From IMG/VR virus record IMGVR_UViG_3300028844_007041, positions 1-60,349 of that record: DNA of 60,349 nt; one strand, written 5' to 3'. Positions 1 through 60,349 of this stretch are shown here, one piece after another. The stretch comes from a virus. Position numbers and translations under genes: made by a program. The notes beneath the pieces are model-generated. The model was not told where the DNA came from, made no database searches, and saw only the letters and a program-made list of their open reading frames with translations. Numbering within the stretch: the first letter of the stretch is position 1; every line of letters starts with the position of its first letter.

Positions 1-15
1 TATGCTTGTTGCCAT
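1..15 (-). CDS. possible start of the next gene, cut by window edge
   Basis: An ATG at 15-13 overlaps the TAA of the 211-residue fibre gene as TAATG, the same coupling seen at other junctions in this block. Only five codons (M A T S I) are visible before the window ends, so no function can be suggested. It may not be a gene. Confidence 0.35.
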
Positions 16-650
16 TATACCACTGTCCAAACTGAGTTAGCAGGCACTGTAACAACCACACCATCTGCGATTGTGATCGGTCCTGCACTGAGAGCATTCT
101 TGCCATCAGTGATTGTATCTGATTCGGTTAGAATGTTGCTGTTCTCATAGAACATATCTGCCTTCGCACCGGCATCTAAATTCAATCCTGCAGTGTTTAC
201 GGCAGAGATTGGAATGCCATTTTCGGTCAAAGCAATTGAATCCAATGAGATTGAATTTGCAGTTATATTTATTTTATCAAGTTCAATTTGACCATCAAGA
301 GCATCAATTGAAATTGAGTTTGCGGTAACTTCAACTGCTTCAATTGGTATTGAATCTGGCTGTAAATTTAACTTGTCAACATTGATTGAGTTATCCTTAA
401 CTTCAACAATTGCTGTACGATATTCAAGAGCAACTACATCACCAACTAAGGCAGGTGTGTTGAGCAATACAGTTGAACCATCATCAGCAAGAAAGTCTTC
501 TTCAGCCAACCGCACACCGTTACGATATACAGAGATGTAGCCCGGTAGATATCCTTGTGTGGTAAAACCGGCTTGTGTTTCTTCTGTGATTGTATGTTCT
601 TCTCGATACTCAGTTGTTTGAAGAACAGGAATATTACCAATGTATGACAT
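15..650 (-). CDS. short tail-fibre-like structural protein, 211 aa
   Basis: Probable fibre or fibre-adaptor protein. The N-terminal 80 residues form a beta module with the motif YISVYRNGVRLAEEDF, the same module type found twice in the 374-residue protein at 5493-6617. The middle (about 85-160) is an irregular repeat built on NSI-I--L, likely a beta-rich shaft. The C-terminus (NALSAGPITI...VTVPANSVWTVV) is an end module I recognise from tail fibres of aquatic phages. The gene lies 1 nt downstream of the assembly-chaperone gene, fitting a fibre/chaperone pair. Function is inferred from architecture and position. Confidence 0.7.
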   Translation of the reverse strand: MSYIGNIPVLQTTEYREEHTITEETQAGFTTQGYLPGYISVYRNGVRLAEEDFLADDGSTVLLNTPALVGDVVALEYRTAIVEVKDNSINVDKLNLQPDSIPIEAVEVTANSISIDALDGQIELDKINITANSISLDSIALTENGIPISAVNTAGLNLDAGAKADMFYENSNILTESDTITDGKNALSAGPITIADGVVVTVPANSVWTVV

Positions 651-651
651 G

Positions 652-1005
652 TTATGCTGGTTTTGTTGGCCAGGTGACGTTTGTTAGATTGCCATCCGCA
701 TCTAATTGTGGATCAGCAGTTGTTGTTAAGTCTCGAAGAGCTTGGCGATAGTCATACCACAATTGCTTGTCAGGATGGTCATAGTCAGCAAGTCCCCAAG
801 GCGTGTCTGTTTCTGCTAACAGTCGATCTCTTTCTGCTCTCAATTGAACATCCGCTGGTGTAACATCAGCAGGTTCAGGAGAGTTACCTTCTGCTAACCA
901 TTTTTTGTATTCCTCATAGTCACGATTACCAGGAGCAACAGGAATGTGTGCGCCATCTGCTAATCGTATGATCATTAATTCTGGTTGTTGTGATAGTTTA
1001 TACAT
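652..1005 (-). CDS. tail fibre assembly chaperone-like protein, 117 aa
   Basis: Resembles the small phage tail assembly chaperone family (Phage_tail_APC type). The family hallmarks are visible at the C-terminus: ERDRLLAETD, then WYDYRQALRDLTTTADPQ and a closing VTWPTKPA. The N-terminal half is variable and contains a YEEYKKWLAEGN helix. Such proteins are not part of the virion but help fibre polypeptides fold or attach. It sits between three adhesin genes and the 211-residue fibre gene, as expected. Which fibre it serves cannot be read from the sequence. Confidence 0.75.
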   Translation of the reverse strand: MYKLSQQPELMIIRLADGAHIPVAPGNRDYEEYKKWLAEGNSPEPADVTPADVQLRAERDRLLAETDTPWGLADYDHPDKQLWYDYRQALRDLTTTADPQLDADGNLTNVTWPTKPA

Positions 1006-1016
1006 ATTTTTTTCCT

Positions 1017-1946
1017 TTATAGTTCAGCATCTATATCAAATTTCACTCTGACGAAGACATTTCCGGTGGGCTTCTCAGGTCTTGCCCAAAACCAAGCACC
1101 GTCTTTTCTAACATCAATTAGACCGACTTTACTAGTATCTGTAAAATTAGTAAGGTCGCCACTATAAAAATCTGTTGTTTTTACTGTTGGAGTATTTCTC
1201 ATTTCTACAGGCCATGTAACTGAACAACCTACAAAATATCCGGCAGCTTGTGGTACGCCATACCATTTACCAAACCAACCCTTACAAAAATACCTTTGAC
1301 ATAAACTTAGTTCCAAACCATAAGGCCGATGCTCAAATGGTGTAGCAACTTCTCCTTCTTCAAGCTGGATCATTGTTATATCATAAGTAACCCCATCAGT
1401 CAAATTATTAATAATATATTGATTTGATGTTCCTAAAGCAGGTACTGTTGTTTTAAAAGTTCTTGTAAATTTTTGCCAAGAAGTAGTTACATCAATAAAA
1501 AAATCATCATTGATTCTTGCTGTTTCAGTATGGTCATAAACAAATCCAAAATTTATTGTAGAAGCTTGACTTGCTTTTATCCAGGCTGAAAGTGTTACTG
1601 TTTTTTCATATCGATAATTTTCGATGTTTTGAAATAAACCCCTACCTCCATTATAACCTTGACCTTCATCTGATATTCGCAAAACATTTACTGTTTGCCC
1701 ATCAACAACATCAGTTATCTTTTGACTTCTTCCTTTATTATGCCACCAACGGTCGGCTGTATATATACCCCATGAATTATTTCCATTAGTTATATCTTCT
1801 GACCTTTGCCAAACATCAAAGTTTCCATTGATCAACTTATTTCGAAACGATAGCACCGGTGGTGGTATCTCAACCGGGTTCGCAACCGATAACTCGTTAC
1901 CTTGTGTGTCTATAATTTGATCAATGTTGCGTAAAATCTTTGCCAT
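1017..1946 (-). CDS. receptor-binding-type tail protein, 309 aa (paralog 1 of 3)
   Basis: First of three tandem paralogs. After a distinct 30-residue N-terminus comes PVLSFRNKLINGNFDVWQR, then TADRWW, a jelly-roll-like region with TLSAWIKAS and TTSWQKFTRTF, and the closing motif EEGEVATPFEHRPYGLELS followed by LCQRYF. The fold suggests a carbohydrate-binding (CBM4/9-like) beta sandwich at about residues 35-215. The last 90 residues differ from the paralogs and end in AEL, so they are probably the specificity tip. Receptor binding is inferred from family resemblance and from the adjacent chaperone gene. Confidence 0.7.
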   Translation of the reverse strand: MAKILRNIDQIIDTQGNELSVANPVEIPPPVLSFRNKLINGNFDVWQRSEDITNGNNSWGIYTADRWWHNKGRSQKITDVVDGQTVNVLRISDEGQGYNGGRGLFQNIENYRYEKTVTLSAWIKASQASTINFGFVYDHTETARINDDFFIDVTTSWQKFTRTFKTTVPALGTSNQYIINNLTDGVTYDITMIQLEEGEVATPFEHRPYGLELSLCQRYFCKGWFGKWYGVPQAAGYFVGCSVTWPVEMRNTPTVKTTDFYSGDLTNFTDTSKVGLIDVRKDGAWFWARPEKPTGNVFVRVKFDIDAEL

Positions 1947-1955
1947 GTATTACCT

Positions 1956-3239
1956 TTATAGTTCTGCCTCTGCTGCCCAATTAAACGCAATGATATTACC
2001 TGTTGTATCGGGTGTGTCAACAGGATTTGAATAATTTAAAACATAAAATCCAGTTTCCGTTACGCTATAAACTGTACTATATGTAAACGCTTGATTTGAA
2101 CTTGAAACCCAAGCTGCCCGATTAGCAGTAGTGCTAAAGGGGTTATAAATTATCGTGGTTGCTCCTGCTATTCTTTTTCGTTCCTTGAAAACTATTGGTA
2201 CTGCCATTCCGTATCCGCTCTGCCGATGCGAATACACAACTGTTGTCTCACCGGTATTATTGGCTGGTACAGTGTTTAGATTAAATGATTTTTCGTAGTA
2301 CCTCTGACATAAACTTAGTTCCAAACCATAAGGCCGTTGCTCGAATGGTGTGGCAACTGGTCCTTCTTCAAACTGGACTTGAGTTATCCATATAGTGTCA
2401 GATACACCTGAATTACTAATAGTATCACCAGTTCTCCATCGTATTGGGTGTATATATGTATTTCCTGAACCACCAGCGGTTGAACTAAAATTAGAAGGAA
2501 ATGTTACTGTTCTGCTAATAAATTGCCAATCTCCAGTGAATGTATATTGTTCACCTTCCGCTAACCATCCAATAGACATATGAAATGTTTTACCCGCAGG
2601 ACCTTTAACATACGCACTTAAAGTGTAAGTTTTTCCATCCAAGTATCTATTTAAATCTTCTATTATTTGATAGAAACCATTTGAATAATTAGTACTGGAT
2701 ATTGTAAGCGAATATTTAGAATTATTATTTGGAACATCACTACTTTGACTTGCTGTGACTGTAGCTGAATCATTAGCCACTATCCACCTATCAGTAGTAT
2801 ATAATGAGGATGCTAAAGTAAAACTTGTCCCACGTTGCCAAACATCAAAATTCCCATTAATAATCTTATTTCGAAACGATAAGACTGGCGCTGGTGTTTC
2901 AGGTATCACAGGTGCTGGTGAGTTGACCCAATTGTTCGCACTCGCATTGTAAGCAAGTATCTCACCATCGGCTGGATTGATTGCATTGATTTCAATCAAA
3001 TCAACATTTGCTACCGTGTTTGAAACTGTTGTTGCATCATAGAATTCATCTGTACCATCTGTGCTATATGAAATACCACTGTTGTACATTGCAGAAGATA
3101 TATCACCAAGTTCTTTGATCAATTCTGAGTTGGTGTTTGCACGAACAATAGCACCCTCAATCTCAGTGACTTGATCTGCTAAGTCTGTTAATTCGTTTAC
3201 GTCTGTTGCGAGTGATGCTAATACGTTTGCTTTACTCAT
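1956..3239 (-). CDS. receptor-binding-type tail protein, 427 aa (paralog 2 of 3)
   Basis: Shares with its neighbours the module that begins PVLSFRNKIINGNFDVWQR (about residue 120) and ends VATPFEQRPYGLELS plus LCQRYY (about 320). The N-terminal 110 residues are unique: a helical start (VNELTDLADQVTEIEG) followed by an NPADGEILAYNASANNWVN unit typical of phage fibre shafts. The tip after residue 325 is unlike paralogs 1 and 3 but keeps the terminal AEL. The gene is 9 nt below paralog 3. Likely a trimeric adhesin; the function is an inference. Confidence 0.7.
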   Translation of the reverse strand: MSKANVLASLATDVNELTDLADQVTEIEGAIVRANTNSELIKELGDISSAMYNSGISYSTDGTDEFYDATTVSNTVANVDLIEINAINPADGEILAYNASANNWVNSPAPVIPETPAPVLSFRNKIINGNFDVWQRGTSFTLASSLYTTDRWIVANDSATVTASQSSDVPNNNSKYSLTISSTNYSNGFYQIIEDLNRYLDGKTYTLSAYVKGPAGKTFHMSIGWLAEGEQYTFTGDWQFISRTVTFPSNFSSTAGGSGNTYIHPIRWRTGDTISNSGVSDTIWITQVQFEEGPVATPFEQRPYGLELSLCQRYYEKSFNLNTVPANNTGETTVVYSHRQSGYGMAVPIVFKERKRIAGATTIIYNPFSTTANRAAWVSSSNQAFTYSTVYSVTETGFYVLNYSNPVDTPDTTGNIIAFNWAAEAEL

Positions 3240-3248
3240 AAATTACCT

Positions 3249-4529
3249 TTATAGTTCTGCATCTGCTTCATAAGCAAATGCAAGTCCATATGAAGTTCCT
3301 ACACCATCAGCTTGCCACCCAAGATGAGTTGAACTTGAAGCACTTGAAATCGTTACCGCTCCTCCAGCACTGTTTTTCGTGCCTATAAAAATTACTGTAG
3401 GGTTCACTCTTTTTTCAACCAAAAAAGGTTGTCCAGACCTAATATAACTTGTATGATATCCTGTTGAACAGTATGAATTCTTACCTTTTTCAAAGTATCT
3501 TCGGCATAAATTTAATTCCAAACCATACGGCCGATGCTCAAATGGTGTGGCAACTGGTCCTTCTTCAAGCTGGACTTGAGCTATTGACAAATCAAAAGCG
3601 GAAGTATGAGCCGTAGGTGAAAGAATCTCAATTGCTAGATAACTAGCATTACTTTCTCCTAAAGTTGCTCCTGTCAAAGACGGAATATTAAGTTGAAATG
3701 TAAATTTCTGCCAAGATGTTGTAATTTCTCCAATAGCAGTACTAACATTACTTACAGTACCACCTGCTTGACCTGTAGTTTGTTGTCTGTATCGTATCTG
3801 TAGAGAGTCAGCAGCAATTGTTGAGCTTGACTTTAAATATAGTGATAAAGTTGCAGTTTTTCCAGCAAGCGTTCTCACATTTTCGACATACTGGGCAAAA
3901 ACTATATTGGCAGCTGGGTTAGTTGTTACTGTCCATTTTGCAAAATAATCTGGGTTATAGGGAACGTCAGTTTGACCAGGATTAAAGTTTTCTCTTGTTA
4001 GCGTCCCTGTGAAGTTAGTTCCTACAAATCTCCATCTATCAGCAGAATATGAGTTCGTACTATTACTGATTGTAAATGAAGTGTCTCGTTGCCAAACGTC
4101 AAAGTTTCCATTGATGACCTTATTTCGAAACATGTATGAGGAAGCAGGCGCAACTGTATTTCCCAGAGTCAATGACCCGGCACCTTCTACGCCCGTATGG
4201 CTTGCTAATATATTTCCACCGATTATGATTTCACCACCAGCAGGGTATGTGATGTTCTCAACACTATCTTCAAGAAGTCCAATTGAAGTGTCTAAACTTG
4301 TGATGTCTTGTTCAATTGAATCAAGTTGCGTTTCAATCGGAGTGAAATCAACACCAGCAATTGTACCATCAGAAGCAATGATTGTATTACCATTTTGATC
4401 TTTGATGCTGGCACCTTCTTTCAAATAGTATGAACCATCCTGCTCAATGATGTTTGTATTACCATCTCGAATTGGAAGGTCTACCTTTGCAAAGTTGACC
4501 GCTTTTGCCTTACCAATATATCCACTCAT
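3249..4529 (-). CDS. receptor-binding-type tail protein, 426 aa (paralog 3 of 3)
   Basis: Third member of the tandem set. N-terminus MSGYIGKAKAV is followed by short repeats with coiled-coil character (ETQLDSIEQDITSLD). The shared adhesin module runs from RNKVINGNFDVWQR (about 133) to VATPFEHRPYGLELN and LCRRYF (about 335), then a distinct tip ending DAEL. Its ATG overlaps, as ATGA, the stop of the degenerate companion gene at 4526-4667, so the two were once translationally coupled. Exact role unknown. Confidence 0.7.
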   Translation of the reverse strand: MSGYIGKAKAVNFAKVDLPIRDGNTNIIEQDGSYYLKEGASIKDQNGNTIIASDGTIAGVDFTPIETQLDSIEQDITSLDTSIGLLEDSVENITYPAGGEIIIGGNILASHTGVEGAGSLTLGNTVAPASSYMFRNKVINGNFDVWQRDTSFTISNSTNSYSADRWRFVGTNFTGTLTRENFNPGQTDVPYNPDYFAKWTVTTNPAANIVFAQYVENVRTLAGKTATLSLYLKSSSTIAADSLQIRYRQQTTGQAGGTVSNVSTAIGEITTSWQKFTFQLNIPSLTGATLGESNASYLAIEILSPTAHTSAFDLSIAQVQLEEGPVATPFEHRPYGLELNLCRRYFEKGKNSYCSTGYHTSYIRSGQPFLVEKRVNPTVIFIGTKNSAGGAVTISSASSSTHLGWQADGVGTSYGLAFAYEADAEL

Positions 4530-4667
4530 AGTTCAAGAACCGTTAATGTACAATCAATTGAATTGTTTGCAGATGCACTGACTGTGACTATTTCGTTTTG
4601 TTCATGTGGTATAAACTACTTGACCATCTGTTGTTGCCGTTTCTGCTTTTCTTTTAAATGCTGCCAT
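4526..4667 (-). pseudogene. wreck of a third 114-aa companion protein
   Basis: An ATG at 4667 opens MAAFKRKAETATTDGQVVYT, then a stop appears after 21 codons. In another frame the DNA directly below encodes EQNEIVTVSASANNSIDCTL followed by TVLEL and TGA at 4526. These two pieces match the N-terminal start and C-terminal end of the intact companions at 7674-8018 (C-terminus NDEVIISSTIANSFDAVLSL) and 9613-9957, while the middle two-thirds is missing. The simplest reading is an internal out-of-frame deletion of about 200 bp in a once complete 114-residue gene. The ATGA coupling to the next gene survives. Confidence 0.7.
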
Positions 4668-4676
4668 TTTTTTATA

Positions 4677-5483
4677 TCATCCAAGTGCAATTGAAAATAT
4701 GATTGAATTGAGTGTGTCTTCATCGTCAAAATAGAAGCCACCCTCACCGTCTGTTTTGAGAACTTGCCCTGCGGTTCCATCTGTTATATTTAGATCAGTC
4801 AATGCGTTTACCTCTCTTGCAGCATTGTTTGCAAAGAAGAATGTGCCATCTCCATTTGCAGTCAGAACCTGGTCTTTTGTTGATGAAGAATCTACATCAA
4901 TTAGATTATTCAGGCGATGTGCAGTAGGTGTTGTAAACTTAAATGAGCCATCACCATTTGCTGTAAGATATTGACCGTTGTATGCTAAAGTTGATACATC
5001 AGTTAAACTGGAAAGCTTTGGTTCAATCGGTGTTGTGAACATGAATGTTCCATCACCATTTGCTGTAAGATATTGTCCATAGTCTGATGTTGTTGATACA
5101 TCATTCAGGTTTGATAGTCGATGTTCTGCAAGTGTCTGAAATGTAAATGATCCATCTCCATCTGTATGTAATACTTGACCATCTGTTCCATCAAGAATAC
5201 CAAGATCCATGATTGTATGTATTTCTCTTGCCGCATTGTTTGCGAAAAAGAAAGCACCATCACCAGTTGCAGTTAGCACTTGATTTGCAGTAGCGGTTGA
5301 ATTAACATCCTGCAATGCATTTAAAAACAATAAATTACTTACAGCACCTTCAATTTGACTTGAATCAACATTTGAGCCGAAGTCAACATCATTCAGATAA
5401 ACTTTGTTATCTGTCAAATCCATAACTGCATTTAATCGATTTGCTAATCGTGCAAATTCTCTTGCTTTACTTCTTGTTGCCAT
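4677..5483 (-). CDS. repeat-built tail fibre protein, 268 aa
   Basis: After an N-terminal helix (ATRSKAREFARLANRLNAV) the protein consists of about six units of roughly 38 residues with the core QVLTANGDGTFFFANN or QYLTANGDGSFKF, alternating with LNDV or LTDLNI segments. Such units build slender beta shafts in fibres of aquatic phages. Some units are nearly identical at DNA level, which favours recombination. The C-terminus NSIIFSIALG resembles the ends of two other fibres here. An AAAGG Shine-Dalgarno sequence lies upstream. Likely a minor fibre or adaptor. Confidence 0.65.
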   Translation of the reverse strand: MATRSKAREFARLANRLNAVMDLTDNKVYLNDVDFGSNVDSSQIEGAVSNLLFLNALQDVNSTATANQVLTATGDGAFFFANNAAREIHTIMDLGILDGTDGQVLHTDGDGSFTFQTLAEHRLSNLNDVSTTSDYGQYLTANGDGTFMFTTPIEPKLSSLTDVSTLAYNGQYLTANGDGSFKFTTPTAHRLNNLIDVDSSSTKDQVLTANGDGTFFFANNAAREVNALTDLNITDGTAGQVLKTDGEGGFYFDDEDTLNSIIFSIALG

Positions 5484-5492
5484 TTATGACCT

Positions 5493-6617
5493 TTAGAACT
5501 TGTATCCTTTCACTAGAATGTACCACCATCCGCTACTACCACTATTGCCATAGTTGTTGATCCAAAACTTATTTTCTTTGATTGGTATCCACTGTGAGGA
5601 GTACCACATTCCATAATTTGGTGTAAATCCATCACTTTCACCAGTATATACAATCGTCAAACATTGTTCACTTGCAAGACCACCAAAATGACTTGTAGGT
5701 TGTTGTCCACGTGAATCAACCCAATTTTTCACATCACTTCTTTGATTTCTTGTGAATGAACATGTTTGATGATCGGAAGAAGTTGCGGTCATGAAAATAT
5801 CTGCAAACACCCAAGTTGCTTCAATTGGTATTCTTTCGGTGTATGGTAAACTAATTTGAGCATTGAAAGCACTCGAAAATGAAACTTCATGATAGAAAGG
5901 TGCAATCTCAATAAATCCTATGTTGTGCTGAAAATTGTATGTACCATCTCCCTTGACTGTAAGCACTTGACCAACTTCTGTATTTGCAGAATCAATATCA
6001 GTGATTACGGAAACGTTTGTGTTTGCAAAATAGAAATTGCCGTCAGAGCCAACTTTTAATGTTTGATTTTCTTCAAAGACAGGATCAAAGTCTGATAGGT
6101 CACGGAAAGATTGTGTGTCACGATGAACACGATAGCCCGGTGCAAATAATTCTACTTCAATACGATCATCTTCACGAAGTGGTTCAATGAATGTAATTTC
6201 ATTTGCAGTGATTGATACTGTATAATCATTTGCAGTTAAACGAATACCATTATAATAAACATTTAAATCAAAACTGTTGTTGATATTTGTTTCAAGTGTG
6301 ATTGTTTGATCGTTTGCACTTGGCTTGAAACTCTCACGATAGTAACTACTTTTTGATAAGTTGGTAACTTCTGTTGTACCAACACACTCAATTATATCAT
6401 TTACATTCGGTGTATGAATCAGTGTTACATATTGACCAAGTGGCTCAACTAAGTAATCAACAGTTTCAATCAACTTCATTCCGTTTTTAAAAACGGATAC
6501 ATGATTTTCATCATACTTTACAGCAAATGATTTTTGAACACCATCGGCAGTGTGAGTTGTACGGTCTGAAACTTTATCAAGATATCTTGTAGGTGACGGC
6601 GCTCCAATAAATGGCAT
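5493..6617 (-). CDS. tail fibre-like protein, 374 aa
   Basis: Two related N-terminal beta modules (about residues 15-80 and 90-165) carry VSVFKNGMKLIETVDYLV and LNVYYNGIRLTANDYTV, a pattern common in phage fibre bases. They are followed by two QTLKVGSDGNFYFANT / QVLTVKGDGTYNF units like those of the neighbouring gene. The last 135 residues form a compact, aromatic-rich domain (MWYSSQWIPIKENKFWINN, SSGWWYILVKGYKF) that may be the tip. A structural role is likely; no enzymatic motif is visible. Confidence 0.65.
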   Translation of the reverse strand: MPFIGAPSPTRYLDKVSDRTTHTADGVQKSFAVKYDENHVSVFKNGMKLIETVDYLVEPLGQYVTLIHTPNVNDIIECVGTTEVTNLSKSSYYRESFKPSANDQTITLETNINNSFDLNVYYNGIRLTANDYTVSITANEITFIEPLREDDRIEVELFAPGYRVHRDTQSFRDLSDFDPVFEENQTLKVGSDGNFYFANTNVSVITDIDSANTEVGQVLTVKGDGTYNFQHNIGFIEIAPFYHEVSFSSAFNAQISLPYTERIPIEATWVFADIFMTATSSDHQTCSFTRNQRSDVKNWVDSRGQQPTSHFGGLASEQCLTIVYTGESDGFTPNYGMWYSSQWIPIKENKFWINNYGNSGSSGWWYILVKGYKF

Positions 6618-6629
6618 TCAATTTCTCCA

Positions 6630-6914
6630 TCATTCTGGTGTAATGTTTGCCATTTCGGCTTCAGTCTCTGCATTTCTTTCAACTGCAGTTTTTACCCAAC
6701 CTTCAGCAAAGGCCATTTGTACAATCTGATCTCGGTCACTCGGAATTGTTTTTCCAACTTCAAGACATTTGTCAACTGTAAGTTTTACAATTTCATCAAT
6801 TGCAATTCGGCAACGATTCTTCACAACGTTATCGATCCAATCTTGTTGGCTTAATGCTGCATATGATAATGCTTTATCTTCTGTATCTGTAAGTTCAACG
6901 GTATATGTTTTCAT
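6630..6914 (-). CDS. small helical protein of unknown function, 94 aa
   Basis: Predicted all-helical and acidic, with ALSYAALSQQDWIDNVVKNR and a conserved-looking core CRIAIDEIVKLTVDKCLEVG. I recall similar short proteins beside fibre genes of aquatic T4-like phages but know no function. Placement between two fibre genes is compatible with a fibre-assembly or structural accessory role. No signal peptide or membrane segment is visible. Confidence 0.6.
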   Translation of the reverse strand: MKTYTVELTDTEDKALSYAALSQQDWIDNVVKNRCRIAIDEIVKLTVDKCLEVGKTIPSDRDQIVQMAFAEGWVKTAVERNAETEAEMANITPE

Positions 6915-6927
6915 AAGTTCTTTTCTT

Positions 6928-7677
6928 TTAAATTAGATAATGTGTAGCCCAGAACCAGTCATTACCTCCTTGAGGATCACCTAAGTACCACCATTCAACA
7001 TAATCATTTGCTTTTAGATTACAAACTTCATTTACTGAAACTGTTGCCCAGACCACACCAGATTTATAGCCCATACCTTTTTTCTCACCATTAATTACTA
7101 ATCGTAACATTGAGATTGTTGGTGCTGCTTTGAATGTGCATTGTGCCGCCAGGGCATATAGACCATCAACAGGTGCAATAAAACGATGTGTTGCTGTATT
7201 ATAACAAGCTGGGTTTGTTGCTTTTACGGAAAGCGGTGCAGAGGCTGCTTTACCTTCTGTTTCTTGCAAACCTGCATTGTAGTAAACACGGCAATATGGT
7301 CTGTATGGTACAGTGACGTACCCTTCTTCTGAAATTTTCCAGATTGTTCCATTTAAAGTATTTTCGTAATGTATAGTATCACTGACTACTTTTAATTCTG
7401 GTGATGCAAGATTCTTGACATTATGTACAATTAATTCATTTGTAATATTAGCATCAGTACAACTGATTGAACCATCAAGAAGTTCAACTGTATTTGCTTT
7501 GAGTGAATTGATTTGTACAGTGTTTGCATCAATATCATTAACTTCTGCAGAATTGATCGTAGTTGTTGTGATTGAAACATTGTTTGAATCAATTTGTTCA
7601 AATCCTAAAACTTCTTTAGTATTATATGATTCTACAGGATCAATAACATTTTTTGCAATGTTAAAATTTTTTGTCAT
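6928..7677 (-). CDS. C1q/TNF-like tail protein, 249 aa
   Basis: The N-terminal 110 residues are a low-complexity beta shaft (NSAEVNDIDANTVQINSLKANT). The C-terminal 130 residues look like a C1q/TNF jelly roll: HRFIAPVDGLYALAAQCTF, then LRLVINGEKKGMGY, then NLKANDYVEWWYLG and a closing FWATHYLI. These match the family pattern of a G-Y-x-F strand, an L-x-V-N-G strand and an aromatic last strand. Such domains trimerise and bind ligands at fibre tips. The ATG overlaps the stop of the 114-residue companion as ATGA (7674-7677), implying coupled synthesis. Confidence 0.65.
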   Translation of the reverse strand: MTKNFNIAKNVIDPVESYNTKEVLGFEQIDSNNVSITTTTINSAEVNDIDANTVQINSLKANTVELLDGSISCTDANITNELIVHNVKNLASPELKVVSDTIHYENTLNGTIWKISEEGYVTVPYRPYCRVYYNAGLQETEGKAASAPLSVKATNPACYNTATHRFIAPVDGLYALAAQCTFKAAPTISMLRLVINGEKKGMGYKSGVVWATVSVNEVCNLKANDYVEWWYLGDPQGGNDWFWATHYLI

Positions 7678-8018
7678 GTCTGCTCTACAAGAGATAATAC
7701 AGCATCAAATGAATTTGCAATTGTTGAACTAATTATTACTTCATCATTTGCGTTTAACACCATTTTATTTCCTTGCATGATTTCAAGTGATGAACCAACA
7801 TTAATTACAACATCTTTCAAATAGTGTACAGTTTGTCCAGCATCATCATCTTTCAATTTAACAGAAACAGAGATTAAATCATTGTGCAAATTTGAAATTG
7901 TAAAGCCGATCATAATTGTAGTATTTGATAATGGCACGGTATATACAGTTGCGTCATCAAGTGCATTCGTATAATTTACACCACCATTATATGTTTTTGA
8001 TAAAAGTTTATTAGCCAT
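7674..8018 (-). CDS. 114-aa beta-rich companion protein (paralog A)
   Basis: A small single-domain protein predicted to be a beta sandwich: VYTVPLSNTTIMIGFTISNL, then ISVSVKLKDD, then SSLEIMQGNKMVLNANDEVI and a final DAVLSLVEQT strand. It is paralogous to the intact 9613-9957 gene and to the broken gene at 4526-4667. Each copy sits directly upstream of a fibre gene and here overlaps it by 4 nt. A fibre-associated capping or collar role is plausible but unproven. Confidence 0.6.
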   Translation of the reverse strand: MANKLLSKTYNGGVNYTNALDDATVYTVPLSNTTIMIGFTISNLHNDLISVSVKLKDDDAGQTVHYLKDVVINVGSSLEIMQGNKMVLNANDEVIISSTIANSFDAVLSLVEQT

Positions 8019-8021
8019 TAA

Positions 8022-9608
8022 TCAACCAAATATTATTGCGTTTATGAATGAATCGTCTTCGAGAACTGCCATTTTCTTTGCAAGTTCTTCATCTGGTCTG
8101 TTTTCTAAGTTTTGATAATCAATCGAATTGAAAGTGAATGTGCCATTGGCATCTGTAGTCAGCACTAAATTTGCGGTGTTACCATCTTCTATATTTAGTT
8201 CTGTCAGCAATGTTGGTATAAATGGAGTGCCTTCAATTTCAGTATAATGTACGTTCGAAAATGTGTATGTATTTCCACTAATTTTTAGAACTTGTGTATT
8301 TGCTGTTCCATGTACAATATTTAAATCAACAAGTTTGTTTGGTATGTAAGGAGTACCTTCAATCTCATCATAGATTACGTTTGCAAAGAAATAGTCACCA
8401 GCACCATCTGTTTTTAAAACTGTATTTGTCTCAACAACATCACTGTTCACACCAATATCAAACAAGTCAACTGGTATGGATGGTTTGTTTAGAATGTCTG
8501 CATAATCAACAGTGCCACCCATTGGACGAAACTCAAAAGTACCGTCACCGTTTGCAGTCAAAACTAAGCCGTCAGAGCCGTCAGAAACGCCCAGGTCAAG
8601 CAGAGAGGTCGGTATGTATGGCGTGCCTTGAACTTGAGAATATTGTATTGAATTAAATGCAAAATTGCCAGCACCATCTGTCATCAGATATGAATTATTA
8701 CTGCCATCAGAAATTGAAAGATCCGTGAGCAATGCTGGAATTGCCGGTGTGTTTGTTAGATTTGAATAATCATAAACAAAACTTGATGCATCAATTGGAC
8801 CAAATGTATAGTTGCCCGCACCATCTGTTGTTAAGACTTCTCCTGCATCACCATCAACAATACCAAGGTCTACTAAATCTTGTGGTATCGGTCTTGCTGT
8901 GAAACTAAAACCACCTGCACCATCAGTGACAAGAACTGAATTTAAAACACCGTCAACAACTCCTAGATCAAGAATTGAAGTTGGTAGTGTTGGTAGATTG
9001 TCAAGATGATTGTAGTTGATTGTCCGAAAGGAAACGTTACCTGTGCCATCTGTTGTTAGTACAGTATTCGGCGAGCCGTCATCAATGTTGATTTCAAAAA
9101 TGGTTGCTGGTATTCTTCTCTCTGTGAATGCTGGTCCATTCTGCGACATCACAAGAACGGAGTTTGCATTACCTGCAACAATACCTAAATCAAATATTGA
9201 TTGTGGAATATATGGAACATCAAGTAGATCATTATAACTGTATTGACGAAATGAAAATGTATTGGCACCATCTGCAAGAAGAGCCAGATTTGCCACACCA
9301 TCATCAATGTTTAAATCGGTAAGTTTTTCTGGTATGAAAGTTGTGCTGATATATTCATTAATATTTTTGTTGACAAAGTATTGATGTTCGTCATCAAAAA
9401 CAAAAATGTTTCCATCAACAGGAGTTTGTGTAACGGCAAATCTTGCGATTGTATTATCAGCAAATATTTCAGCAGGTGTTAAATCATCAACACCAATCAA
9501 GCCACCATCAATTGCAGTGTTTTTGAATGAAATGTTTTTGAAAGAACCGCCAGAATAATTGTCAGCAATACTTTTCTGAATTTCTGCAATTGAGAGTATT
9601 TTACTCAT
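8022..9608 (-). CDS. ten-repeat tail fibre shaft protein, 528 aa
   Basis: Made almost entirely of about ten units of 40-45 residues. A consensus unit reads YIPTSLLDLGVSDGSDG, then LVLTANGDGTFEFRPM, then a Y-x-x-(I/L)-x-x-x-P turn into the next unit. Such repeats form long fibrous shafts. The start (KILSIAEIQKSIADNYSGGS) is helical and probably anchors the protein. The C-terminus DDSFINAIIFG resembles that of two other fibres here. The 114-residue companion genes flank it on both sides (4-nt gaps). Confidence 0.7.
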   Translation of the reverse strand: MSKILSIAEIQKSIADNYSGGSFKNISFKNTAIDGGLIGVDDLTPAEIFADNTIARFAVTQTPVDGNIFVFDDEHQYFVNKNINEYISTTFIPEKLTDLNIDDGVANLALLADGANTFSFRQYSYNDLLDVPYIPQSIFDLGIVAGNANSVLVMSQNGPAFTERRIPATIFEINIDDGSPNTVLTTDGTGNVSFRTINYNHLDNLPTLPTSILDLGVVDGVLNSVLVTDGAGGFSFTARPIPQDLVDLGIVDGDAGEVLTTDGAGNYTFGPIDASSFVYDYSNLTNTPAIPALLTDLSISDGSNNSYLMTDGAGNFAFNSIQYSQVQGTPYIPTSLLDLGVSDGSDGLVLTANGDGTFEFRPMGGTVDYADILNKPSIPVDLFDIGVNSDVVETNTVLKTDGAGDYFFANVIYDEIEGTPYIPNKLVDLNIVHGTANTQVLKISGNTYTFSNVHYTEIEGTPFIPTLLTELNIEDGNTANLVLTTDANGTFTFNSIDYQNLENRPDEELAKKMAVLEDDSFINAIIFG

Positions 9609-9612
9609 TTAT

Positions 9613-9957
9613 TTAACTTATTTCTAAAATACTTAAAGCTACATCGAGTCCGTTCGCTACATTACAGATTGCTGATAGTTGGTCTGTGGGTTGAAGAACA
9701 AGTTTTTGTCCGGCGAAAACTTCAAGTGTGCTACTATTTGGTATTGATACCTCATTCAGTAGCACTACATCTGAATTTGTTTCACCATCAACGGTATCAG
9801 ACTGAAGACTAATCGTAGCCGTTATAATACCACTAGATTTATTTGAAAGAATTAAGCCCAATACAATGATTGAATTCACCGATCCCGGTACAATGTAAAT
9901 TGCATCGGGATTGATGTTTGATATATCAGACTTAGTTTTAAGTTTAAAGTTATTCAT
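9613..9957 (-). CDS. 114-aa beta-rich companion protein (paralog B)
   Basis: Paralog of 7674-8018 with the same length and strand order: AIYIVPGSVNSIIVLGLILS, then TATISLQSDTV, then STLEVFAGQKLVLQPTDQL and a closing DVALSILEIS. Sequence identity to paralog A is low, but key positions (VPxSxxxIxxG, L-x-x-x-D-x-L/V) align. It lies between the 1242-residue fibre gene (13-nt gap) and the ten-repeat fibre gene. Function unknown; it seems to travel with fibres. Confidence 0.6.
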   Translation of the reverse strand: MNNFKLKTKSDISNINPDAIYIVPGSVNSIIVLGLILSNKSSGIITATISLQSDTVDGETNSDVVLLNEVSIPNSSTLEVFAGQKLVLQPTDQLSAICNVANGLDVALSILEIS

Positions 9958-9970
9958 TTAGATCCGATGA

Positions 9971-12900
9971 TCACCATGATGTTGTTAATGAAGTTCTTAC
10001 CCAGGCCCACTTATTTGGATCAGCAGCAGGCCCTGTACAAATGTAGAGATGATTACCATCACTATACATCATATTCTTTTGACCTCGAACATCAACTGGC
10101 TTAGGAATACCTGTATCTCCTGAGTAGTGTGCTGCCCATACAGCATCATTAACTATGAAACTGATATTGTGTGTTTCATACCATTGCAATAGTTTTTGGT
10201 CGTCAGGATCAGACATACTTTTTGTTGATAGTGCTTGCATGTCTACAGCACCAGCAAATATATTTCCGAATCGGTCCCATGATGTACCAATTGCGGTATT
10301 ACCATTTAATGGTTTAAGAACAAAATCTTCTACATTAATTGGACCGGTAAGTGTTTTGTTTGAGATTGTTTGTATACCACTAGTTGTTACTGCCTCACCT
10401 TGACTTTTTGGATCAATCAAGTTGATTCTGAAATCAAAATCAGCACAAGGATCTGAGAAACTACAACCTCTTCGTGTTGCTGCTCCATATCCAGCACCTT
10501 CTTCATGCCAAGAATACGAAGACCAGAAAGGATCAGATTGACTTCGATCTGTATTGTTACCATCTCTTGGCGCAATAACATTATGGCATACACCAAAATT
10601 AAGTGAAAATGGTACACCACCGGCAAGAGCATCAGAATAATTTAAGAACCAGCCATGTCCTAATACGGGATCAGCGGCAGCCTTTGCCGGATCATTCATC
10701 AATTCTTGTTGTTTATGATATGATGGTGTATCATAAACAGGTAATCGAATTGCATCAATAGTATCGAACTGCTTAACTGTTAATCTAGCTTCAAGGACTG
10801 TTCCCACTTGTGCGTTTACATCAAAGGAAGGTGTATAACGATCAAAGAAATCATTAATATTACCGGAACGTCCATCACGGAAAGTTATTTGATTTGCATT
10901 CTCAAACCAGAACATGTTACTTAAATTACCTCCCAAGTTTGCGCACTCTCGGCTTGCAACATAATCTGCATCAGAACTACCGTTTTTCATGAAGTTACAT
11001 TTTGCAACCAATTTTGGACTACCGAAATCATAGTCAGATTGTTTTGCATACTTCCACCAAGCACCTCCATGAGCATTCATACCTTCACTAAGTGAAGTTA
11101 ATGAGCCAACAAATTGAAATGGTACTTCATAAATTTCAAGTTCATATAAGTGACCGACTTCATTTGTCAATGTTGAATGTCCTCTAGTTTCAAGTACTTT
11201 TGCACTGACTTGACTTTTTAGACCGGGTACTTTATAGCGATCAAAGTAAGTTGAGATCCACATTTGATATTGATTCAAATTTTCACCAGTATTTGAATCT
11301 CTTCCAGCATCTGGCTTACCACGATTTTTACGATTGTAAGAGGCTGTGAAATAAATGTCACCTTGTCTAGGATCTGCAAGTGCTAAATCACCTTTAAACT
11401 TTCTTGCATTTCCAATTACGGTTCTTTGAAGATCATCTTCAGCACCTTTCCAATAACCTGGAGTTAGACCAAATTTTTTCTCGTACAAGGTCTGAGGTGC
11501 TCGACTCGCTGGAGGAGCATCTAAGAATCTTCTTGTAATATCTACATATGCATCAACTTTCTTACCATCAATTTCTTTTGGTAGATACTCCAGTTGCATA
11601 TCTGTTTGTTTAAGTTCAACAAGCTCAGGACTTACAGCAGAAATACCACCATTCATATTACCAATATTAAAATCATTTCTGTTGCTGATAAACACATAGC
11701 TTTCATGTACTAGTGTTTTGTCACGAACTTTTGCAATTGGTGCGCTGAATTCAATACCGTCTTTTGTCGAAGAAATTGCAGAATCACCAAAATGAATTGT
11801 ACTACCACTAACGTAAAGTTCTTTCCATTTTTTAGTTGGAGTACCAAGTGAATATCCTTCATCGACTTCTGGAACTAAATCACCTTCAAAGACTGTTGTG
11901 CCTTTAAACTTCTTATTTTCGAGAGTTTGTTCACCCTCTGCTGTGATTTGTTCACCTCCACTTGTTGGATAAGTTTCTTTCATTTCATATTCAACCCATG
12001 TACAATTTGTCAAATCAGTAAGAAGAGTTGAATTCACACCAAGTTTTATTGCACATTTATCGTTCGCTGTCCAAACAGGACCATCAGTATGGCTTAATGA
12101 ATTTGCAAATGCACCACCAGGTCTTGCATCATTGACATAAGTCATTGTTCTTGACCATGTATTATTACCAAGTGTAATCGTACATTCATAATTATTCATT
12201 AAGTTATATGGACCAACTAGACCACTAGTTCCATCAACACCGGGCATAGCATAATAAGTATTGCCAGACAAGAGAGTTGACTTTAATTCTGTTCCTAGTG
12301 CAGCAGGATCACTTGGATTTTTTCCAAGGTCAAAATCTTCAAGAGTAATGTATTGTTCACCGTTTAGTACTAGCGTACCAGTATCAATAGCGCCTTGTGT
12401 CCAACCACTATAACGATGTTTGAAAATTGTTCGTTCTGATGGTGAAATCATTGGCTTATTGATTGCAATTCCGTTACCACCATCACTCATTGCAACTTCA
12501 CCAATGTGCAATGTAGATGCAGTCAACCACAAATCAGTAAAACGTGACGTTGCCGAACCAAGTGAATATGCATTTGATGTACCAGGAATTAAATCACCAA
12601 TAACTGTACCACCAATACCACCACCAGTTGCAGCATTGCCCGGTGCCCACAAATGAGTATTTGAATCATACATCAACGATGCACCTTGCCAAGCAGCATT
12701 TGATGTTGTATCAACATCTGTTAGATCATCAATGTTCATAACAATATTATTGTTAGCAGCAATAATTGTTTTATTCTTTAATTCTTGAGATAGATTATTA
12801 ACTACTACTTCACCAATACCTTCAATTGCTTCAGTTTCAACTAATAAATTAAACAATGAGGTTGCTGTTAATTCAGTTGAAATTAAACCACCTGCTCCAT

Positions 12901-13699
12901 TTTCAACTGTAATTTGATTAATCGCACTTACATACCAACAATCAGGGTTTGTACCACCACGAAGTGCTGGATCAGGTTGAAATGGATATACATTACCATT
13001 CAATGTTAATTTTGGTACAATGTTACCAAGAAAGTCCCAAACAGGTCCACTTGTTAAGTCAAGTCCGGGTAATGAGTGAAACGTTGTTGCACCAATTGTT
13101 GTAGACACACAATTTGCTTGGTCAATAACAATACTATCGGCACCCTGTATTCTTAAACCAGCTGGAGACATTCCATCATTTTGATCTGTTGTCACATCGC
13201 ACAAGGTTGTAAATGTGCGGTCTTCACTTGTCTGTAATTTTAATCGTCTTGCACCAGGTGTTGCTGAATCGGAAAATAGTCTTAATTCATCTGGCATGAA
13301 ATAGGTATTTCCACCTAACCACAAATCATTAAGTTCTTGTGTTTTTGCACCGATATTATAATTATTTCCGGATTCAGGTACCAAATTACCTACAACATTT
13401 CCCGACAACTTATCTGTTGGTGTCCAGCTTGTTCCGTTCCACTGTAAAACTTGCTCTGCTGGCCAGGTTCTCGCATTTGTCATTGCATTCTGACCACCAC
13501 TATTTAATGGTGCAGTATCTGCCAATTGACCTAATGTGAATGTACCTTTTTGCGTTGGAGTAATTGAAGTACCTCCACCTCCACCAAGAGTTTTATATAA
13601 CTCAGTAAAGTTTTCATTGATCTTACGGGCACCTTCTCGTAGATTATCACCTGTATTATCATTCGGCGTTGAACCTCTATAAATTTGTTGATTTGCCAT
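9971..13699 (-). CDS. large modular tail fibre protein, 1242 aa
   Basis: The N-terminus (YRGSTPNDNTGDNLREGARK, then INENFTELY) is a phage structural motif that I recognise from many tail fibre and baseplate-attached proteins. At least three shaft modules follow with the pattern NLVPESGNNYNIGAKTQELN / LIPGTSNAYSLGSATSRFTD / LVPEVDEGYSLGTPTKKWKE plus a short strand DLWL or ELYVSG; a fourth, weaker one is near residue 1165. A large non-repetitive domain at about 650-1130, rich in aromatic and charged residues, may be a receptor-binding or baseplate-contact domain. Probably a long fibre subunit. Confidence 0.65.
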   Translation of the reverse strand: MANQQIYRGSTPNDNTGDNLREGARKINENFTELYKTLGGGGGTSITPTQKGTFTLGQLADTAPLNSGGQNAMTNARTWPAEQVLQWNGTSWTPTDKLSGNVVGNLVPESGNNYNIGAKTQELNDLWLGGNTYFMPDELRLFSDSATPGARRLKLQTSEDRTFTTLCDVTTDQNDGMSPAGLRIQGADSIVIDQANCVSTTIGATTFHSLPGLDLTSGPVWDFLGNIVPKLTLNGNVYPFQPDPALRGGTNPDCWYVSAINQITVENGAGGLISTELTATSLFNLLVETEAIEGIGEVVVNNLSQELKNKTIIAANNNIVMNIDDLTDVDTTSNAAWQGASLMYDSNTHLWAPGNAATGGGIGGTVIGDLIPGTSNAYSLGSATSRFTDLWLTASTLHIGEVAMSDGGNGIAINKPMISPSERTIFKHRYSGWTQGAIDTGTLVLNGEQYITLEDFDLGKNPSDPAALGTELKSTLLSGNTYYAMPGVDGTSGLVGPYNLMNNYECTITLGNNTWSRTMTYVNDARPGGAFANSLSHTDGPVWTANDKCAIKLGVNSTLLTDLTNCTWVEYEMKETYPTSGGEQITAEGEQTLENKKFKGTTVFEGDLVPEVDEGYSLGTPTKKWKELYVSGSTIHFGDSAISSTKDGIEFSAPIAKVRDKTLVHESYVFISNRNDFNIGNMNGGISAVSPELVELKQTDMQLEYLPKEIDGKKVDAYVDITRRFLDAPPASRAPQTLYEKKFGLTPGYWKGAEDDLQRTVIGNARKFKGDLALADPRQGDIYFTASYNRKNRGKPDAGRDSNTGENLNQYQMWISTYFDRYKVPGLKSQVSAKVLETRGHSTLTNEVGHLYELEIYEVPFQFVGSLTSLSEGMNAHGGAWWKYAKQSDYDFGSPKLVAKCNFMKNGSSDADYVASRECANLGGNLSNMFWFENANQITFRDGRSGNINDFFDRYTPSFDVNAQVGTVLEARLTVKQFDTIDAIRLPVYDTPSYHKQQELMNDPAKAAADPVLGHGWFLNYSDALAGGVPFSLNFGVCHNVIAPRDGNNTDRSQSDPFWSSYSWHEEGAGYGAATRRGCSFSDPCADFDFRINLIDPKSQGEAVTTSGIQTISNKTLTGPINVEDFVLKPLNGNTAIGTSWDRFGNIFAGAVDMQALSTKSMSDPDDQKLLQWYETHNISFIVNDAVWAAHYSGDTGIPKPVDVRGQKNMMYSDGNHLYICTGPAADPNKWAWVRTSLTTSW

Positions 13700-13735
13700 A
13701 TCTTATTCTCTTAGTATATTAAGTTTTACAGTGTT

Positions 13736-14005
13736 TTATCCTAAAGCAATAGCAAGAGCCGTGGCGTCTTCTGATGCTGTTCTTACAATACCTGTTGATA
13801 AAGTATTTAAATTAACATGAAAAGTATTACCGCTATTTGTTTCTAACGTTAAGGTGTTCGTTGAATTATTAAAAGAAGCTGCACTTATGTACACATCAAA
13901 AGAATCGCTTATTCCTTTGATAAAAGTTTCAGGTGGTATTTCAATGATACCATTATTAGATCGGAATATTGTTTTTCCATCAAGATTTAAAATACCCTTT
14001 GCCAT
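13736..14005 (-). CDS. small fibre-associated protein, 89 aa
   Basis: The first 28 residues (AKGILNLDGKTIFRSNNGII) and a central beta segment (NTLTLETNSGNTFHVNLNTL) suggest a small beta protein. It ends ASEDATALAIALG, closely resembling the C-terminus of the 268-residue fibre (IIFSIALG). That shared tail may be a docking peptide. No closer identification is possible. Confidence 0.55.
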   Translation of the reverse strand: MAKGILNLDGKTIFRSNNGIIEIPPETFIKGISDSFDVYISAASFNNSTNTLTLETNSGNTFHVNLNTLSTGIVRTASEDATALAIALG

Positions 14006-14011
14006 AATTTA

Positions 14012-14464
14012 TTATTCACCTGTATCTAAAATTTCTGTAAACAATTCTGTACTATGGTACCGTATCCAACCATTTGCAGCAACGCCGAAACTATCACCTG
14101 GTATACCTGCACTTCCTGCAATACTAGGTGTCTCGGCTGGCACTTGATAATAATTACCATTATACTCTACAACTTCATATTCTGCATAATTTCCTGTTGC
14201 TTCCCAATCTTCACGGAAAACTGGTAATCCCTCTTCAATGTTTTCAACATTTACAACATGTCCATTTTTTGCAATAATCTTACTAACGTTTCGCCAATTA
14301 AAACTATCCACAGTTTTGTTTTCAAAATGAGACATACCATATTGTGATGAATCATAAACTGTTTCAAAGATGGGAAAATGTCCGGATATATCTTTCAATA
14401 CACCAACTTGAAGTCTATCGACTTTTTGTATTTTAACTCCACCTAAATTAAATATCTGCGGCAT
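14012..14464 (-). CDS. structural protein with possible carbohydrate-binding C-terminus, 150 aa
   Basis: The N-terminal 70 residues (MPQIFNLGGVKIQKVDRLQV) are paralogous to the whole of the next upstream gene. The C-terminal half reads WEATGNYAEYEVVEYNGNYY, then QVPAETPSIAG and GVAANGWIRY. This W...Y...V-x-Y-x-G-x-x-Y...W layout is reminiscent of CBM5/12 chitin-binding modules and of similar short modules in phage fibres. Its ATG overlaps the upstream stop as TGATG. Binding to a sugar is an inference. Confidence 0.6.
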   Translation of the reverse strand: MPQIFNLGGVKIQKVDRLQVGVLKDISGHFPIFETVYDSSQYGMSHFENKTVDSFNWRNVSKIIAKNGHVVNVENIEEGLPVFREDWEATGNYAEYEVVEYNGNYYQVPAETPSIAGSAGIPGDSFGVAANGWIRYHSTELFTEILDTGE

Positions 14465-14667
14465 CAGACAGTTTCCTTAATATTTTGTGCTGTGATTGGA
14501 CGCCCAGATTTGGTATAAATTGTGTTTACATTATGGAGTATAACACTATTTGAACCAGTATCAAACTCTAAAATTTTATAAGTTCCGGAATCATCCATAA
14601 TTTTATTTGTTCTCAACTCAGCAACATTTTCAATCGGTGTTCCTCTTAAATTAAATACTTGTGACAT
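14464..14667 (-). CDS. 67-aa paralog of the neighbouring N-terminal domain
   Basis: MSQVFNLRGTPIENVAELRT aligns with MPQIFNLGGVKIQKVDRLQV of the 150-residue protein; both continue with a D-x-SG-x-(Y/F) turn and an N-(I/V)-(I/K)-x-I-x-(T/A)-K-(S/N)-G segment. It is therefore the stand-alone form of an attachment domain. The genes overlap by one base (TGATG). Probably a small tail or fibre-base protein; function unknown. Confidence 0.6.
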   Translation of the reverse strand: MSQVFNLRGTPIENVAELRTNKIMDDSGTYKILEFDTGSNSVILHNVNTIYTKSGRPITAQNIKETV

Positions 14668-14670
14668 ATA

Positions 14671-15006
14671 TTAAAACTCGTTTTCTGAAATTTTAGTTTC
14701 AAATTCGGTTAGTGTAATTTCTTTTATCAGTCTTGATGAACCATCTACAAAGTATAAACGAACTGAATCTTCTTCTGCTCGAGCACAACTTAAATTTTTA
14801 ATATTCACTCCTACATTATTTATTATGATAATTCTAGTTGTTTTTGATGAGCTAATTACTTCAATAAAGTGATTAAATTCATTTTCAGATTGTTGTATCT
14901 GTGCTACAACATTACCATTAAAAATTAAAGTTAATATGCTATCATTAAAATTAAAAAACTGAAAGTTTTCATAATTATATAACTGATCTTCAAATCGCAA
15001 AAACAT
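14671..15006 (-). CDS. hypothetical protein, 111 aa
   Basis: Not recognised. It is rich in beta-strand-forming residues (LTLIFNGNVVAQI, TTRIIIINNVGVNIKN, VRLYFVDGS) and has an aromatic N-terminus (FLRFEDQLYNYENFQFFNF). There is no signal peptide, membrane span or catalytic motif. It lies 3 nt above the 67-residue gene inside the tail block, so a small virion component is the default guess. Confidence 0.5.
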   Translation of the reverse strand: MFLRFEDQLYNYENFQFFNFNDSILTLIFNGNVVAQIQQSENEFNHFIEVISSSKTTRIIIINNVGVNIKNLSCARAEEDSVRLYFVDGSSRLIKEITLTEFETKISENEF

Positions 15007-15020
15007 TATACTATATTTAT

Positions 15021-16622
15021 TTAATATGGAGAAACTGCAGGATAATTGACAGTATTAGCATTTACTTGCCACAATCCCATTCCGTATTTGATATACCAAG
15101 TCTTATAAAAACTTTCCCACTCAAGATGAATCACTGCAGGAACGTTTGTACCTTGATTGTATACAACACCACCGCCAGCATGTCCATCAAGCACACCTTC
15201 ATAATTCATAAAGTTTGTACTGTAAGCATTGATCCAAACATTTTGTGTAAGTGTATTTTTTACAACTTTAATTTCAAGATGTGAGTCTGGAGAATAACCT
15301 CCACCCATTTGCGGTAGATTAATATACAAATCATCACAAGTAGTATTTGCATAGATATGCAAACCGCCACGATGTGCAATCATATCGTGAGATACAGTAA
15401 TTGTATTATTTGAATTTGCAATGGTATCATATGTAGTATTTGCTACATCATTAAAATTTGTAACAGTTGTCTTAGGAACGAATGTAGTATCATTGCAGAA
15501 TAATTGTGTTCCTGTATGTGCGTGGAATCCTTTACCACGAATATTCAATACACGAACAATTGCACCAGCTGATAGTGGTTCTGCAAATTTTAAAATCTTA
15601 TATTCATTACCTACATATACTAAATTACCAGTAGTTGCATCTGTAGTAACTTGAGCAGGTGTTGTCATGATTTCATAGTTCAATGTAGACTGTACAACAC
15701 CGTCAATTGAGATCAACAATCCAAATTTGTCAAGAATTTCATTCTCAAGTAGGAATGTATCTTGGTTGTTTACTGCTTCAAAAATTTCTTCAATTGATGG
15801 ACTCATTTCAACATTTGTTGCTGTTGAAGCACGAATAGTAACATCTGTTTCTGCGGGCGGTGGATCACCTAAAAAGTTAATTCTTGTAAAGCTATCAAAT
15901 TGTTCAAATTCATATGAAACAAATGGCTTTTGAATCACACCACCAACACTAATGAGTGCGTTGTAAATTGAGATAGGTACTGTGATATCAAAGATTGATT
16001 GAAATCCGTCTCCCTCAAATACTTCAATATGATTCCAAATACCTACTTTAAGACTATCAACATATTGCTTTGTTGCAACATCATGAGCATGTGTAGGTAA
16101 TGCAGCATTACGAATTTTACCAAAGTTCAGGTCAATACCAGTATCAGTTGGTCCTTGCATACTAATATCAGGATGTGTTTTACCAAACAATATTTGATCT
16201 TTGTCAGTAATTGATAATATGGTATCATGTATTTTAAATCCGGTCCCTATTGTAAGCCGCACGTTTGTTGGTTCAACTTCAAACTCTGTGAATACTTGTG
16301 TTGTTCCTGCAGTAGGAACAACATAATGAACCTTTTTAATATTCTTTACAGCACCATTATCAAACACAATGACTTTGTTTTTCATGACCTCTTCGTTATC
16401 ACGAATATCAATTGCTCTTTGGCCCGGAGCAGAAACTGCTGAAATTGGCATAGAGAGTGCGGCACCGCCGGTCAGTTTATTACCTGTTGTATCTGTTTTG
16501 TTTCCAAGCACTGTCGTACAATCCGCACCGGTTACTTGCATACCAGGTTGATTTAACGAGGATACTTTACCCACTCTCACAAATAATTCATCTTTTGCGA
16601 AACTACGATTAATAAAAGCCAT
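15021..16622 (-). CDS. tail fibre-like structural protein, 533 aa
   Basis: N-terminal half resembles phage fibre linkers: GKTHPDISMQGPTDTGIDLN followed by PTHAHDVATKQYVDS, the A-T-K-x-Y-V-D motif seen in many fibre and collar proteins. Two beta modules follow (about 205-275 and 285-365), with YNALISVGGVIQKPFVSYEF and LLISIDGVVQSTLNYEIM. The C-terminus (about 370-533) is a Gly/aromatic-rich domain ending WQVNANTVNYPAVSPY. A CATAAATA element 36 nt upstream could give it a late promoter; the SD is AGGATAAACTAAATG. Confidence 0.65.
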   Translation of the reverse strand: MAFINRSFAKDELFVRVGKVSSLNQPGMQVTGADCTTVLGNKTDTTGNKLTGGAALSMPISAVSAPGQRAIDIRDNEEVMKNKVIVFDNGAVKNIKKVHYVVPTAGTTQVFTEFEVEPTNVRLTIGTGFKIHDTILSITDKDQILFGKTHPDISMQGPTDTGIDLNFGKIRNAALPTHAHDVATKQYVDSLKVGIWNHIEVFEGDGFQSIFDITVPISIYNALISVGGVIQKPFVSYEFEQFDSFTRINFLGDPPPAETDVTIRASTATNVEMSPSIEEIFEAVNNQDTFLLENEILDKFGLLISIDGVVQSTLNYEIMTTPAQVTTDATTGNLVYVGNEYKILKFAEPLSAGAIVRVLNIRGKGFHAHTGTQLFCNDTTFVPKTTVTNFNDVANTTYDTIANSNNTITVSHDMIAHRGGLHIYANTTCDDLYINLPQMGGGYSPDSHLEIKVVKNTLTQNVWINAYSTNFMNYEGVLDGHAGGGVVYNQGTNVPAVIHLEWESFYKTWYIKYGMGLWQVNANTVNYPAVSPY

Positions 16623-16657
16623 TTAGTTTATCCTATGCTGAAAAGTTTTATTTTCCA

Positions 16658-16665
16658 TATTTATG
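16658..16665 (-). promoter_or_regulatory. late-promoter-like CATAAATA
   Basis: CATAAATA differs from the T4 late consensus TATAAATA at its first base only. It lies in a 43-nt gap directly upstream of the 533-residue fibre gene and downstream of the TAA of the 650-residue gene. Position supports a role, but A/T octamers are common in this DNA. Confidence 0.35.
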
Positions 16666-18618
16666 TTATGCTGATTCAAGTGCTGTTACTTTAGATTCAA
16701 GTGCTGTTACTTTAGATTCAAGTTCTGTTGCTCTTGTCATTAATTTTTGATTTGCGGCAACAAGTATTGGAACAATTGCACTATAATCAATCATATGTCC
16801 GGCACCAATTGTTGCTGCACCATCAGAATTCTGTAGGTTTTGTTCCATTGAATATGCATCATAATATTTTACATCAGATGCTAAAGCAAAATCAGGAGTT
16901 GGAGTTGAAATCAAAATTCTCTTATCTTGACCGGCATCTGCAGGATTATAATAAGTACTACTTCTTAATTCATTTTTTAATATACCGCCATCAATATATG
17001 GTCTTGCGACTTCATCACACCACATATAGCCAACTTCGATTGCGCCAATCAAAGCTTCTGCAGCATCTTGAGCTTGTGTTTGATCTATATTACGGTCTAC
17101 ATTGTTCAAAGCACCAGACTCAAAATTACCAGGTGCTGCCAAAATATTTGGTGTCCAATTTGCAGGAGACATGGTCATATTTGACAAAATCACAGTATCA
17201 GATGCATTTAAAGTATTTAAACTACCAACTGCAAGTCCATTAACTCCCATGTTCGCATCAAGTAATCCTGACCTGTTAAATTTAACTGATTGATCTAATG
17301 TTTTAAATTCAAGAGTACTATTATTGTTTGCTGAAATTATAGTTGTATCTTGTAGTTCATTGATGCGAATTATGTGATGAATTGATGGATTAAACAAATC
17401 GAGTACTGTTTTACCACCTGGGAAAAAGTTAACAGTATTTGCCTCAAGGTTCTCAAATGTACCATCATTTGATGTAACTGAAGTTGCTGTTAAATCGTTT
17501 GAATTTATTGTACCATTTGCTGTAAAGACACCTTCAACGTTTAACGTATCTGTAAGCGCAATTTTATTAAATAAAACATCCGCAGATTTGTTAAGAGTTT
17601 GATCAAATAAGTATGCTGCTGCAAGACCACCATCAAGTTCACCGAATGTAATTGCAGTATTTGACTCAATTTCCAATCTTGATAATTTATTAATTGTTAA
17701 TTGATTCAAACCAATTTTAATTACATCATTAATTTCAAGGCTCTTATTTGTTCCAATTCTTAATTTTAAAAGACCACTTTCAGTTGTAGTAATATCAAAT
17801 CCATTTAGAACTTTTGTGATTGCAGATGTAGGTATTGGTGTATAACCATCGGATAAAAATAAGTTTTCTCCATCGTCATCATTTTTGATTCTCAATGAAC
17901 CATGCATTATAAATCCATCTGCATCAAATCCAGACATTCGTGTAAGTACACCATCATCGACACCAACTTCAATTGAAGTTGTCAGTGTGTTTAAGATTGT
18001 ATTTGATCCAAGTCCACGAAGTGAACTAAGGTCAGCATTTGATTTTTCAATAAACTGAAATAATGATGAAATTGACATTTTATATAGTGTCGGTGTGCTA
18101 GAACCTGGCTTGTCAACAGCAACTAATAATCTGTCTGTCAATTTTAATTGTTCAGGAGTTACTGATGGCTTACCATCTAGAAAACGAAATTCTTGGCTTT
18201 TATTTGCAATAAAACCTGGAGCACCACTTATACCTGCAGTTGTATCAAGCAATACTAATGTACCTGTTGGTGCTGCGGTATCAATTAAAACACCACCAAT
18301 ATTGTCAATTGAAGTTGAACCTTGATCTAGATTTCTTATTACCCAAGCACCTCCTGCATTATTTTCACTATCATCTTTTGTCTCGTCCCAAACTAATGTG
18401 TCTCCAGTAGAAAGACTTGACCGAAGAAGTGTAGGATAGATAATGCCGTCAACTGAAAGTGTGCCACCGCCAAAAACTTCGATCTTACCAGTAAATTCGG
18501 TATCTTTTAGTTTAGCCTCTTCGGTGATATTTAAACCTTTAAATTCCGCCTCATTCGAACTAGAATCATAAGTTGAAACTACCGTATCAATATAACTTAA
18601 AATTGATGATTCAGACAT
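16666..18618 (-). CDS. tail fibre protein with C-terminal coiled coil, 650 aa
   Basis: A long beta-rich shaft with repeats such as LRIGTNKSLEINDVIKIGLN and ALTDTLNVEGVFTANGTINS, consistent with a beta-helical fibre. The last 110 residues contain MIDYSAIVPILVAANQKLMT and then the perfect heptad repeat LESKVTA. The Y-x-x-(I/L)-(I/V)-P-(I/L)-L pattern echoes the end of S74 chaperone domains in the two large fibres nearby, but the start of that domain is not visible. It may be a reduced or diverged trimerisation tail. Confidence 0.65.
   Translation of the reverse strand: MSESSILSYIDTVVSTYDSSSNEAEFKGLNITEEAKLKDTEFTGKIEVFGGGTLSVDGIIYPTLLRSSLSTGDTLVWDETKDDSENNAGGAWVIRNLDQGSTSIDNIGGVLIDTAAPTGTLVLLDTTAGISGAPGFIANKSQEFRFLDGKPSVTPEQLKLTDRLLVAVDKPGSSTPTLYKMSISSLFQFIEKSNADLSSLRGLGSNTILNTLTTSIEVGVDDGVLTRMSGFDADGFIMHGSLRIKNDDDGENLFLSDGYTPIPTSAITKVLNGFDITTTESGLLKLRIGTNKSLEINDVIKIGLNQLTINKLSRLEIESNTAITFGELDGGLAAAYLFDQTLNKSADVLFNKIALTDTLNVEGVFTANGTINSNDLTATSVTSNDGTFENLEANTVNFFPGGKTVLDLFNPSIHHIIRINELQDTTIISANNNSTLEFKTLDQSVKFNRSGLLDANMGVNGLAVGSLNTLNASDTVILSNMTMSPANWTPNILAAPGNFESGALNNVDRNIDQTQAQDAAEALIGAIEVGYMWCDEVARPYIDGGILKNELRSSTYYNPADAGQDKRILISTPTPDFALASDVKYYDAYSMEQNLQNSDGAATIGAGHMIDYSAIVPILVAANQKLMTRATELESKVTALESKVTALESA
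16673..16735 (-). repeat. 21-nt tandem repeat, three copies
   Basis: Three in-register copies of a 21-nt unit start at 16673, 16694 and 16715 (plus-strand view gattcaagtgctgttacttt). The first two are identical and the third has a few changes. The unit encodes the coiled-coil heptad LESKVTA at the C-terminus of the 650-residue fibre, so copy number would alter coiled-coil length by whole heptads. Confidence 0.85.
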
Positions 18619-18623
18619 GTTAC

Positions 18624-21600
18624 TTATCCTTGAGTTTTGGGTTTACGTCCACGCTTTTTAGGCATGTTCGACTTTAATTCGTCAATTTCTTTTTGTTGAT
18701 GCTTCATTGCTTCAATAAGTAATGCAACTACTTTACTATATTTTACACCTTGTGGTTGATTATTTTCAAATGTTACCAAACTCGGAGCAACCTTTGCAAC
18801 TTCATCTGCAATCAAACCATATTCCTTACCTCTCATTAAATCAGACTCATCACCCTTCCAGTTAAATTCAACACCATGCATTTGTTGAATTTTATCCATT
18901 GGTGAATCAATATCAGTAATATTAGTTTTAAGTCCAGCTGCAGAAAGTTCTGTTACACCTCTACCCACATATAAGTCCCCACTCAAACCAACGCCGCCAT
19001 TAATTACTAATGCACCGGTACTGGTTGATGTTGATGTTTGACCAGAACCAACAGAAAGTCCGGCTGCAAACGCAACACGATATGGGAAGCCGTTAATCAA
19101 TTCTGAACGGCTCATTGCATCAATACGATTAACACCAATCATTCTTGCTGGCTTATGTTCAACAGTAATGATCTGGCCAGATGTTCTCGGTGTGGCAAAA
19201 TGTAATATACTTTGATATGAAGTTCTACCTGTTGTCCACCAAGTGTTTGTTGTATTTGCGGCAACGTTTGTATTTGAACTATTCAAGTCTACAGTGACAC
19301 CTTCAAATGTTGAGGTGTATACAATGTTTGCTGTATTACCAACCCACTGATTTGCCCAAGCATTTTTAAATGTATTTACAGTAGTATAAGGCGTACCATT
19401 AATATCAAATTCAACACCAGTCATTGACAATGCCATTGTTCCACTGTGGTCATCTTCAATATGCATTGGCGCCGTATTCATATTATTTTGGAAATCATAC
19501 TGAATTGTTAGTTTATCTCCACGGTCTAATACTGGTGGTAAATTTGGACTATAATGATATACATTTGCGGATGGATCAAATGTGGCTGAAACAACATATT
19601 CGTTATTTGCTTTTGTGAATAATGTATAGTCAGATTTTTGAATTCTTAAACCGTTGATGTATACATCAATTTCTTCTTTAACAAATGGTGTATATAAATT
19701 ATTGAATTCAACATTTGATTGTGGTACACCAGTAACAGTATAAGACATTTCATTTGTAATAAATGATAATGGCTTCCACGCACCGTCAATGTAAATTTCT
19801 GGAATATCATATGCTTGATTAGCACCATTGACATCATATACTTGAAGTCCATCACTTAGAATACGCACCATACCATTTGCGGCATTGTATGGTCTTTCGT
19901 ATTCTTCACCCATTGGTAATTGGAAATATCCAGTTGAATCAATCTTAACACCTCTTGGCTCAACTAGAATGCTTGTATTACCTGCTTCATATGAAATTAC
20001 ACCAGCATTGTTTGAAATTGTATTACCAGAAACGTCAATACGATACTCACCTACATTCCAAGTTGGATTTGATTCAACTCGAATTACTGCCTCTTTTTCT
20101 GTATAATGCAGAGGTACCAAACCATGAACAGTGTTTGAATAATTGTTTGATTCAAACCACATTGTTTCTCGAGTCATCTGTGAAACATTTGAACCATTTG
20201 CAACATAGTACAATCGGTCATTCATATCACCGGCTTTGATGTAAGTATCTTGATTTAAGTCTACTACACCACCAAGACCTCGCCATTCACCTGATGTGTA
20301 TCCTTCAAACATTCGTTGTGATTGATTATAACGAATTACACCATTTGCTGACAATCTTACATCATCATCATCTACAGGTAATTGAAGTCCCCACTTGGTA
20401 CCTTTAAAGTCTGCAATATGCCCATCAGTTACAAAGGATGTAAAGTTGTTTGTTACTAAGTGAATTTCATCACTTGTATCCTGAACTTGAACATATGTGT
20501 CTTTGTTTAAGTCAATGAGTTTTAGATTTGAACCACCACCAAGACCTCGCCATTTATTGTTTGCATAACCTTCAAATTGTTGATCAAGTTGATTGAAACG
20601 AATTGTACCATTTGCAACAACAGAACCGGCATAACTATCTTCTGGTAATTGAATACCTTTTTTCGTACCAGAGAAATCTGCAATTTCTCCATCAATTCTC
20701 ATTGTTGTATAATGATTTTTGGTAACTTCAAAACTCAATGGGTTTTCAATTACCATATCTTTATCATCGGTACTCATGTAGAACGCACCGGCTGTTCCTG
20801 ATCTCGGAGCGTTTACAGTAATTAGACCATAAGTATAATTATTACTCGTATCAATTTGATTGTTTGCGAAGTACCAATAAGTACCGGCTTGCAACGGTGT
20901 GAAGTGAACTTCAGAATTTGTTGTTGTAATTGTGTTTACTGTATTTCCAAATTCAAATGGATCTTTGTATTCGATACCATTGGCAACATATTTTGTATGT
21001 GCTAAAACACCAGCAGTTACATCATCATAATAGTTAATTGGTGTTGTTGAACCATTACGAGAAAATGCAATCCAATTGTTTGCATCAACATATCTAAGAT
21101 TTGTGTTTGCAATGTCTTGTAGAACAAGAGTATCGCCAGCATCCATTGTAATTGGATCAAATGGCATACCATTTGTGCTCCAAACATTTGCTGTATTCAC
21201 ATGTTCAATTGTCATTGTCTTATAAACTGTAGTACCTCTTGGATATTCTACCAAGATGTTACCACCCATGTTTTCGTTTCTTGGTAGTACTGTGATTCGC
21301 CCACCAAGATTTAATGTAGGATCTGCTGTATTACCTCTTGCAACATAATAATAAACACCGGGCTGCCATGGTTGGAATGTGATTTCACCAAGTGCAAAAG
21401 ATGCTGAACTAAAATTTGATTCCCAAGTAGAATAATGATTCGATACACCTATCGCACCGCTTTTATCTGCATTCTGATAAGTTTTATATTGAATATTATA
21501 CCCGGTAGTACTGGACATAATAAATGGTGCAATACTATTTGCAGAATATGGCTCTCTTGAAATTACAATTGGATGTGTATTTGCAGTTGACAAATTCATT

Positions 21601-22862
21601 GAGAAAGTTACGATGTCATTTGCATACATCTCAAGATCTGGATTGTCCGTATGAACTGGCGTCATAGTCATTGGATCCAAATCTTTATCAATCATAATTT
21701 TTAAAATATTACTATCACTTACATCTTGCTGAAGATAGACTACAGATCTTAAATTTGGGTTTGATGTATGTTCGCCTACCCAGTAGTAAGCAGTTCCAGA
21801 TGCATCTGGATCAAATTCAACAATAGCTTTTAAAATTGTATTACCGGTGACTAAATCTGTATTTGCCCATGCGGCTCGGTAGCTTGCCCAATCAGTATAC
21901 TCATATACTCCAGCAACAGGAGCAGTAGTTTCAATAAAATATCGTACTTCATCACCAGGTACATCAAGAACATTTGCTTCTCGTCCCCATGCAGGATCTG
22001 CTGAGTTGTAAACAGCATTTGCAAAATCAGGTGTACGACTGATACCAAGTATTAAATCATCTTCAGAATATGTTGCGCCAGCTGGCAATGCGGGATATGG
22101 ATACTCAATCGTTATACGATCTTTTAGGTTCATGTTTATTGTACCACGAATACCCCATGTTGTACTAGGTACATCATATAGTGAAAGAAGTTTTCCTGAA
22201 CCACTTTCATTAAATTCAATTTCATGATTTGCATGTACTGGATAGTTTGTACCGGTATCTACTAATCTTACAAATGCATTTGAACCGAGAACATCAAAAC
22301 CAGAACCATCAACATTTGCTAAAGAAGAATTCAATTGAATGTTGTTATCTTCAACAACCATTGTTTGTGTTGCTAATTCTGTTCTTGTACCTTTAACAAT
22401 CAAATCTTTTGTTACAGTGAGGTCTCCATTAATTGTAGTATCACCCCAGAATTCTACTGTACTATTTGCAAACTCGGCAACTTGACCACTTTCAACATAT
22501 AAAACAACATTTGAATAAGATGCAGTTACCCATGTGTTTGCAACATTATCTCTTGGTGTATCTTTTATGGTTGTTTTATCAGAGTCGAGGAGTAAATTGT
22601 GAATAGCATTTGCAGTGAGGAGAGTACGATCATCAACCGGTGTGCTATAGTTATTTGATATAGCATTCACGGTCATTCCACCTTGCAGTTGAATTGTAGT
22701 AGCAGTTAGTGTATTGACTACAACTGTGCCACCCGCACCCCAACGGACTAAATTACCAGGCGCAAAGGTACTTGATGCATTATTGATCTCATCAATCATC
22801 AAGTTTGTGGTTGTTAGCCAATTACCAAATGTTTGGCCTGTGATTATTTTTCCAATTGCCAT
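18624..22862 (-). CDS. giant tail fibre with S74 chaperone tail, 1412 aa
   Basis: N-terminus GKIITGQTFGNWLTTTNLMI is followed near residues 140-180 by TINGDLTVTKDLIVKGTRTE and MVVEDNNIQLNSS, a module shared with the 2018-residue fibre. The middle holds repeats around KLIDLNKDTYVQVQD and YEGYTSGEWRGLGG. The C-terminal 110 residues are a peptidase S74 intramolecular chaperone (GLKTNITDIDSPMDKIQQMH, EYGLIADEVAKVAPSLV, VKYSKVVALLIEAM). These domains trimerise the fibre and then cleave themselves off. The usual S-D-x-R-x-K start is here S-A-A-G-L-K: the Ser and Lys remain at the correct spacing. A basic tail (PKKRGRKPKTQG) closes the protein. Confidence 0.8.
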   Translation of the reverse strand: MAIGKIITGQTFGNWLTTTNLMIDEINNASSTFAPGNLVRWGAGGTVVVNTLTATTIQLQGGMTVNAISNNYSTPVDDRTLLTANAIHNLLLDSDKTTIKDTPRDNVANTWVTASYSNVVLYVESGQVAEFANSTVEFWGDTTINGDLTVTKDLIVKGTRTELATQTMVVEDNNIQLNSSLANVDGSGFDVLGSNAFVRLVDTGTNYPVHANHEIEFNESGSGKLLSLYDVPSTTWGIRGTINMNLKDRITIEYPYPALPAGATYSEDDLILGISRTPDFANAVYNSADPAWGREANVLDVPGDEVRYFIETTAPVAGVYEYTDWASYRAAWANTDLVTGNTILKAIVEFDPDASGTAYYWVGEHTSNPNLRSVVYLQQDVSDSNILKIMIDKDLDPMTMTPVHTDNPDLEMYANDIVTFSMNLSTANTHPIVISREPYSANSIAPFIMSSTTGYNIQYKTYQNADKSGAIGVSNHYSTWESNFSSASFALGEITFQPWQPGVYYYVARGNTADPTLNLGGRITVLPRNENMGGNILVEYPRGTTVYKTMTIEHVNTANVWSTNGMPFDPITMDAGDTLVLQDIANTNLRYVDANNWIAFSRNGSTTPINYYDDVTAGVLAHTKYVANGIEYKDPFEFGNTVNTITTTNSEVHFTPLQAGTYWYFANNQIDTSNNYTYGLITVNAPRSGTAGAFYMSTDDKDMVIENPLSFEVTKNHYTTMRIDGEIADFSGTKKGIQLPEDSYAGSVVANGTIRFNQLDQQFEGYANNKWRGLGGGSNLKLIDLNKDTYVQVQDTSDEIHLVTNNFTSFVTDGHIADFKGTKWGLQLPVDDDDVRLSANGVIRYNQSQRMFEGYTSGEWRGLGGVVDLNQDTYIKAGDMNDRLYYVANGSNVSQMTRETMWFESNNYSNTVHGLVPLHYTEKEAVIRVESNPTWNVGEYRIDVSGNTISNNAGVISYEAGNTSILVEPRGVKIDSTGYFQLPMGEEYERPYNAANGMVRILSDGLQVYDVNGANQAYDIPEIYIDGAWKPLSFITNEMSYTVTGVPQSNVEFNNLYTPFVKEEIDVYINGLRIQKSDYTLFTKANNEYVVSATFDPSANVYHYSPNLPPVLDRGDKLTIQYDFQNNMNTAPMHIEDDHSGTMALSMTGVEFDINGTPYTTVNTFKNAWANQWVGNTANIVYTSTFEGVTVDLNSSNTNVAANTTNTWWTTGRTSYQSILHFATPRTSGQIITVEHKPARMIGVNRIDAMSRSELINGFPYRVAFAAGLSVGSGQTSTSTSTGALVINGGVGLSGDLYVGRGVTELSAAGLKTNITDIDSPMDKIQQMHGVEFNWKGDESDLMRGKEYGLIADEVAKVAPSLVTFENNQPQGVKYSKVVALLIEAMKHQQKEIDELKSNMPKKRGRKPKTQG

Positions 22863-22867
22863 AATAG

Positions 22868-23086
22868 CTATTCCTCAATATTTTGATTAGTAGAATTTGA
22901 AAGAATAAGTTCTTTGAGTTCAAGAATATCTTTTTTTAGAGAATTGATTTCCCTAGCTTGCGTTTCTAACTGCTCTTTTAATTGCTTTTTTTGACGAAGT
23001 GTGGTTCTATGACTATTTATATTTTCTCTATTCACTGCAACAATTGCTGAGGTTATTTTATCTCTTTTATAATTCTCAGTATACAT
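22868..23086 (-). CDS. small coiled-coil protein, 72 aa
   Basis: Chosen start is the ATG at 23086, which overlaps the end of the 2150-residue gene by 11 nt; an in-frame ATG at 23137 would give 89 residues but a longer overlap. No good SD marks either. The protein is a basic helix (TLRQKKQLKEQLETQAREIN) running into LKKDILELKELIL, a regular coiled coil. It probably oligomerises, perhaps as a connector or chaperone for the adjacent giant proteins. Not recognised further. Confidence 0.6.
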   Translation of the reverse strand: MYTENYKRDKITSAIVAVNRENINSHRTTLRQKKQLKEQLETQAREINSLKKDILELKELILSNSTNQNIEE

Positions 23087-26000
23087 CGGAGAGGTCCACA
23101 CTTGTAGCAAACATAAAAGATGAAGTGTTGACGGCATCTCTTAATTTGCATTCGTAAATTATATTACGAACATCATTCTTATCATATTCAAATTTCTTTA
23201 AATAATTACCTGTTTGTATTATATTTATACTTTCAAAGTTATCAGGATTACCAGTTTCAATTAAACTTATTGACGCAACTCCAACTCCAAGATCAGTTAT
23301 ATTAGCATTGACCCAAACAGTTTTTAAATCATTTCGATATTCAGTTTTTTCAATGCTTAAAATTGCATATGGTTTTTCAGGAGTTGGCTCGCTAACAAAT
23401 GATTGACATTGATTATAATGCTCATGTGTATTTTTATCACGCAACCAAACATACAATTTATGGTCACCTTTTGGTATGGATGTCACATCTAAATCAAATT
23501 CAAATGAATATTTACCCAATGTTGTCCGCACCAAGGTCGCTGGTGAATTCCAAATATTTGGTTTGTATGTGGTGTCGACTTGATAACCAAACTCAATATC
23601 ATTTGGTTTTGCATTTGTTTTAAAATCAACAGTAACCTTTTCTGTTCCTGTAATATATTTATTCAGTTTGATCTCAATAGGTTCAATTTTTAGGTCAACT
23701 AAACGAACTGACATTCGATAATTATTTGAAAGATTGCCATTTACATCACGCAACTGCAGGTAAAATATTTGAGAGCCTGCAATATCGTCTTCTGCAATTT
23801 TCAATGAGTGTGTGAGTGTGCTGTTGTTTGTACGATAAATCGATTTATAATTTGTTGGATTTTGAACTGTGCCAATTGCATAGGCTTCAATCATACTATT
23901 AGGATCTTTAATATCAAAAGTAATTGTTCCAACATAATATTTACCTTGTCTTTGTAATACAACAGTAGGTGTTACGTTTGAAATGATTGGTGATGTGCTA
24001 TCTGTTATATCAATATAGACATTTGCAGTTTCAATATTACCACAATCATCTGCAATGTGCAAGTAAACTGTATTAGCTCCAACGTGTGTACTAATTGCAA
24101 ATTCAGATAAACTAATATTTTCTGAATAGTAAATTGCTGATGCTGGAACAGCAAAAGAATTCCAAAATGCAGAATCTAGGTCAACGTTTGATTTTGTAGT
24201 TATGGCATATTGTGTAACAGTTACATCACTTTCAACATTACCACTAAATGTTTCAGTTGTAGATGTAGTTGTAGTATGAGTAAATGTTCCGTTCACCTTA
24301 AAATCAAGAATGCTTGTATTTGCGCCATCATGCAAAAGTTTTGATGTTGTTGCGCTCGACATGTTATTTGCATAATCATATACTTTTAATTCATAAGTAT
24401 GCAATTCAGTATTTGCAGATGAAATAATTGATGTAACTGAAAGTGTTTCATCAAGATTTTTATTGTCAACATTAACGGATGAAACTAATGAACCATTATC
24501 ATAGAGTTCATAGTTTCGAATACCTTCAGCATCTTGTGCTGTGAATTCAAGTGCTACATCATAATTCTTTGTATTACCATTAAATGCCGGACGAGTTTCC
24601 AATACATTCAATGTATTGATTTGTGGAGGTGTTGTATCAAGAATGAATTCATAAGGAACACGAACACGATTTTCAAATTGGTCTTCAGCATACAAATGTA
24701 TGTTGTGCTTACCATCAAGAAGACCTGTAAAGTCTGCATCAAAATTTCCTGATGCTAACTGAATACGACTTGAATATGCAAAATTAGAAACGTTTGCTTT
24801 TGGACCAGAATTTATTTGATAGGCTATGTTTACTAGTGCATGATCATCTGAAACAACATATGCAAAATTGTTTGCTGTTGCATTCAAATAATATTTTTCT
24901 AAATTTGTTGGATAAAAGACAGACGCAACTGGATTTTTATTATCAATGTATATGCTAACGTCACGTTTTGCCGAAATATTTCCAGCAGCATCTTTACCAG
25001 CAAAGTAAATAATTTTCTGACCTGCATCTTTAATTGGTAAATTAATAATTTTTCGAATCTTATGCGAGGTTGTTCCGATAATTGGACCACCAATAATTGG
25101 ATCAAAGTTGAGTTCATTTGGACTGAAAGACATATAATATTCATTCCAACCAGAAACATTATCCCATGCTTCACCAATTAATTCAATATCAAATGTATCA
25201 ATTGAACGGCTAATATTGTTTATATAAAAACTTGTAAGATTTGGAGCATCACGGTCAAATATAATAGTATTTGAATATTGTGTGATATTTTGACAAAAAT
25301 CTTTCGCATACATATGAACGTTGCAAACACCATCAGTAAATCCTAATGCATCAAGGTCTACAGTAAATGCAGTGTTTGCTTGTTTTCTTGGAGCATATGG
25401 TATCTGAAACCAACCAGCTGAATTCCAAACTTCAGTATTTGATTTTGAAAATAAAACTTCGGTCACACCTTCTAAGTCAGACATATCCATTTTAACAAAC
25501 ACATCTTTTGAAAATGTATATGTTGCGCCATCATTGATTGTACCTTGCCAGATAACAGGTGCTGTATTTTCAAGATAAACTTGAAATTTTTCATAAGGTG
25601 TCCAATTATCAAGACGGTCTCTCACTTTTACATTGATATCAACATTCCCCCAATGCTTAACTGGTAATTCAACTTTTCTTTGAAATGTCCCAACCTGAAG
25701 TTTTGGATAAACAGGAAAAGGCGTTACAGTTGAACTATTACCATAATGGTCATAGTATTCCATACCATCCCAAATTTCACAATAGTTATCATCATATCTT
25801 ACAGTATAGGGCACCACGAAATGATCAACTCCATGCACCATCTTTCTTTCAATGTGATCATCAAAATCAACTTTGATATCTGGAGGTATTGAATCAAATT
25901 CAAACGAAATTCCAGCAGTACCTATATTATTAAATTTATCCTTTGCATGAACATATAGAGTGTTAATTTGTCCTTGAATGAAACCCATTCTTGCCAAATC

Positions 26001-29000
26001 AGCATTTTCTGAAATTGCAATATTTTTCTTTTCACCTAAAACTTCTGTCCAAGAATGGTCAAAAACAATGTTTGCTTCCTTTGAATACTTGTAATGTGTA
26101 ATTGTAGAAAAATCTGATGCCTCAAATGAGAAAGGTACAATATTTTTGTTTACACCGACCATTCCACCACCAAAAACCATGCCATGATTTAATATAACAT
26201 TTGTAATTGCCGGACGGAAACGGTCAAGATACACATTAGGTATTGAAATCGGAACTGATGAATTCATTGCCATATCAACAACAGTCACTTCAATATCTGC
26301 ATGATTTGCTATATGAGTTTGATCAATGCGTAGATTAATTATCTCATCAACATTTCTCTTGAATGGAAAATCAAAACGATGTACTCTTGGAGTTGGATAT
26401 GAATTTACTTTAAATTCAACATGCCGCAAGCCACTATCAACATCATCAATTTGTGTTCGGAACTGTAGAATATAATCGTAATTATCTTCAAACGCACCTG
26501 TAAAGATTACGTTTGCTGTTGGTTTGATATTCTCAAATGGACGATACGCCACTACTTCTGAACTTTTAAATCCATAATCTGATATTGATTTTACTGCTAT
26601 TCTTGCATATCTCTCAGATAAAGGTAATGTATATTTAAATTGGCCAATTGCATTCACTTGATTAGGAATTTTAATTTCATATGTTTCAAGTGTTGTTGTA
26701 CCAACCGGATTAACTTTAACTTCAAGTTTATTAATTGTTGTATTTGCGGCTGCTGTTCCATTATAATTTACTGTTACTTCCGTACCAGTCATCTGATGAT
26801 ATACATTTGAAATTGAAATTGCTGGAGTGAATGGAGGTGTAGTTACAAGTTGTTTTACCTCAACGCCTGAAATTTCGTTTTCAAAGAAGTCTTTGATACG
26901 GTATGCAATGTTTGGAGTTGTATCAAATTTTGGAATTGTAAATGTTTGTGTTGCTTTGTAAGATTTGAGACCAACTGGAATATCTGACCAAGATGGTTCA
27001 CCATCTGGTGTATACCAAAATTTATATTGCGCAAGTTCTTGATTATCTTTCATATCTAAATCAAGTGTTAGATCATAACTTAATGGTGTTGAAGATACAC
27101 CATTTGCATAGATATTTGCTGTCGGATCTGTTGCGTCTACATTTAAATTAATTGAATATTCTTTTGTTTCATTGAAAAATCCATCACGATATTGTACAGT
27201 AAGTTTTCTTGGTCCTTCCGAAAGACCCAGTGGTATTAATTGATACTCATTAAATCTTTTCACTGGTGGATTCAACTTAGACCACCCACCTCCATTGAGC
27301 TTATATCCATCTACGTTTCGATTATCAATTGCATATAGCTCGACATTAGCATAGTAAGTTATGGGATCTTTTATAATGTTTCTCAACTGAATTCCACCAG
27401 AAACATTTACTGAATCTAAATCATACTCATACTTATAAACAGCACTCTCATTTTTATTCATATCCGCTACTCGCAAATAAAACTCATGAGTACCGTCATT
27501 TGTCAAAGGAAATTCAAATGGCATAGTTTCTGAAACAACTGGTGCGTTGTTCGGAATTTGCTTCCAATTTTTCATTGTTGAATCATTTGCCGTGATTGAA
27601 TACCAATAAACATTACCAGCGCCAGTATCGTGGGCATCAATTTTGAAATTTAAAACATAGTTTTCTCTTGTCATTGATGCACTATCAAATTTAAAATCAT
27701 CAACTTCTGGTAAAGAATCATCAATTACATAAGTAAATGTTTTAACGGCAGTTTCATTACCGAATACATCTTTCAATTGAAATCTTGCTTCTTGTGGAAT
27801 GCCAAGTTGTGTTGTAGGAATGTCAAGAGATAAGGTGCTATTAAATTTATTGGATACTTCAATTGGAATCCAATCTTTTGCCAAAATGTCATTCAGTCCT
27901 ACTTTATAATGACTAATTCCTTTGTTATCATAAGCATCTGTTTCAAAATAGATTCGATAGTAAGAAGTATTTTTATCTGCATCGAAATATGCAAACGTAT
28001 TAATTGTTGGTCCTGATTTGTCAAACAATACGTTTGCTGTTCTTATTGGACTTTCATTTCCAAAAATATCTTTTGCCTGAAAATAGAAAGTTAATTTATC
28101 TTCGTATTCTGATTGATCAATTATAATTGATTGTGCTTCATCAAGTAACTTTGTTTCTGTGATTGCAAACCAATTGTTTGTATGTCCTGCAACAAAGTTT
28201 CCAGTATTTGAATTGATACCATATAATTTAAGATGTGTGATACCTTTATTGTCCGCAGCAACTGTTTGAAACCGAGTTGAATAATTTCCGTCTGGACGTT
28301 TTGATCCAAAAAGAAAACGGAATTCTGCATCAGGACGTGTATTATCAATTTCTAAATCTAATTTATATAAAGGTGTGAGATTACCACATATATCTGAAAA
28401 TTGTCCAAAAATTGTCCTTCTGCCGATTTCACCAAGATCAAAATCAATGTCTTGCTTTAGACTTTTTTGTGGTGAAGCGACATAATTCCAATTTAAATTG
28501 TCTGAATCAATCTGAGAACCAACACCTAAAACACCACCCGCATCTGTTGCAGAAAATCGAACTGTTGCAATATAATTTGTTCCTACTTTTTTACCCTCAA
28601 CAATTTCAATTTGACCTACAGGATTTGTTTTGTCAACTGTGAAATCAAACTCATGAACAGTAATGTTATCAAATTCATCATATAGCGAAACTTCAATTTC
28701 AATATCTCCTTCAGGTTGTAAATGTGGAATATCAATAGTTATTGTTGTATTCCAATTTGGTCCAGGAACAATGAAAGAACCCGAAGTCAATAATCTTGAT
28801 GTACCTTTAATTTTTGATGTATATTTTTTTAGGTAGCCTTGTGGACGAATTGATCCACTGAGGTCATAAAATATTCGATATGTAGAACCTGTGTTAATTA
28901 CACGATTTATTTTATATGAAGTAACCTTAGCGCCTTGATTGCTCAAGTATAACCGTATAGGACTTGATGTGATTACATTACCAGAATAATCATTTACTTC

Positions 29001-29528
29001 AAGATAAAAATATGCAAACCGATTTGTAAATGTTTTAGGCACCTCAAGTCGATATCGTCCAGTGTGGCGAACTGCTGATTGATTTAAGAAGTATTGTTTT
29101 CGATGACCGAATGAATTATAGATAACGATATTTGAAATACCCGTATCATCTTCTACATCAACATCAAATTCTACATAATAGGAATCATCAGAAGTTAATA
29201 TATCAATTAACGAGAAATTATGAATGATTGGAGTGTTGCGGTCAAGGTAGATCGTTTCTGAAAAATATTCACTATTACCTGAAGTGTCTGTAAACAATAC
29301 ACCAAAGGTATGAAATCCTATATTTGTAGCAAATACGGCAACTTCAACATTACCTGTTGTTTGTGCTTGAGGTATTAATGGTGTTTCTCCTTGGCTAACA
29401 TCATCAAAAAATAATTCATACTTAGCTAAATTACCTGTACCAGTTGCCGCCGAGATATTAAAATATACTTTAAAATTACCGGTGATTTGCTCAACACGGT
29501 TAAGAGAAGTGTTTCCTGTAATTGCCAT
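23076..29528 (-). CDS. giant Ig-like repeat tail protein, 2150 aa
   Basis: Built from about 19-20 beta-sandwich units of roughly 105 residues. Unit starts are marked by a D-x-(T/S/N)-x-P turn: LDRNTPIIHNF, VDKTNPVGQIEI, FDKSGPTINTF, FDSIPPDIKVDF, FDRDAPNLTSFYI, LDTTPPQINTLNV and others. Within units, D-x-x-G-I-x-x-Y and x-Y-x-x-D-x-F-G-N motifs recur. The pattern resembles bacterial Ig-like/HYR-type repeats. No signal peptide, anchor or enzyme motif is present, so a very long flexible tail or fibre protein is likely. A TCTAAATA element lies about 40 nt upstream of the start. Confidence 0.7.
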   Translation of the reverse strand: MAITGNTSLNRVEQITGNFKVYFNISAATGTGNLAKYELFFDDVSQGETPLIPQAQTTGNVEVAVFATNIGFHTFGVLFTDTSGNSEYFSETIYLDRNTPIIHNFSLIDILTSDDSYYVEFDVDVEDDTGISNIVIYNSFGHRKQYFLNQSAVRHTGRYRLEVPKTFTNRFAYFYLEVNDYSGNVITSSPIRLYLSNQGAKVTSYKINRVINTGSTYRIFYDLSGSIRPQGYLKKYTSKIKGTSRLLTSGSFIVPGPNWNTTITIDIPHLQPEGDIEIEVSLYDEFDNITVHEFDFTVDKTNPVGQIEIVEGKKVGTNYIATVRFSATDAGGVLGVGSQIDSDNLNWNYVASPQKSLKQDIDFDLGEIGRRTIFGQFSDICGNLTPLYKLDLEIDNTRPDAEFRFLFGSKRPDGNYSTRFQTVAADNKGITHLKLYGINSNTGNFVAGHTNNWFAITETKLLDEAQSIIIDQSEYEDKLTFYFQAKDIFGNESPIRTANVLFDKSGPTINTFAYFDADKNTSYYRIYFETDAYDNKGISHYKVGLNDILAKDWIPIEVSNKFNSTLSLDIPTTQLGIPQEARFQLKDVFGNETAVKTFTYVIDDSLPEVDDFKFDSASMTRENYVLNFKIDAHDTGAGNVYWYSITANDSTMKNWKQIPNNAPVVSETMPFEFPLTNDGTHEFYLRVADMNKNESAVYKYEYDLDSVNVSGGIQLRNIIKDPITYYANVELYAIDNRNVDGYKLNGGGWSKLNPPVKRFNEYQLIPLGLSEGPRKLTVQYRDGFFNETKEYSINLNVDATDPTANIYANGVSSTPLSYDLTLDLDMKDNQELAQYKFWYTPDGEPSWSDIPVGLKSYKATQTFTIPKFDTTPNIAYRIKDFFENEISGVEVKQLVTTPPFTPAISISNVYHQMTGTEVTVNYNGTAAANTTINKLEVKVNPVGTTTLETYEIKIPNQVNAIGQFKYTLPLSERYARIAVKSISDYGFKSSEVVAYRPFENIKPTANVIFTGAFEDNYDYILQFRTQIDDVDSGLRHVEFKVNSYPTPRVHRFDFPFKRNVDEIINLRIDQTHIANHADIEVTVVDMAMNSSVPISIPNVYLDRFRPAITNVILNHGMVFGGGMVGVNKNIVPFSFEASDFSTITHYKYSKEANIVFDHSWTEVLGEKKNIAISENADLARMGFIQGQINTLYVHAKDKFNNIGTAGISFEFDSIPPDIKVDFDDHIERKMVHGVDHFVVPYTVRYDDNYCEIWDGMEYYDHYGNSSTVTPFPVYPKLQVGTFQRKVELPVKHWGNVDINVKVRDRLDNWTPYEKFQVYLENTAPVIWQGTINDGATYTFSKDVFVKMDMSDLEGVTEVLFSKSNTEVWNSAGWFQIPYAPRKQANTAFTVDLDALGFTDGVCNVHMYAKDFCQNITQYSNTIIFDRDAPNLTSFYINNISRSIDTFDIELIGEAWDNVSGWNEYYMSFSPNELNFDPIIGGPIIGTTSHKIRKIINLPIKDAGQKIIYFAGKDAAGNISAKRDVSIYIDNKNPVASVFYPTNLEKYYLNATANNFAYVVSDDHALVNIAYQINSGPKANVSNFAYSSRIQLASGNFDADFTGLLDGKHNIHLYAEDQFENRVRVPYEFILDTTPPQINTLNVLETRPAFNGNTKNYDVALEFTAQDAEGIRNYELYDNGSLVSSVNVDNKNLDETLSVTSIISSANTELHTYELKVYDYANNMSSATTSKLLHDGANTSILDFKVNGTFTHTTTTSTTETFSGNVESDVTVTQYAITTKSNVDLDSAFWNSFAVPASAIYYSENISLSEFAISTHVGANTVYLHIADDCGNIETANVYIDITDSTSPIISNVTPTVVLQRQGKYYVGTITFDIKDPNSMIEAYAIGTVQNPTNYKSIYRTNNSTLTHSLKIAEDDIAGSQIFYLQLRDVNGNLSNNYRMSVRLVDLKIEPIEIKLNKYITGTEKVTVDFKTNAKPNDIEFGYQVDTTYKPNIWNSPATLVRTTLGKYSFEFDLDVTSIPKGDHKLYVWLRDKNTHEHYNQCQSFVSEPTPEKPYAILSIEKTEYRNDLKTVWVNANITDLGVGVASISLIETGNPDNFESINIIQTGNYLKKFEYDKNDVRNIIYECKLRDAVNTSSFMFATSVDLSDVY

Positions 29529-29566
29529 AAAATTGATGTTTCAGTAATTGTTTAAAATCTTTTTAA

Positions 29567-29574
29567 TATTTAGA
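29567..29574 (-). promoter_or_regulatory. late-promoter-like TCTAAATA
   Basis: TCTAAATA sits in the 54-nt gap upstream of the 2150-residue gene, about 40 nt before its ATG. It shares the TAAATA core with T4 late promoters and with the element in front of gp23 (ACTAAATA). Confidence 0.4.
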
Positions 29575-29582
29575 TTACTACA

Positions 29583-32500
29583 TTAGAAAACTTGTATTTG
29601 AATCTGTTTTCGAGCAATCGGTAGTCCAATAGAATTCTTAATTGTAACCATTGTATCGATATAGTTTGCGCCAAGTGCATATAATTGGTCATGATTTATA
29701 GTAACTTTAAATACTGCCCACTCACCATTGTATAAATCATTATATGGAATAGGCACTGAAGAACTTGCATGAATTCCAGAATGTGCTTCAATACTTCCAA
29801 AAATTGATGGTGATGAAATATCTGGTTCAAGGTTAAATGTCAATTGATCTTTATAAGTGTCAAATACATCGTTTACTGCTGCCGCAATTGCGGCAGCATC
29901 GGATCCCGTACCTAATGTTGAAACGAGACTGCCGAGATGTTTAGTTTGTTGCATACAAGATGGAACATGATTTTTACTTGCAGCACCTGCGCCTGCATCA
30001 TAAAGAACTAATGCAATCTCATTTGCAATTAATTGATTGATATAAAAGTTTGGATTTGTTGGTTGTTGAACATATGCAGCACCAGACGAACCTCCTTGAT
30101 CTGGTGAATCTGGCTCATCAGAATATAACAGAATCATTTTAAGAGCAGTTGGTCTCCAAGCACCCAATGCACCATTTGCAACTTTTGATGTGATTTCAAA
30201 TTTAGGTTCGGCACCACCACTAGCACTATCTTTATACTTTTCAAGTGCTGTTTTAATCGAAGCACGATTTGCAGTCATTGATGGACCTGTAATTGCTGCT
30301 GTGATTGGTGGCATCGGAGATGTAAATTCAATACCGCTTCCTGGATTCCAATACCATCCTAAACCGAATCGAGCATTTACATTACCACCAGAATCTTCTG
30401 AAAATGCAGCAATGTTATCTAGTGTTTGTGATAATGAATCATAAACTTTGTTTGAGAATCCTGATACATAACTTCCGGAACGGTCAATCAAAAGACATGC
30501 GTCAACTGCAAGACAAATCTGATTAATACTAAATGATATGTAAAAATCAGTTGAACCTCCTGTTGTTGGGCTTCCTGTATTTGGATCTAGACCCGGCCAA
30601 TGAGGACTCTGTGGAGGCACATTGATCGGATCACGAGGAAATACTCTTGCTCCTGTACCACCACCTGATATCGGTCCTGTTTGTGGTATCACAGGACCAT
30701 CAGGAGGTATAGGTCCTGGTGGTGAAATTGGTGCTGGATAACCAATTGGTAATGGTGATAATGATGGTGGCCCTAAAGGTGGTTGCAATGGAGGTAATAT
30801 TGCTGTTGTTGGATATATTCTATACGTTGTCTGTACAGAATTTCCAAATGAATCATATACAACAATATAGTATACACCTTCTGTTGAAAATGTATAGTTT
30901 AAAATACCACCAGAAGGTATAGTACCTGAAACTTGCGGTGATAATACACCTGTTGGTAAATTAAGATGTGTAATAAACCATTTTGCTTCAATCTCCACAA
31001 CCTTTTGATTTACTGTTGGTATATAACCTGTACTATGGTCACCAGTATCAATATCAATTGTAAGTGCCAAATTACGATTGTCTCCTTCGTATGTAGGAGC
31101 ATCCCAAGCCGTTACTGTACTAACATGTGGTGTGATACGAAGATTAAAAAATCGTGGCGTATTGTTTAAAAAGTCTGAGAATTTCAGAGGATTTGAAGGT
31201 GCTGGTAAGTTATCATACAGCCGAGTATCTTGTGTTGCAACACGCATACCACGATACTCACTAAGTTTATGGACACGATTTGCTTGAACATCAGGTGTTC
31301 TTTTTGAAATATAACCATCATGCTGGACGCCATCACCAAACATTGATGCAATTGATTTTCTTTGTGCATGTTCTGAAGAATTGCCTTCAAATTTAAAAGG
31401 TGTTCCTGCTGATGTGCCAACCGGAGTAATTGCAAATCCAGGATCATCAAGTTTTAACATCAACATGTTTGTTGATGTATTGAAACAACTATCAACCGAA
31501 TGAATAAAGAATTGTTTATAACCATTCGGTGGCATTGCAGTAACTGTTGTACTAAAGTTTACTGTCTTCTGTCTTGGTGTTGGTTGTATCCATGCTAATG
31601 AATATGGTGAAGTTGTTGAATACTGTACGAAGGGTGGTGGTGTTTGTGAATTTGTAATAATATATCGAATGATATTTGTTTGATCATCTTTGAGTGTACC
31701 TTGAAGTGTGATACCACTTGCAGTTGTTACGTCTGATGGTTTTGACCATGCTGTATTTGAATTTGTTGCATCACCTGTACATCCTTCACCAAGTATAGAT
31801 AAATTGATTAACTTTGGTCCTTCTCGGTCATCAATCCAAGTAATCTGTGTCGAACGTTTAAACGTTTGAACACCTGAACCACCTTTATATTCATTACGAA
31901 ACCATTGAGAGTATCCAAATGTTGAAACATGGACATATACTGTTTTTAATTGTCCTGCAAATACGGGACCTGAACCCAAAAAATCATATTCAACTACACC
32001 ACTATAATAACTTGTACCTTCTGAAATTGCAGTCCAATCAGAGCCAGTAGCTACAAATTCACCTGTTGCCGGATCATAATCAGGCGCACCAGTTGGCGGT
32101 GTTGCACTTTCTGTCACTGCTACTCCAGTGATTAGATCACCTTGTGTGAATGGTCCTGCTTGACCTGGATATACATTAATAAGCCAACCATTTTTTCTTG
32201 ACCTTGTATATTGTCTTTTATATTGTTCTTCAAATACATCAATATTTGGTGGACCTAACGAAAGTGATGTGTAATCAATTGCAGGTATTGGACTATATTT
32301 GGCAACTACACAATTATTATCTGTTGCTGCCAGATAAACTAAAACATTTTCACAGTTTGTTTCTGCAACTATACATTGATAATTTTGACCGGAACTTGTT
32401 TGCTCACCAATTGATAAATCAAATGGTGTAGTCATGAGAGCAGGATTTGCACCAGCAGTTAATGGATAATGTGGATCACTTTTTGGATGTGGTGATGGTT

Positions 32501-33236
32501 TTGTATTGAAATCAGTTGTCGCATAAAAACCACAAAGTTTTGTTCCTGTTGCAGTTGCTTTCCATTCACCAACGGCTAAAAAAGGACTCACAGTTGAACG
32601 TGCTGACGTTAATAAATCCCAAGTAATTTTTGCTGAATTTATATTGATTGCTAAAAATTCATCAGCTTGATTACCTGCACGGTCAAAGACAGTTACTCTT
32701 ACTGTATGTGTACCAGTTGTACCTGAAGGTAATTGAAAGTTGACCTGCTCATATGCAAAGTCTGTAGGATATACCAATGGATCTGGATAGATATGTGTTA
32801 CAAGATGATCCGCATCCATCCATATTTCGTAACGATCAATTCCTGATCCTGCATCAGTTGCCTGAAATGTTACAGTACATGTTTCACTCATCCAACAAAT
32901 ATAGTTACCATTAAATGTGGTGTCCATTATTGATGGTGGAGTAGTGTCTGTAGTATAGGTTGCATTAGTTGCAATTTTACATTTTGATACAGCACCATTT
33001 GTATCCATCACATAAACATAAAGGTCTGGTCCTCCGCTAACTGCACTTATTGGTACATCAACATAAAATCCTTCTGCACCTGTATAAACATTTACTGGGT
33101 TTGGAGATACAGATGAAATTACTGCCGGCGCTCTTGCTGTATGTGGTGAGCCAGGAGATGGATTTGCCAAATCAGTTAGACGAATAGCTTTTTGCGCACT
33201 ACTTCGAAGATTGTTTATATCAGTATTAGTAGCCAT
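29583..33236 (-). CDS. modular VWA-domain tail adhesin, 1217 aa
   Basis: Domains in order: an Ig-like unit at about 90-205 (DTTPPSIMDTTFNGNYICWM, then TFQATDAGSGIDRYEIWMD); a long region with further Ig-like pieces; an extended proline-rich hinge at about 800-890 (LPPLQPPLGPPSLSPLPIG); and a von Willebrand A domain at about 905-1120. The VWA shows the MIDAS motif DRSGS in ACLLIDRSGSYVSG and an acidic fourth strand MILLYSDEPD. VWA domains bind ligands through a metal ion. The gene is 7 nt below another VWA gene. A surface-binding role is inferred. Confidence 0.75.
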   Translation of the reverse strand: MATNTDINNLRSSAQKAIRLTDLANPSPGSPHTARAPAVISSVSPNPVNVYTGAEGFYVDVPISAVSGGPDLYVYVMDTNGAVSKCKIATNATYTTDTTPPSIMDTTFNGNYICWMSETCTVTFQATDAGSGIDRYEIWMDADHLVTHIYPDPLVYPTDFAYEQVNFQLPSGTTGTHTVRVTVFDRAGNQADEFLAININSAKITWDLLTSARSTVSPFLAVGEWKATATGTKLCGFYATTDFNTKPSPHPKSDPHYPLTAGANPALMTTPFDLSIGEQTSSGQNYQCIVAETNCENVLVYLAATDNNCVVAKYSPIPAIDYTSLSLGPPNIDVFEEQYKRQYTRSRKNGWLINVYPGQAGPFTQGDLITGVAVTESATPPTGAPDYDPATGEFVATGSDWTAISEGTSYYSGVVEYDFLGSGPVFAGQLKTVYVHVSTFGYSQWFRNEYKGGSGVQTFKRSTQITWIDDREGPKLINLSILGEGCTGDATNSNTAWSKPSDVTTASGITLQGTLKDDQTNIIRYIITNSQTPPPFVQYSTTSPYSLAWIQPTPRQKTVNFSTTVTAMPPNGYKQFFIHSVDSCFNTSTNMLMLKLDDPGFAITPVGTSAGTPFKFEGNSSEHAQRKSIASMFGDGVQHDGYISKRTPDVQANRVHKLSEYRGMRVATQDTRLYDNLPAPSNPLKFSDFLNNTPRFFNLRITPHVSTVTAWDAPTYEGDNRNLALTIDIDTGDHSTGYIPTVNQKVVEIEAKWFITHLNLPTGVLSPQVSGTIPSGGILNYTFSTEGVYYIVVYDSFGNSVQTTYRIYPTTAILPPLQPPLGPPSLSPLPIGYPAPISPPGPIPPDGPVIPQTGPISGGGTGARVFPRDPINVPPQSPHWPGLDPNTGSPTTGGSTDFYISFSINQICLAVDACLLIDRSGSYVSGFSNKVYDSLSQTLDNIAAFSEDSGGNVNARFGLGWYWNPGSGIEFTSPMPPITAAITGPSMTANRASIKTALEKYKDSASGGAEPKFEITSKVANGALGAWRPTALKMILLYSDEPDSPDQGGSSGAAYVQQPTNPNFYINQLIANEIALVLYDAGAGAASKNHVPSCMQQTKHLGSLVSTLGTGSDAAAIAAAVNDVFDTYKDQLTFNLEPDISSPSIFGSIEAHSGIHASSSVPIPYNDLYNGEWAVFKVTINHDQLYALGANYIDTMVTIKNSIGLPIARKQIQIQVF

Positions 33237-33243
33237 TTATGTG

Positions 33244-34839
33244 CTAAATTGAAAGTAAGAAATCGTGTGTGCCATGATACATATCAACAATCTCACCTGT
33301 ATAGTCACCACCTGATAATTGTCCGGTCATTGGGCGACCTCTTTCAGAATTATTTTGCGAAACATAGCAATGTAATATTGCAGTATCTTTGTTTAACATT
33401 GCAGTCAATGAACGAAACGCACCGACCTGTTCATCTTCACTTGATGCTTTGTTAAAAAAAGAACCGATCTTTGATAAGTCTGGATCATTTGGTATACTTT
33501 TCATACCTGCTTCAGCAGCACCACCAGTTGCAAACATAAACATTGCTACAGATGGTTTTGCTGCAGCAATAACACCTGCTGCCGTGCCGGTATCACCCCA
33601 GCTTGCACCGTCACTTTGAGATATACACCATTGAATTGATTTTCCTGAACCTTTTGCGTCAGTAGCACCAGTTGTAGTTCTTTCATAAATCGGTGTACCA
33701 CCACCTGCAGGCGCCGGAATTGCTTTCGCCCTTGTTGTTGCACTAACTACTTCATCAATAATAGTACCTGTATGATAATAAGTAATATTAAGAAAGGTAC
33801 CATCTGGAAGTTCACTCAGAAATTTTTGTGTTGCGGTTTGTAGCCACCAACGATAGGTCCCACTCATTGATCCACTATCATCCATTACCATGTAAATTGC
33901 TACATCAGTTGGATTTGGTTTAACATAATATGATATAGCAAAGGGAATCAAACCTCTTTGCATATTACCTGTACCAGAACCTGAAATATGACTACCCTTG
34001 AAGATTGACATCAGTTTTTGCATTGTGCTGTTTGCACCGGTAATTGTATTTGCTGGATTATTTGTTCCATCAAAATTCATGTATGTAGGATTCCATTTCA
34101 AATTCACATCAGTGGGAGTACCATTGAAATATATTCCTGCACCAGTAGATCCTGGTGGACACAATCGTATATTGACTACAGATGGCGGAATAAAAGAATC
34201 ACTAACGTTTAAAGGATTTTCCCAAAGTTCCGAAGCAGGATTTGTAACTGATGTTCCAGGAATAAACTGTGGTCCAGCAGGCGCATTGACCACACGAAAA
34301 CTAAAGGCAGCAGAATGATCTGTATCAACTGCATTTGTTTTTGGAGTTGGAAATGCTGTAGGCCACTCTCCTAATGAATTTGCAATTAACGTATACCAAC
34401 CAGCAGTTGGAAAGGTATGGTTAAATGTTGCTGCCAGAGTAGGTCCTGTTTCAAGACCTGTAATAATTCCAGGTTGTGTATTTTCTCCTTGCAAACAAAG
34501 CCATTGTGAAGTTGCTACAGGCCGTCCATCATCATTCAAATTAAAGTTAATTGTTGTACCTGCTTCAATCATTAATGGATCGAGTGCATCATTTGTAATT
34601 GCATAGTTACCGTCAGGAATTAAATCTGGATCTGAAGAAATCCACAATTGTTCAATACCATGTGTATCTGCTATATTAAGATTTAATCGCAAACGATAAT
34701 TTGAACCATTATTATACAGTGTATCACCTGATGTAAATTGACCTTCTTCAAATACATTTACATAACCATTCGGCACTACAGCATCTTGTGTTGTTGTTAA
34801 ATGTAAATGCTTTCTGCCGTCTCGAGCAAGATTCGCCAT
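33244..34839 (-). CDS. VWA/MIDAS-domain tail protein, 531 aa
   Basis: The N-terminal 300 residues are beta-rich with Ig-like character (PTAGWYTLIANSLGEWP). A von Willebrand A domain follows at about 310-480: VAIYMVMDDSGSMSG supplies the MIDAS D-x-S-x-S, and GGGTPIYERTT supplies the expected threonine loop. The usual T-D-G is altered to FATGG in VAMFMFATGGAAEAG. The last 50 residues (MTGQLSGGDYTGEIVDMYHG) form a separate C-terminus. The ATG immediately follows the TAA of the 2018-residue fibre gene, so the two are probably co-translated. Confidence 0.75.
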   Translation of the reverse strand: MANLARDGRKHLHLTTTQDAVVPNGYVNVFEEGQFTSGDTLYNNGSNYRLRLNLNIADTHGIEQLWISSDPDLIPDGNYAITNDALDPLMIEAGTTINFNLNDDGRPVATSQWLCLQGENTQPGIITGLETGPTLAATFNHTFPTAGWYTLIANSLGEWPTAFPTPKTNAVDTDHSAAFSFRVVNAPAGPQFIPGTSVTNPASELWENPLNVSDSFIPPSVVNIRLCPPGSTGAGIYFNGTPTDVNLKWNPTYMNFDGTNNPANTITGANSTMQKLMSIFKGSHISGSGTGNMQRGLIPFAISYYVKPNPTDVAIYMVMDDSGSMSGTYRWWLQTATQKFLSELPDGTFLNITYYHTGTIIDEVVSATTRAKAIPAPAGGGTPIYERTTTGATDAKGSGKSIQWCISQSDGASWGDTGTAAGVIAAAKPSVAMFMFATGGAAEAGMKSIPNDPDLSKIGSFFNKASSEDEQVGAFRSLTAMLNKDTAILHCYVSQNNSERGRPMTGQLSGGDYTGEIVDMYHGTHDFLLSI

Positions 34840-37800
34840 TTATAGTAATCCAATATGTCTTTTTATTGTTCTCAATTCTTCTTCAAGAAGATCTTGTCTT
34901 ATGTCTTGTTTTTTAATTACTTCAATAAGTAAGGGTATTACCTTTTCATAATTTACTTGATAATGTCCATCTGCATTTTTACGAACTGCCTCAGGTACAA
35001 CTGATTCAAGTTCTTGTGCAATTACACCTACATCATCACCCGTATATCCATGAGGATTATCTTCCTTCCATGTGAAGTGAACACCTCGTAGTCTTTTAAT
35101 CTTATCTTGCGGACGAATATTGTTGATATTCGTTTTAAATCTACCATCAGAAGTTACAAAGCTGATAATATCACCATCAGCAATCACATCACCTTTTGCA
35201 CGAATTGTTCCTGTATCTAAATCAATTGCTGCTTTCGCTGAAGATCCTCCAGCAAATACAATTTGATTTTGGATGTTTTCGGGATTTGTTGATTCACCAT
35301 AACTTTGTAATGAATATGATGGTGAATTAGTTTTGTTCCAATAAATTCCTTCATCTGCTGTTCTTGCTTTTAGCAACCATTTATTTTCATCATTACGATA
35401 CTCGAATAAGTTATCAATGTGACTTTGCTTAACTGTCTTATTTACTAAAATTTCATTAGTATTGATAAGCATATTTTGATCATTATTAAATGAAAAATCA
35501 ATTTGGTCGGCATTGATGAACAACTTACTATTTGGTAATGAATCATTAACACCCCAAGTGTTTGTTCCACTTGTTAATGCACCATAATAAATGTAAGCAT
35601 CTTTTGAATGAGTGTCAACACCATGCCAAACAATATACTTTGTGTTTGGTGTTGGTGGTGTATTTGATGGATTAGGATATTCCCAGTTATCTGATAACTC
35701 ACTATCAGTCAAATGGAATGTTAAGTCACTCTTGATTCCGGGAGGGAAATACATTGGTGTGTAGACTGTTGTATTACCACGAAACTCTGTATTTGAACCT
35801 TCTTTGAATATGATTGTACCTTCTTCAACTGTATGTGAACCTGGACCATAAACTGTTGTACCTTCAATGACAGTATTTGAACCCGGAGCATAGACTGTAT
35901 CACCTTGAACATTTGTAACTGATGTTGTTGTGTAGGTCGTATCACCACCTACAGTAGTTGTTGAGTTTGTTGTATAAGTTGTATCACCATCAACAGTAGT
36001 TGTTGAATCTGTCGTATAAACTGTATCGCCACCAATAGTAGTTGTTGAGTTTGTTGTATAAGTTGTATCACCATCAACAGTAGTTGTTGAAGTCGGTCCA
36101 TAAACAGTATCACCTTCAACATTAGTTGTTGATGTTGTACTGTATGTTGTATCGCCATTTATCTCAGTTGTTGAGTTTGTACTGTATGTTGTCGAACCTT
36201 CAATTGTTGTGTTTGACCCAGGACTATAAACAGTTTCACCATGTATCTCAGTTGTTGAGTTTGTACTATAAGTTGTTGTACCATCAACAGTAGTATTTGA
36301 ACCGGGACCGTATGTTGTCTCACCATGTATCTCAGTTGTTGAATTTGAACTATAGGTTGTCGTACCTTCAACAGTGGTGTTTGAACCTGGTCCATATGTT
36401 GTCTCACCATGAATCTCAGTTGATGAACTAGCACTATAGGTTGTTGTGCCATGTAAGGTTGTATTTGAACCGGGACCGTATGTTGTCTCACCATCAATCA
36501 ATGTGTTTGAAGTCGGTGAGAACCAAACTTCATCATGCATTGAAAGCGGACCATGAAAGTTTGTATTTGATGTTGGTGAGAATACTACTTCAGAATTAAA
36601 TGTTGTATAAGGTCCATTGAATGTTGCGTTTGCAGCAAAGAAAGTATCAACCCAAATGTCAATATGATCTCTCCATGCAGTGTATAGATAATTATCTGAA
36701 GGATCAATATGCTTCAATGTGTATGATACACCATTGAACCCAAGAGATGTGTTACTCGTTGTTGAATCATTTGTGTGCCGCAGAACATTTGTACCTGCAG
36801 TCATTGTTGTCGAAACTACACTTTGATCGAGAAACAAGTCATATACAAAATTGTTTGAATTGTTAAACACATAATTTGTCGAAGGTGTACCAGCATTGTC
36901 AGCCATTGTTAGATGAGCAGACTGATTTTCTCTTCGTATTAATTGCTCAACTCTTTCATTTGCATTATCAAGAACTAACTCATATTCCTCAACATCAACT
37001 GATATTCTTGATTCAGATTTACGATTTGGTATACTTGCATAAAATGTTTTTGAGAAATAATCAGCACCATTTGCAACTGAGATTCGATCAGATACTGTAG
37101 TTTCTGCATCAATTAATACTGCATATCGATTATTAAAATCTTTATTTGATAATGAGATTGTTGATACATCATCTTTTTGAATATCCATTATGTAACGATT
37201 ATATTGATCACCAACTGACATATCAATATTACCTCGAGTCACTCCTTCATCAAGGTTCAGCTGGTAAATATAATTGTTTGCTTGATCAATCTTGTATGTT
37301 GTTTTAGTTGTAGCACCTGCAGGATGAAAGTTAAGTTCTTCCATTCGGTTGTCAACACTAAATGCTTTATATCCTGATTCAATTGAACGATTTAATTCCT
37401 TTTTAATATAATAATTATTTGAACCGTCAATTAAAAATCGTGTATACATTGAAGCATCAAACAGCAACGTTTCTGCTACTTGATTGCCACTATACATCTT
37501 TGAATAAGAAGTTTGATTTGCTCGGTCAAGATGCATATCATATGCATATTCAGTTGGTGTGGCTGTATCTTCCTGTAACTCATATCGACTGCTTGCGGCA
37601 GATTCATTGAGTGTAAGCACACTGTTTTGCTTTTGAGTTGTGAGTTGATTGTATGTTGTTCCCGCAGCAATGTCAAGTTTTGTTTCGTCTTTATATCCAG
37701 ACAACGAATCAATTTTAAATAACGCAAATTGATTTACATCATCCATTGCTAGAATTGAATCTTGACCAGGTGATGTTAATTGCAATAATGATTGTTGAGA

Positions 37801-40800
37801 AGGATTATCAATGTTGATTTGGAAATACTCAATATCGTTTTGAAGTTTTAGTCGGCTTGTATTTCCTGTTTTGTTTGAATCAACAGTGTAGAAATAATTA
37901 TTTGCTCGAGTTTCAAGTAATGCACGTCCTGCACTAATTGAAAGATTAGTCCAATTTGTTGGTGTGAATTCAATTCGATCAACAATGTTTGTAGTTGATA
38001 TTGTCCGCTTTGATTCTTGTCCTGTTGCCAACGAAAATTGATCTTCAGCAATTGTATCTCTCAAAATAAATTCAGCAGATGAATCAGATTGATTGATCAT
38101 TTTTTGCCAGACAGTATTTGCAGTCCGGTCAATATGCTGATGTACTTTTGAATCAATAACTTGCTGAGTTAAATCAAATGTTTGTTCTTTAATGTCAAGA
38201 TTTGAAAAAGTATCAACATGATTTTGCAGATAAATGCCAACACGATGATTGATATTATCCATGTTCAAACGATAAATCTTATCTGGTCTTGCAATTTCAA
38301 ATCCAGAAATACCATTCAAGTTGTCATTGACGAATGACATTGTGTTACCATCACTATCAAGAACAAGTGAGGTGACCATTCCTGTTGGACTATGGTCTGC
38401 TTTTGTTTCAACTTTATAATCTTTTGAGCGCAACCTTGAAATTGCTGGGTTCATTGCAAGCAATTCAAAAGATGACCAACCAGGAACATTCTCACCAATT
38501 AGGTGGACATCATTTGTGTTTGATGTGACTGAGAAATATTGTTGTGATGATTCAGTCTCTTGCAGAATTCTTGACTGGTCTTTTTGAATGTGAAGTTCTG
38601 CTGTCGGTGCTGTATTTGAAACTGCAATTTTATCATGTGCATAAAGTTGATGTACGCCAACTTTTGCTGTAGGATGTCCTGTATTAACACCACCAGCTTT
38701 TCTTGAAAAGCGGAAAGAACCATATTCATGATCGTCATTGCCATTTGGAAAATAAGAAAGTTCACCACGGCTTGATGTTGTACCATGCCATTGTATCACA
38801 GAACTATAATCATTTGGTCCATAAATGATTGTTGATCTTTCACCGGTCTGAATTGTTGTTTGCTCTCCTAGATATAGGTGAACACCATTTGTTCGTGTAT
38901 TCAGAATCATTGCTGGATTGTTGTCATCAGCACTCAAGTACCAAAATGCTTTGTCCGATGCTCCATTCAAGCGTAGTAAGGTTTCTCCATGATATTCGTC
39001 TAGACCATGCTCTGGAATATTTAAAGCGGTATTAAACGATTTTCCAATATCAAATATATCACCATTGTTCACTGTACCGAGAGACCATCTTCTTTGATGT
39101 GCATCATCATTCAGGAATAGAATTGTTCCATGACGATACATCGAATCAGTTGTTGACAATTGAATCAATGGACTTTCTTCTTCAACAACAAGACCACTTC
39201 GTCCACTTGATACTAAAGTTGTGATTGTTCCCATCCGAATGAATGGTTCAATACCATCAAGTATTAAATCACTATCACCGTGAATATTACCAGAAACATC
39301 AAGTTCTTCTGCCGGATTAATTACATTAATACCTACACGATTTGGACGAACATATAAAGTATTTTCTGTAATAAGGTCTTGATCAATAATGACTTCACCT
39401 TTAACGAACAAATCTGTATTCATGGTGATGTCTGACGATAATATTTTAACTTCTGGTGCTGAATTTAAACCACCTACAGATAAATTTAATCCACTTGTTA
39501 AACTTTGCGTTGTAACCTCAAGTGTTCCGAGAGCAGTGTTTGCATCATAAACTAATTGTAAACCAGAACTTGAAATGTCATCATTCAAATCTTTTAACTG
39601 AATGGCCGAAGGTTTTGTGTAGTTATCAGAAGTGATTGAGAGAACTGGCTCATTTTGATATAATTGAAATTGTGTAGTTGGTGCAGTTGTGCCAAGACCA
39701 ACTTTGCCCATATCAGTGATAAAAATACTTTCTTTACCTTGATTGACAAGTGCTGTTTCATGACGGTTTGTCCAGAATGTTGTACCCATGAACAAGCCGG
39801 TTGTATTTTGTGTAGTTAAATCACTGAATGATTCAACTACATTTGTATATGTCCAAGGTGTTGATATCCAACCACGTGTATTTGCAATGATGTCAAGATT
39901 TGATTGTACATATCCGGGTACACCAGAGTGTCTTGCATAATTATCATCAAGGGTCAAAGAACGGAATGTTACGTTTGATGTTTTAGTGAGACTTTGATCA
40001 ACACTAAAATCATCTTCAAGACGAAGTGTAACATCTTGATATGGAATGTCGAGAGTTAATGTATGTGCTGAAGGCGCTTTAAATTGTAAATATTTGTCAT
40101 CAACATCATGTACACGGAAAAAGCCTGCTTCAACATCAGTACCTTTTTGTATAAAGATACCAGAATTTAATGGTGTATATAAATCATTTTTATTGATTAG
40201 AATATTCTTATCTTCAACAACAAGTTCACTCACTTCTAATTGTGTTCGAACACCAAGAACTGAGAGATTACCACGAACAATTAAATCTTCTTCAATATCA
40301 ACACTACCTTCAATGATTACATCTCCCGTTGCCTCAATTGCACCATTGAAAAATGTAGCACCTGTGACATCAAGTCCATCATTTGCAAAAACTTGATTGT
40401 TGAATATTGCTTGACCATTTGCAACAAGTTGGCTTCCTGGTCCAAATGACACTATACTTCCAAACGAAACTAAGTCAGTAAAGTTTGAAGGTCCTGTAGA
40501 ATCAATACCACCAACTGATATAGCACCACCAATTGTTACAGTATCACCAAATAAAACAGGGCCACCAAATGATACGTCAATGTTTGGTCCAAGTTTAAAT
40601 TCAGTATTAGTTAAAACAAAATCTGATTGAACTGTTGCAGGATCTGCATATGGGTTTGAAGTTCCCAATACCATCTCATTCATATAAATTTTGTTAACAC
40701 CTATACTACCGGCTTCATTTCGATATACTAATGTTCTTGGTGTTGACAAGGCAGAAGCTGAATTTACTTCTTTGCGAATCTCATTGTAATTAACTAACCA

Positions 40801-40896
40801 AGTTTGATAATGGTCATTTAATTCAACTTTTCTCCTTTGAGGAGGTTGCCATCCAGCACCTGGATGGTTTTGAGGTTTTACATTTAAAACTGCCAA
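34840..40896 (-). CDS. giant tail fibre with 14-residue solenoid and S74 tail, 2018 aa
   Basis: N-terminus AVLNVKPQNHPGAGWQPPQR leads into beta repeats and, near 205-250, the DLIVRGNLSVLGVRTQLEVS / ELVVEDKNILINK module shared with the 1412-residue fibre. A central region (about 400-1400) has irregular beta repeats. Residues about 1425-1712 are roughly twenty 14-residue units such as TYGPGSNTTVEGTT and VYTTDSTTTVDGDT, likely a beta solenoid. The C-terminal 110 residues are a canonical S74 chaperone: TSDGRFKTNI supplies the S-D-x-R-x-K autocleavage motif, followed by VGVIAQELESVVPEAV and VNYEKVIPLLIEVI. A long-fibre subunit is the best interpretation. Confidence 0.8.
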   Translation of the reverse strand: MAVLNVKPQNHPGAGWQPPQRRKVELNDHYQTWLVNYNEIRKEVNSASALSTPRTLVYRNEAGSIGVNKIYMNEMVLGTSNPYADPATVQSDFVLTNTEFKLGPNIDVSFGGPVLFGDTVTIGGAISVGGIDSTGPSNFTDLVSFGSIVSFGPGSQLVANGQAIFNNQVFANDGLDVTGATFFNGAIEATGDVIIEGSVDIEEDLIVRGNLSVLGVRTQLEVSELVVEDKNILINKNDLYTPLNSGIFIQKGTDVEAGFFRVHDVDDKYLQFKAPSAHTLTLDIPYQDVTLRLEDDFSVDQSLTKTSNVTFRSLTLDDNYARHSGVPGYVQSNLDIIANTRGWISTPWTYTNVVESFSDLTTQNTTGLFMGTTFWTNRHETALVNQGKESIFITDMGKVGLGTTAPTTQFQLYQNEPVLSITSDNYTKPSAIQLKDLNDDISSSGLQLVYDANTALGTLEVTTQSLTSGLNLSVGGLNSAPEVKILSSDITMNTDLFVKGEVIIDQDLITENTLYVRPNRVGINVINPAEELDVSGNIHGDSDLILDGIEPFIRMGTITTLVSSGRSGLVVEEESPLIQLSTTDSMYRHGTILFLNDDAHQRRWSLGTVNNGDIFDIGKSFNTALNIPEHGLDEYHGETLLRLNGASDKAFWYLSADDNNPAMILNTRTNGVHLYLGEQTTIQTGERSTIIYGPNDYSSVIQWHGTTSSRGELSYFPNGNDDHEYGSFRFSRKAGGVNTGHPTAKVGVHQLYAHDKIAVSNTAPTAELHIQKDQSRILQETESSQQYFSVTSNTNDVHLIGENVPGWSSFELLAMNPAISRLRSKDYKVETKADHSPTGMVTSLVLDSDGNTMSFVNDNLNGISGFEIARPDKIYRLNMDNINHRVGIYLQNHVDTFSNLDIKEQTFDLTQQVIDSKVHQHIDRTANTVWQKMINQSDSSAEFILRDTIAEDQFSLATGQESKRTISTTNIVDRIEFTPTNWTNLSISAGRALLETRANNYFYTVDSNKTGNTSRLKLQNDIEYFQINIDNPSQQSLLQLTSPGQDSILAMDDVNQFALFKIDSLSGYKDETKLDIAAGTTYNQLTTQKQNSVLTLNESAASSRYELQEDTATPTEYAYDMHLDRANQTSYSKMYSGNQVAETLLFDASMYTRFLIDGSNNYYIKKELNRSIESGYKAFSVDNRMEELNFHPAGATTKTTYKIDQANNYIYQLNLDEGVTRGNIDMSVGDQYNRYIMDIQKDDVSTISLSNKDFNNRYAVLIDAETTVSDRISVANGADYFSKTFYASIPNRKSESRISVDVEEYELVLDNANERVEQLIRRENQSAHLTMADNAGTPSTNYVFNNSNNFVYDLFLDQSVVSTTMTAGTNVLRHTNDSTTSNTSLGFNGVSYTLKHIDPSDNYLYTAWRDHIDIWVDTFFAANATFNGPYTTFNSEVVFSPTSNTNFHGPLSMHDEVWFSPTSNTLIDGETTYGPGSNTTLHGTTTYSASSSTEIHGETTYGPGSNTTVEGTTTYSSNSTTEIHGETTYGPGSNTTVDGTTTYSTNSTTEIHGETVYSPGSNTTIEGSTTYSTNSTTEINGDTTYSTTSTTNVEGDTVYGPTSTTTVDGDTTYTTNSTTTIGGDTVYTTDSTTTVDGDTTYTTNSTTTVGGDTTYTTTSVTNVQGDTVYAPGSNTVIEGTTVYGPGSHTVEEGTIIFKEGSNTEFRGNTTVYTPMYFPPGIKSDLTFHLTDSELSDNWEYPNPSNTPPTPNTKYIVWHGVDTHSKDAYIYYGALTSGTNTWGVNDSLPNSKLFINADQIDFSFNNDQNMLINTNEILVNKTVKQSHIDNLFEYRNDENKWLLKARTADEGIYWNKTNSPSYSLQSYGESTNPENIQNQIVFAGGSSAKAAIDLDTGTIRAKGDVIADGDIISFVTSDGRFKTNINNIRPQDKIKRLRGVHFTWKEDNPHGYTGDDVGVIAQELESVVPEAVRKNADGHYQVNYEKVIPLLIEVIKKQDIRQDLLEEELRTIKRHIGLL
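35760..36620 (-). repeat. 42-nt tandem repeats, about 20 copies
   Basis: In-frame repeats of 42 nt encode the 14-residue consensus T-Y-G-P-G-S-N-T-T-V-E-G-T-T in the 2018-residue fibre. Units alternate between GPGSNTTVEGTT and SNSTTEIHGET types, and later units drift to TTNSTTTVGGDT. A two-unit (84-nt) higher-order period is visible in the middle. Copy number could change by slippage or recombination without breaking the frame. Confidence 0.85.
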
Positions 40897-40907
40897 GTTA
40901 TTTCTCC

Positions 40908-43900
40908 TTAATTATCCAATGCTAGGATTCTTACATTTTCGGCGATAGGTATATCAACAAAGTTTGTACTTGTGAAACAAATTTTTATTTGAAAGTATTT
41001 AAATCTTGGATCAGGGCTGATCCGATTTGTTTCAAATTCAATCGTTTTAGCTTGATTGTTATTTGAATATTTATCAGCAATACCTGTTATACAAGGCATT
41101 CTGTTGAATGGTTGTAAAACAAAATTATTGAACGGTGCGGTGTTTTCGAGAACACGATAATATAAGAAAACGTCATTATTATTTTTTAAGATTGCATCCA
41201 TTTGAACATACAATTGCATTGCTTCGAAATCATCAGCCAAAGTTACTACTGGAGAGTAATAACGATAGTACGCACTACCACTATTTTGAGCATCAAATTC
41301 AGTTTTGATGTCAAGGTTGATCATTAATTCATTTGCAATAACTGTATTTGTAGTTGTATCAATGTATACACCAGGTATGCTTTCAAATACACCAGTTGTT
41401 GAATTAGCTTTTTGTGCTGTAATATCAAAGTCAGGTGTGTACATCAAGAAATTTGGATCACTATAGTAATTTACAATCTGACCTACTGAATCAATATCAA
41501 GTTTACAGATACCACCAGGATATATGTTTGGTATTGGATCTTGTTCAAGTGTAATCTGGACAAGGTTGGCATCAAAGCCACTTCTTAAACCACTAACTGT
41601 TGCCGCAGATAACTTGCCTGAATTAATATTATGTTGAATAGTTGTTAAAGAAAGCCGCTCAAGGTCAATCACTGGACTATATCTTACATCATTTGATCGT
41701 ATCTTACAAATTAATTCATAGTCATTTGCAGAAAATACTTTTCTTTTTTCAAGCAAGGTCGTTACATTTGGCTTTGCTTTTTTGTATAGAACATCTAGAA
41801 CTGATGTATCATGATTTCTTGCTTTCCATTCAAAATCGGTATAGGTATCTGTGAGTTTAAGTGAATTATAATTCAATCGATAACGGTCAACAAAATGATT
41901 AAAGTTATTATCATCGATGTATAATTTAATTTGTTTTTCTGAAGTATCAAATTGTGCGCAGAAAATTCGACATTGAAAAACTTCTGAACCATTACCAGTT
42001 TGTTGAAGTGCTGGTATGCAACTATCAACAAGAATATTATTTGTACCATTATTTGTATACACTTCAACATTTGATTCACTTCGTATTACTAATGAGTATT
42101 CAGAATTTGATGCAATGAAAACAGGTACTGGAAAGTCAATTAGATATTCATCATCAAAACCTGAATCTAATGTAAACACTTGCTCACTGAAAGGTAAAAC
42201 AAGTGATGGTGAAAGATTATCATTTACCATTGGTTGAATTGTAAAGATTACTTTCTCTGCATTTGGACTATTATTTTTCATTCTCACTGATATACGAGAA
42301 ATGAAACAAGAGTCATCAAAAATAAATGGTTGATGAAGTGGATTTTTAATCCTTGTTGTGCTATTGATAATAAAAGTTTTATCATCAATATATTCATTTT
42401 CATCATTTGAAAATAGTTTTCTTTGTACCGGTCTTACAGATTGAGAGAAACTTGTTTTAGTTTCAAGCAGTCCTGCAATAGGAAAACGATTTGTTGCTAC
42501 TGTATATTTTGCACCAGCTTTTCGTCTTACCTGAACTTCAAGTGAAGTATTTGTGGCATAGTCACCATCATTAATCGTGATGTCTCCACACATGTTCGAT
42601 CGGTTATCAAGATACAACGAAGAGAATGTATGCTCTTGTACAACTGTACCAACAAAGTTTGTAATATTTTGATTAACTTGAAATAGTTCTTCTGTAATAT
42701 TTGTAATGTATAGCCAGTAATAATCTTTACCCAGAACTGTTTGATCAAATTGAATATCACGAATTGTACCATATGCTGTGCCCAATGCACCGAGGGGCTG
42801 AATTAGTTCATAGTTCAAATACTTATGAACAAAATCTGCTTTCGGTGTTGTGCCTGAAGATTCAAAGTATAATCGTTGTCCTTGATTGAATCCAACTGGT
42901 GATCCATTGATGAAGACTTGATACTCTTCAATATCATATCTGAGCATCTTTAAAACAAAGCCAATACGAAGTTCACGATTTTTCAATGACAAAGTAGTAT
43001 TGATTTTTTTATCACCTATAATTTTTTCAATATTGTTTTTGTTGTTCACCATCTGTCCTGTTTTCTGAGACAGAGTGGCGTTTTGAATTGCATATGGATT
43101 CTCATCAATATCAACACCAGACCAATATTGTTCCCATATATTCCATTGTGTATTGAATCCTTGTGTTCCTATTTTTTTCCAATTTTTATATTGATTGTCT
43201 TCATTAAGTAAAACACTTGGAATTGTTGATTGACTGTACCAAGTATCGCTAAATGGATGAAGTGTTAATTGACCATTAATTAAATTAATTTGAGTTGATT
43301 TGCGAGTTACTTGTCCTGGTAAAACTGTATTTGTTTTTTGAACATGTCCAGTGATTGGCAAAGTGATGATATTATTCCTCACTCTTGGATATGAAGAATT
43401 GATTACAGCAGATGTTGATGGTGCAAGCAATGTGTTATGTGAATAAAATGAAGGATATAACTTCATATTTTTCATATCAATGGATGCACTGAATCCTGGT
43501 TGGTCAACATCAGCAATTGCAAAACCTGCAAACATATCAACAATCAAACCATTCATGTGTCTTTCATCACCAGCAGAATCAGTAATATTTGTTTGTAATG
43601 CTTGTAATTCAAGAGCATTCAATTGAACAATGTCTTCAAGATTTTCAATTCTCTTTTGTAATTTTGAAATATCTTTCATTGTATAATTACGATTATCAAT
43701 CATCTTATAAGTGACATCATCAAATCGGAATGTATACGCCGGCATTGTTAGATTATACAACTTAATATTAAAATCAGATGCTTCATAATCAACTTCGTTT
43801 TCATAGGTGAGTTCAATATCAGAAGAACCATTACCATCAATTGAAATTACTTTCTCTTCATTTTTGTAATAAGTATAATCATAATAAACTGTACTGATTA

Positions 43901-46900
43901 CTGCCTGTTCTTGCTGAAAGGCATAAAGCTCACCTTTTGGTCTTCTTAATGGTCGGAAATCAATTACGTTTCTTAGTGGAAATTTCTTACGAATAGGATC
44001 TACATACGTTGGTATTGCTCGATAATGTACATCAACATAACTATCTACAGTTGCATAATGTCCTGTTGATGATTTGAAATAATCGTATTCAATTTCAAAA
44101 TAATAAAATGCATTTGTTGAATTGATATTGACAATATCTGGCATTGTCATATAAGGTTTTAGTTTAATTCTACCATAATCATAATGAGTTTCTTTTTGTC
44201 CATTGTCAAGATAAAAATAATCTGTTAGATCAACAAGAGGTGCTGTTTTACCAATACCTACCATAATCTTACGAATTCGATATAAATCACTATGCATCAA
44301 TTCGAATTCAAAAGGAGATGCAGCATAGTAACGATTGTCATCACTAATGATCATCTTTGTTGCAACATCAACTGATACGGTAAACTTATCAGTAAAGTTT
44401 GTCAAATCTTTTGTTTTTGGTGCTGGTATGTTTACTGGTATACTTGCATGAACTATAAAATTATCATTCGTTACAAACGTATCCAAGAAATTTATTGTCA
44501 TGATATGTCCGGCGATATTTGCACTTGAAATTGGTACGTTCTCACCTTTATAGTACATAATATTGCCAGTGTTCAAAGTATCATAGATTGTATCAGCGGC
44601 AAATACTTTTACATCTGAATTTGGAATGTTGTAGTTTTCTTGGTACTTAACTCCAATATTTTGAGACAACGTATTTGTGTTGCCTGCAGAAACCAACCAA
44701 GATTCTTGGTAAAATAACTTATAGTCTGTAACATTTATATTTTTGATTTCACCTTCACCATCATTTATAATTGGTATAAATTTCTTTTGTGTTTGATTTG
44801 GTGTACGAATTTCAGGTTCATCAAATGCATTCTTTTTAATATTACCCCAATATTCAAGACCATTTATATAATTTGATTTGACGATTGAATTTATATTTTT
44901 AGTATTATATTTTAATTCAACAACATCTAAACCATAAAAGTTAATTGGGTTTGTAATTGAAACATCATCTAATATAAATTCTTGTGTTGCTCCAATGTAC
45001 TGACGAATTCGCCATTGCTGTCCATTGTTTACAATGTACATTCCAGTATATGCATCATCTGAGAAACTTAAATCAAGTGAATATGAAATGAAAGAATTTG
45101 GTCCTGTAAAACTTGCGACTAAAAAATGAAATGGTTGAATAAGTTTATAGTGAGAAAAATGAAACATTTCTGGTTGAACTACATCAACATAGTTTACACG
45201 GCAAGTACCAATTCTTGTTGATTCATATTGTCTGTCATAAAATTCATGATATGAAGGTTTCTGAATTGTAAATGTATTTGTTGAATCAAGTAAAGGTGAA
45301 TAAGTGTGTACTTCCATATATGTACTTAAAGGTTGCACATCGCTCACCTTAGCTACAAATTTTTCTTGAGTTATTTCATCTTGAATTACAACCATTTCAT
45401 TATTCGCAAAATGAGTATCAAACGTTCCTATTGATGTTTGAAATACTACATCTGGATTTCCTTGATAAGATAACATTAAATTTGACATGACTTCTGAAGC
45501 ATAGTTTTCTGCCATATCACGTCCAAAAGGTGTAGTCACAATATAATCAATTGAACTTAATGTATAAGAACCTGTTGCACCATTACTGAGATTTGAAATC
45601 GTGTATGTTCCTGTTGCAGGAATACCAATTGAATTATTTTTTGTTTGTGATATTAACCGATATCTTGTATCTCCATCTGTACTTTCAAAAATTGCTCCAT
45701 TTGTATCGATCTGAATTCTCTCACCTTGTGCAATAGGTAATGGTACTGAAAAATTGCCAGCTTGAGTTATGACCAAATCATATAAACTTGAGTTTTTTGT
45801 ACAGTGTAAATCAACTTCTTCAATTTGATCAAATTTAAGAGAAAACTTTGTGTGTGCGAAATCAGACAATTCAAAATAATGTTGATTAGGATGAATTGAA
45901 CTATCAGTTTCAATAGTATTTCTTGCTTTGATATCCTCAAGCCGAGTATTGAAAGTTGTTTCAAAACGATAACCTTTTACATATGCTTTACCTTCAGATA
46001 GAATATAATTCAATTTATTTTCATCACGAAGTTCAATATAGTTACCAATCTTTGCTGCTGTGAGCAATTGAGGTTTATTTCGATCTAAGAATTGATCGTA
46101 ATGAATATCACTTACTTTTATTCTTGTATCTGATTCAATTTCAGTAATAAGTAATAAACGATTATAATTGATTTCAGTATCAAACATCAAGTAATTCTCA
46201 ACTTGCAATGACCGGTAATTTGTATCTTCACCTTCAATTGTATATGTTGTTACATCACCAGTAATTTGAAATTGAGATAAAAAATGTTTACCTTCTAAAG
46301 GTAGGTCTGAACGTACTTCAAGTTTAAACGGATCAACAACAAAGTTACCATTGATTTCATATGTTCGACGAGCAAGCGTATCACCCAGAACACTATAAAA
46401 AGGATACTTCACACGATAAACAATTTTACCTTCACTATATTTTAAAAGAGGAACAAATTTCCAATCCTTTTCTTGTTGTACATAATCAATCTCATGTGAT
46501 TTAAGTCTTAGCTGAAGTATTAAACGGTCAGCACCAGGAGTATTATCGTTTACTGAGAATTGAGATGGATCATATAATTGTTCACCAAACTCTCGATCAT
46601 GGACATCTACAATCTTCCAAAACAATTCAACACCAACCTCAACACTCATTCGTGTTACATCATCAATTGCAAAGATATATTTTTGTTCTACAATGTTGGT
46701 GAAATACCCCGAGATGTAAAATGTATTATTTTTGATATGAGCATACAAACCATTCTTTGATTGTTTTGTTTTGAGTATGCCAATCTTTTCAATATTTGAA
46801 CCAGAAATATTTTGTACAAAAACAGCAACATCACCAACTGCGGTAATGGGATATTCAATAAGACCATCTGTAAACTCAACACCAAGTAATGTTCTTTGAA

Positions 46901-47315
46901 TTATGCCGTCCTTTATTTCAGCACTTTTTATTGATACAAATTTCGCTTTTTGAATTTGATCGCCAGTTGTTTGATCTACAAATACAATAACATCTGTTTC
47001 TGAAACATTTGGAGTTTCATTTGCATATTCATCAAGTTCAAATAATCGACAGTCATAAGTATCAATTCCACCAGAAGAAGTTACAATTGAACCATCTTTG
47101 AATGTATGATTTCCAAATCTACGAATTTGTTCTTGTAATATATCTTGAAGTTCAATAAGTTCAACAGATTGGAGAGGATACCCGGGCTTGAATAGAATTT
47201 TTGAGAATACTTTGGAATCAAATTTTTTAAAGTAAGGACTGTTTGATATTTGACTGAGCAATGTTTTGGAAACACCAAACTCTTCAACTAGAGGTACTTG
47301 TGAGTTGTTAGACAT
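40908..47315 (-). CDS. very large DUF4815-type tail/baseplate structural protein, 2135 aa
   Basis: The N-terminus matches the DUF4815 family of large phage structural proteins: FKPGYPLQSVELIELQDILQ, then QIRRFGNHTFKDGSIVTSSG. The family appears in many T4-like phages of aquatic bacteria, where I believe it is associated with the tail. The rest is beta-rich with a helical segment near 1210-1240 (DISKLQKRIENLEDIVQLNA) that looks like a coiled coil. It heads the long leftward block and has an exact TATAAATA 51 nt upstream of its ATG, so it is probably made late and in quantity. Exact location in the virion is not certain. Confidence 0.75.
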   Translation of the reverse strand: MSNNSQVPLVEEFGVSKTLLSQISNSPYFKKFDSKVFSKILFKPGYPLQSVELIELQDILQEQIRRFGNHTFKDGSIVTSSGGIDTYDCRLFELDEYANETPNVSETDVIVFVDQTTGDQIQKAKFVSIKSAEIKDGIIQRTLLGVEFTDGLIEYPITAVGDVAVFVQNISGSNIEKIGILKTKQSKNGLYAHIKNNTFYISGYFTNIVEQKYIFAIDDVTRMSVEVGVELFWKIVDVHDREFGEQLYDPSQFSVNDNTPGADRLILQLRLKSHEIDYVQQEKDWKFVPLLKYSEGKIVYRVKYPFYSVLGDTLARRTYEINGNFVVDPFKLEVRSDLPLEGKHFLSQFQITGDVTTYTIEGEDTNYRSLQVENYLMFDTEINYNRLLLITEIESDTRIKVSDIHYDQFLDRNKPQLLTAAKIGNYIELRDENKLNYILSEGKAYVKGYRFETTFNTRLEDIKARNTIETDSSIHPNQHYFELSDFAHTKFSLKFDQIEEVDLHCTKNSSLYDLVITQAGNFSVPLPIAQGERIQIDTNGAIFESTDGDTRYRLISQTKNNSIGIPATGTYTISNLSNGATGSYTLSSIDYIVTTPFGRDMAENYASEVMSNLMLSYQGNPDVVFQTSIGTFDTHFANNEMVVIQDEITQEKFVAKVSDVQPLSTYMEVHTYSPLLDSTNTFTIQKPSYHEFYDRQYESTRIGTCRVNYVDVVQPEMFHFSHYKLIQPFHFLVASFTGPNSFISYSLDLSFSDDAYTGMYIVNNGQQWRIRQYIGATQEFILDDVSITNPINFYGLDVVELKYNTKNINSIVKSNYINGLEYWGNIKKNAFDEPEIRTPNQTQKKFIPIINDGEGEIKNINVTDYKLFYQESWLVSAGNTNTLSQNIGVKYQENYNIPNSDVKVFAADTIYDTLNTGNIMYYKGENVPISSANIAGHIMTINFLDTFVTNDNFIVHASIPVNIPAPKTKDLTNFTDKFTVSVDVATKMIISDDNRYYAASPFEFELMHSDLYRIRKIMVGIGKTAPLVDLTDYFYLDNGQKETHYDYGRIKLKPYMTMPDIVNINSTNAFYYFEIEYDYFKSSTGHYATVDSYVDVHYRAIPTYVDPIRKKFPLRNVIDFRPLRRPKGELYAFQQEQAVISTVYYDYTYYKNEEKVISIDGNGSSDIELTYENEVDYEASDFNIKLYNLTMPAYTFRFDDVTYKMIDNRNYTMKDISKLQKRIENLEDIVQLNALELQALQTNITDSAGDERHMNGLIVDMFAGFAIADVDQPGFSASIDMKNMKLYPSFYSHNTLLAPSTSAVINSSYPRVRNNIITLPITGHVQKTNTVLPGQVTRKSTQINLINGQLTLHPFSDTWYSQSTIPSVLLNEDNQYKNWKKIGTQGFNTQWNIWEQYWSGVDIDENPYAIQNATLSQKTGQMVNNKNNIEKIIGDKKINTTLSLKNRELRIGFVLKMLRYDIEEYQVFINGSPVGFNQGQRLYFESSGTTPKADFVHKYLNYELIQPLGALGTAYGTIRDIQFDQTVLGKDYYWLYITNITEELFQVNQNITNFVGTVVQEHTFSSLYLDNRSNMCGDITINDGDYATNTSLEVQVRRKAGAKYTVATNRFPIAGLLETKTSFSQSVRPVQRKLFSNDENEYIDDKTFIINSTTRIKNPLHQPFIFDDSCFISRISVRMKNNSPNAEKVIFTIQPMVNDNLSPSLVLPFSEQVFTLDSGFDDEYLIDFPVPVFIASNSEYSLVIRSESNVEVYTNNGTNNILVDSCIPALQQTGNGSEVFQCRIFCAQFDTSEKQIKLYIDDNNFNHFVDRYRLNYNSLKLTDTYTDFEWKARNHDTSVLDVLYKKAKPNVTTLLEKRKVFSANDYELICKIRSNDVRYSPVIDLERLSLTTIQHNINSGKLSAATVSGLRSGFDANLVQITLEQDPIPNIYPGGICKLDIDSVGQIVNYYSDPNFLMYTPDFDITAQKANSTTGVFESIPGVYIDTTTNTVIANELMINLDIKTEFDAQNSGSAYYRYYSPVVTLADDFEAMQLYVQMDAILKNNNDVFLYYRVLENTAPFNNFVLQPFNRMPCITGIADKYSNNNQAKTIEFETNRISPDPRFKYFQIKICFTSTNFVDIPIAENVRILALDN

Positions 47316-47365
47316 TTAATTATCCTTTTTTTCAACAACATGAAATTGTTTTAAATATACTATTT

Positions 47366-47373
47366 TATTTATA
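47366..47373 (-). promoter_or_regulatory. T4-type late promoter TATAAATA (leftward)
   Basis: Exact match to the T4 late consensus, reading leftward in the 122-nt intergenic gap and ending about 51 nt upstream of the DUF4815 gene. It is the only evident promoter for the long tail block. In T4 such elements are read by gp55 sigma with the sliding clamp. Confidence 0.7.
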
Positions 47374-47390
47374 TCTACAGTTTTCCAAAA

Positions 47391-47398
47391 TATAAATA
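47391..47398 (+). promoter_or_regulatory. T4-type late promoter TATAAATA (rightward)
   Basis: Exact late-consensus match facing gp13, 39 nt upstream of the chosen ATG at 47438. It lies 17 nt from the oppositely facing copy, making a compact divergent late promoter pair. Its position argues against the GTG at 47405 as the gp13 start, because that would be almost leaderless. Confidence 0.7.
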
Positions 47399-47437
47399 TT
47401 ATATGTGGATTCCAAAAACTTATACAAAAATATTCAT

Positions 47438-48298
47438 ATGATCAAAAACAGAGAAGATTTAATTAAATGGGCATTACGGGCTTTGGGCCACCCAGTACTT
47501 CATATTAATGTCACTGATGAACAAATGGAAGATCGTCTTGATGATACTTTAGAATTGTTCCAAGAATATAATATTGGTGGAACAACAAGAGACTTTCTTC
47601 GTTATCAGGTGACAGAAGAAGATATCTATAATCAATACATACCCATTGATGGTTCTTCTGTAATTGGAATAGTTCGTTTGATACCTGTACCGCATTCTTT
47701 ATTCGGTCAGACAGATATTGTATTCGATCCTATTTATCAATTATTGCAGGGTGCAAGAGGAATGTGGTCAACGATTGACCTCACATCATATGTGATGTTT
47801 CGAGAATTTGGTGAAACATTAGATATGATTCTCAAACCCAGGCATGATACAAGATTCAATCGGTATCAAAATAAACTTTTCATTGATTGGCATTGGGGTA
47901 ATCGTGATTGGAATGAGAAGACGACAACAACAGAAAGAGGAAAAACATTTGTAACCGAAGAAGAAGGTCTTGACATTCAACTTGAGCCAGAGTTTACGAA
48001 TAATCAGTATAAAGCAGATGTTTATCCAAATGACTTTATTATATTAGAATGCTATAAAGTTTTAGATCCGGATGAATATCCACTCGTTTATAATGACCGA
48101 TGGTTAAAAGAATATTACAAAGCAATGATTAAACTACAATGGGGACAGAATCTTTCAAAGTTCTCAGGCATGACATTACCTGGTGGTGTGCAATTGGATG
48201 GTAACGCTATGATGAGTGATGCAAATGCAGAACTTGACAAACTTAAAGAGCAGTTATATACAGACTACCAGGAGCCGCTCGGATTTATTATAGGATAA
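47438..48298 (+). CDS. gp13: neck protein gp13
   Basis: Homolog of T4 gp13, which with gp14 completes the head neck after packaging. The start MIKNREDLIKWALRALGHPV aligns with the T4 start (MKTLEDFKNWCLRKLGHPV as I recall it), and DEQMEDRLDDTLELFQEYN matches the next conserved helix. The end KFSGMTLPGGVQLDGNAMM is also family-typical. From the ATG at 47438 the protein is 286 residues, close to T4 (309). An in-frame GTG at 47405 would add 11 residues without T4 counterpart. No clear SD precedes the ATG. The gp14 gene does not follow directly. Confidence 0.85.
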   Translation: MIKNREDLIKWALRALGHPVLHINVTDEQMEDRLDDTLELFQEYNIGGTTRDFLRYQVTEEDIYNQYIPIDGSSVIGIVRLIPVPHSLFGQTDIVFDPIYQLLQGARGMWSTIDLTSYVMFREFGETLDMILKPRHDTRFNRYQNKLFIDWHWGNRDWNEKTTTTERGKTFVTEEEGLDIQLEPEFTNNQYKADVYPNDFIILECYKVLDPDEYPLVYNDRWLKEYYKAMIKLQWGQNLSKFSGMTLPGGVQLDGNAMMSDANAELDKLKEQLYTDYQEPLGFIIG

Positions 48299-48301
48299 AG
48301 A

Positions 48302-48613
48302 ATGCGTAAATTGTTACAAGTACACATGTACGAATCACACATCAGAACAAAAGTTGAACGAGACCAAACATATGCACAGGCTCTTTACTGTGCCCTCTGC
48401 AATCATCTATGGGAGCATGATGAAACCGGTGCAACAAACTCATTCTCATTTCGAGAAGCAGGTGGTGTTGTCGCCGACCTTCGTGGTCCAGAACACGATG
48501 AAGACTACCTCGATTATTACCCATCATTTGGTGATAATGGACTCTTCAAAGAAGGTGAAATCACTGAAGAGGTTGAGCATGATTTAGTTCAAATTGGGTG
48601 GACACATAAATAA
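48302..48613 (+). CDS. hypothetical protein downstream of gp13, 103 aa
   Basis: Unrecognised. Begins MRKLLQVHMYESHIRTK; contains YAQALYCALCNHLWEHDETG and an acidic C-terminal half with GVVADLRGPEHDEDYLDYYP. The pair of cysteines with nearby histidines (C-A-L-C-N-H, later H-D-E-D) could bind a metal, but the pattern is not a standard finger. It starts 3 nt after gp13 with AGGATAAAG as SD, so it is made with the neck protein. It is far too short to be gp14. Confidence 0.65.
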   Translation: MRKLLQVHMYESHIRTKVERDQTYAQALYCALCNHLWEHDETGATNSFSFREAGGVVADLRGPEHDEDYLDYYPSFGDNGLFKEGEITEEVEHDLVQIGWTHK

Positions 48614-48614
48614 T

Positions 48615-48806
48615 TTATTCGACACTATCATCATTGGATGATGTTAATAACTTTCTTAGCATCATCTTTTGCTGGGCATTTTTATCACCCCACATCATCT
48701 GACTAAAAAAGGATATATCATCTCCATATTCTTTTTCAATTTCTTTTTTATCAGTATTCTTATATAAAGAAAACGCCAATCCAAGTTTTGTATTAATGTA
48801 ATCCAT
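48615..48806 (-). CDS. hypothetical protein on the opposite strand, 63 aa
   Basis: A lone minus-strand gene between two plus-strand genes, ending 1 nt from the 103-residue gene. The protein is charged and helical (DKKEIEKEYGDDISFFSQMM, then NAQQKMMLRKLLTSSNDD). An AAGG lies 8-9 nt before the ATG. Its start lies just left of the RNA ligase promoter, whose sequence would be its leader. The amino acid composition looks coding, but no relative is recognised. Confidence 0.55.
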   Translation of the reverse strand: MDYINTKLGLAFSLYKNTDKKEIEKEYGDDISFFSQMMWGDKNAQQKMMLRKLLTSSNDDSVE

Positions 48807-48816
48807 GGCAATTGCC

Positions 48817-48845
48817 TTGACAAGTGTTGTGTTTTATGTTATACT
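48817..48845 (+). promoter_or_regulatory. strong sigma70-type promoter for RNA ligase
   Basis: A perfect -35 TTGACA at 48817-48822 and a 5-of-6 -10 TATACT at 48840-48845, separated by the ideal 17 nt. Transcription would start near 48852, about 30 nt before the ligase ATG. This is a host-polymerase (early type) promoter in an otherwise late-promoter region. Confidence 0.85.
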
Positions 48846-48869
48846 TTCTTGTATATAGTAGTATTTTAT

Positions 48870-48875
48870 AAGGAG
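48870..48875 (+). promoter_or_regulatory. ribosome binding site fixing the ligase start
   Basis: AAGGAG lies 6 nt before the ATG at 48882. It selects this ATG over the in-frame TTG at 48849, which would lie upstream of the predicted transcription start. Confidence 0.85.
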
Positions 48876-48881
48876 AACTTT

Positions 48882-49916
48882 ATGCCGTTCAATGATTTAG
48901 AACAATACATCGCAGACAGATGGATTAATGAAGGAATACATCCTGATAATCCAGAACTTAAAATATACAATTATACACAAAACACACAATTCAAAGATCA
49001 TTGGGATGAAGTAACTGAAAGTTGCCGAGGTCTTATTGTCGAAAATGGTCAAATTATTGCAAGAGGTCCAAGAAAATTTTACAATCTGGGACAAACAAAA
49101 TATACAACTTCTGATATTGTTTCTGTATTTGAAAAGGTTGATGGTTCACTTGCCATACCATATCTACAAAATGGCATTGTATATTTCGCAACAAGAGGTT
49201 CATTTACTTCAGAGCAAGCAAAGGTAGCAACAAATATTCTACATGAATATGATGAGTTTTTTCAAAACGCAATTATTGAAATACTTGAAGAAAACCTCAC
49301 ACCAGTTTTTGAAATCATCTATCCAGAAAATAAAATTGTTGTTAATTATGGTAACCGAAGAGAATTAATTTATATCGGTACAGTTGACAACAAAAATGGA
49401 CTCATTGATTTTTATTCACATCGTCAATTTTTTTCAGATTTTGTTTATCTTATTAAAGAATACAAAAATGATCAATTAACAATACCTGAAAATTCAGAAG
49501 GTTTTGTTGTGCAAATGAAGAACAATGTTTGTGCAAAAATCAAATCAGATTGGTACCTGAAAATTCATAAGCTAGTGACAAATAAAGATTTGTATCGTAC
49601 AACATTGATATCAATGATTGAAGAAGATATGGAATGGATTTCTGAAGTGCCTGATGAATTCTTCAATGAAATTCAAGTCTATCAAAAAAACGTTGAAGCA
49701 GAGGTAAATGTAATTACTGAAAAGATTATTTTATCTCTACAAGAGATCAAAACGTGTTTATTTGAAGATAAGGAAATTGCAATTGAAATTCAAAAGAATG
49801 AAAAGGAAACAAGAGATTTGATGTTTATTTTCTGGAGAAAAGGTCACAAGGACCTTCGCAAACATGTTTTAAGAAACATGTTGAATCATTATCGTGAAGA
49901 GCAGAAGGTTGCTTAG
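48882..49916 (+). CDS. rnlA: T4 Rnl1-type RNA ligase
   Basis: ATP-dependent RNA ligase of the T4 RNA ligase 1 family (344 residues; T4 Rnl1 has 374). Nucleotidyltransferase motifs are in order: CRGLIVENG (about 48), motif I EKVDGSLAIPY with nucleophile Lys85, motif III-like YFATRGSF, motif IV EGFVVQM, and motif V CAKIKSDWYLKIHK. T4 Rnl1 reseals tRNA cut by host anticodon nuclease during defence and also aids tail-fibre attachment, which is notable beside a tail gene block. The start at 48882 follows AAGGAG and a sigma70 promoter. The stop overlaps the convergent neighbour's stop (49913-49916), leaving no room for a terminator. Confidence 0.9.
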   Translation: MPFNDLEQYIADRWINEGIHPDNPELKIYNYTQNTQFKDHWDEVTESCRGLIVENGQIIARGPRKFYNLGQTKYTTSDIVSVFEKVDGSLAIPYLQNGIVYFATRGSFTSEQAKVATNILHEYDEFFQNAIIEILEENLTPVFEIIYPENKIVVNYGNRRELIYIGTVDNKNGLIDFYSHRQFFSDFVYLIKEYKNDQLTIPENSEGFVVQMKNNVCAKIKSDWYLKIHKLVTNKDLYRTTLISMIEEDMEWISEVPDEFFNEIQVYQKNVEAEVNVITEKIILSLQEIKTCLFEDKEIAIEIQKNEKETRDLMFIFWRKGHKDLRKHVLRNMLNHYREEQKVA

Positions 49917-50695
49917 TAGTTTGAAACCCAGATTGACAGTACATTGTTTTCTGAAATCTCTGTATTGGCTGCTCTTGCCGCTTTTTCATCACCAGATGAA
50001 CGATACCCCCAACGAGGACCACCAATCTTTGAACCTTCAATTGAATCTTTGATCAACCATTCATCATTTTCAATTGAACCTGCACGATATCCTAAATGCG
50101 TATCATACAATCCAAAGGTATCAAGTTGTTCAAAGCCTGGTATTTGACCGGTGAAGTAGTCAATAAACTCAGCACGATTTGCTGTCGATAGATGAGTTGT
50201 TGAGGCGACTTCATTATGGTTGATGCCATCAGTGTAAGATGTTTTTGCGGTGAGTAGTAAACTTGTGCAGATTTCTGGTGCAATACAAGCAGAACTATCA
50301 CCAGTCTCATAGTTGAGACCTTTGTGCGGTGCTAAGTTATAACTTTGCATCTTGTTTGCACCATCAATCCAGTTGTCCCATGGTTCGGTTAGCACTTGTG
50401 ATTTTGAAACAAGAATCTCAGCATATGCTTTACCACCATAAAAGTCAATGTTCATTTCACGTTCTTCTCCACCATATACAACTTTATGTATACCATTTGA
50501 ACCAAAAGTGCCATACCACAAAAGGCTGGCAGCTTTGATTCTTGAAAACAAACCGTGATACAATTTCCAGTTATTACTCTCAGCATCCCAAACAAGAATG
50601 TCTCCGTCTTGTTTACCTACATTTTCAATATCACAGATATCATCCGTTGTTAATGTTTCAAATGAATTGCGAAGAGTTGATTGAAATGACGCCAT
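49913..50695 (-). CDS. fibre-like structural protein, 260 aa
   Basis: The N-terminus is of a kind common in phage fibres: TLTTDDICDIENVGKQDGDI, then LVWDAESNNWK. The following region (HKVVYGGEEREMNIDFYGGK, then AYAEILVSK, EPWDNWIDG) loosely resembles the start of fibrinogen-like or collagen-like fibre domains that read out a quantity after G-G. The C-terminus ENNVLSIWVSNY is beta-like. It lies 3 nt below the secreted 154-residue gene. A virion fibre is likely; the fibrinogen comparison is weak. Confidence 0.55.
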   Translation of the reverse strand: MASFQSTLRNSFETLTTDDICDIENVGKQDGDILVWDAESNNWKLYHGLFSRIKAASLLWYGTFGSNGIHKVVYGGEEREMNIDFYGGKAYAEILVSKSQVLTEPWDNWIDGANKMQSYNLAPHKGLNYETGDSSACIAPEICTSLLLTAKTSYTDGINHNEVASTTHLSTANRAEFIDYFTGQIPGFEQLDTFGLYDTHLGYRAGSIENDEWLIKDSIEGSKIGGPRWGYRSSGDEKAARAANTEISENNVLSIWVSNY

Positions 50696-50698
50696 TGA

Positions 50699-51163
50699 TT
50701 ACCATTTATCAAACCATTGAATATTTTTATCGTTCCAAATTCCAGGAACATCAATTTCATAGAATCCCTCAACCAAGGCAAGTTCAACATATTCTGCCAT
50801 TGGTTCTTTTTCGAGTTCTCGTATGATTTCGGTTACTTGAGTTGGATTGTCAACTTCAAATAAAGTGATACCCAAATCAGCATAAGTTGTATATCTTACA
50901 CCCAATCGCTTTGCTATCTCAACATCATAGTAAATGTTCTTCAATTCAACTACAACGTATGGTAAAGCATAGGCATAAATGTCTTCACGAACTTGATAGA
51001 AAATCGGATAGAGAATTTTGCCTCTTGAAATGAAACGATCAATATAGACAAAATTTCTACCGTTTGCTACAAATTTTTCCCCGACTTCATGAGATGCGTT
51101 AGCAAAAAATGGCATGATTAAAACGATCATCAAAGCCATCATATACTTGCTAATTTTTCTCAT
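50699..51163 (-). CDS. secreted protein resembling a stand-alone subtilase pro-domain, 154 aa
   Basis: A clear Sec signal peptide (MRKISKYMMALMIVLIMPFF, cleavage likely after ANA at 23) predicts export. The last 60 residues read ITLFEVDNPTQVTEIIRELE, then KEPMAEYVELALVEGFYEID, then VPGIWNDKNIQWFDKW. This matches the layout of I9-type pro-domains of S8 subtilases and the linker to the protease (x-V-x-Y-V-E-x...P-N-D-x-x-x-x-Q-W), but the gene stops where the catalytic domain would begin. Free pro-domains can inhibit proteases. ATG directly abuts the upstream TAA. The assignment is by pattern only. Confidence 0.55.
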   Translation of the reverse strand: MRKISKYMMALMIVLIMPFFANASHEVGEKFVANGRNFVYIDRFISRGKILYPIFYQVREDIYAYALPYVVVELKNIYYDVEIAKRLGVRYTTYADLGITLFEVDNPTQVTEIIRELEKEPMAEYVELALVEGFYEIDVPGIWNDKNIQWFDKW

Positions 51164-51781
51164 TTATGGTCCGTACGGTCCTGGTGTTGGAGGTGCGCCG
51201 CCTAAAGCACTACGAAGCATTCCGCTTGGTGCAGGCATTCCAGCAGCCGCTGGTGCTGGCGAGAGTGGTGTTGCAGGTGATGGTGCTGTTCCTTGATCAT
51301 CTGCTTTTTTGTTCTTCGCATCAAGGAAAGAGCCAACCTTAACAACATAGTCATTTGCTACTGCAATTTTTGAATGTACCCAATCAGGTAGATTCTCACT
51401 ATCTTCAACTTGTTTCATCATGTCTGTAACAGATTGATGGATTTGACACATCAAATCTTTTGAAGAAGGTCCACCATCTTTGTCATCTTCAGTAACTTCT
51501 TTTGGTGGCCCACCGACAGGATTTTCTTCTGCTTCAACAGGCTCTGGGCTATCTTCTTCAACCTCTTCTTCTTCATTGAGCTTTGCTTCAAGGTCACGAA
51601 TTTGCGCCTTGAGTGCTGCAATTTTGGCAACAGTTGCTTCTCGTCCTTTTTTATTAGCATCTGTCTCTGCCTTTTCAATTTCAGGATCAGCATCATCAGA
51701 AATGTCCTCATTTCTTGTTAGGTAATTGTTGATGATCTTGTTTACATCACTATATAAACTTTTTTGAGTGTTCGTGTCCAT
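51164..51781 (-). CDS. acidic structural-type protein near gp23, 205 aa
   Basis: Contains a helical coiled-coil segment (ATVAKIAALKAQIRDLEAKL), a Glu-rich stretch (EEEEVEEDSPEPVEAEE), a helical domain around CQIHQSVTDMMKQVEDSENL, and a Pro/Ala/Gly tail (PSPATPLSPAPAAAGMPAPS). It is the first gene below the gp23 terminator and has no SD; the leader is AATATAAACATGG. Similar acidic proteins occur beside the capsid gene in other T4-like phages of aquatic bacteria. A head-associated role is inferred from position. Confidence 0.6.
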   Translation of the reverse strand: MDTNTQKSLYSDVNKIINNYLTRNEDISDDADPEIEKAETDANKKGREATVAKIAALKAQIRDLEAKLNEEEEVEEDSPEPVEAEENPVGGPPKEVTEDDKDGGPSSKDLMCQIHQSVTDMMKQVEDSENLPDWVHSKIAVANDYVVKVGSFLDAKNKKADDQGTAPSPATPLSPAPAAAGMPAPSGMLRSALGGAPPTPGPYGP

Positions 51782-51803
51782 GTTTATATTTTGGAAAGAA
51801 GAA

Positions 51804-51836
51804 ACAAAAAAAGGGAGGAATAAAAACTCCTCCCTT
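51804..51836 (-). terminator. intrinsic terminator after gp23
   Basis: A perfect 9-bp stem (AAGGGAGGA / TCCTCCCTT, 51811-51836) with an 8-nt loop is followed on the minus strand by a run of seven Ts. It lies 26 nt below the gp23 stop and should end most capsid transcripts, leaving the genes below dependent on read-through. Confidence 0.9.
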
Positions 51837-51861
51837 GTGGTCTTAAAAAATATCTAAGATA

Positions 51862-53346
51862 TTAGTTCAAGTTAGCAACTCGGAACTTTCTGTAATAGAC
51901 ATTCTTGTTCATTTCAATACCGTTGCCTGCTAGTCTCATTGGTGTTCCATCATTATCCAATTGTGAGAATGGATTTGCTACCATTGCATCACGGCTCATG
52001 AAACCAATGATTGGTGTGAAGGTTGCAGGATCTTGTGCCTTCAGCATTTGCAGTGGCTGATATGGACAATAGAATACACCAGAATCATACGGAGATGTTC
52101 CTTTGTATCCAACAGTTACCATAGCATTTTGTGCATTCATTGGCAAATATGGATCAATGTAAACTTTAAATTGACCATTCAACAATCCAGCAAACAAGTC
52201 AGTTGTCTCATCATTCTTCAAAGCCACTTTCATGTTTGAAGAATAGTCCAACATTCCAGCCATGTTCAATGCAGAACATACATCAGCGGAACAGATAATT
52301 ACATTTCCTTTACCTCGACGTGTTTCTCTTGCAATTTGGTTTGCTTCAACTTCCAACTGGAACATCAAACCTTTGAACTTCTCAACAGACCATCGTCCAT
52401 TGGAATCAGTCAGCAGGTCAAAAAACTCTGGATTAGTTGTGTTTTGACAACCGGGCTTTGCTACTGCATAAATTGTGCGAATAACTTGTCGGTTTACTTC
52501 AGCAAGAATTTCATTTGAAAGAATGTTTGCAAGTTCACTCTCAGCATTCAAGCCGTGAGTTACTTTAAGGTCTTGGGCCATTTCAAGAGTATACTGTCCT
52601 CGTAGTTTTCTGGTCTGCGCTGAAACGGTCATCTTCTCAATTGAGAAAGACATTTCGTTCATTGGTGCGTTACCACCACCAGTGTTCATTGCTTCACCCT
52701 GGCTGGTAGAAATACCGAAACCACTAACGTCATTGACATTTGATGCGGGGTTAAAGAAAATGTCTGTTGGATCAGCACCGCCACTATATGGTGCATGAGT
52801 ACCACCTTTAGTATGGTCACCCATACCTGCAGCGGTTGCATCTGGTCCGGTTCCACCGTTTGACCAATCTGATTTTGCTTCTCGGAACAATGCTTCGTTT
52901 TCTACTCTTCCAGGAGTTCCGGGAGTTACCGCAACACCGTCTTGGTAGTGTGAACGCATTGCAAAGATCAATCCGGTTGGTCCAGTCAAAGGCTGAACAC
53001 CACATACATCATATGCCAACAACTTAGGCATAGTTCTTCTTACAAGTGAAATCAAAACTGGATCAACATATTGAACTTGTCCTGTGCTGTATGGACCAGC
53101 ATTTGGCAATGTGTTCAAACCATCACCACCGGGATAGTTTGACATGTCCATACCAGAACCCAATGGATCCTCGGTCAAGAACAATCCTGATCCTGTTCGT
53201 TGAGATGCTTGCTCTCGCATCATTTTTTCTTGGTTCTCAAGAAGAACGGCAGTTACACTTTTTCTGTAACTATCGTCAATTTTTGGCAATGACTCATGCT
53301 CGAGGATGGGCTGCCATTTTGCACTTGCTTGTTCGTTAAGTACCAT
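51862..53346 (-). CDS. gp23: major capsid protein gp23
   Basis: T4 gp23 homolog, 494 residues (T4 521). Family features include EHESLPKIDDSYRKSVTAVL at the N-terminus, PKLLAYDVCGVQPLTGPTGL, IFAMRSHYQ, and TRKLRGQYTLEMAQDLKVTH. A prohead-protease site FLTE-DP lies after Glu59, matching the T4 cleavage after Glu65, so the mature subunit is about 435 residues. AAGGAG sits 5 nt before the ATG, and an ACTAAATA late-promoter-like element lies about 52 nt upstream. It follows gp22 and ends at a strong terminator, which suits high, insulated expression. Confidence 0.95.
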   Translation of the reverse strand: MVLNEQASAKWQPILEHESLPKIDDSYRKSVTAVLLENQEKMMREQASQRTGSGLFLTEDPLGSGMDMSNYPGGDGLNTLPNAGPYSTGQVQYVDPVLISLVRRTMPKLLAYDVCGVQPLTGPTGLIFAMRSHYQDGVAVTPGTPGRVENEALFREAKSDWSNGGTGPDATAAGMGDHTKGGTHAPYSGGADPTDIFFNPASNVNDVSGFGISTSQGEAMNTGGGNAPMNEMSFSIEKMTVSAQTRKLRGQYTLEMAQDLKVTHGLNAESELANILSNEILAEVNRQVIRTIYAVAKPGCQNTTNPEFFDLLTDSNGRWSVEKFKGLMFQLEVEANQIARETRRGKGNVIICSADVCSALNMAGMLDYSSNMKVALKNDETTDLFAGLLNGQFKVYIDPYLPMNAQNAMVTVGYKGTSPYDSGVFYCPYQPLQMLKAQDPATFTPIIGFMSRDAMVANPFSQLDNDGTPMRLAGNGIEMNKNVYYRKFRVANLN

Positions 53347-53397
53347 ATTACTCCTTTTAGTTTTTTAATACTTTAAATACAATAACTTATTTTACTA

Positions 53398-53405
53398 TAT
53401 TTAGT
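53398..53405 (-). promoter_or_regulatory. late-promoter-like ACTAAATA before gp23
   Basis: ACTAAATA lies about 52 nt upstream of the gp23 ATG in a 71-nt A/T-rich gap. It keeps the TAAATA core of the T4 late consensus but has A-C for T-A at positions 1-2. The same spacing and core recur in front of the 2150-residue gene. Confidence 0.5.
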
Positions 53406-53417
53406 AATTTATTATAT

Positions 53418-54800
53418 TTAAAATCGATTAAAGCTAGAAATTGCGTTTTTGTAAATGTCAATCGCAGATACAGGTTGCTTTTCCGCATGATAATCTTCAG
53501 TCAATGTTTGAGACTGTTGTTGCTCATCCTCAATCATATCTGACTTCTGCGCACTACTATCATTTTCTGCAAAATAATGTTCTTTTAGAATTTGTACTTT
53601 TTTACCAAACTCTTGCTCATCTTCAAAATCAACAGATTCTGCCAATTCAGAAAGTTGCTCTCGTTCAGCAAGTGACAATTCTTGTGTCGCTTCGAAAATA
53701 ATGTTTTTTCTTTTCTCTTCTTGTAGAGATCTTTTCAATCGCATGTTGCGCTTGAGGTGAGTGTTGATTTGATTTTCAAGTTCAACATTCTTCTCTTCAA
53801 GAGATTCAAGCAAATCTTCTTTTCCTTCCGGAACATCAACATAGTTTTCTACAAACAATTGCTTTAGTCCGGAAATGAAGTTCTCAGTGACTTCGGTACG
53901 AATACCTTTTTCAACAGACAATTCATTTTCTTTCATCCATTCTTCAGCAACATAGGTCAAATACTCATCAATCTTACCTGTAAGATTATCCAATTCCTCA
54001 TGCAATTGTTCTGCATGAGCTTCAACTGCTTCTTTCAAGTTGTTATTGTAGGACTCTTCGAGTTCTTCTTTAACAATCTCGACTTCTTGATCAATTCTGC
54101 GATTGAGTGCAGTTTCAAAAATCAATGCAGCCTTCTCTTTAAATTGTTCGGTTAGAGTATCTTCAGATGCAAAGAGGCTGTTGATGTCTTCCATCATTTC
54201 TTCTTTTGCCTTCTTTTTATCTTCTTCTCTTTTGGCTTTCTTTGCTTCATCAAGGTTTTCCTCGTCATCATCATCATCATCATCTTTTTTCTTCTTCTTC
54301 TTATCATCGTCTTCCTCATCATCATCATCTTTTGCTTCCGCTAGATCTTCTTCATCATCTTTCTTTGCCTTTTTCTTTTTTGCCTCATCAAGATCTTCAT
54401 CATCATCATCATCATCGTCATCATCTTTCTTCTTTTTCTTATCGTCTTCTTCCTCATCATCATCATCTTTTGCTTCAGCCAAATCTTTTTCTTTATCTTC
54501 TTCTCTCTTGGCTTTTCGCTTCTTTGCTTCTTCAACCATATCGTCATTCATTTCATCAGCAAGCATGTTTACCAATGATGATACAGTTGTCTTATCATCG
54601 ATGCTAACAGAAGTTGCGGTAGCTTTTGAACCAACGGCAGACAGAATTTTCTTTACAAGTGCATCTGTGCTTCCACCATCAATCTTGGCTTTGACTTCCT
54701 CAATACTTCCAAGAGGTGTTGACTTTGAAAAATCAGCGTCTCCCGGAAGTTCTTTTTTCAAGACCTCCATTACTTTTTTTTCAATTTCTGGTTTAGTCAT
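53418..54800 (-). CDS. gp22: prohead scaffold (core) protein gp22
   Basis: Assigned gp22 by position between gp21 and gp23 and by its long charged coiled coil (EKAALIFETALNRRIDQEVE, then LEELDNLTG-type helices to about residue 440). It is much longer than T4 gp22 (460 versus 269) because residues about 90-205 are an Asp/Glu/Lys low-complexity insert with two 46-residue repeats starting DLAEAKDDDD. The N-terminal 85 residues form a small separate domain. Scaffold proteins are degraded by gp21 before packaging. An exact TATAAATA lies 49 nt upstream. Confidence 0.8.
   Translation of the reverse strand: MTKPEIEKKVMEVLKKELPGDADFSKSTPLGSIEEVKAKIDGGSTDALVKKILSAVGSKATATSVSIDDKTTVSSLVNMLADEMNDDMVEEAKKRKAKREEDKEKDLAEAKDDDDEEEDDKKKKKDDDDDDDDDEDLDEAKKKKAKKDDEEDLAEAKDDDDEEDDDKKKKKKDDDDDDDEENLDEAKKAKREEDKKKAKEEMMEDINSLFASEDTLTEQFKEKAALIFETALNRRIDQEVEIVKEELEESYNNNLKEAVEAHAEQLHEELDNLTGKIDEYLTYVAEEWMKENELSVEKGIRTEVTENFISGLKQLFVENYVDVPEGKEDLLESLEEKNVELENQINTHLKRNMRLKRSLQEEKRKNIIFEATQELSLAEREQLSELAESVDFEDEQEFGKKVQILKEHYFAENDSSAQKSDMIEDEQQQSQTLTEDYHAEKQPVSAIDIYKNAISSFNRF
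54210..54485 (-). repeat. Asp/Lys low-complexity repeat inside gp22
   Basis: Two 138-nt units plus a partial third encode DLAEAKDDDDEEEDDKKKKK, then a run of 7-9 Asp and E-D-L-D-E-A-K-K. The GAT/GAC and AAG/AAA runs (plus strand: atcatcatc, ttcttcttc) are prone to slippage, and the two units already differ in Asp and Lys run lengths. Confidence 0.85.
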
Positions 54801-54848
54801 AAGATTCCTTTTTCATGAAAGGTTTGTTAATTTTTACCATTTAACTTT

Positions 54849-54856
54849 TATTTATA
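54849..54856 (-). promoter_or_regulatory. T4-type late promoter TATAAATA before gp22
   Basis: Exact late consensus in the 60-nt gap between gp21 and gp22, about 49 nt upstream of the gp22 ATG, the same distance as the element in front of the DUF4815 gene. Confidence 0.65.
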
Positions 54857-54860
54857 TATT

Positions 54861-55730
54861 TCAAGCTTTTGAAACTTTGTTCATAAACTCTTCAAAAAGT
54901 TTTAAGGTTTCTTCTTCACGCTTTTGGTGAAGTTTTTGCTTTACAGTTTTCTCAATTGAAGTTTTTGTCTCTTCCAAAAGTTGTTCCAATTTTAGCTCAC
55001 GCTTTGATTGTTGATCTTTTTGGTGTTCTTCAACAAGAGACTTCAATTCTCGATTCTGTACATCCAATATTTGATACCGATCTTGTAGATTCTTAATTTC
55101 GCTTTTAATTTCAACCAGTGTATCCAGAAAACCTAACATGTTAGGATGTGTCGAATTGCTTTCAATAATTTCGGCTTGTGTCCGCACGAATGATTTTGTT
55201 TCTTCGTTCCAAATCCAATCTACTGATTCCATAACCATATCAACTAAAGCTTTTGGTGCAGAAGGATCATAAACAATATCAATTGCTGCCAATTGATAAT
55301 CGTCACCTACAAGTGAAATGCCATTTTTTTCAGTTAATGATCCAACACCTCGAGATGATACTCCTAATTTAACTCCACCATCGACTAAACCTTTAACGAT
55401 GTTACCACATGGTGTATCTAATACTTTTGCTTTACCCATAACATTGTTACCATCAACATTTAGTTCAGTCACTAAATGCGAAACTCTTTCAAGATTAATC
55501 ATCGGATCTGCAGGATGATTTAATTCTCCCAATGCTCTTTGTGATTTTACTTTTTCGTTGATATATCTTTCAGTTTCTTTTGAAAGAACCGATTCAGGAT
55601 AAACACGTCCGTTTCGATTCTTTTCTTCCGCTTGCATGAAAACACCAGACAAATAGTGCGTTCGTTTGCCATCATCGGATGATTCAACTAAAGTTTTGAT
55701 ATCTTCAGAATTTTCGACAAGTAGTTTCAT
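54861..55730 (-). CDS. gp21: prohead protease gp21
   Basis: T4 gp21-type serine protease that matures the prohead. Hallmarks: YLSGVFMQAEEKNRNGRVYP, the catalytic-His motif GELNHP (His72), and the Ser motif GVSSRG (Ser125/126), followed by VDAV-like AIDIVYDPSAPKALV. T4 gp21 has 212 residues; this one has 289 because of a C-terminal coiled coil at about 200-289 (VEIKSEIKNLQDRYQILDVQ, KLEQLLEETKTSIEK). That tail could dock the protease in the core. The ATG overlaps the end of the 496-residue gene by 4 nt. Confidence 0.92.
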   Translation of the reverse strand: MKLLVENSEDIKTLVESSDDGKRTHYLSGVFMQAEEKNRNGRVYPESVLSKETERYINEKVKSQRALGELNHPADPMINLERVSHLVTELNVDGNNVMGKAKVLDTPCGNIVKGLVDGGVKLGVSSRGVGSLTEKNGISLVGDDYQLAAIDIVYDPSAPKALVDMVMESVDWIWNEETKSFVRTQAEIIESNSTHPNMLGFLDTLVEIKSEIKNLQDRYQILDVQNRELKSLVEEHQKDQQSKRELKLEQLLEETKTSIEKTVKQKLHQKREEETLKLFEEFMNKVSKA

Positions 55731-57217
55731 GACTCTTTCCTAATTGTTTTAGATTGTTTACGAGTTTCTGCCTTTTTCCATTGAGCTTTAGCTTTTTTAG
55801 CTGGTCTTGAAGTCAGAGTTTTCCAACGTTTTAACGCTGACCTTCGGTTTTTCATCCGTTCACCAGCGGGCTTTGCACTCTTTGGCAAACATATAATGTC
55901 CTTTACTTTTTTGCCTGAAACCGTGATATCTCTATTTAGAGATTTTTTGTATTCATTTGCTTTACAAGTCAATACAACTTTGTTGAGACCTGTACGATTA
56001 TTTCGACGCCAACGAATGCCGGGTAATGATTCATTTAAAGTTTGTTGTGATAATACTTCAATTAATTCATCAATATTTTCACTAACAAATTTTTGTAATA
56101 CTTCTTGTTTTTGTTCCCGTGATAGTTTTGGTTCAAGATTCGTTACAACTTTATGCAATTTTTCAAGTGCAGAATAATAAGACACCTTTTTGTCTCCTTT
56201 TAAATGTAACACCGACCTCAACTTTGAACCAAATTTATCTGGATCATCAAATTTGATGTCATGTTGTATATCTGCTCCTTCATCATATGCATCATGTTTA
56301 CCAGTTTCTTTTCTTTTTTCTTCTTTTTGTTTTTTATTATCTGAGTTTTCCTTTTCATCATCTTCATCATCTTCATCATCTTCAGGTTCCATTTCCTTAA
56401 AACTTTTTGCAATCTTTGATAGTCTATCAAACTTAACTTTGAATTGAGGATATGCATCACGATTTTTTAGGTCATTGATGAAGCCTTTCCAACCATCATA
56501 ACCCTTATCGTTTAGGTCACTCCATTCGTCACTTGTATTTTCAGCATAAGCTTTTTCAGCCATTTGTCGGCACGTTTCAAATAAAGCCAACATCTTTTCC
56601 GTTGCTCGTCCTGAATCCATCTGATAATCAGAATTGAACATACCTTTCGTTTTTGTCATATAAACGGAAGTACTTTCAAGTTTCTTTGCAATCGGAACAT
56701 ATCTTTTTATCCATGGATAAAACGCTTTCGGTTCAGACATACCAGTGATTGATGTTTGACAAAAATGTGTTGCCAAAATATAACAATCGTGAAACGCACG
56801 AACTTGCTCTTCAAAAAATTGAATATTATTTTTAGTAACTTTTTCTCGATTTGTTAATTCAGGATTTTTAAATGTATCTTGAAAGGTTTGAATAGCAAGA
56901 GAAAAAATATTAAATGCGGAGCCTCGGTCACTATAAACTACTTTTTCAAGTTCACCAAGACCTTGTTGAAGCATTCGTTTATTTGTTCCATATTCTTTTT
57001 CACATTTTTTATACAGTATCGCTAATTCACGAATCATAGTATTAATAAGTTTAATTGTATCTTCCACTTCTTTTGCAATATCAGCAGTCATCTCCCAATA
57101 TTCATCTTCATTTTTTTCTTTTTCTTTTTTACGATCATCATCAGATTGATTCAGCTTACGGTCAAACGCTTCTCGATCTGCATCCTCAAGAACGTCTTTG
57201 AGTGTTAAAAACTTCAT
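55727..57217 (-). CDS. probable prohead-core protein with basic C-terminus, 496 aa
   Basis: Not recognised by family. It lies among gp20, gp67 and gp21, where T4 has core genes. Residues 1-265 are mainly helical; 275-310 are acidic (PEDDEDDEDDEKENSDNKKQ). At about residue 395 is TLNE-SLPG, which fits the (L/I)-x-E prohead-protease rule, and everything after it is strongly basic (about one K/R in three: NRRSALKRWKTLTSRPAKKA). Cleavage there would leave a basic, DNA-binding peptide in the head, like T4 internal proteins. This is inference. Confidence 0.6.
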   Translation of the reverse strand: MKFLTLKDVLEDADREAFDRKLNQSDDDRKKEKEKNEDEYWEMTADIAKEVEDTIKLINTMIRELAILYKKCEKEYGTNKRMLQQGLGELEKVVYSDRGSAFNIFSLAIQTFQDTFKNPELTNREKVTKNNIQFFEEQVRAFHDCYILATHFCQTSITGMSEPKAFYPWIKRYVPIAKKLESTSVYMTKTKGMFNSDYQMDSGRATEKMLALFETCRQMAEKAYAENTSDEWSDLNDKGYDGWKGFINDLKNRDAYPQFKVKFDRLSKIAKSFKEMEPEDDEDDEDDEKENSDNKKQKEEKRKETGKHDAYDEGADIQHDIKFDDPDKFGSKLRSVLHLKGDKKVSYYSALEKLHKVVTNLEPKLSREQKQEVLQKFVSENIDELIEVLSQQTLNESLPGIRWRRNNRTGLNKVVLTCKANEYKKSLNRDITVSGKKVKDIICLPKSAKPAGERMKNRRSALKRWKTLTSRPAKKAKAQWKKAETRKQSKTIRKES

Positions 57218-57999
57218 TCGTCTCCTCCGCCCGATTGAGGTGACCTTGCTCTTCCTGCCTGTCTGTCTAATTTATCTTGGTAACGGTCAAATTTCTTTCT
57301 TTCATAATCACCTTGTCCCGGTACCATTGAATCTACATCTCTTGCACTTCTGGTCAGAACTTGGTCTAGAGCATCATCACCAAAGCTTTTCGCATTTGAA
57401 AATTTCTTTCCATGATCTTTTTCGAGACCAAGGATTTTTAATGCTTCGGCGGTTTGTTCTTTAGTAGGTGCTTTCGGAGCTTCTGCTTTTTCTGGTTTAT
57501 TTTTTGCACCAGTTTCCGGATCTCTCGCTTCGAGTTCTCCTGTATTTTGCGCAATGTTTAGTACATCATCAGAGAAAATTGAACTATGTCTTTTGATGAA
57601 AGTCCTTGCTACGTTTATTCTTTGCAGATGATATCCTTTATGTTGTTGATATTCTTTTAATAGTTTATCTTTATCAGGATTATATCGATTTTTACCAACT
57701 TCTTTTGTTTTATTTTTTATATGGTCAGCCATTAATTTATCAAGATTTCTTGCCTGTTTAGCATGATGTCGAACAACTGCAACCATCTTATTTGAAAGTC
57801 GGCCTTCTTTGCTCAATAAATTTACAAGGTGATTTGCACCTGAATTCATTGATTTAAGAGTGAAATCTTCAAGCTTTTCTGCGGCCTTATCAAAAATATT
57901 ATCACGAAATGGATTGAATGCTTCTGATACGGCCCAGTAGTTTTCTGTATTGTTATTAATTAACTGAGTGAGTAAATTATTCTTCGTTTTCGTTGTCAT
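57214..57999 (-). CDS. probable prohead-core protein, 261 aa
   Basis: Unrecognised, helical, rich in Lys, Asn, Asp and Glu. Segments include ENYWAVSEAFNPFRDNIFDK, HHAKQARNLDKLMADHIKNK and an Ala/Glu/Pro-rich stretch (KAEAPKAPTKEQTAEALKIL). It overlaps gp67 by 23 nt and the 496-residue gene by 4 nt, so all are co-translated. Position and composition suggest a core (gp68-like) role. No enzyme motif is visible. Confidence 0.55.
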   Translation of the reverse strand: MTTKTKNNLLTQLINNNTENYWAVSEAFNPFRDNIFDKAAEKLEDFTLKSMNSGANHLVNLLSKEGRLSNKMVAVVRHHAKQARNLDKLMADHIKNKTKEVGKNRYNPDKDKLLKEYQQHKGYHLQRINVARTFIKRHSSIFSDDVLNIAQNTGELEARDPETGAKNKPEKAEAPKAPTKEQTAEALKILGLEKDHGKKFSNAKSFGDDALDQVLTRSARDVDSMVPGQGDYERKKFDRYQDKLDRQAGRARSPQSGGGDE

Positions 58000-58159
58000 C
58001 TTTGGGTGCTTGGTTAAAAAGTGTTTGTGACAATTCTTCCTTTCTTTGTTCTAGCCGGTCATAAATTTTGTTTGCAATGATATTATCAAAATTTTCTTTG
58101 GTACCAAGCATGTTACCATCATTTACATTTTTGATTAGATTTTTAATTTCGTCTTCCAT
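57977..58159 (-). CDS. gp67: prohead core protein gp67-like, 60 aa
   Basis: Small acidic helical protein directly below the portal gene, as gene 67 is in T4. EIKNLIKNVNDGNMLGTKEN, then FDNIIANKIYDRLEQRKEEL, mirrors the T4 gp67 pattern of an N-terminal LI-x-x-(I/V)-x-x-x-D helix, a second I-x-x-(K/R)-x-x-D-x-(I/L)-x-x-x-K/R helix and an acidic tail (here PKDDNENEE). T4 gp67 is 80 residues, ending in a longer acidic run. The ATG overlaps the portal stop as TAATG and has a strong SD. Confidence 0.7.
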   Translation of the reverse strand: MEDEIKNLIKNVNDGNMLGTKENFDNIIANKIYDRLEQRKEELSQTLFNQAPKDDNENEE

Positions 58160-60349
58160 TATACACCTCCTATATTATCTACAGGTGTTGAGCCGCCGGC
58201 ACCACCACTGGCGCCACCTCCTCCACCACCTAAGTCATTGACCATTCCATCACCTGGTGTTGGTCCAACGCCAGTATCGGCTCCGCCCATACCGCCACCG
58301 AACAAGTCACCACCCATTCCTCCTCCGCCCATTCCACCTGCGCCCATGCCGAAGCCAGGCTCACCTTCTTGAGGTGCAAATCGTGGATCATATTTCTCCT
58401 CACTAATCTCTTCTTCAATCTTTTCAATCTCTTCATCTGTCATGAACAGAATGTTTTTGCGAATATAGTTTGCAGAGAAATATTTGCCACGATATTCTTC
58501 AGCATCACGAAGAGCATTCATTTTTTCAGTGAGAACCTCAAGGCTTTTGAGTGCATTGAAATTGCTGTCTTGGTCATATGTGAATTGAATTTGATCTTTA
58601 ATATCATCCCATTGTTTAAGTGAAATGATATTCTTTAAAATTAATTGTTTCTTGAGAAGATCCACAAACAAGTTTGAGAAACGTGAACGCAAACGTTCAA
58701 CGAATCTTAGAAACTTATATTCTTCTCGACTAATCTCACTGGCACGGCCAAGTGAGAACCCGCTATCGGGCTGCATTCTTGAAATTGGTACATTTAATGA
58801 ACGGAACAATTGACGTTGAAAGTATTCAAGTTCGTCAAGTTGTGTGAAACCACCTTCGTCTCCTGACAAGGTATCAATTTCGGTGGTTGCGGAATTCATC
58901 ACAAAAATACCAGAAGAAAGAGCAAAATTATGATAATCGTGATATTGATGTTCACCATCAATTGTCAATGTTCCAACATCCATACGGTCTGTTCGACGAA
59001 CAACTTTGACAACTGTATGATTTTGAGCAACAGTAGCCTTTTCCTTTCTCTTCTGAACAATTAGATTCTCATCACAGTTGCGAATGATCAGTTCTGAGAT
59101 TGAATTGTAGCCGTGTGAAGAAATGAATTTTCTCACAGTTTCGAGAGAAAGTTGAGAGTATTCTTGTTGAATTGCAACAATCAAAGCTTGATTTGAAACT
59201 CTTGGATTCGCAGAAACTTCTTGTCGAACAATCTCAATAATTTTTGAAAGTTGAATGAATTTATAATATTTTTCAAAGGCTCTTTGCTTTGAGCCAGCGT
59301 CATGTTTTGCACATTCTTTTTGGTATTGCTCAGGATCATTTTCTTTCAACCAAGCAAGTTTTTCTGCTGCGGTCTTTGAACCATTCGCTCCTTGCGTTGC
59401 TCGTTTTGGATACCACTTGTTCAACCATTCTTCGTTAGTCATTGTTTTGCGGTCATCTGCTCTCATCTGACGAACAATTTCACGACCAGCTTCTAAACCT
59501 TTCCAAACTGCTTCACATGTTTGATTGAACGTTGAAATTTCCTTTCTTCTTTTTTCTCCTGCTTCTGTTTGAAAAAATGTTTTTCCCGAAATTGAAAGAT
59601 TTTTCTTCCATGTTTTCACATCAGCAACTTCCCAATTTCTTTTACCCAATTTAGAATGCAATTCAATATGTTCATTTCGATCCATAATCTTCAAATTACT
59701 TGGTGTATTATTGAAACGGTCCAAGTCAATATGATGAATCACTTCTGTTTTTTCTTGAGGTCGATTTATGAATTCACTGACGGCACGATGAACAAATTCA
59801 TATTTCTCAGTATCATTGTGTTGAACTTGTAGGTATTCCTTTGTCTGATTGTTTGGACTTACCGCTTTCATTTTTGTGTTGAATGGCATCAATGAAGAAC
59901 CTTCTGTCAAATTCGAAGCCTCAATTCTTTCACCATTACGAAGAATGAACTTGTGGTCTGGAGTTGCAGTGATGATTTCTCCATTATCGAGATGAACATC
60001 TAACACTTCAGCATCGTTTCTTGTGACGCCTGCCCAAGAAATCAAACCAGGAACCACATGACCCTTTTGATCTACAGAATAGGTCCAGTTTTCTTTTCCT
60101 GCCTTGTGTTCAACAATCAATTGTCCAAGTTCAACATTCCTACCATCTAACAGAGAAATTTTTGTCGATAAATCAAAACAACCATTTCTCCTGGGCATCC
60201 AATAATCTTCAAGCATTGTTTGGAATTTGCGATCATCTCGCAACATTCCAGTTTTACTATCGTACACCATTTTGTTACGATATTGATCTTTAAGTGTCTG
60301 CAAATATTGTCTTGCTTTTGCAGCGGGTAAGTTTCCTACATCAACATAA
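58159..60349 (-). CDS. gp20: portal protein gp20, partial, interrupted by an intein
   Basis: C-terminal part of the T4-type portal vertex protein. The reading frame runs off the right edge: upstream of the TTG (Leu) at 60303 it continues YVDVGNLPAAKARQY, a signature of gp20. Then comes QYRNKMVYDSKTGMLRDDRK and MLEDYWMPRRNG, where a 429-residue intein interrupts. The extein resumes at SATTEIDTLSGDEGG, with NVPISRMQ and EEYRGKYFSANYIRKNILFM. The portal ends in a long Gly/Met-rich tail (GMGAGGMGGGGMGGDLFGGG) and PVDNIGGV. Portals form the dodecameric packaging vertex. Splicing would be needed for function. Confidence 0.93.
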   Translation of the reverse strand, partial: YVDVGNLPAAKARQYLQTLKDQYRNKMVYDSKTGMLRDDRKFQTMLEDYWMPRRNGCFDLSTKISLLDGRNVELGQLIVEHKAGKENWTYSVDQKGHVVPGLISWAGVTRNDAEVLDVHLDNGEIITATPDHKFILRNGERIEASNLTEGSSLMPFNTKMKAVSPNNQTKEYLQVQHNDTEKYEFVHRAVSEFINRPQEKTEVIHHIDLDRFNNTPSNLKIMDRNEHIELHSKLGKRNWEVADVKTWKKNLSISGKTFFQTEAGEKRRKEISTFNQTCEAVWKGLEAGREIVRQMRADDRKTMTNEEWLNKWYPKRATQGANGSKTAAEKLAWLKENDPEQYQKECAKHDAGSKQRAFEKYYKFIQLSKIIEIVRQEVSANPRVSNQALIVAIQQEYSQLSLETVRKFISSHGYNSISELIIRNCDENLIVQKRKEKATVAQNHTVVKVVRRTDRMDVGTLTIDGEHQYHDYHNFALSSGIFVMNSATTEIDTLSGDEGGFTQLDELEYFQRQLFRSLNVPISRMQPDSGFSLGRASEISREEYKFLRFVERLRSRFSNLFVDLLKKQLILKNIISLKQWDDIKDQIQFTYDQDSNFNALKSLEVLTEKMNALRDAEEYRGKYFSANYIRKNILFMTDEEIEKIEEEISEEKYDPRFAPQEGEPGFGMGAGGMGGGGMGGDLFGGGMGGADTGVGPTPGDGMVNDLGGGGGGASGGAGGSTPVDNIGGV
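58164..58171 (-). promoter_or_regulatory. strong Shine-Dalgarno for gp67
   Basis: AGGAGGTG lies 4 nt before the gp67 ATG, inside the last codons of the portal gene. It is the best SD seen in the window and suggests that gp67 is made in larger amounts than the portal protein. Confidence 0.8.
58894..60180 (-). mobile_element. HNH-endonuclease intein in the portal gene, 429 aa
   Basis: The intein begins at Cys (codon 60180-60178) with CFDLSTKISLLDGR (block A), followed by block B with ATPDHKF (T-x-x-H) at about residue 75 of the intein. An HNH homing endonuclease follows (VIHHIDLDRFNNTPSNLKIM, DRNEHIELH; about 59645-59760), then a helical DNA-binding-like region (VSNQALIVAIQQEYSQLSLE). It ends with HQYHDYHNFALSSGIFVMN, Asn codon 58896-58894, and Ser as +1 residue. 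The penultimate residue is Met instead of the usual His. Precise removal restores a continuous gp20 sequence, which supports the boundaries. Confidence 0.92.

Follow-up and report, generated by a model that had tools for sequence, protein, structure and literature searches.

Von Willebrand A (VWA) domains are already known from contractile-tail baseplate and fibre genes, in one phage and in the fibres of contractile injection systems (eCIS). The gp164 protein of Bacillus phage 0305phi8-36 has a VWA domain and, in the passages that deal with it, is treated among the virion protein genes of a baseplate/fibre block (PMC2147016). Like the two proteins described here, A and B, it places a VWA domain in a contractile-tail baseplate/fibre gene, and the same passages put it next to Fn3 arrays, where domains are substituted. 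Phage 0305phi8-36 belongs to another lineage, the comparison is one of descriptions, and these passages mention no integrin beta-like flanking domain of the kind predicted for A. Contractile injection system fibres are also associated with VWA domains, and those eCIS tail fibres that have VWA, PKD and Ig domains resemble A in combining VWA and Ig-fold domains within phage-tail-derived fibre genes (PMC12923769). These are toxin delivery particles and not phages, and here too the likeness is drawn from descriptions. Because of these precedents, the view in the initial annotation of this DNA that VWA domains are uncommon in phage virions holds only in part.

Other VWA proteins are more distant in setting. 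The CobT/AAA-partner proteins of phages and archaeal viruses are viral VWA proteins with a MIDAS, as A and B are predicted to be (PMC7911831, PMC8651126), but their genes belong to modules for replication or metabolism, next to AAA ATPases, whereas A and B are encoded among tail genes. The pilus-tip adhesins SpaC, PitA and PilB of lactobacilli and streptococci resemble A in having a VWA domain among beta-rich domains, although they are Gram-positive pilus proteins and no sequence similarity to A was found. A cyanobacterial (Trichodesmium) protein is described, in the passage cited, as similar to an integrin beta subunit over more than 450 of its residues (PMC3192720), which suggests that integrin-beta-like arrangements are not confined to animals.

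Two genes within a tail-fibre block

The window, the whole stretch of 60,349 bases that was analysed, is an IMG/VR record fragment of an uncultured T4-like myovirus with tail-fibre genes. It encodes T4-type head proteins (portal gp20, protease gp21, scaffold gp22 and major capsid gp23), and the capsid protein shares about 50% identity with its counterparts in marine cyanophages and Methylophilales phages. The head genes are followed by a series of long genes, all on the minus strand, that have tail-fibre matches. A and B are consecutive members of this series, on the same strand as the fibre genes beside them and within the structural gene block. The start of B directly adjoins the end of an S74 fibre gene, and seven bases separate the end of B from the start of A. 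One flank of the pair holds an S74 fibre gene and a relative (2135 residues) of cyanophage structural proteins (phrog_358), and the other holds another S74 fibre gene. Three related contigs keep the order of these neighbours around one variable slot: G008 (IMGVR_UViG_3300020469_000020), G010 (IMGVR_UViG_3300025892_000012) and G014. The genes immediately around the pair are as follows.

18624..22862, minus strand: second S74 fibre-like protein (Peptidase_S74 E=1.9e-11; baseplate/fibre PHROGs)
23076..29528, minus strand: downstream protein of 2150 residues with an Ig-like appearance, 38% identical to its counterparts in G008 and G010; no Pfam match
29583..33236, minus strand: protein A, 1217 residues, with an N-terminal region, a Pro-rich hinge and a predicted C-terminal integrin-beta-like VWA domain and beta tail; orthologues in G008 and G010
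33244..34839, minus strand: protein B, 531 residues, with an N-terminal region (weak PKD match over 88-151, E=0.014) and a putative C-terminal VWA-type domain
34840..40896, minus strand: upstream fibre-like protein of 2018 residues with an S74 intramolecular chaperone (Peptidase_S74 E=7e-14; phrog_5668 tail fibre)

The initial annotation had reported two adjacent reading frames with MIDAS motifs, and both frames and motifs are present. It had also placed them beside Ig-like repeats, a Pro-rich hinge and S74 fibres; the hinge and the fibres are confirmed, and the Ig-like regions correspond to weak matches only.

Several other features of the window concern its head and tail genes. An intein that carries an HNH endonuclease (Intein_splicing E=5.6e-10 over 65-483; HNH_3 E=4.3e-05) interrupts the gp20 portal protein (58159-60348, minus strand; Portal_T4 E=6.5e-74), and the junctions of the intein look like RNG/C...GIFVMN/SAT. 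A tandem array of three paralogous genes (1017-1946, 1956-3239 and 3249-4529, minus strand) matches the C-terminal part of the tail-fibre family phrog_4492 in all three members. A relative of the RNA ligase/tail-fibre attachment catalyst (48849-49916; phrog_562, E=1.5e-61) lies on the opposite, plus strand and adjoins a head-tail adaptor-like gene. The gene psbA, sought as a clue to the host in five contigs, was found in none of them.

Protein A and the integrin beta headpiece

The hinge of A and the features that bear on a VWA assignment are as follows.

30561..30794, minus strand: Pro-rich hinge, residues ~815-892, longer than in two relatives
29844..30515, minus strand: predicted VWA (I-like) domain, residues ~908-1131 (strand/helix alternation in the AF2 model; Foldseek and VIA matches; match of an orthologue to PF13519)
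30465..30485, minus strand: MIDAS motif DRSGSYV, residues 918-924, invariant in three phages
30201..30218, minus strand: second metal-loop candidate GGAEPK, residues 1007-1012, in which GG and EPK do not vary among the three phages
30108..30125, minus strand: YSDEPD, residues 1038-1043, in which D1040 is the expected fifth MIDAS residue; invariant in three phages
29586..29843, minus strand: predicted beta-rich C-terminal tail, residues 1132-1217 (model strands 237-319; the VIA alignment spans model residues 1-321)

Ahead of this region, residues 95-199 have sub-threshold Pfam matches to the Ig-like families DUF7743 and Big_13, and the richest 60 residues of the protein contain 21 prolines (8 and 11 in the two relatives). 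The MIDAS motif lies within LLIDRSGSYVSG (residues 915-926) and supplies D918, S920 and S922. In the second loop, E1010 is the likely counterpart of a residue for which most VWA domains have Thr and integrin beta has Glu, an assignment inferred from what is known of these families. With D1040, these residues would make a complete MIDAS, and all five are invariant in the three phages. Just 1 of 20,000 shuffled copies of A gives DxSGS followed by a later hydrophobic-[ST]D strand, a pattern that, like the one used for B below, was composed after the proteins had been seen.

Scans of A against Pfam, NCBIfam and PHROGs gave no VWA match above the cut-off, and hmmscan matches an orthologue to VWA_2 (PF13519) with E=0.002 and 19.2 bits against a cut-off of 27. 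Searches of the contigs with the PF13519 and PF00362 families were empty, which is weak evidence because the same search missed the orthologue with E=0.002. A is called a VWA protein here by fold and motif only, and the profile cut-off is a criterion of detection.

The C-terminal domain of A is 48% and 46% identical to its orthologues in G008 and G010, where the gene order around A is also kept. The remainder of the protein is mostly 14-40% identical, the exceptions being residues 601-700 and the short aligned part of 801-900. The VWA domain is conserved to the same degree as core tail proteins and above most of A. Invariant positions cluster where its three metal loops are predicted (30/37 against 58/207; p=1.4e-9 by Fisher's test, an optimistic value because the loop limits were drawn after the alignment had been seen). 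No A-like VWA domain was found in G014, although the neighbouring fibre and Ig-like genes are kept there. A tblastn search of 50,697 phage records with A gave no match, and scans of viral and genome collections with A, B and a profile of the three phage sequences (A1) returned only the G008 and G010 contigs.

Structure prediction, proposed as a check in the initial annotation, gave a model for A whose strands and helices are ordered as in a VWA domain, with a beta-rich tail after it (AlphaFold, AF2, from three sequences; pLDDT 45 and pTM 0.39, a low confidence). Residues ~896-1217 make up these two elements in the model. A Foldseek search of the PDB with it returned 19 matches at E<=0.001, 18 of them integrin beta chains aligned over ~380 columns; the other is 9ya0, a Toxoplasma conoid assembly. 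The best E value against integrin beta is 1.5e-6, and the Foldseek superpositions have rmsd values of ~10-14 A. VIA-align gives Z 12.5 with integrin beta3 over 256 residues (model 1-321, covering the I-like and hybrid domains), 11.6 with the pilus adhesin PitA, 11.0 with PilB and 10-11 with many other VWA structures over model residues ~12-233; SpaC appears in Foldseek at E=1.2e-3. Z gaps below 1 are ties, so integrin beta and PitA are not firmly ranked by Z. Integrin beta is favoured because its match covers the strands that flank the VWA domain, where the hybrid domain lies. The model of B, which is also poor, has no Foldseek match below E 0.6, and a bad model alone therefore does not yield integrin matches. 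Among viral structures (BFVD), a single match falls below E 0.001, to a giant-virus VWFA protein, and the next is a VWFA protein of a phage with a crAss-like name (2.5e-3).

A therefore appears, at the level of the fold and on a low-confidence model, to resemble the integrin beta head, in which an I-like domain is inserted in a hybrid domain. In integrin beta and in the model of A, beta strands lie on either side of the VWA domain; the MIDAS of both has the form DxSxS, and the best fold matches of the model span both domains. The C-terminal tail of A would sit where the second half of the hybrid domain lies. A and integrin beta3 also agree in the order of three elements, a loop rich in GG, W-R and a hydrophobic strand with Asp at its end. 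Unlike integrin beta, A has no PSI or EGF repeats, transmembrane segment or alpha partner among its Pfam results, and the two are ~10% identical. Sequence comparison of A with integrin beta and PDB chains gave no significant match, PF00362 does not match A, and the A1 profile scores human integrin beta3 (PDB 1tye_B) no better than some shuffled copies, although the register is plausible. The resemblance is thus one of fold and arrangement, and it reflects either homology of a very distant kind or the convergent placing of a VWA domain in a beta-sandwich. The description "integrin-like" used in the initial annotation is apt for A in this sense. To our knowledge of the open-access literature, an integrin-beta-like two-domain arrangement with a conserved MIDAS has been undescribed in phages.

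Protein B and its variable slot

The assignment of B rests mainly on its motifs, which are arranged as follows.

33310..33912, minus strand: putative VWA domain, residues ~310-510 (motif test; two best PDB sequence matches in register)
33865..33882, minus strand: MIDAS motif DDSGSM, residues 320-325
33691..33705, minus strand: GGGTP loop, residues 379-383, with T382
33520..33534, minus strand: FATGG, residues 436-440, the expected site of the fifth MIDAS Asp, which is absent

The segment MVMDDSGSMSG begins at residue 317 and supplies D320, S322 and S324. With T382 these leave the MIDAS of B incomplete, and the difference from A at the fourth acidic position of the initial annotation (YSDEPD in A, FATGG in B) is confirmed. 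Many VWA domains lack a full MIDAS, and such incompleteness bears on metal binding more than on fold. The initial annotation took this difference as a sign that A and B may bind different ligands; the missing acidic residue could equally mean that B binds metal weakly or not at all.

Whether B has a VWA fold is less clear than for A, and the VWA identity proposed for both proteins in the initial annotation stands at the fold level for A and by motif for B. Scans of B against Pfam, PHROGs and NCBIfam gave no VWA match above the cut-off, its single-sequence model (pLDDT 35) is uninformative, and its PDB sequence matches fall short of significance; all of this would fit a reading in which the motifs are coincidental and B is not a VWA protein. 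Against such a coincidence, none of 100,000 shuffled copies gives [hydrophobic]-DxSGS and GGxTP at the observed spacing. The two best PDB matches (E 0.12 and 0.29) moreover align the MIDAS and GGT loops in register, and the second is a chain of a calcium-activated chloride channel (CLCA), a VWA protein. We consider it doubtful that the motifs of B arose by chance. A MIDAS-like DDSSS in the distant contig L078 (residue 147 of the frame at 18438-19568) was set aside, as no GGT loop was seen with it and it has no relation to B.

No relatives of B were detected: tblastn against the 50,697 phage records gave chance-level matches, the relatives reached through the S74 neighbour have no B homologue, and A and B have no detectable homology to each other. 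The slot of B is occupied in G010 by an Ig-like protein, in G008 by two glycosyltransferase-like genes, an Ig-like protein and a protein of 826 residues, and in G014 by other genes. The glycosyltransferase-like genes of G008 are paralogues (L042:3781-4740 and L042:4741-5946, minus strand; RXYLT1_C E about 2e-4, below the cut-off). The slot behaves as a cassette region, like the orf162-164 region of 0305phi8-36 as the passages on that phage describe it (PMC2147016). In G010 the N-terminus of A is fused (L043:13008-18170; 1720 residues) with a portion of the protein found upstream of A in G008, which shows gene fusion within the A/B cassette region.

A predicted cation-dependent tail module

The gene context, the VWA-type fold of A and the conservation of its metal-loop residues are supported in this analysis. 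The location among fibre genes, the Ig-like proteins nearby and the conserved MIDAS together point to a metal-dependent binding module of the tail, and adhesion to the host by such modules is plausible. We infer the virion location, metal binding, ligand and adsorption role of A and B along the following lines. Both may be accessory proteins of the distal tail (baseplate or fibres) of a T4-like myovirus. A would present its MIDAS-containing VWA domain, set in a beta-sandwich like the integrin beta head, behind an Ig-like stalk and the Pro-rich hinge. If a divalent cation is bound at D918, S920 and S922, together with E1010 and D1040, then the loaded site would bind an acidic residue that a partner supplies, the likeliest place of this partner being the surface of the host cell, and attachment would be cation-dependent. 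B may be a second VWA module, particular to this lineage, whose MIDAS is incomplete. For distal-tail accessory proteins of which A adheres to the host through a metal-dependent VWA domain, we judge the chances to be about even.

Against this reading stand the low confidence of the A model and the rmsd of its superpositions, the lack of a significant sequence match of A to integrin beta or any PDB chain, the result for G014, in which no A-like VWA domain was found, and the conservation of the VWA domain of A, which is unlike that of a typical variable receptor tip. The higher conservation of this domain relative to most of A suits a variable receptor tip no better than it suits a conserved ligand or a partner inside the virion. 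The MIDAS of A might then clamp another protein of the fibres or baseplate by an acidic residue at assembly and hold the Ig-rich fibres with no host contact. Conservation on a par with core tail proteins (46-48% identity, where most of the remaining protein has 14-40%) and the synteny of the neighbouring genes with the domain agree with such a role, and VWA domains are widely used protein-protein interaction modules (Whittaker and Hynes 2002, cited in PMC2147016). G014, however, keeps the fibre and Ig-like neighbours without an A-like VWA domain, so that an internal partner would be dispensable or replaced there. High conservation leans towards a conserved partner and the absence from G014 towards an exchangeable adhesin; a purely internal function is possible, on the less probable side.

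It is rather unlikely that A and B are true VWA folds that do not work with metal and serve, degenerate or purely structural, as decorations exchanged between fibre genes. The missing fifth Asp of B, its lack of detected relatives and the filling of its slot by unrelated genes in three relatives would fit such decoration, but the MIDAS residues of A are invariant despite divergence to ~47% identity. Equally improbable in our estimate is a stronger form of the integrin comparison, in which A is a genuine integrin-beta-type head and the binding of an acidic ligand swings the hybrid domain and the Pro-rich hinge, signalling receptor contact to the contractile tail.

If A is a cation-dependent binding module of the tail, as we propose, then an integrin-beta-like module of this kind would be in use across a family of uncultured T4-like phages, which would suggest a receptor-binding chemistry that is rarely weighed in phage fibre annotation. 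It would also provide an example from a prokaryotic virus of a VWA domain placed in a hybrid domain, and this would bear on the origin of the integrin beta head.

Follow-up and report, generated by a model that had tools for sequence, protein, structure and literature searches.

Replication and packaging enzymes are the main hosts of inteins. The portal is the ring that admits DNA to the phage head. Portal inteins as such are already known, and the accessible text of Kelley et al. (2016; PMC5050341) lists six of them in C1 mycobacteriophages; the sequence-only reading of the locus described here had set a portal intein apart from the usual phage inteins of polymerases, terminases and nucleotide-metabolism enzymes, but it is not the first of its kind. 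The C1 inteins share the phage portal as host gene with this locus, and according to that text the penultimate His is frequently missing from class 1 inteins of mycobacteriophages too, but the C1 inteins belong to another phage group and presumably to another portal family, and the same text reports no multi-site hotspot in a portal. It also describes mycobacteriophage TerL inteins at five sites in TerL1, a packaging protein invaded at several sites as the portal is here. In crAss-like phages two Hint-Hop inteins occur in one TerL (PMC7886860), so that up to two per gene compare with three in the portal family. The host protein of these TerL systems is an ATPase, whereas the portal family has nearly all of its sites within ~42 residues. 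The haloarchaeal MCM inteins a-d (PMC10643990) resemble the portal family in their four neighbouring sites, two of them lining the DNA channel, and in their double-intein genes, mini-inteins and interspecies transfer. However, their host is an archaeal helicase and not a virion protein, and the portal family has more sites and inter-intein exteins down to 10 residues. Our searches of the open-access literature uncovered no report of inteins in the T4-type gp20, and the T4-type portal intein family and its hotspot with stacked inteins are apparently undescribed.

The nearest non-portal relatives of the intein are the NCBIfam family NF052663 (RtcB_rel_intein2), the intein of phage SP-15 and an intein of an Anaerolineae genome (L220), all with the same Hint and HNH layout. 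The SP-15 and L220 inteins show ~28-31% identity and occupy other host genes (a terminase-like extein in SP-15 and a dCTP-deaminase-like one in L220, both assigned by eye). The Npu and Ssp DnaE inteins are naturally split and have no nuclease, unlike the intein studied here. They provide the closest solved Hint fold (PDB 4kl5, 1zd7).

The DNA analysed (the window) comprises 60,349 nt of IMG/VR record IMGVR_UViG_3300028844_007041, from an uncultivated T4-like phage. Its single portal gene very probably carries a class 1 HNH homing intein that splices out and homes, and that is one of a family targeting specifically the clip and channel loops of the portal. The ORF at 58159-60348 on the minus strand contains 729 codons without a stop, is open at the window edge and encodes the later portion of a T4-type portal protein (gp20), the opening portion of the gene being past base 60349. 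Since the window stops inside the gene, the TTG "start" of this ORF was rejected as the true gene start. Portal_T4 (PF07230) matches both exteins (E 6.5e-74, 249.6 bits, cut-off 22.9), which places the protein among T4-type portals and agrees with its earlier identification as gp20. Downstream of the portal, the T4 gene order is retained, with a prohead protease (Peptidase_S77), a scaffold (T4_CASP) and Gp23. The features of the interrupted gene are listed in Table 1.

Table 1. Features of the interrupted portal gene, with positions in the window.
Feature	Position	Strand	Description	Evidence
N-extein	60181..60348	-	56 residues preceding the intein, YVDVGN...PRRNG	PF07230; phmmer to T4 gp20 286-341
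Intein	58894..60180	-	429 aa, C1...M428 N429; ORF residues 57-485	Lies between residues equal to T4 gp20 G341 and K342
N-terminal Hint half	59884..60180	-	Intein residues 1-99; nucleophile C1; block B TPDH (T73-H76)	PF14890; TIGR01445; invariant columns C1/T73/H76; AF2 pLDDT 71-92; Foldseek match to 4kl5
HNH endonuclease core	59668..59796	-	Intein residues 129-171, VIHHIDLDRFNNTPSNL	HNH_3; phrog_21964; invariant residues
Helix-turn-helix-like segment	59101..59226	-	Intein residues 319-360; presumed DNA recognition	HTH_Tnp_Tc3_2, E 0.0017 (below cut-off); helical in AF2 model
C-terminal Hint half	58894..59025	-	Intein residues 386-429; block F D401, H417; block G M428 (not His), N429	PF14890 to ORF residue 483; conserved columns
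C-extein	58159..58893	-	Ser+1 (codon TCC, 58891-58893) and rest of portal, 244 residues in all; Gly-rich tail; stop	PF07230; phrog_213; L026 identical over 244 aa

Three other loci in the window were recorded. The scaffolding protein gene (T4_CASP; 53418-54800, minus strand) contains a 138-bp near-tandem repeat encoding long Asp/Glu and Lys runs, a 42/84-bp repeat array (35787-36511, minus strand) lies within a 2018-aa protein of tail fibre type ending in a Peptidase_S74 chaperone, and a T4 RNA ligase 1-like gene (PF09511; 48849-49916, plus strand) has the opposite orientation to the structural genes.

Between the two portal halves, Intein_splicing (PF14890) scores 39.7 bits against a cut-off of 35.8, and the NCBIfam model TIGR01445 (intein_Nterm) scores 35.0 against 24.5. 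The insertion runs from CFDLSTKI to HDYHNFALSSGIFVMN, ending in IFVMN, and is followed by Ser. Its Cys at position 1, block B TxxH and terminal Asn before Ser+1 are those of a class 1 intein, while the penultimate His that is usual but not obligatory in this class is replaced by Met428. The nuclease region matches phrog_21964 in PHROGs (E 1.9e-13) and HNH_3 in Pfam at 23.5 bits, slightly under the cut-off of 24.8, and the HNH motif residues H149, H150, N158, N162, H171 and H175 are invariant among full-length relatives. The AF2 model of the intein has a mean pLDDT of 65, with the Hint halves mostly at 70-92 and the nuclease region at low confidence. Foldseek with this model returns intein folds, the top match being the Npu DnaE intein (E 5.6e-7), as expected of a Hint fold. 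At the sequence level, the element is confirmed as a class 1 intein with a Hint splicing domain and an HNH endonuclease, seamless within a T4-type portal gene. The full-length 429-residue HNH intein that the sequence-only reading had placed at 58894-60180 is thus borne out by the open frame, PF14890, TIGR01445 and phrog_21964.

The junction PRRNG/SATTEIDTLSG aligns to the contiguous RRDG/KAVTEVDTL of T4 gp20 (341/342), and the site is uninterrupted in more than 20 related IMG/VR portals, so the conserved insertion point proposed earlier also holds. In the cryo-EM structure of T4 gp20, R338 and K342 are part of the inner loop of the clip and face the DNA channel (PMC4493910). One intein-free relative, L026, has exteins that are 100% identical at the protein level (56 and 244 residues) and DNA that is 98.6% identical over 6.7 kb; judged by this similarity, it is the same phage species as the window phage. 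The intein is therefore a polymorphic insertion.

We compared the divergence of the intein with that of its exteins. The inteins of L002, L003 and L004 are 93-94% identical to that of the window, compared to 82% for the N-extein and 66-88% for the C-extein (88% over 48 residues). At the DNA level, the window and L004 are 91.5% identical in the intein versus 76% and 73% in the flanks, and dS is 0.36 in the intein versus 2.5 or saturated in the exteins. Because the intein is far less diverged than the exteins, it has a younger common ancestor than the host portals. The dN/dS of the HNH region is 0.07 (L004) and 0.04 (L002), and that of the Hint halves against relatives is 0 to 0.03, indicating that both functions are maintained. 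The greater closeness of the intein across phage species than of the flanking portal, combined with strong purifying selection on the nuclease, points to a mobile homing element. As expected of an intein-borne homing endonuclease, there are empty alleles (L026 and others) and transfer between species, visible as discordance of intein and exteins.

The Ser+1 codon is TCC in the window, TCN in the intein-bearing L002 and L004, and AGT in the closest intein-free relatives. Going from Ser AGY to TCN takes two changes, and such a switch is a natural trace of co-conversion. Upstream of the site, five of the six differences from L026 fall within 25 nt (P 0.0003). This cluster was rejected as proof of co-conversion, since most of its letters are common to the intein-free L009-L011, and the +1 codon alone therefore counts as a good trace. 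The pair L005 and L006 is a second case, with 99.5% identity in the site-341 intein versus 91% in the C-extein; a second intein was either gained or retained by L006. Mini-inteins without a nuclease are also present at site 341. The horizontal transfer, the co-conversion trace, the conserved nuclease and the decay to mini-inteins form the pattern of a selfish homing element.

To delimit the family, IMG/VR was scanned twice with intein alignments, starting from portal inteins and keeping the best 80 loci each, and an HMM-based census followed. Among the best 80 loci of each scan, there are at least 141 complete inteins in 124 distinct portal genes, and no complete family member was found in a gene without a portal match. 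Given this starting point and the limit of 80 loci per scan, restriction to portals holds for close relatives, not for all; SP-15 and L220 have distant ones in other genes. Partial extra Hint blocks in L123, L161, L195/L196 and L215 were left out of the counts; these additional Hint-like blocks, which have poorly defined ends and share the portal genes with the counted inteins, may represent another intein type or have another first residue. The DNA pattern EDYWxPRRxG-Cys occurs in 30 IMG/VR stretches, all of which except L037 run into this intein, some being truncated where the contig stops. In L037, PRREG is followed by a native Cys without any intein, so the DNA pattern alone was rejected as proof of an intein.

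The T4 gp20 clip spans residues 279-358, the channel loop 350-359 and the tunnel loop 374-398 (PMC4493910). At least 138 of the 141 inteins lie between positions 316 and 358 (about 40-42 residues), with 15 at 316/317, 4 at 319-320, 31 at 328/329, 2 at 330-333, 10 at 337-340, 19 at 341/342, 52 at 353/354, 4 at 354/355 and 2 at 357/358; 1 is at 393/394, and 1 incomplete census row at a 353-type motif has no placement by alignment. Nearly all inteins are therefore in the clip, many of them in or beside the loops lining the DNA path. The 484-kb uncultured phage LR756508.1 (L032) carries a relative in the portal tunnel loop (T4 393/394; ORF ~3700-5200), outside the clip hotspot. Multiple inteins occur in 15 of the 124 genes, 13 with two and 2 with three, and the intervening exteins are 10-39 residues long. 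The three inteins of L046 (562-2805) are at T4 328/329, 341/342 and 353/354, separated by exteins of 13 and 12 residues, and those of L122 are at 328/329, 339/340 and 354/355, separated by 11 and 15 residues. The records of L051 (164 kb) and L138 (141 kb) contain 6 and 8 intein-splicing matches in all, several outside the portal, which suggests that these phages are intein-rich.

On a tree of 84 inteins, 8 changes suffice to explain the six site classes, versus 48 in shuffles, and the site-341 inteins form one clade (SH-aLRT 89) adjoining the inteins at 339/340. We infer a history of rare shifts between neighbouring sites, followed by homing within a site. No match to the HNH motif used is present in 19 of the 141 inteins, and 14 of the 141 are shorter than 260 aa; an absent HNH and a short length are the usual decay to putative mini-inteins. 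C1, TxxH and the terminal Asn are present in 141 of 141 relatives, and the +1 residue is S in 135, T in 5 and C in 1, but the census required Cys at position 1 and N followed by S, T or C, so the counts for these residues are not independent. The penultimate residue is Lys in 77 inteins, Met in 19 (all of the site-341 inteins), Cys in 16 and His in 5. A tblastn search of 50,697 phage records with the window intein and two other members found none of this family at the clip sites of T4-type portals, the only T4-type portal with a relative being that of LR756508.1 at 393/394, and one scan of cellular genomes (84,980 species) gave a single distant match, the dCTP-deaminase-like gene of L220. It is quite possible, and we propose it tentatively, that the clip of T4-type portals is a dedicated niche of one intein family, with separate homing lineages for ~10 neighbouring sites in DNA-contacting loops and stacks of two or three inteins separated by exteins of 10-39 residues, and that the near-complete loss of the penultimate His is an adaptation to fast or ordered splicing.

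In 8 intein-bearing records (74-298 kb, most 140-298 kb, possibly incomplete), no second portal gene was found, and each portal match is a fragment of the same interrupted gene. Because these genomes show no second portal gene, splicing presumably must occur, and the earlier proposal that head assembly depends on it is reasonable. A 429-aa insertion at the channel entrance in all twelve subunits would probably not be tolerated. According to PMC5050341, some phage class 1 inteins have another residue in place of the penultimate His, and the loss of this His slows or alters splicing in some inteins, while a mycobacteriophage class 1 intein with a penultimate Gly splices and becomes slower when given His. 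The absent penultimate His is therefore no bar to splicing. We infer splicing, cleavage and homing activity for the window intein as follows. The portal gene would be translated as one precursor, from which the Hint domain would excise itself through an N-S shift at C1, transesterification to Ser+1 and cyclisation of Asn429, with the block F His presumably assisting in the last step, as Met occupies the penultimate position. PRRNG would thereby be joined to SATTEID, and normal gp20 would form the dodecamer. When two phages share a cell, the HNH nuclease would cut the intein-free portal gene and repair would copy the intein in. The clip and channel loops of the portal are the speciality of its family, in which almost every insertion site has a lineage of its own.

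The sequence-only reading had further suggested a timing gate, in which conditional (slow or triggered) portal splicing delays head assembly to the benefit of the phage. With one portal gene, splicing must precede portal function, the penultimate Met is invariant in 19 of 19 site-341 inteins, and penultimate residues tune the splicing rate in a mycobacteriophage intein (PMC5050341). However, the invariant Met is equally explained by the single-clade origin of the site-341 inteins, and L026 belongs to the same species and has no intein. Among the matches listed, 3 of 112 assessable portals (about 3%) carry such an intein, the sample being one portal type with the pattern Y[IV]DVGNLPK upstream of all clip sites, and the transfer and decay pattern is that of a parasite. 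The suggestion finds no support and is not needed to explain the data, and we consider it improbable.

A splicing-defective or decaying insertion, or a defective genome, is more improbable still: the penultimate residue is not His, but the natural Npu and Ssp DnaE inteins lack it as well, the dN/dS in the Hint halves is 0 to 0.03, and the block F and G motif HDYHNFALSSGIFVMN is kept in divergent relatives. That the extra residues are a permanent, unremoved gp20 domain has a negligible probability, since the open frame without a stop throughout would fit it but the Hint and HNH homology and the seamless empty sites in relatives argue against it, and twelve 429-aa domains in this inner loop of the clip, within the DNA channel, would presumably prevent assembly.

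In annotation, intein-bearing portals are at risk of being broken up or given a wrong name, and the diversity of T4-like phages is commonly surveyed with gp20 as a marker gene. The repeated invasion of an essential virion protein at neighbouring DNA-channel sites suggests that the places where inteins settle can be determined by how conserved the target DNA is rather than by enzyme chemistry. The triple-intein genes are natural tests of how mis-splicing is avoided and of mutual homing interference among neighbouring related inteins. If the clip is indeed a dedicated niche of this family, some phages would have to carry out two or three splicing events within ~40 residues in each of the twelve portal subunits.
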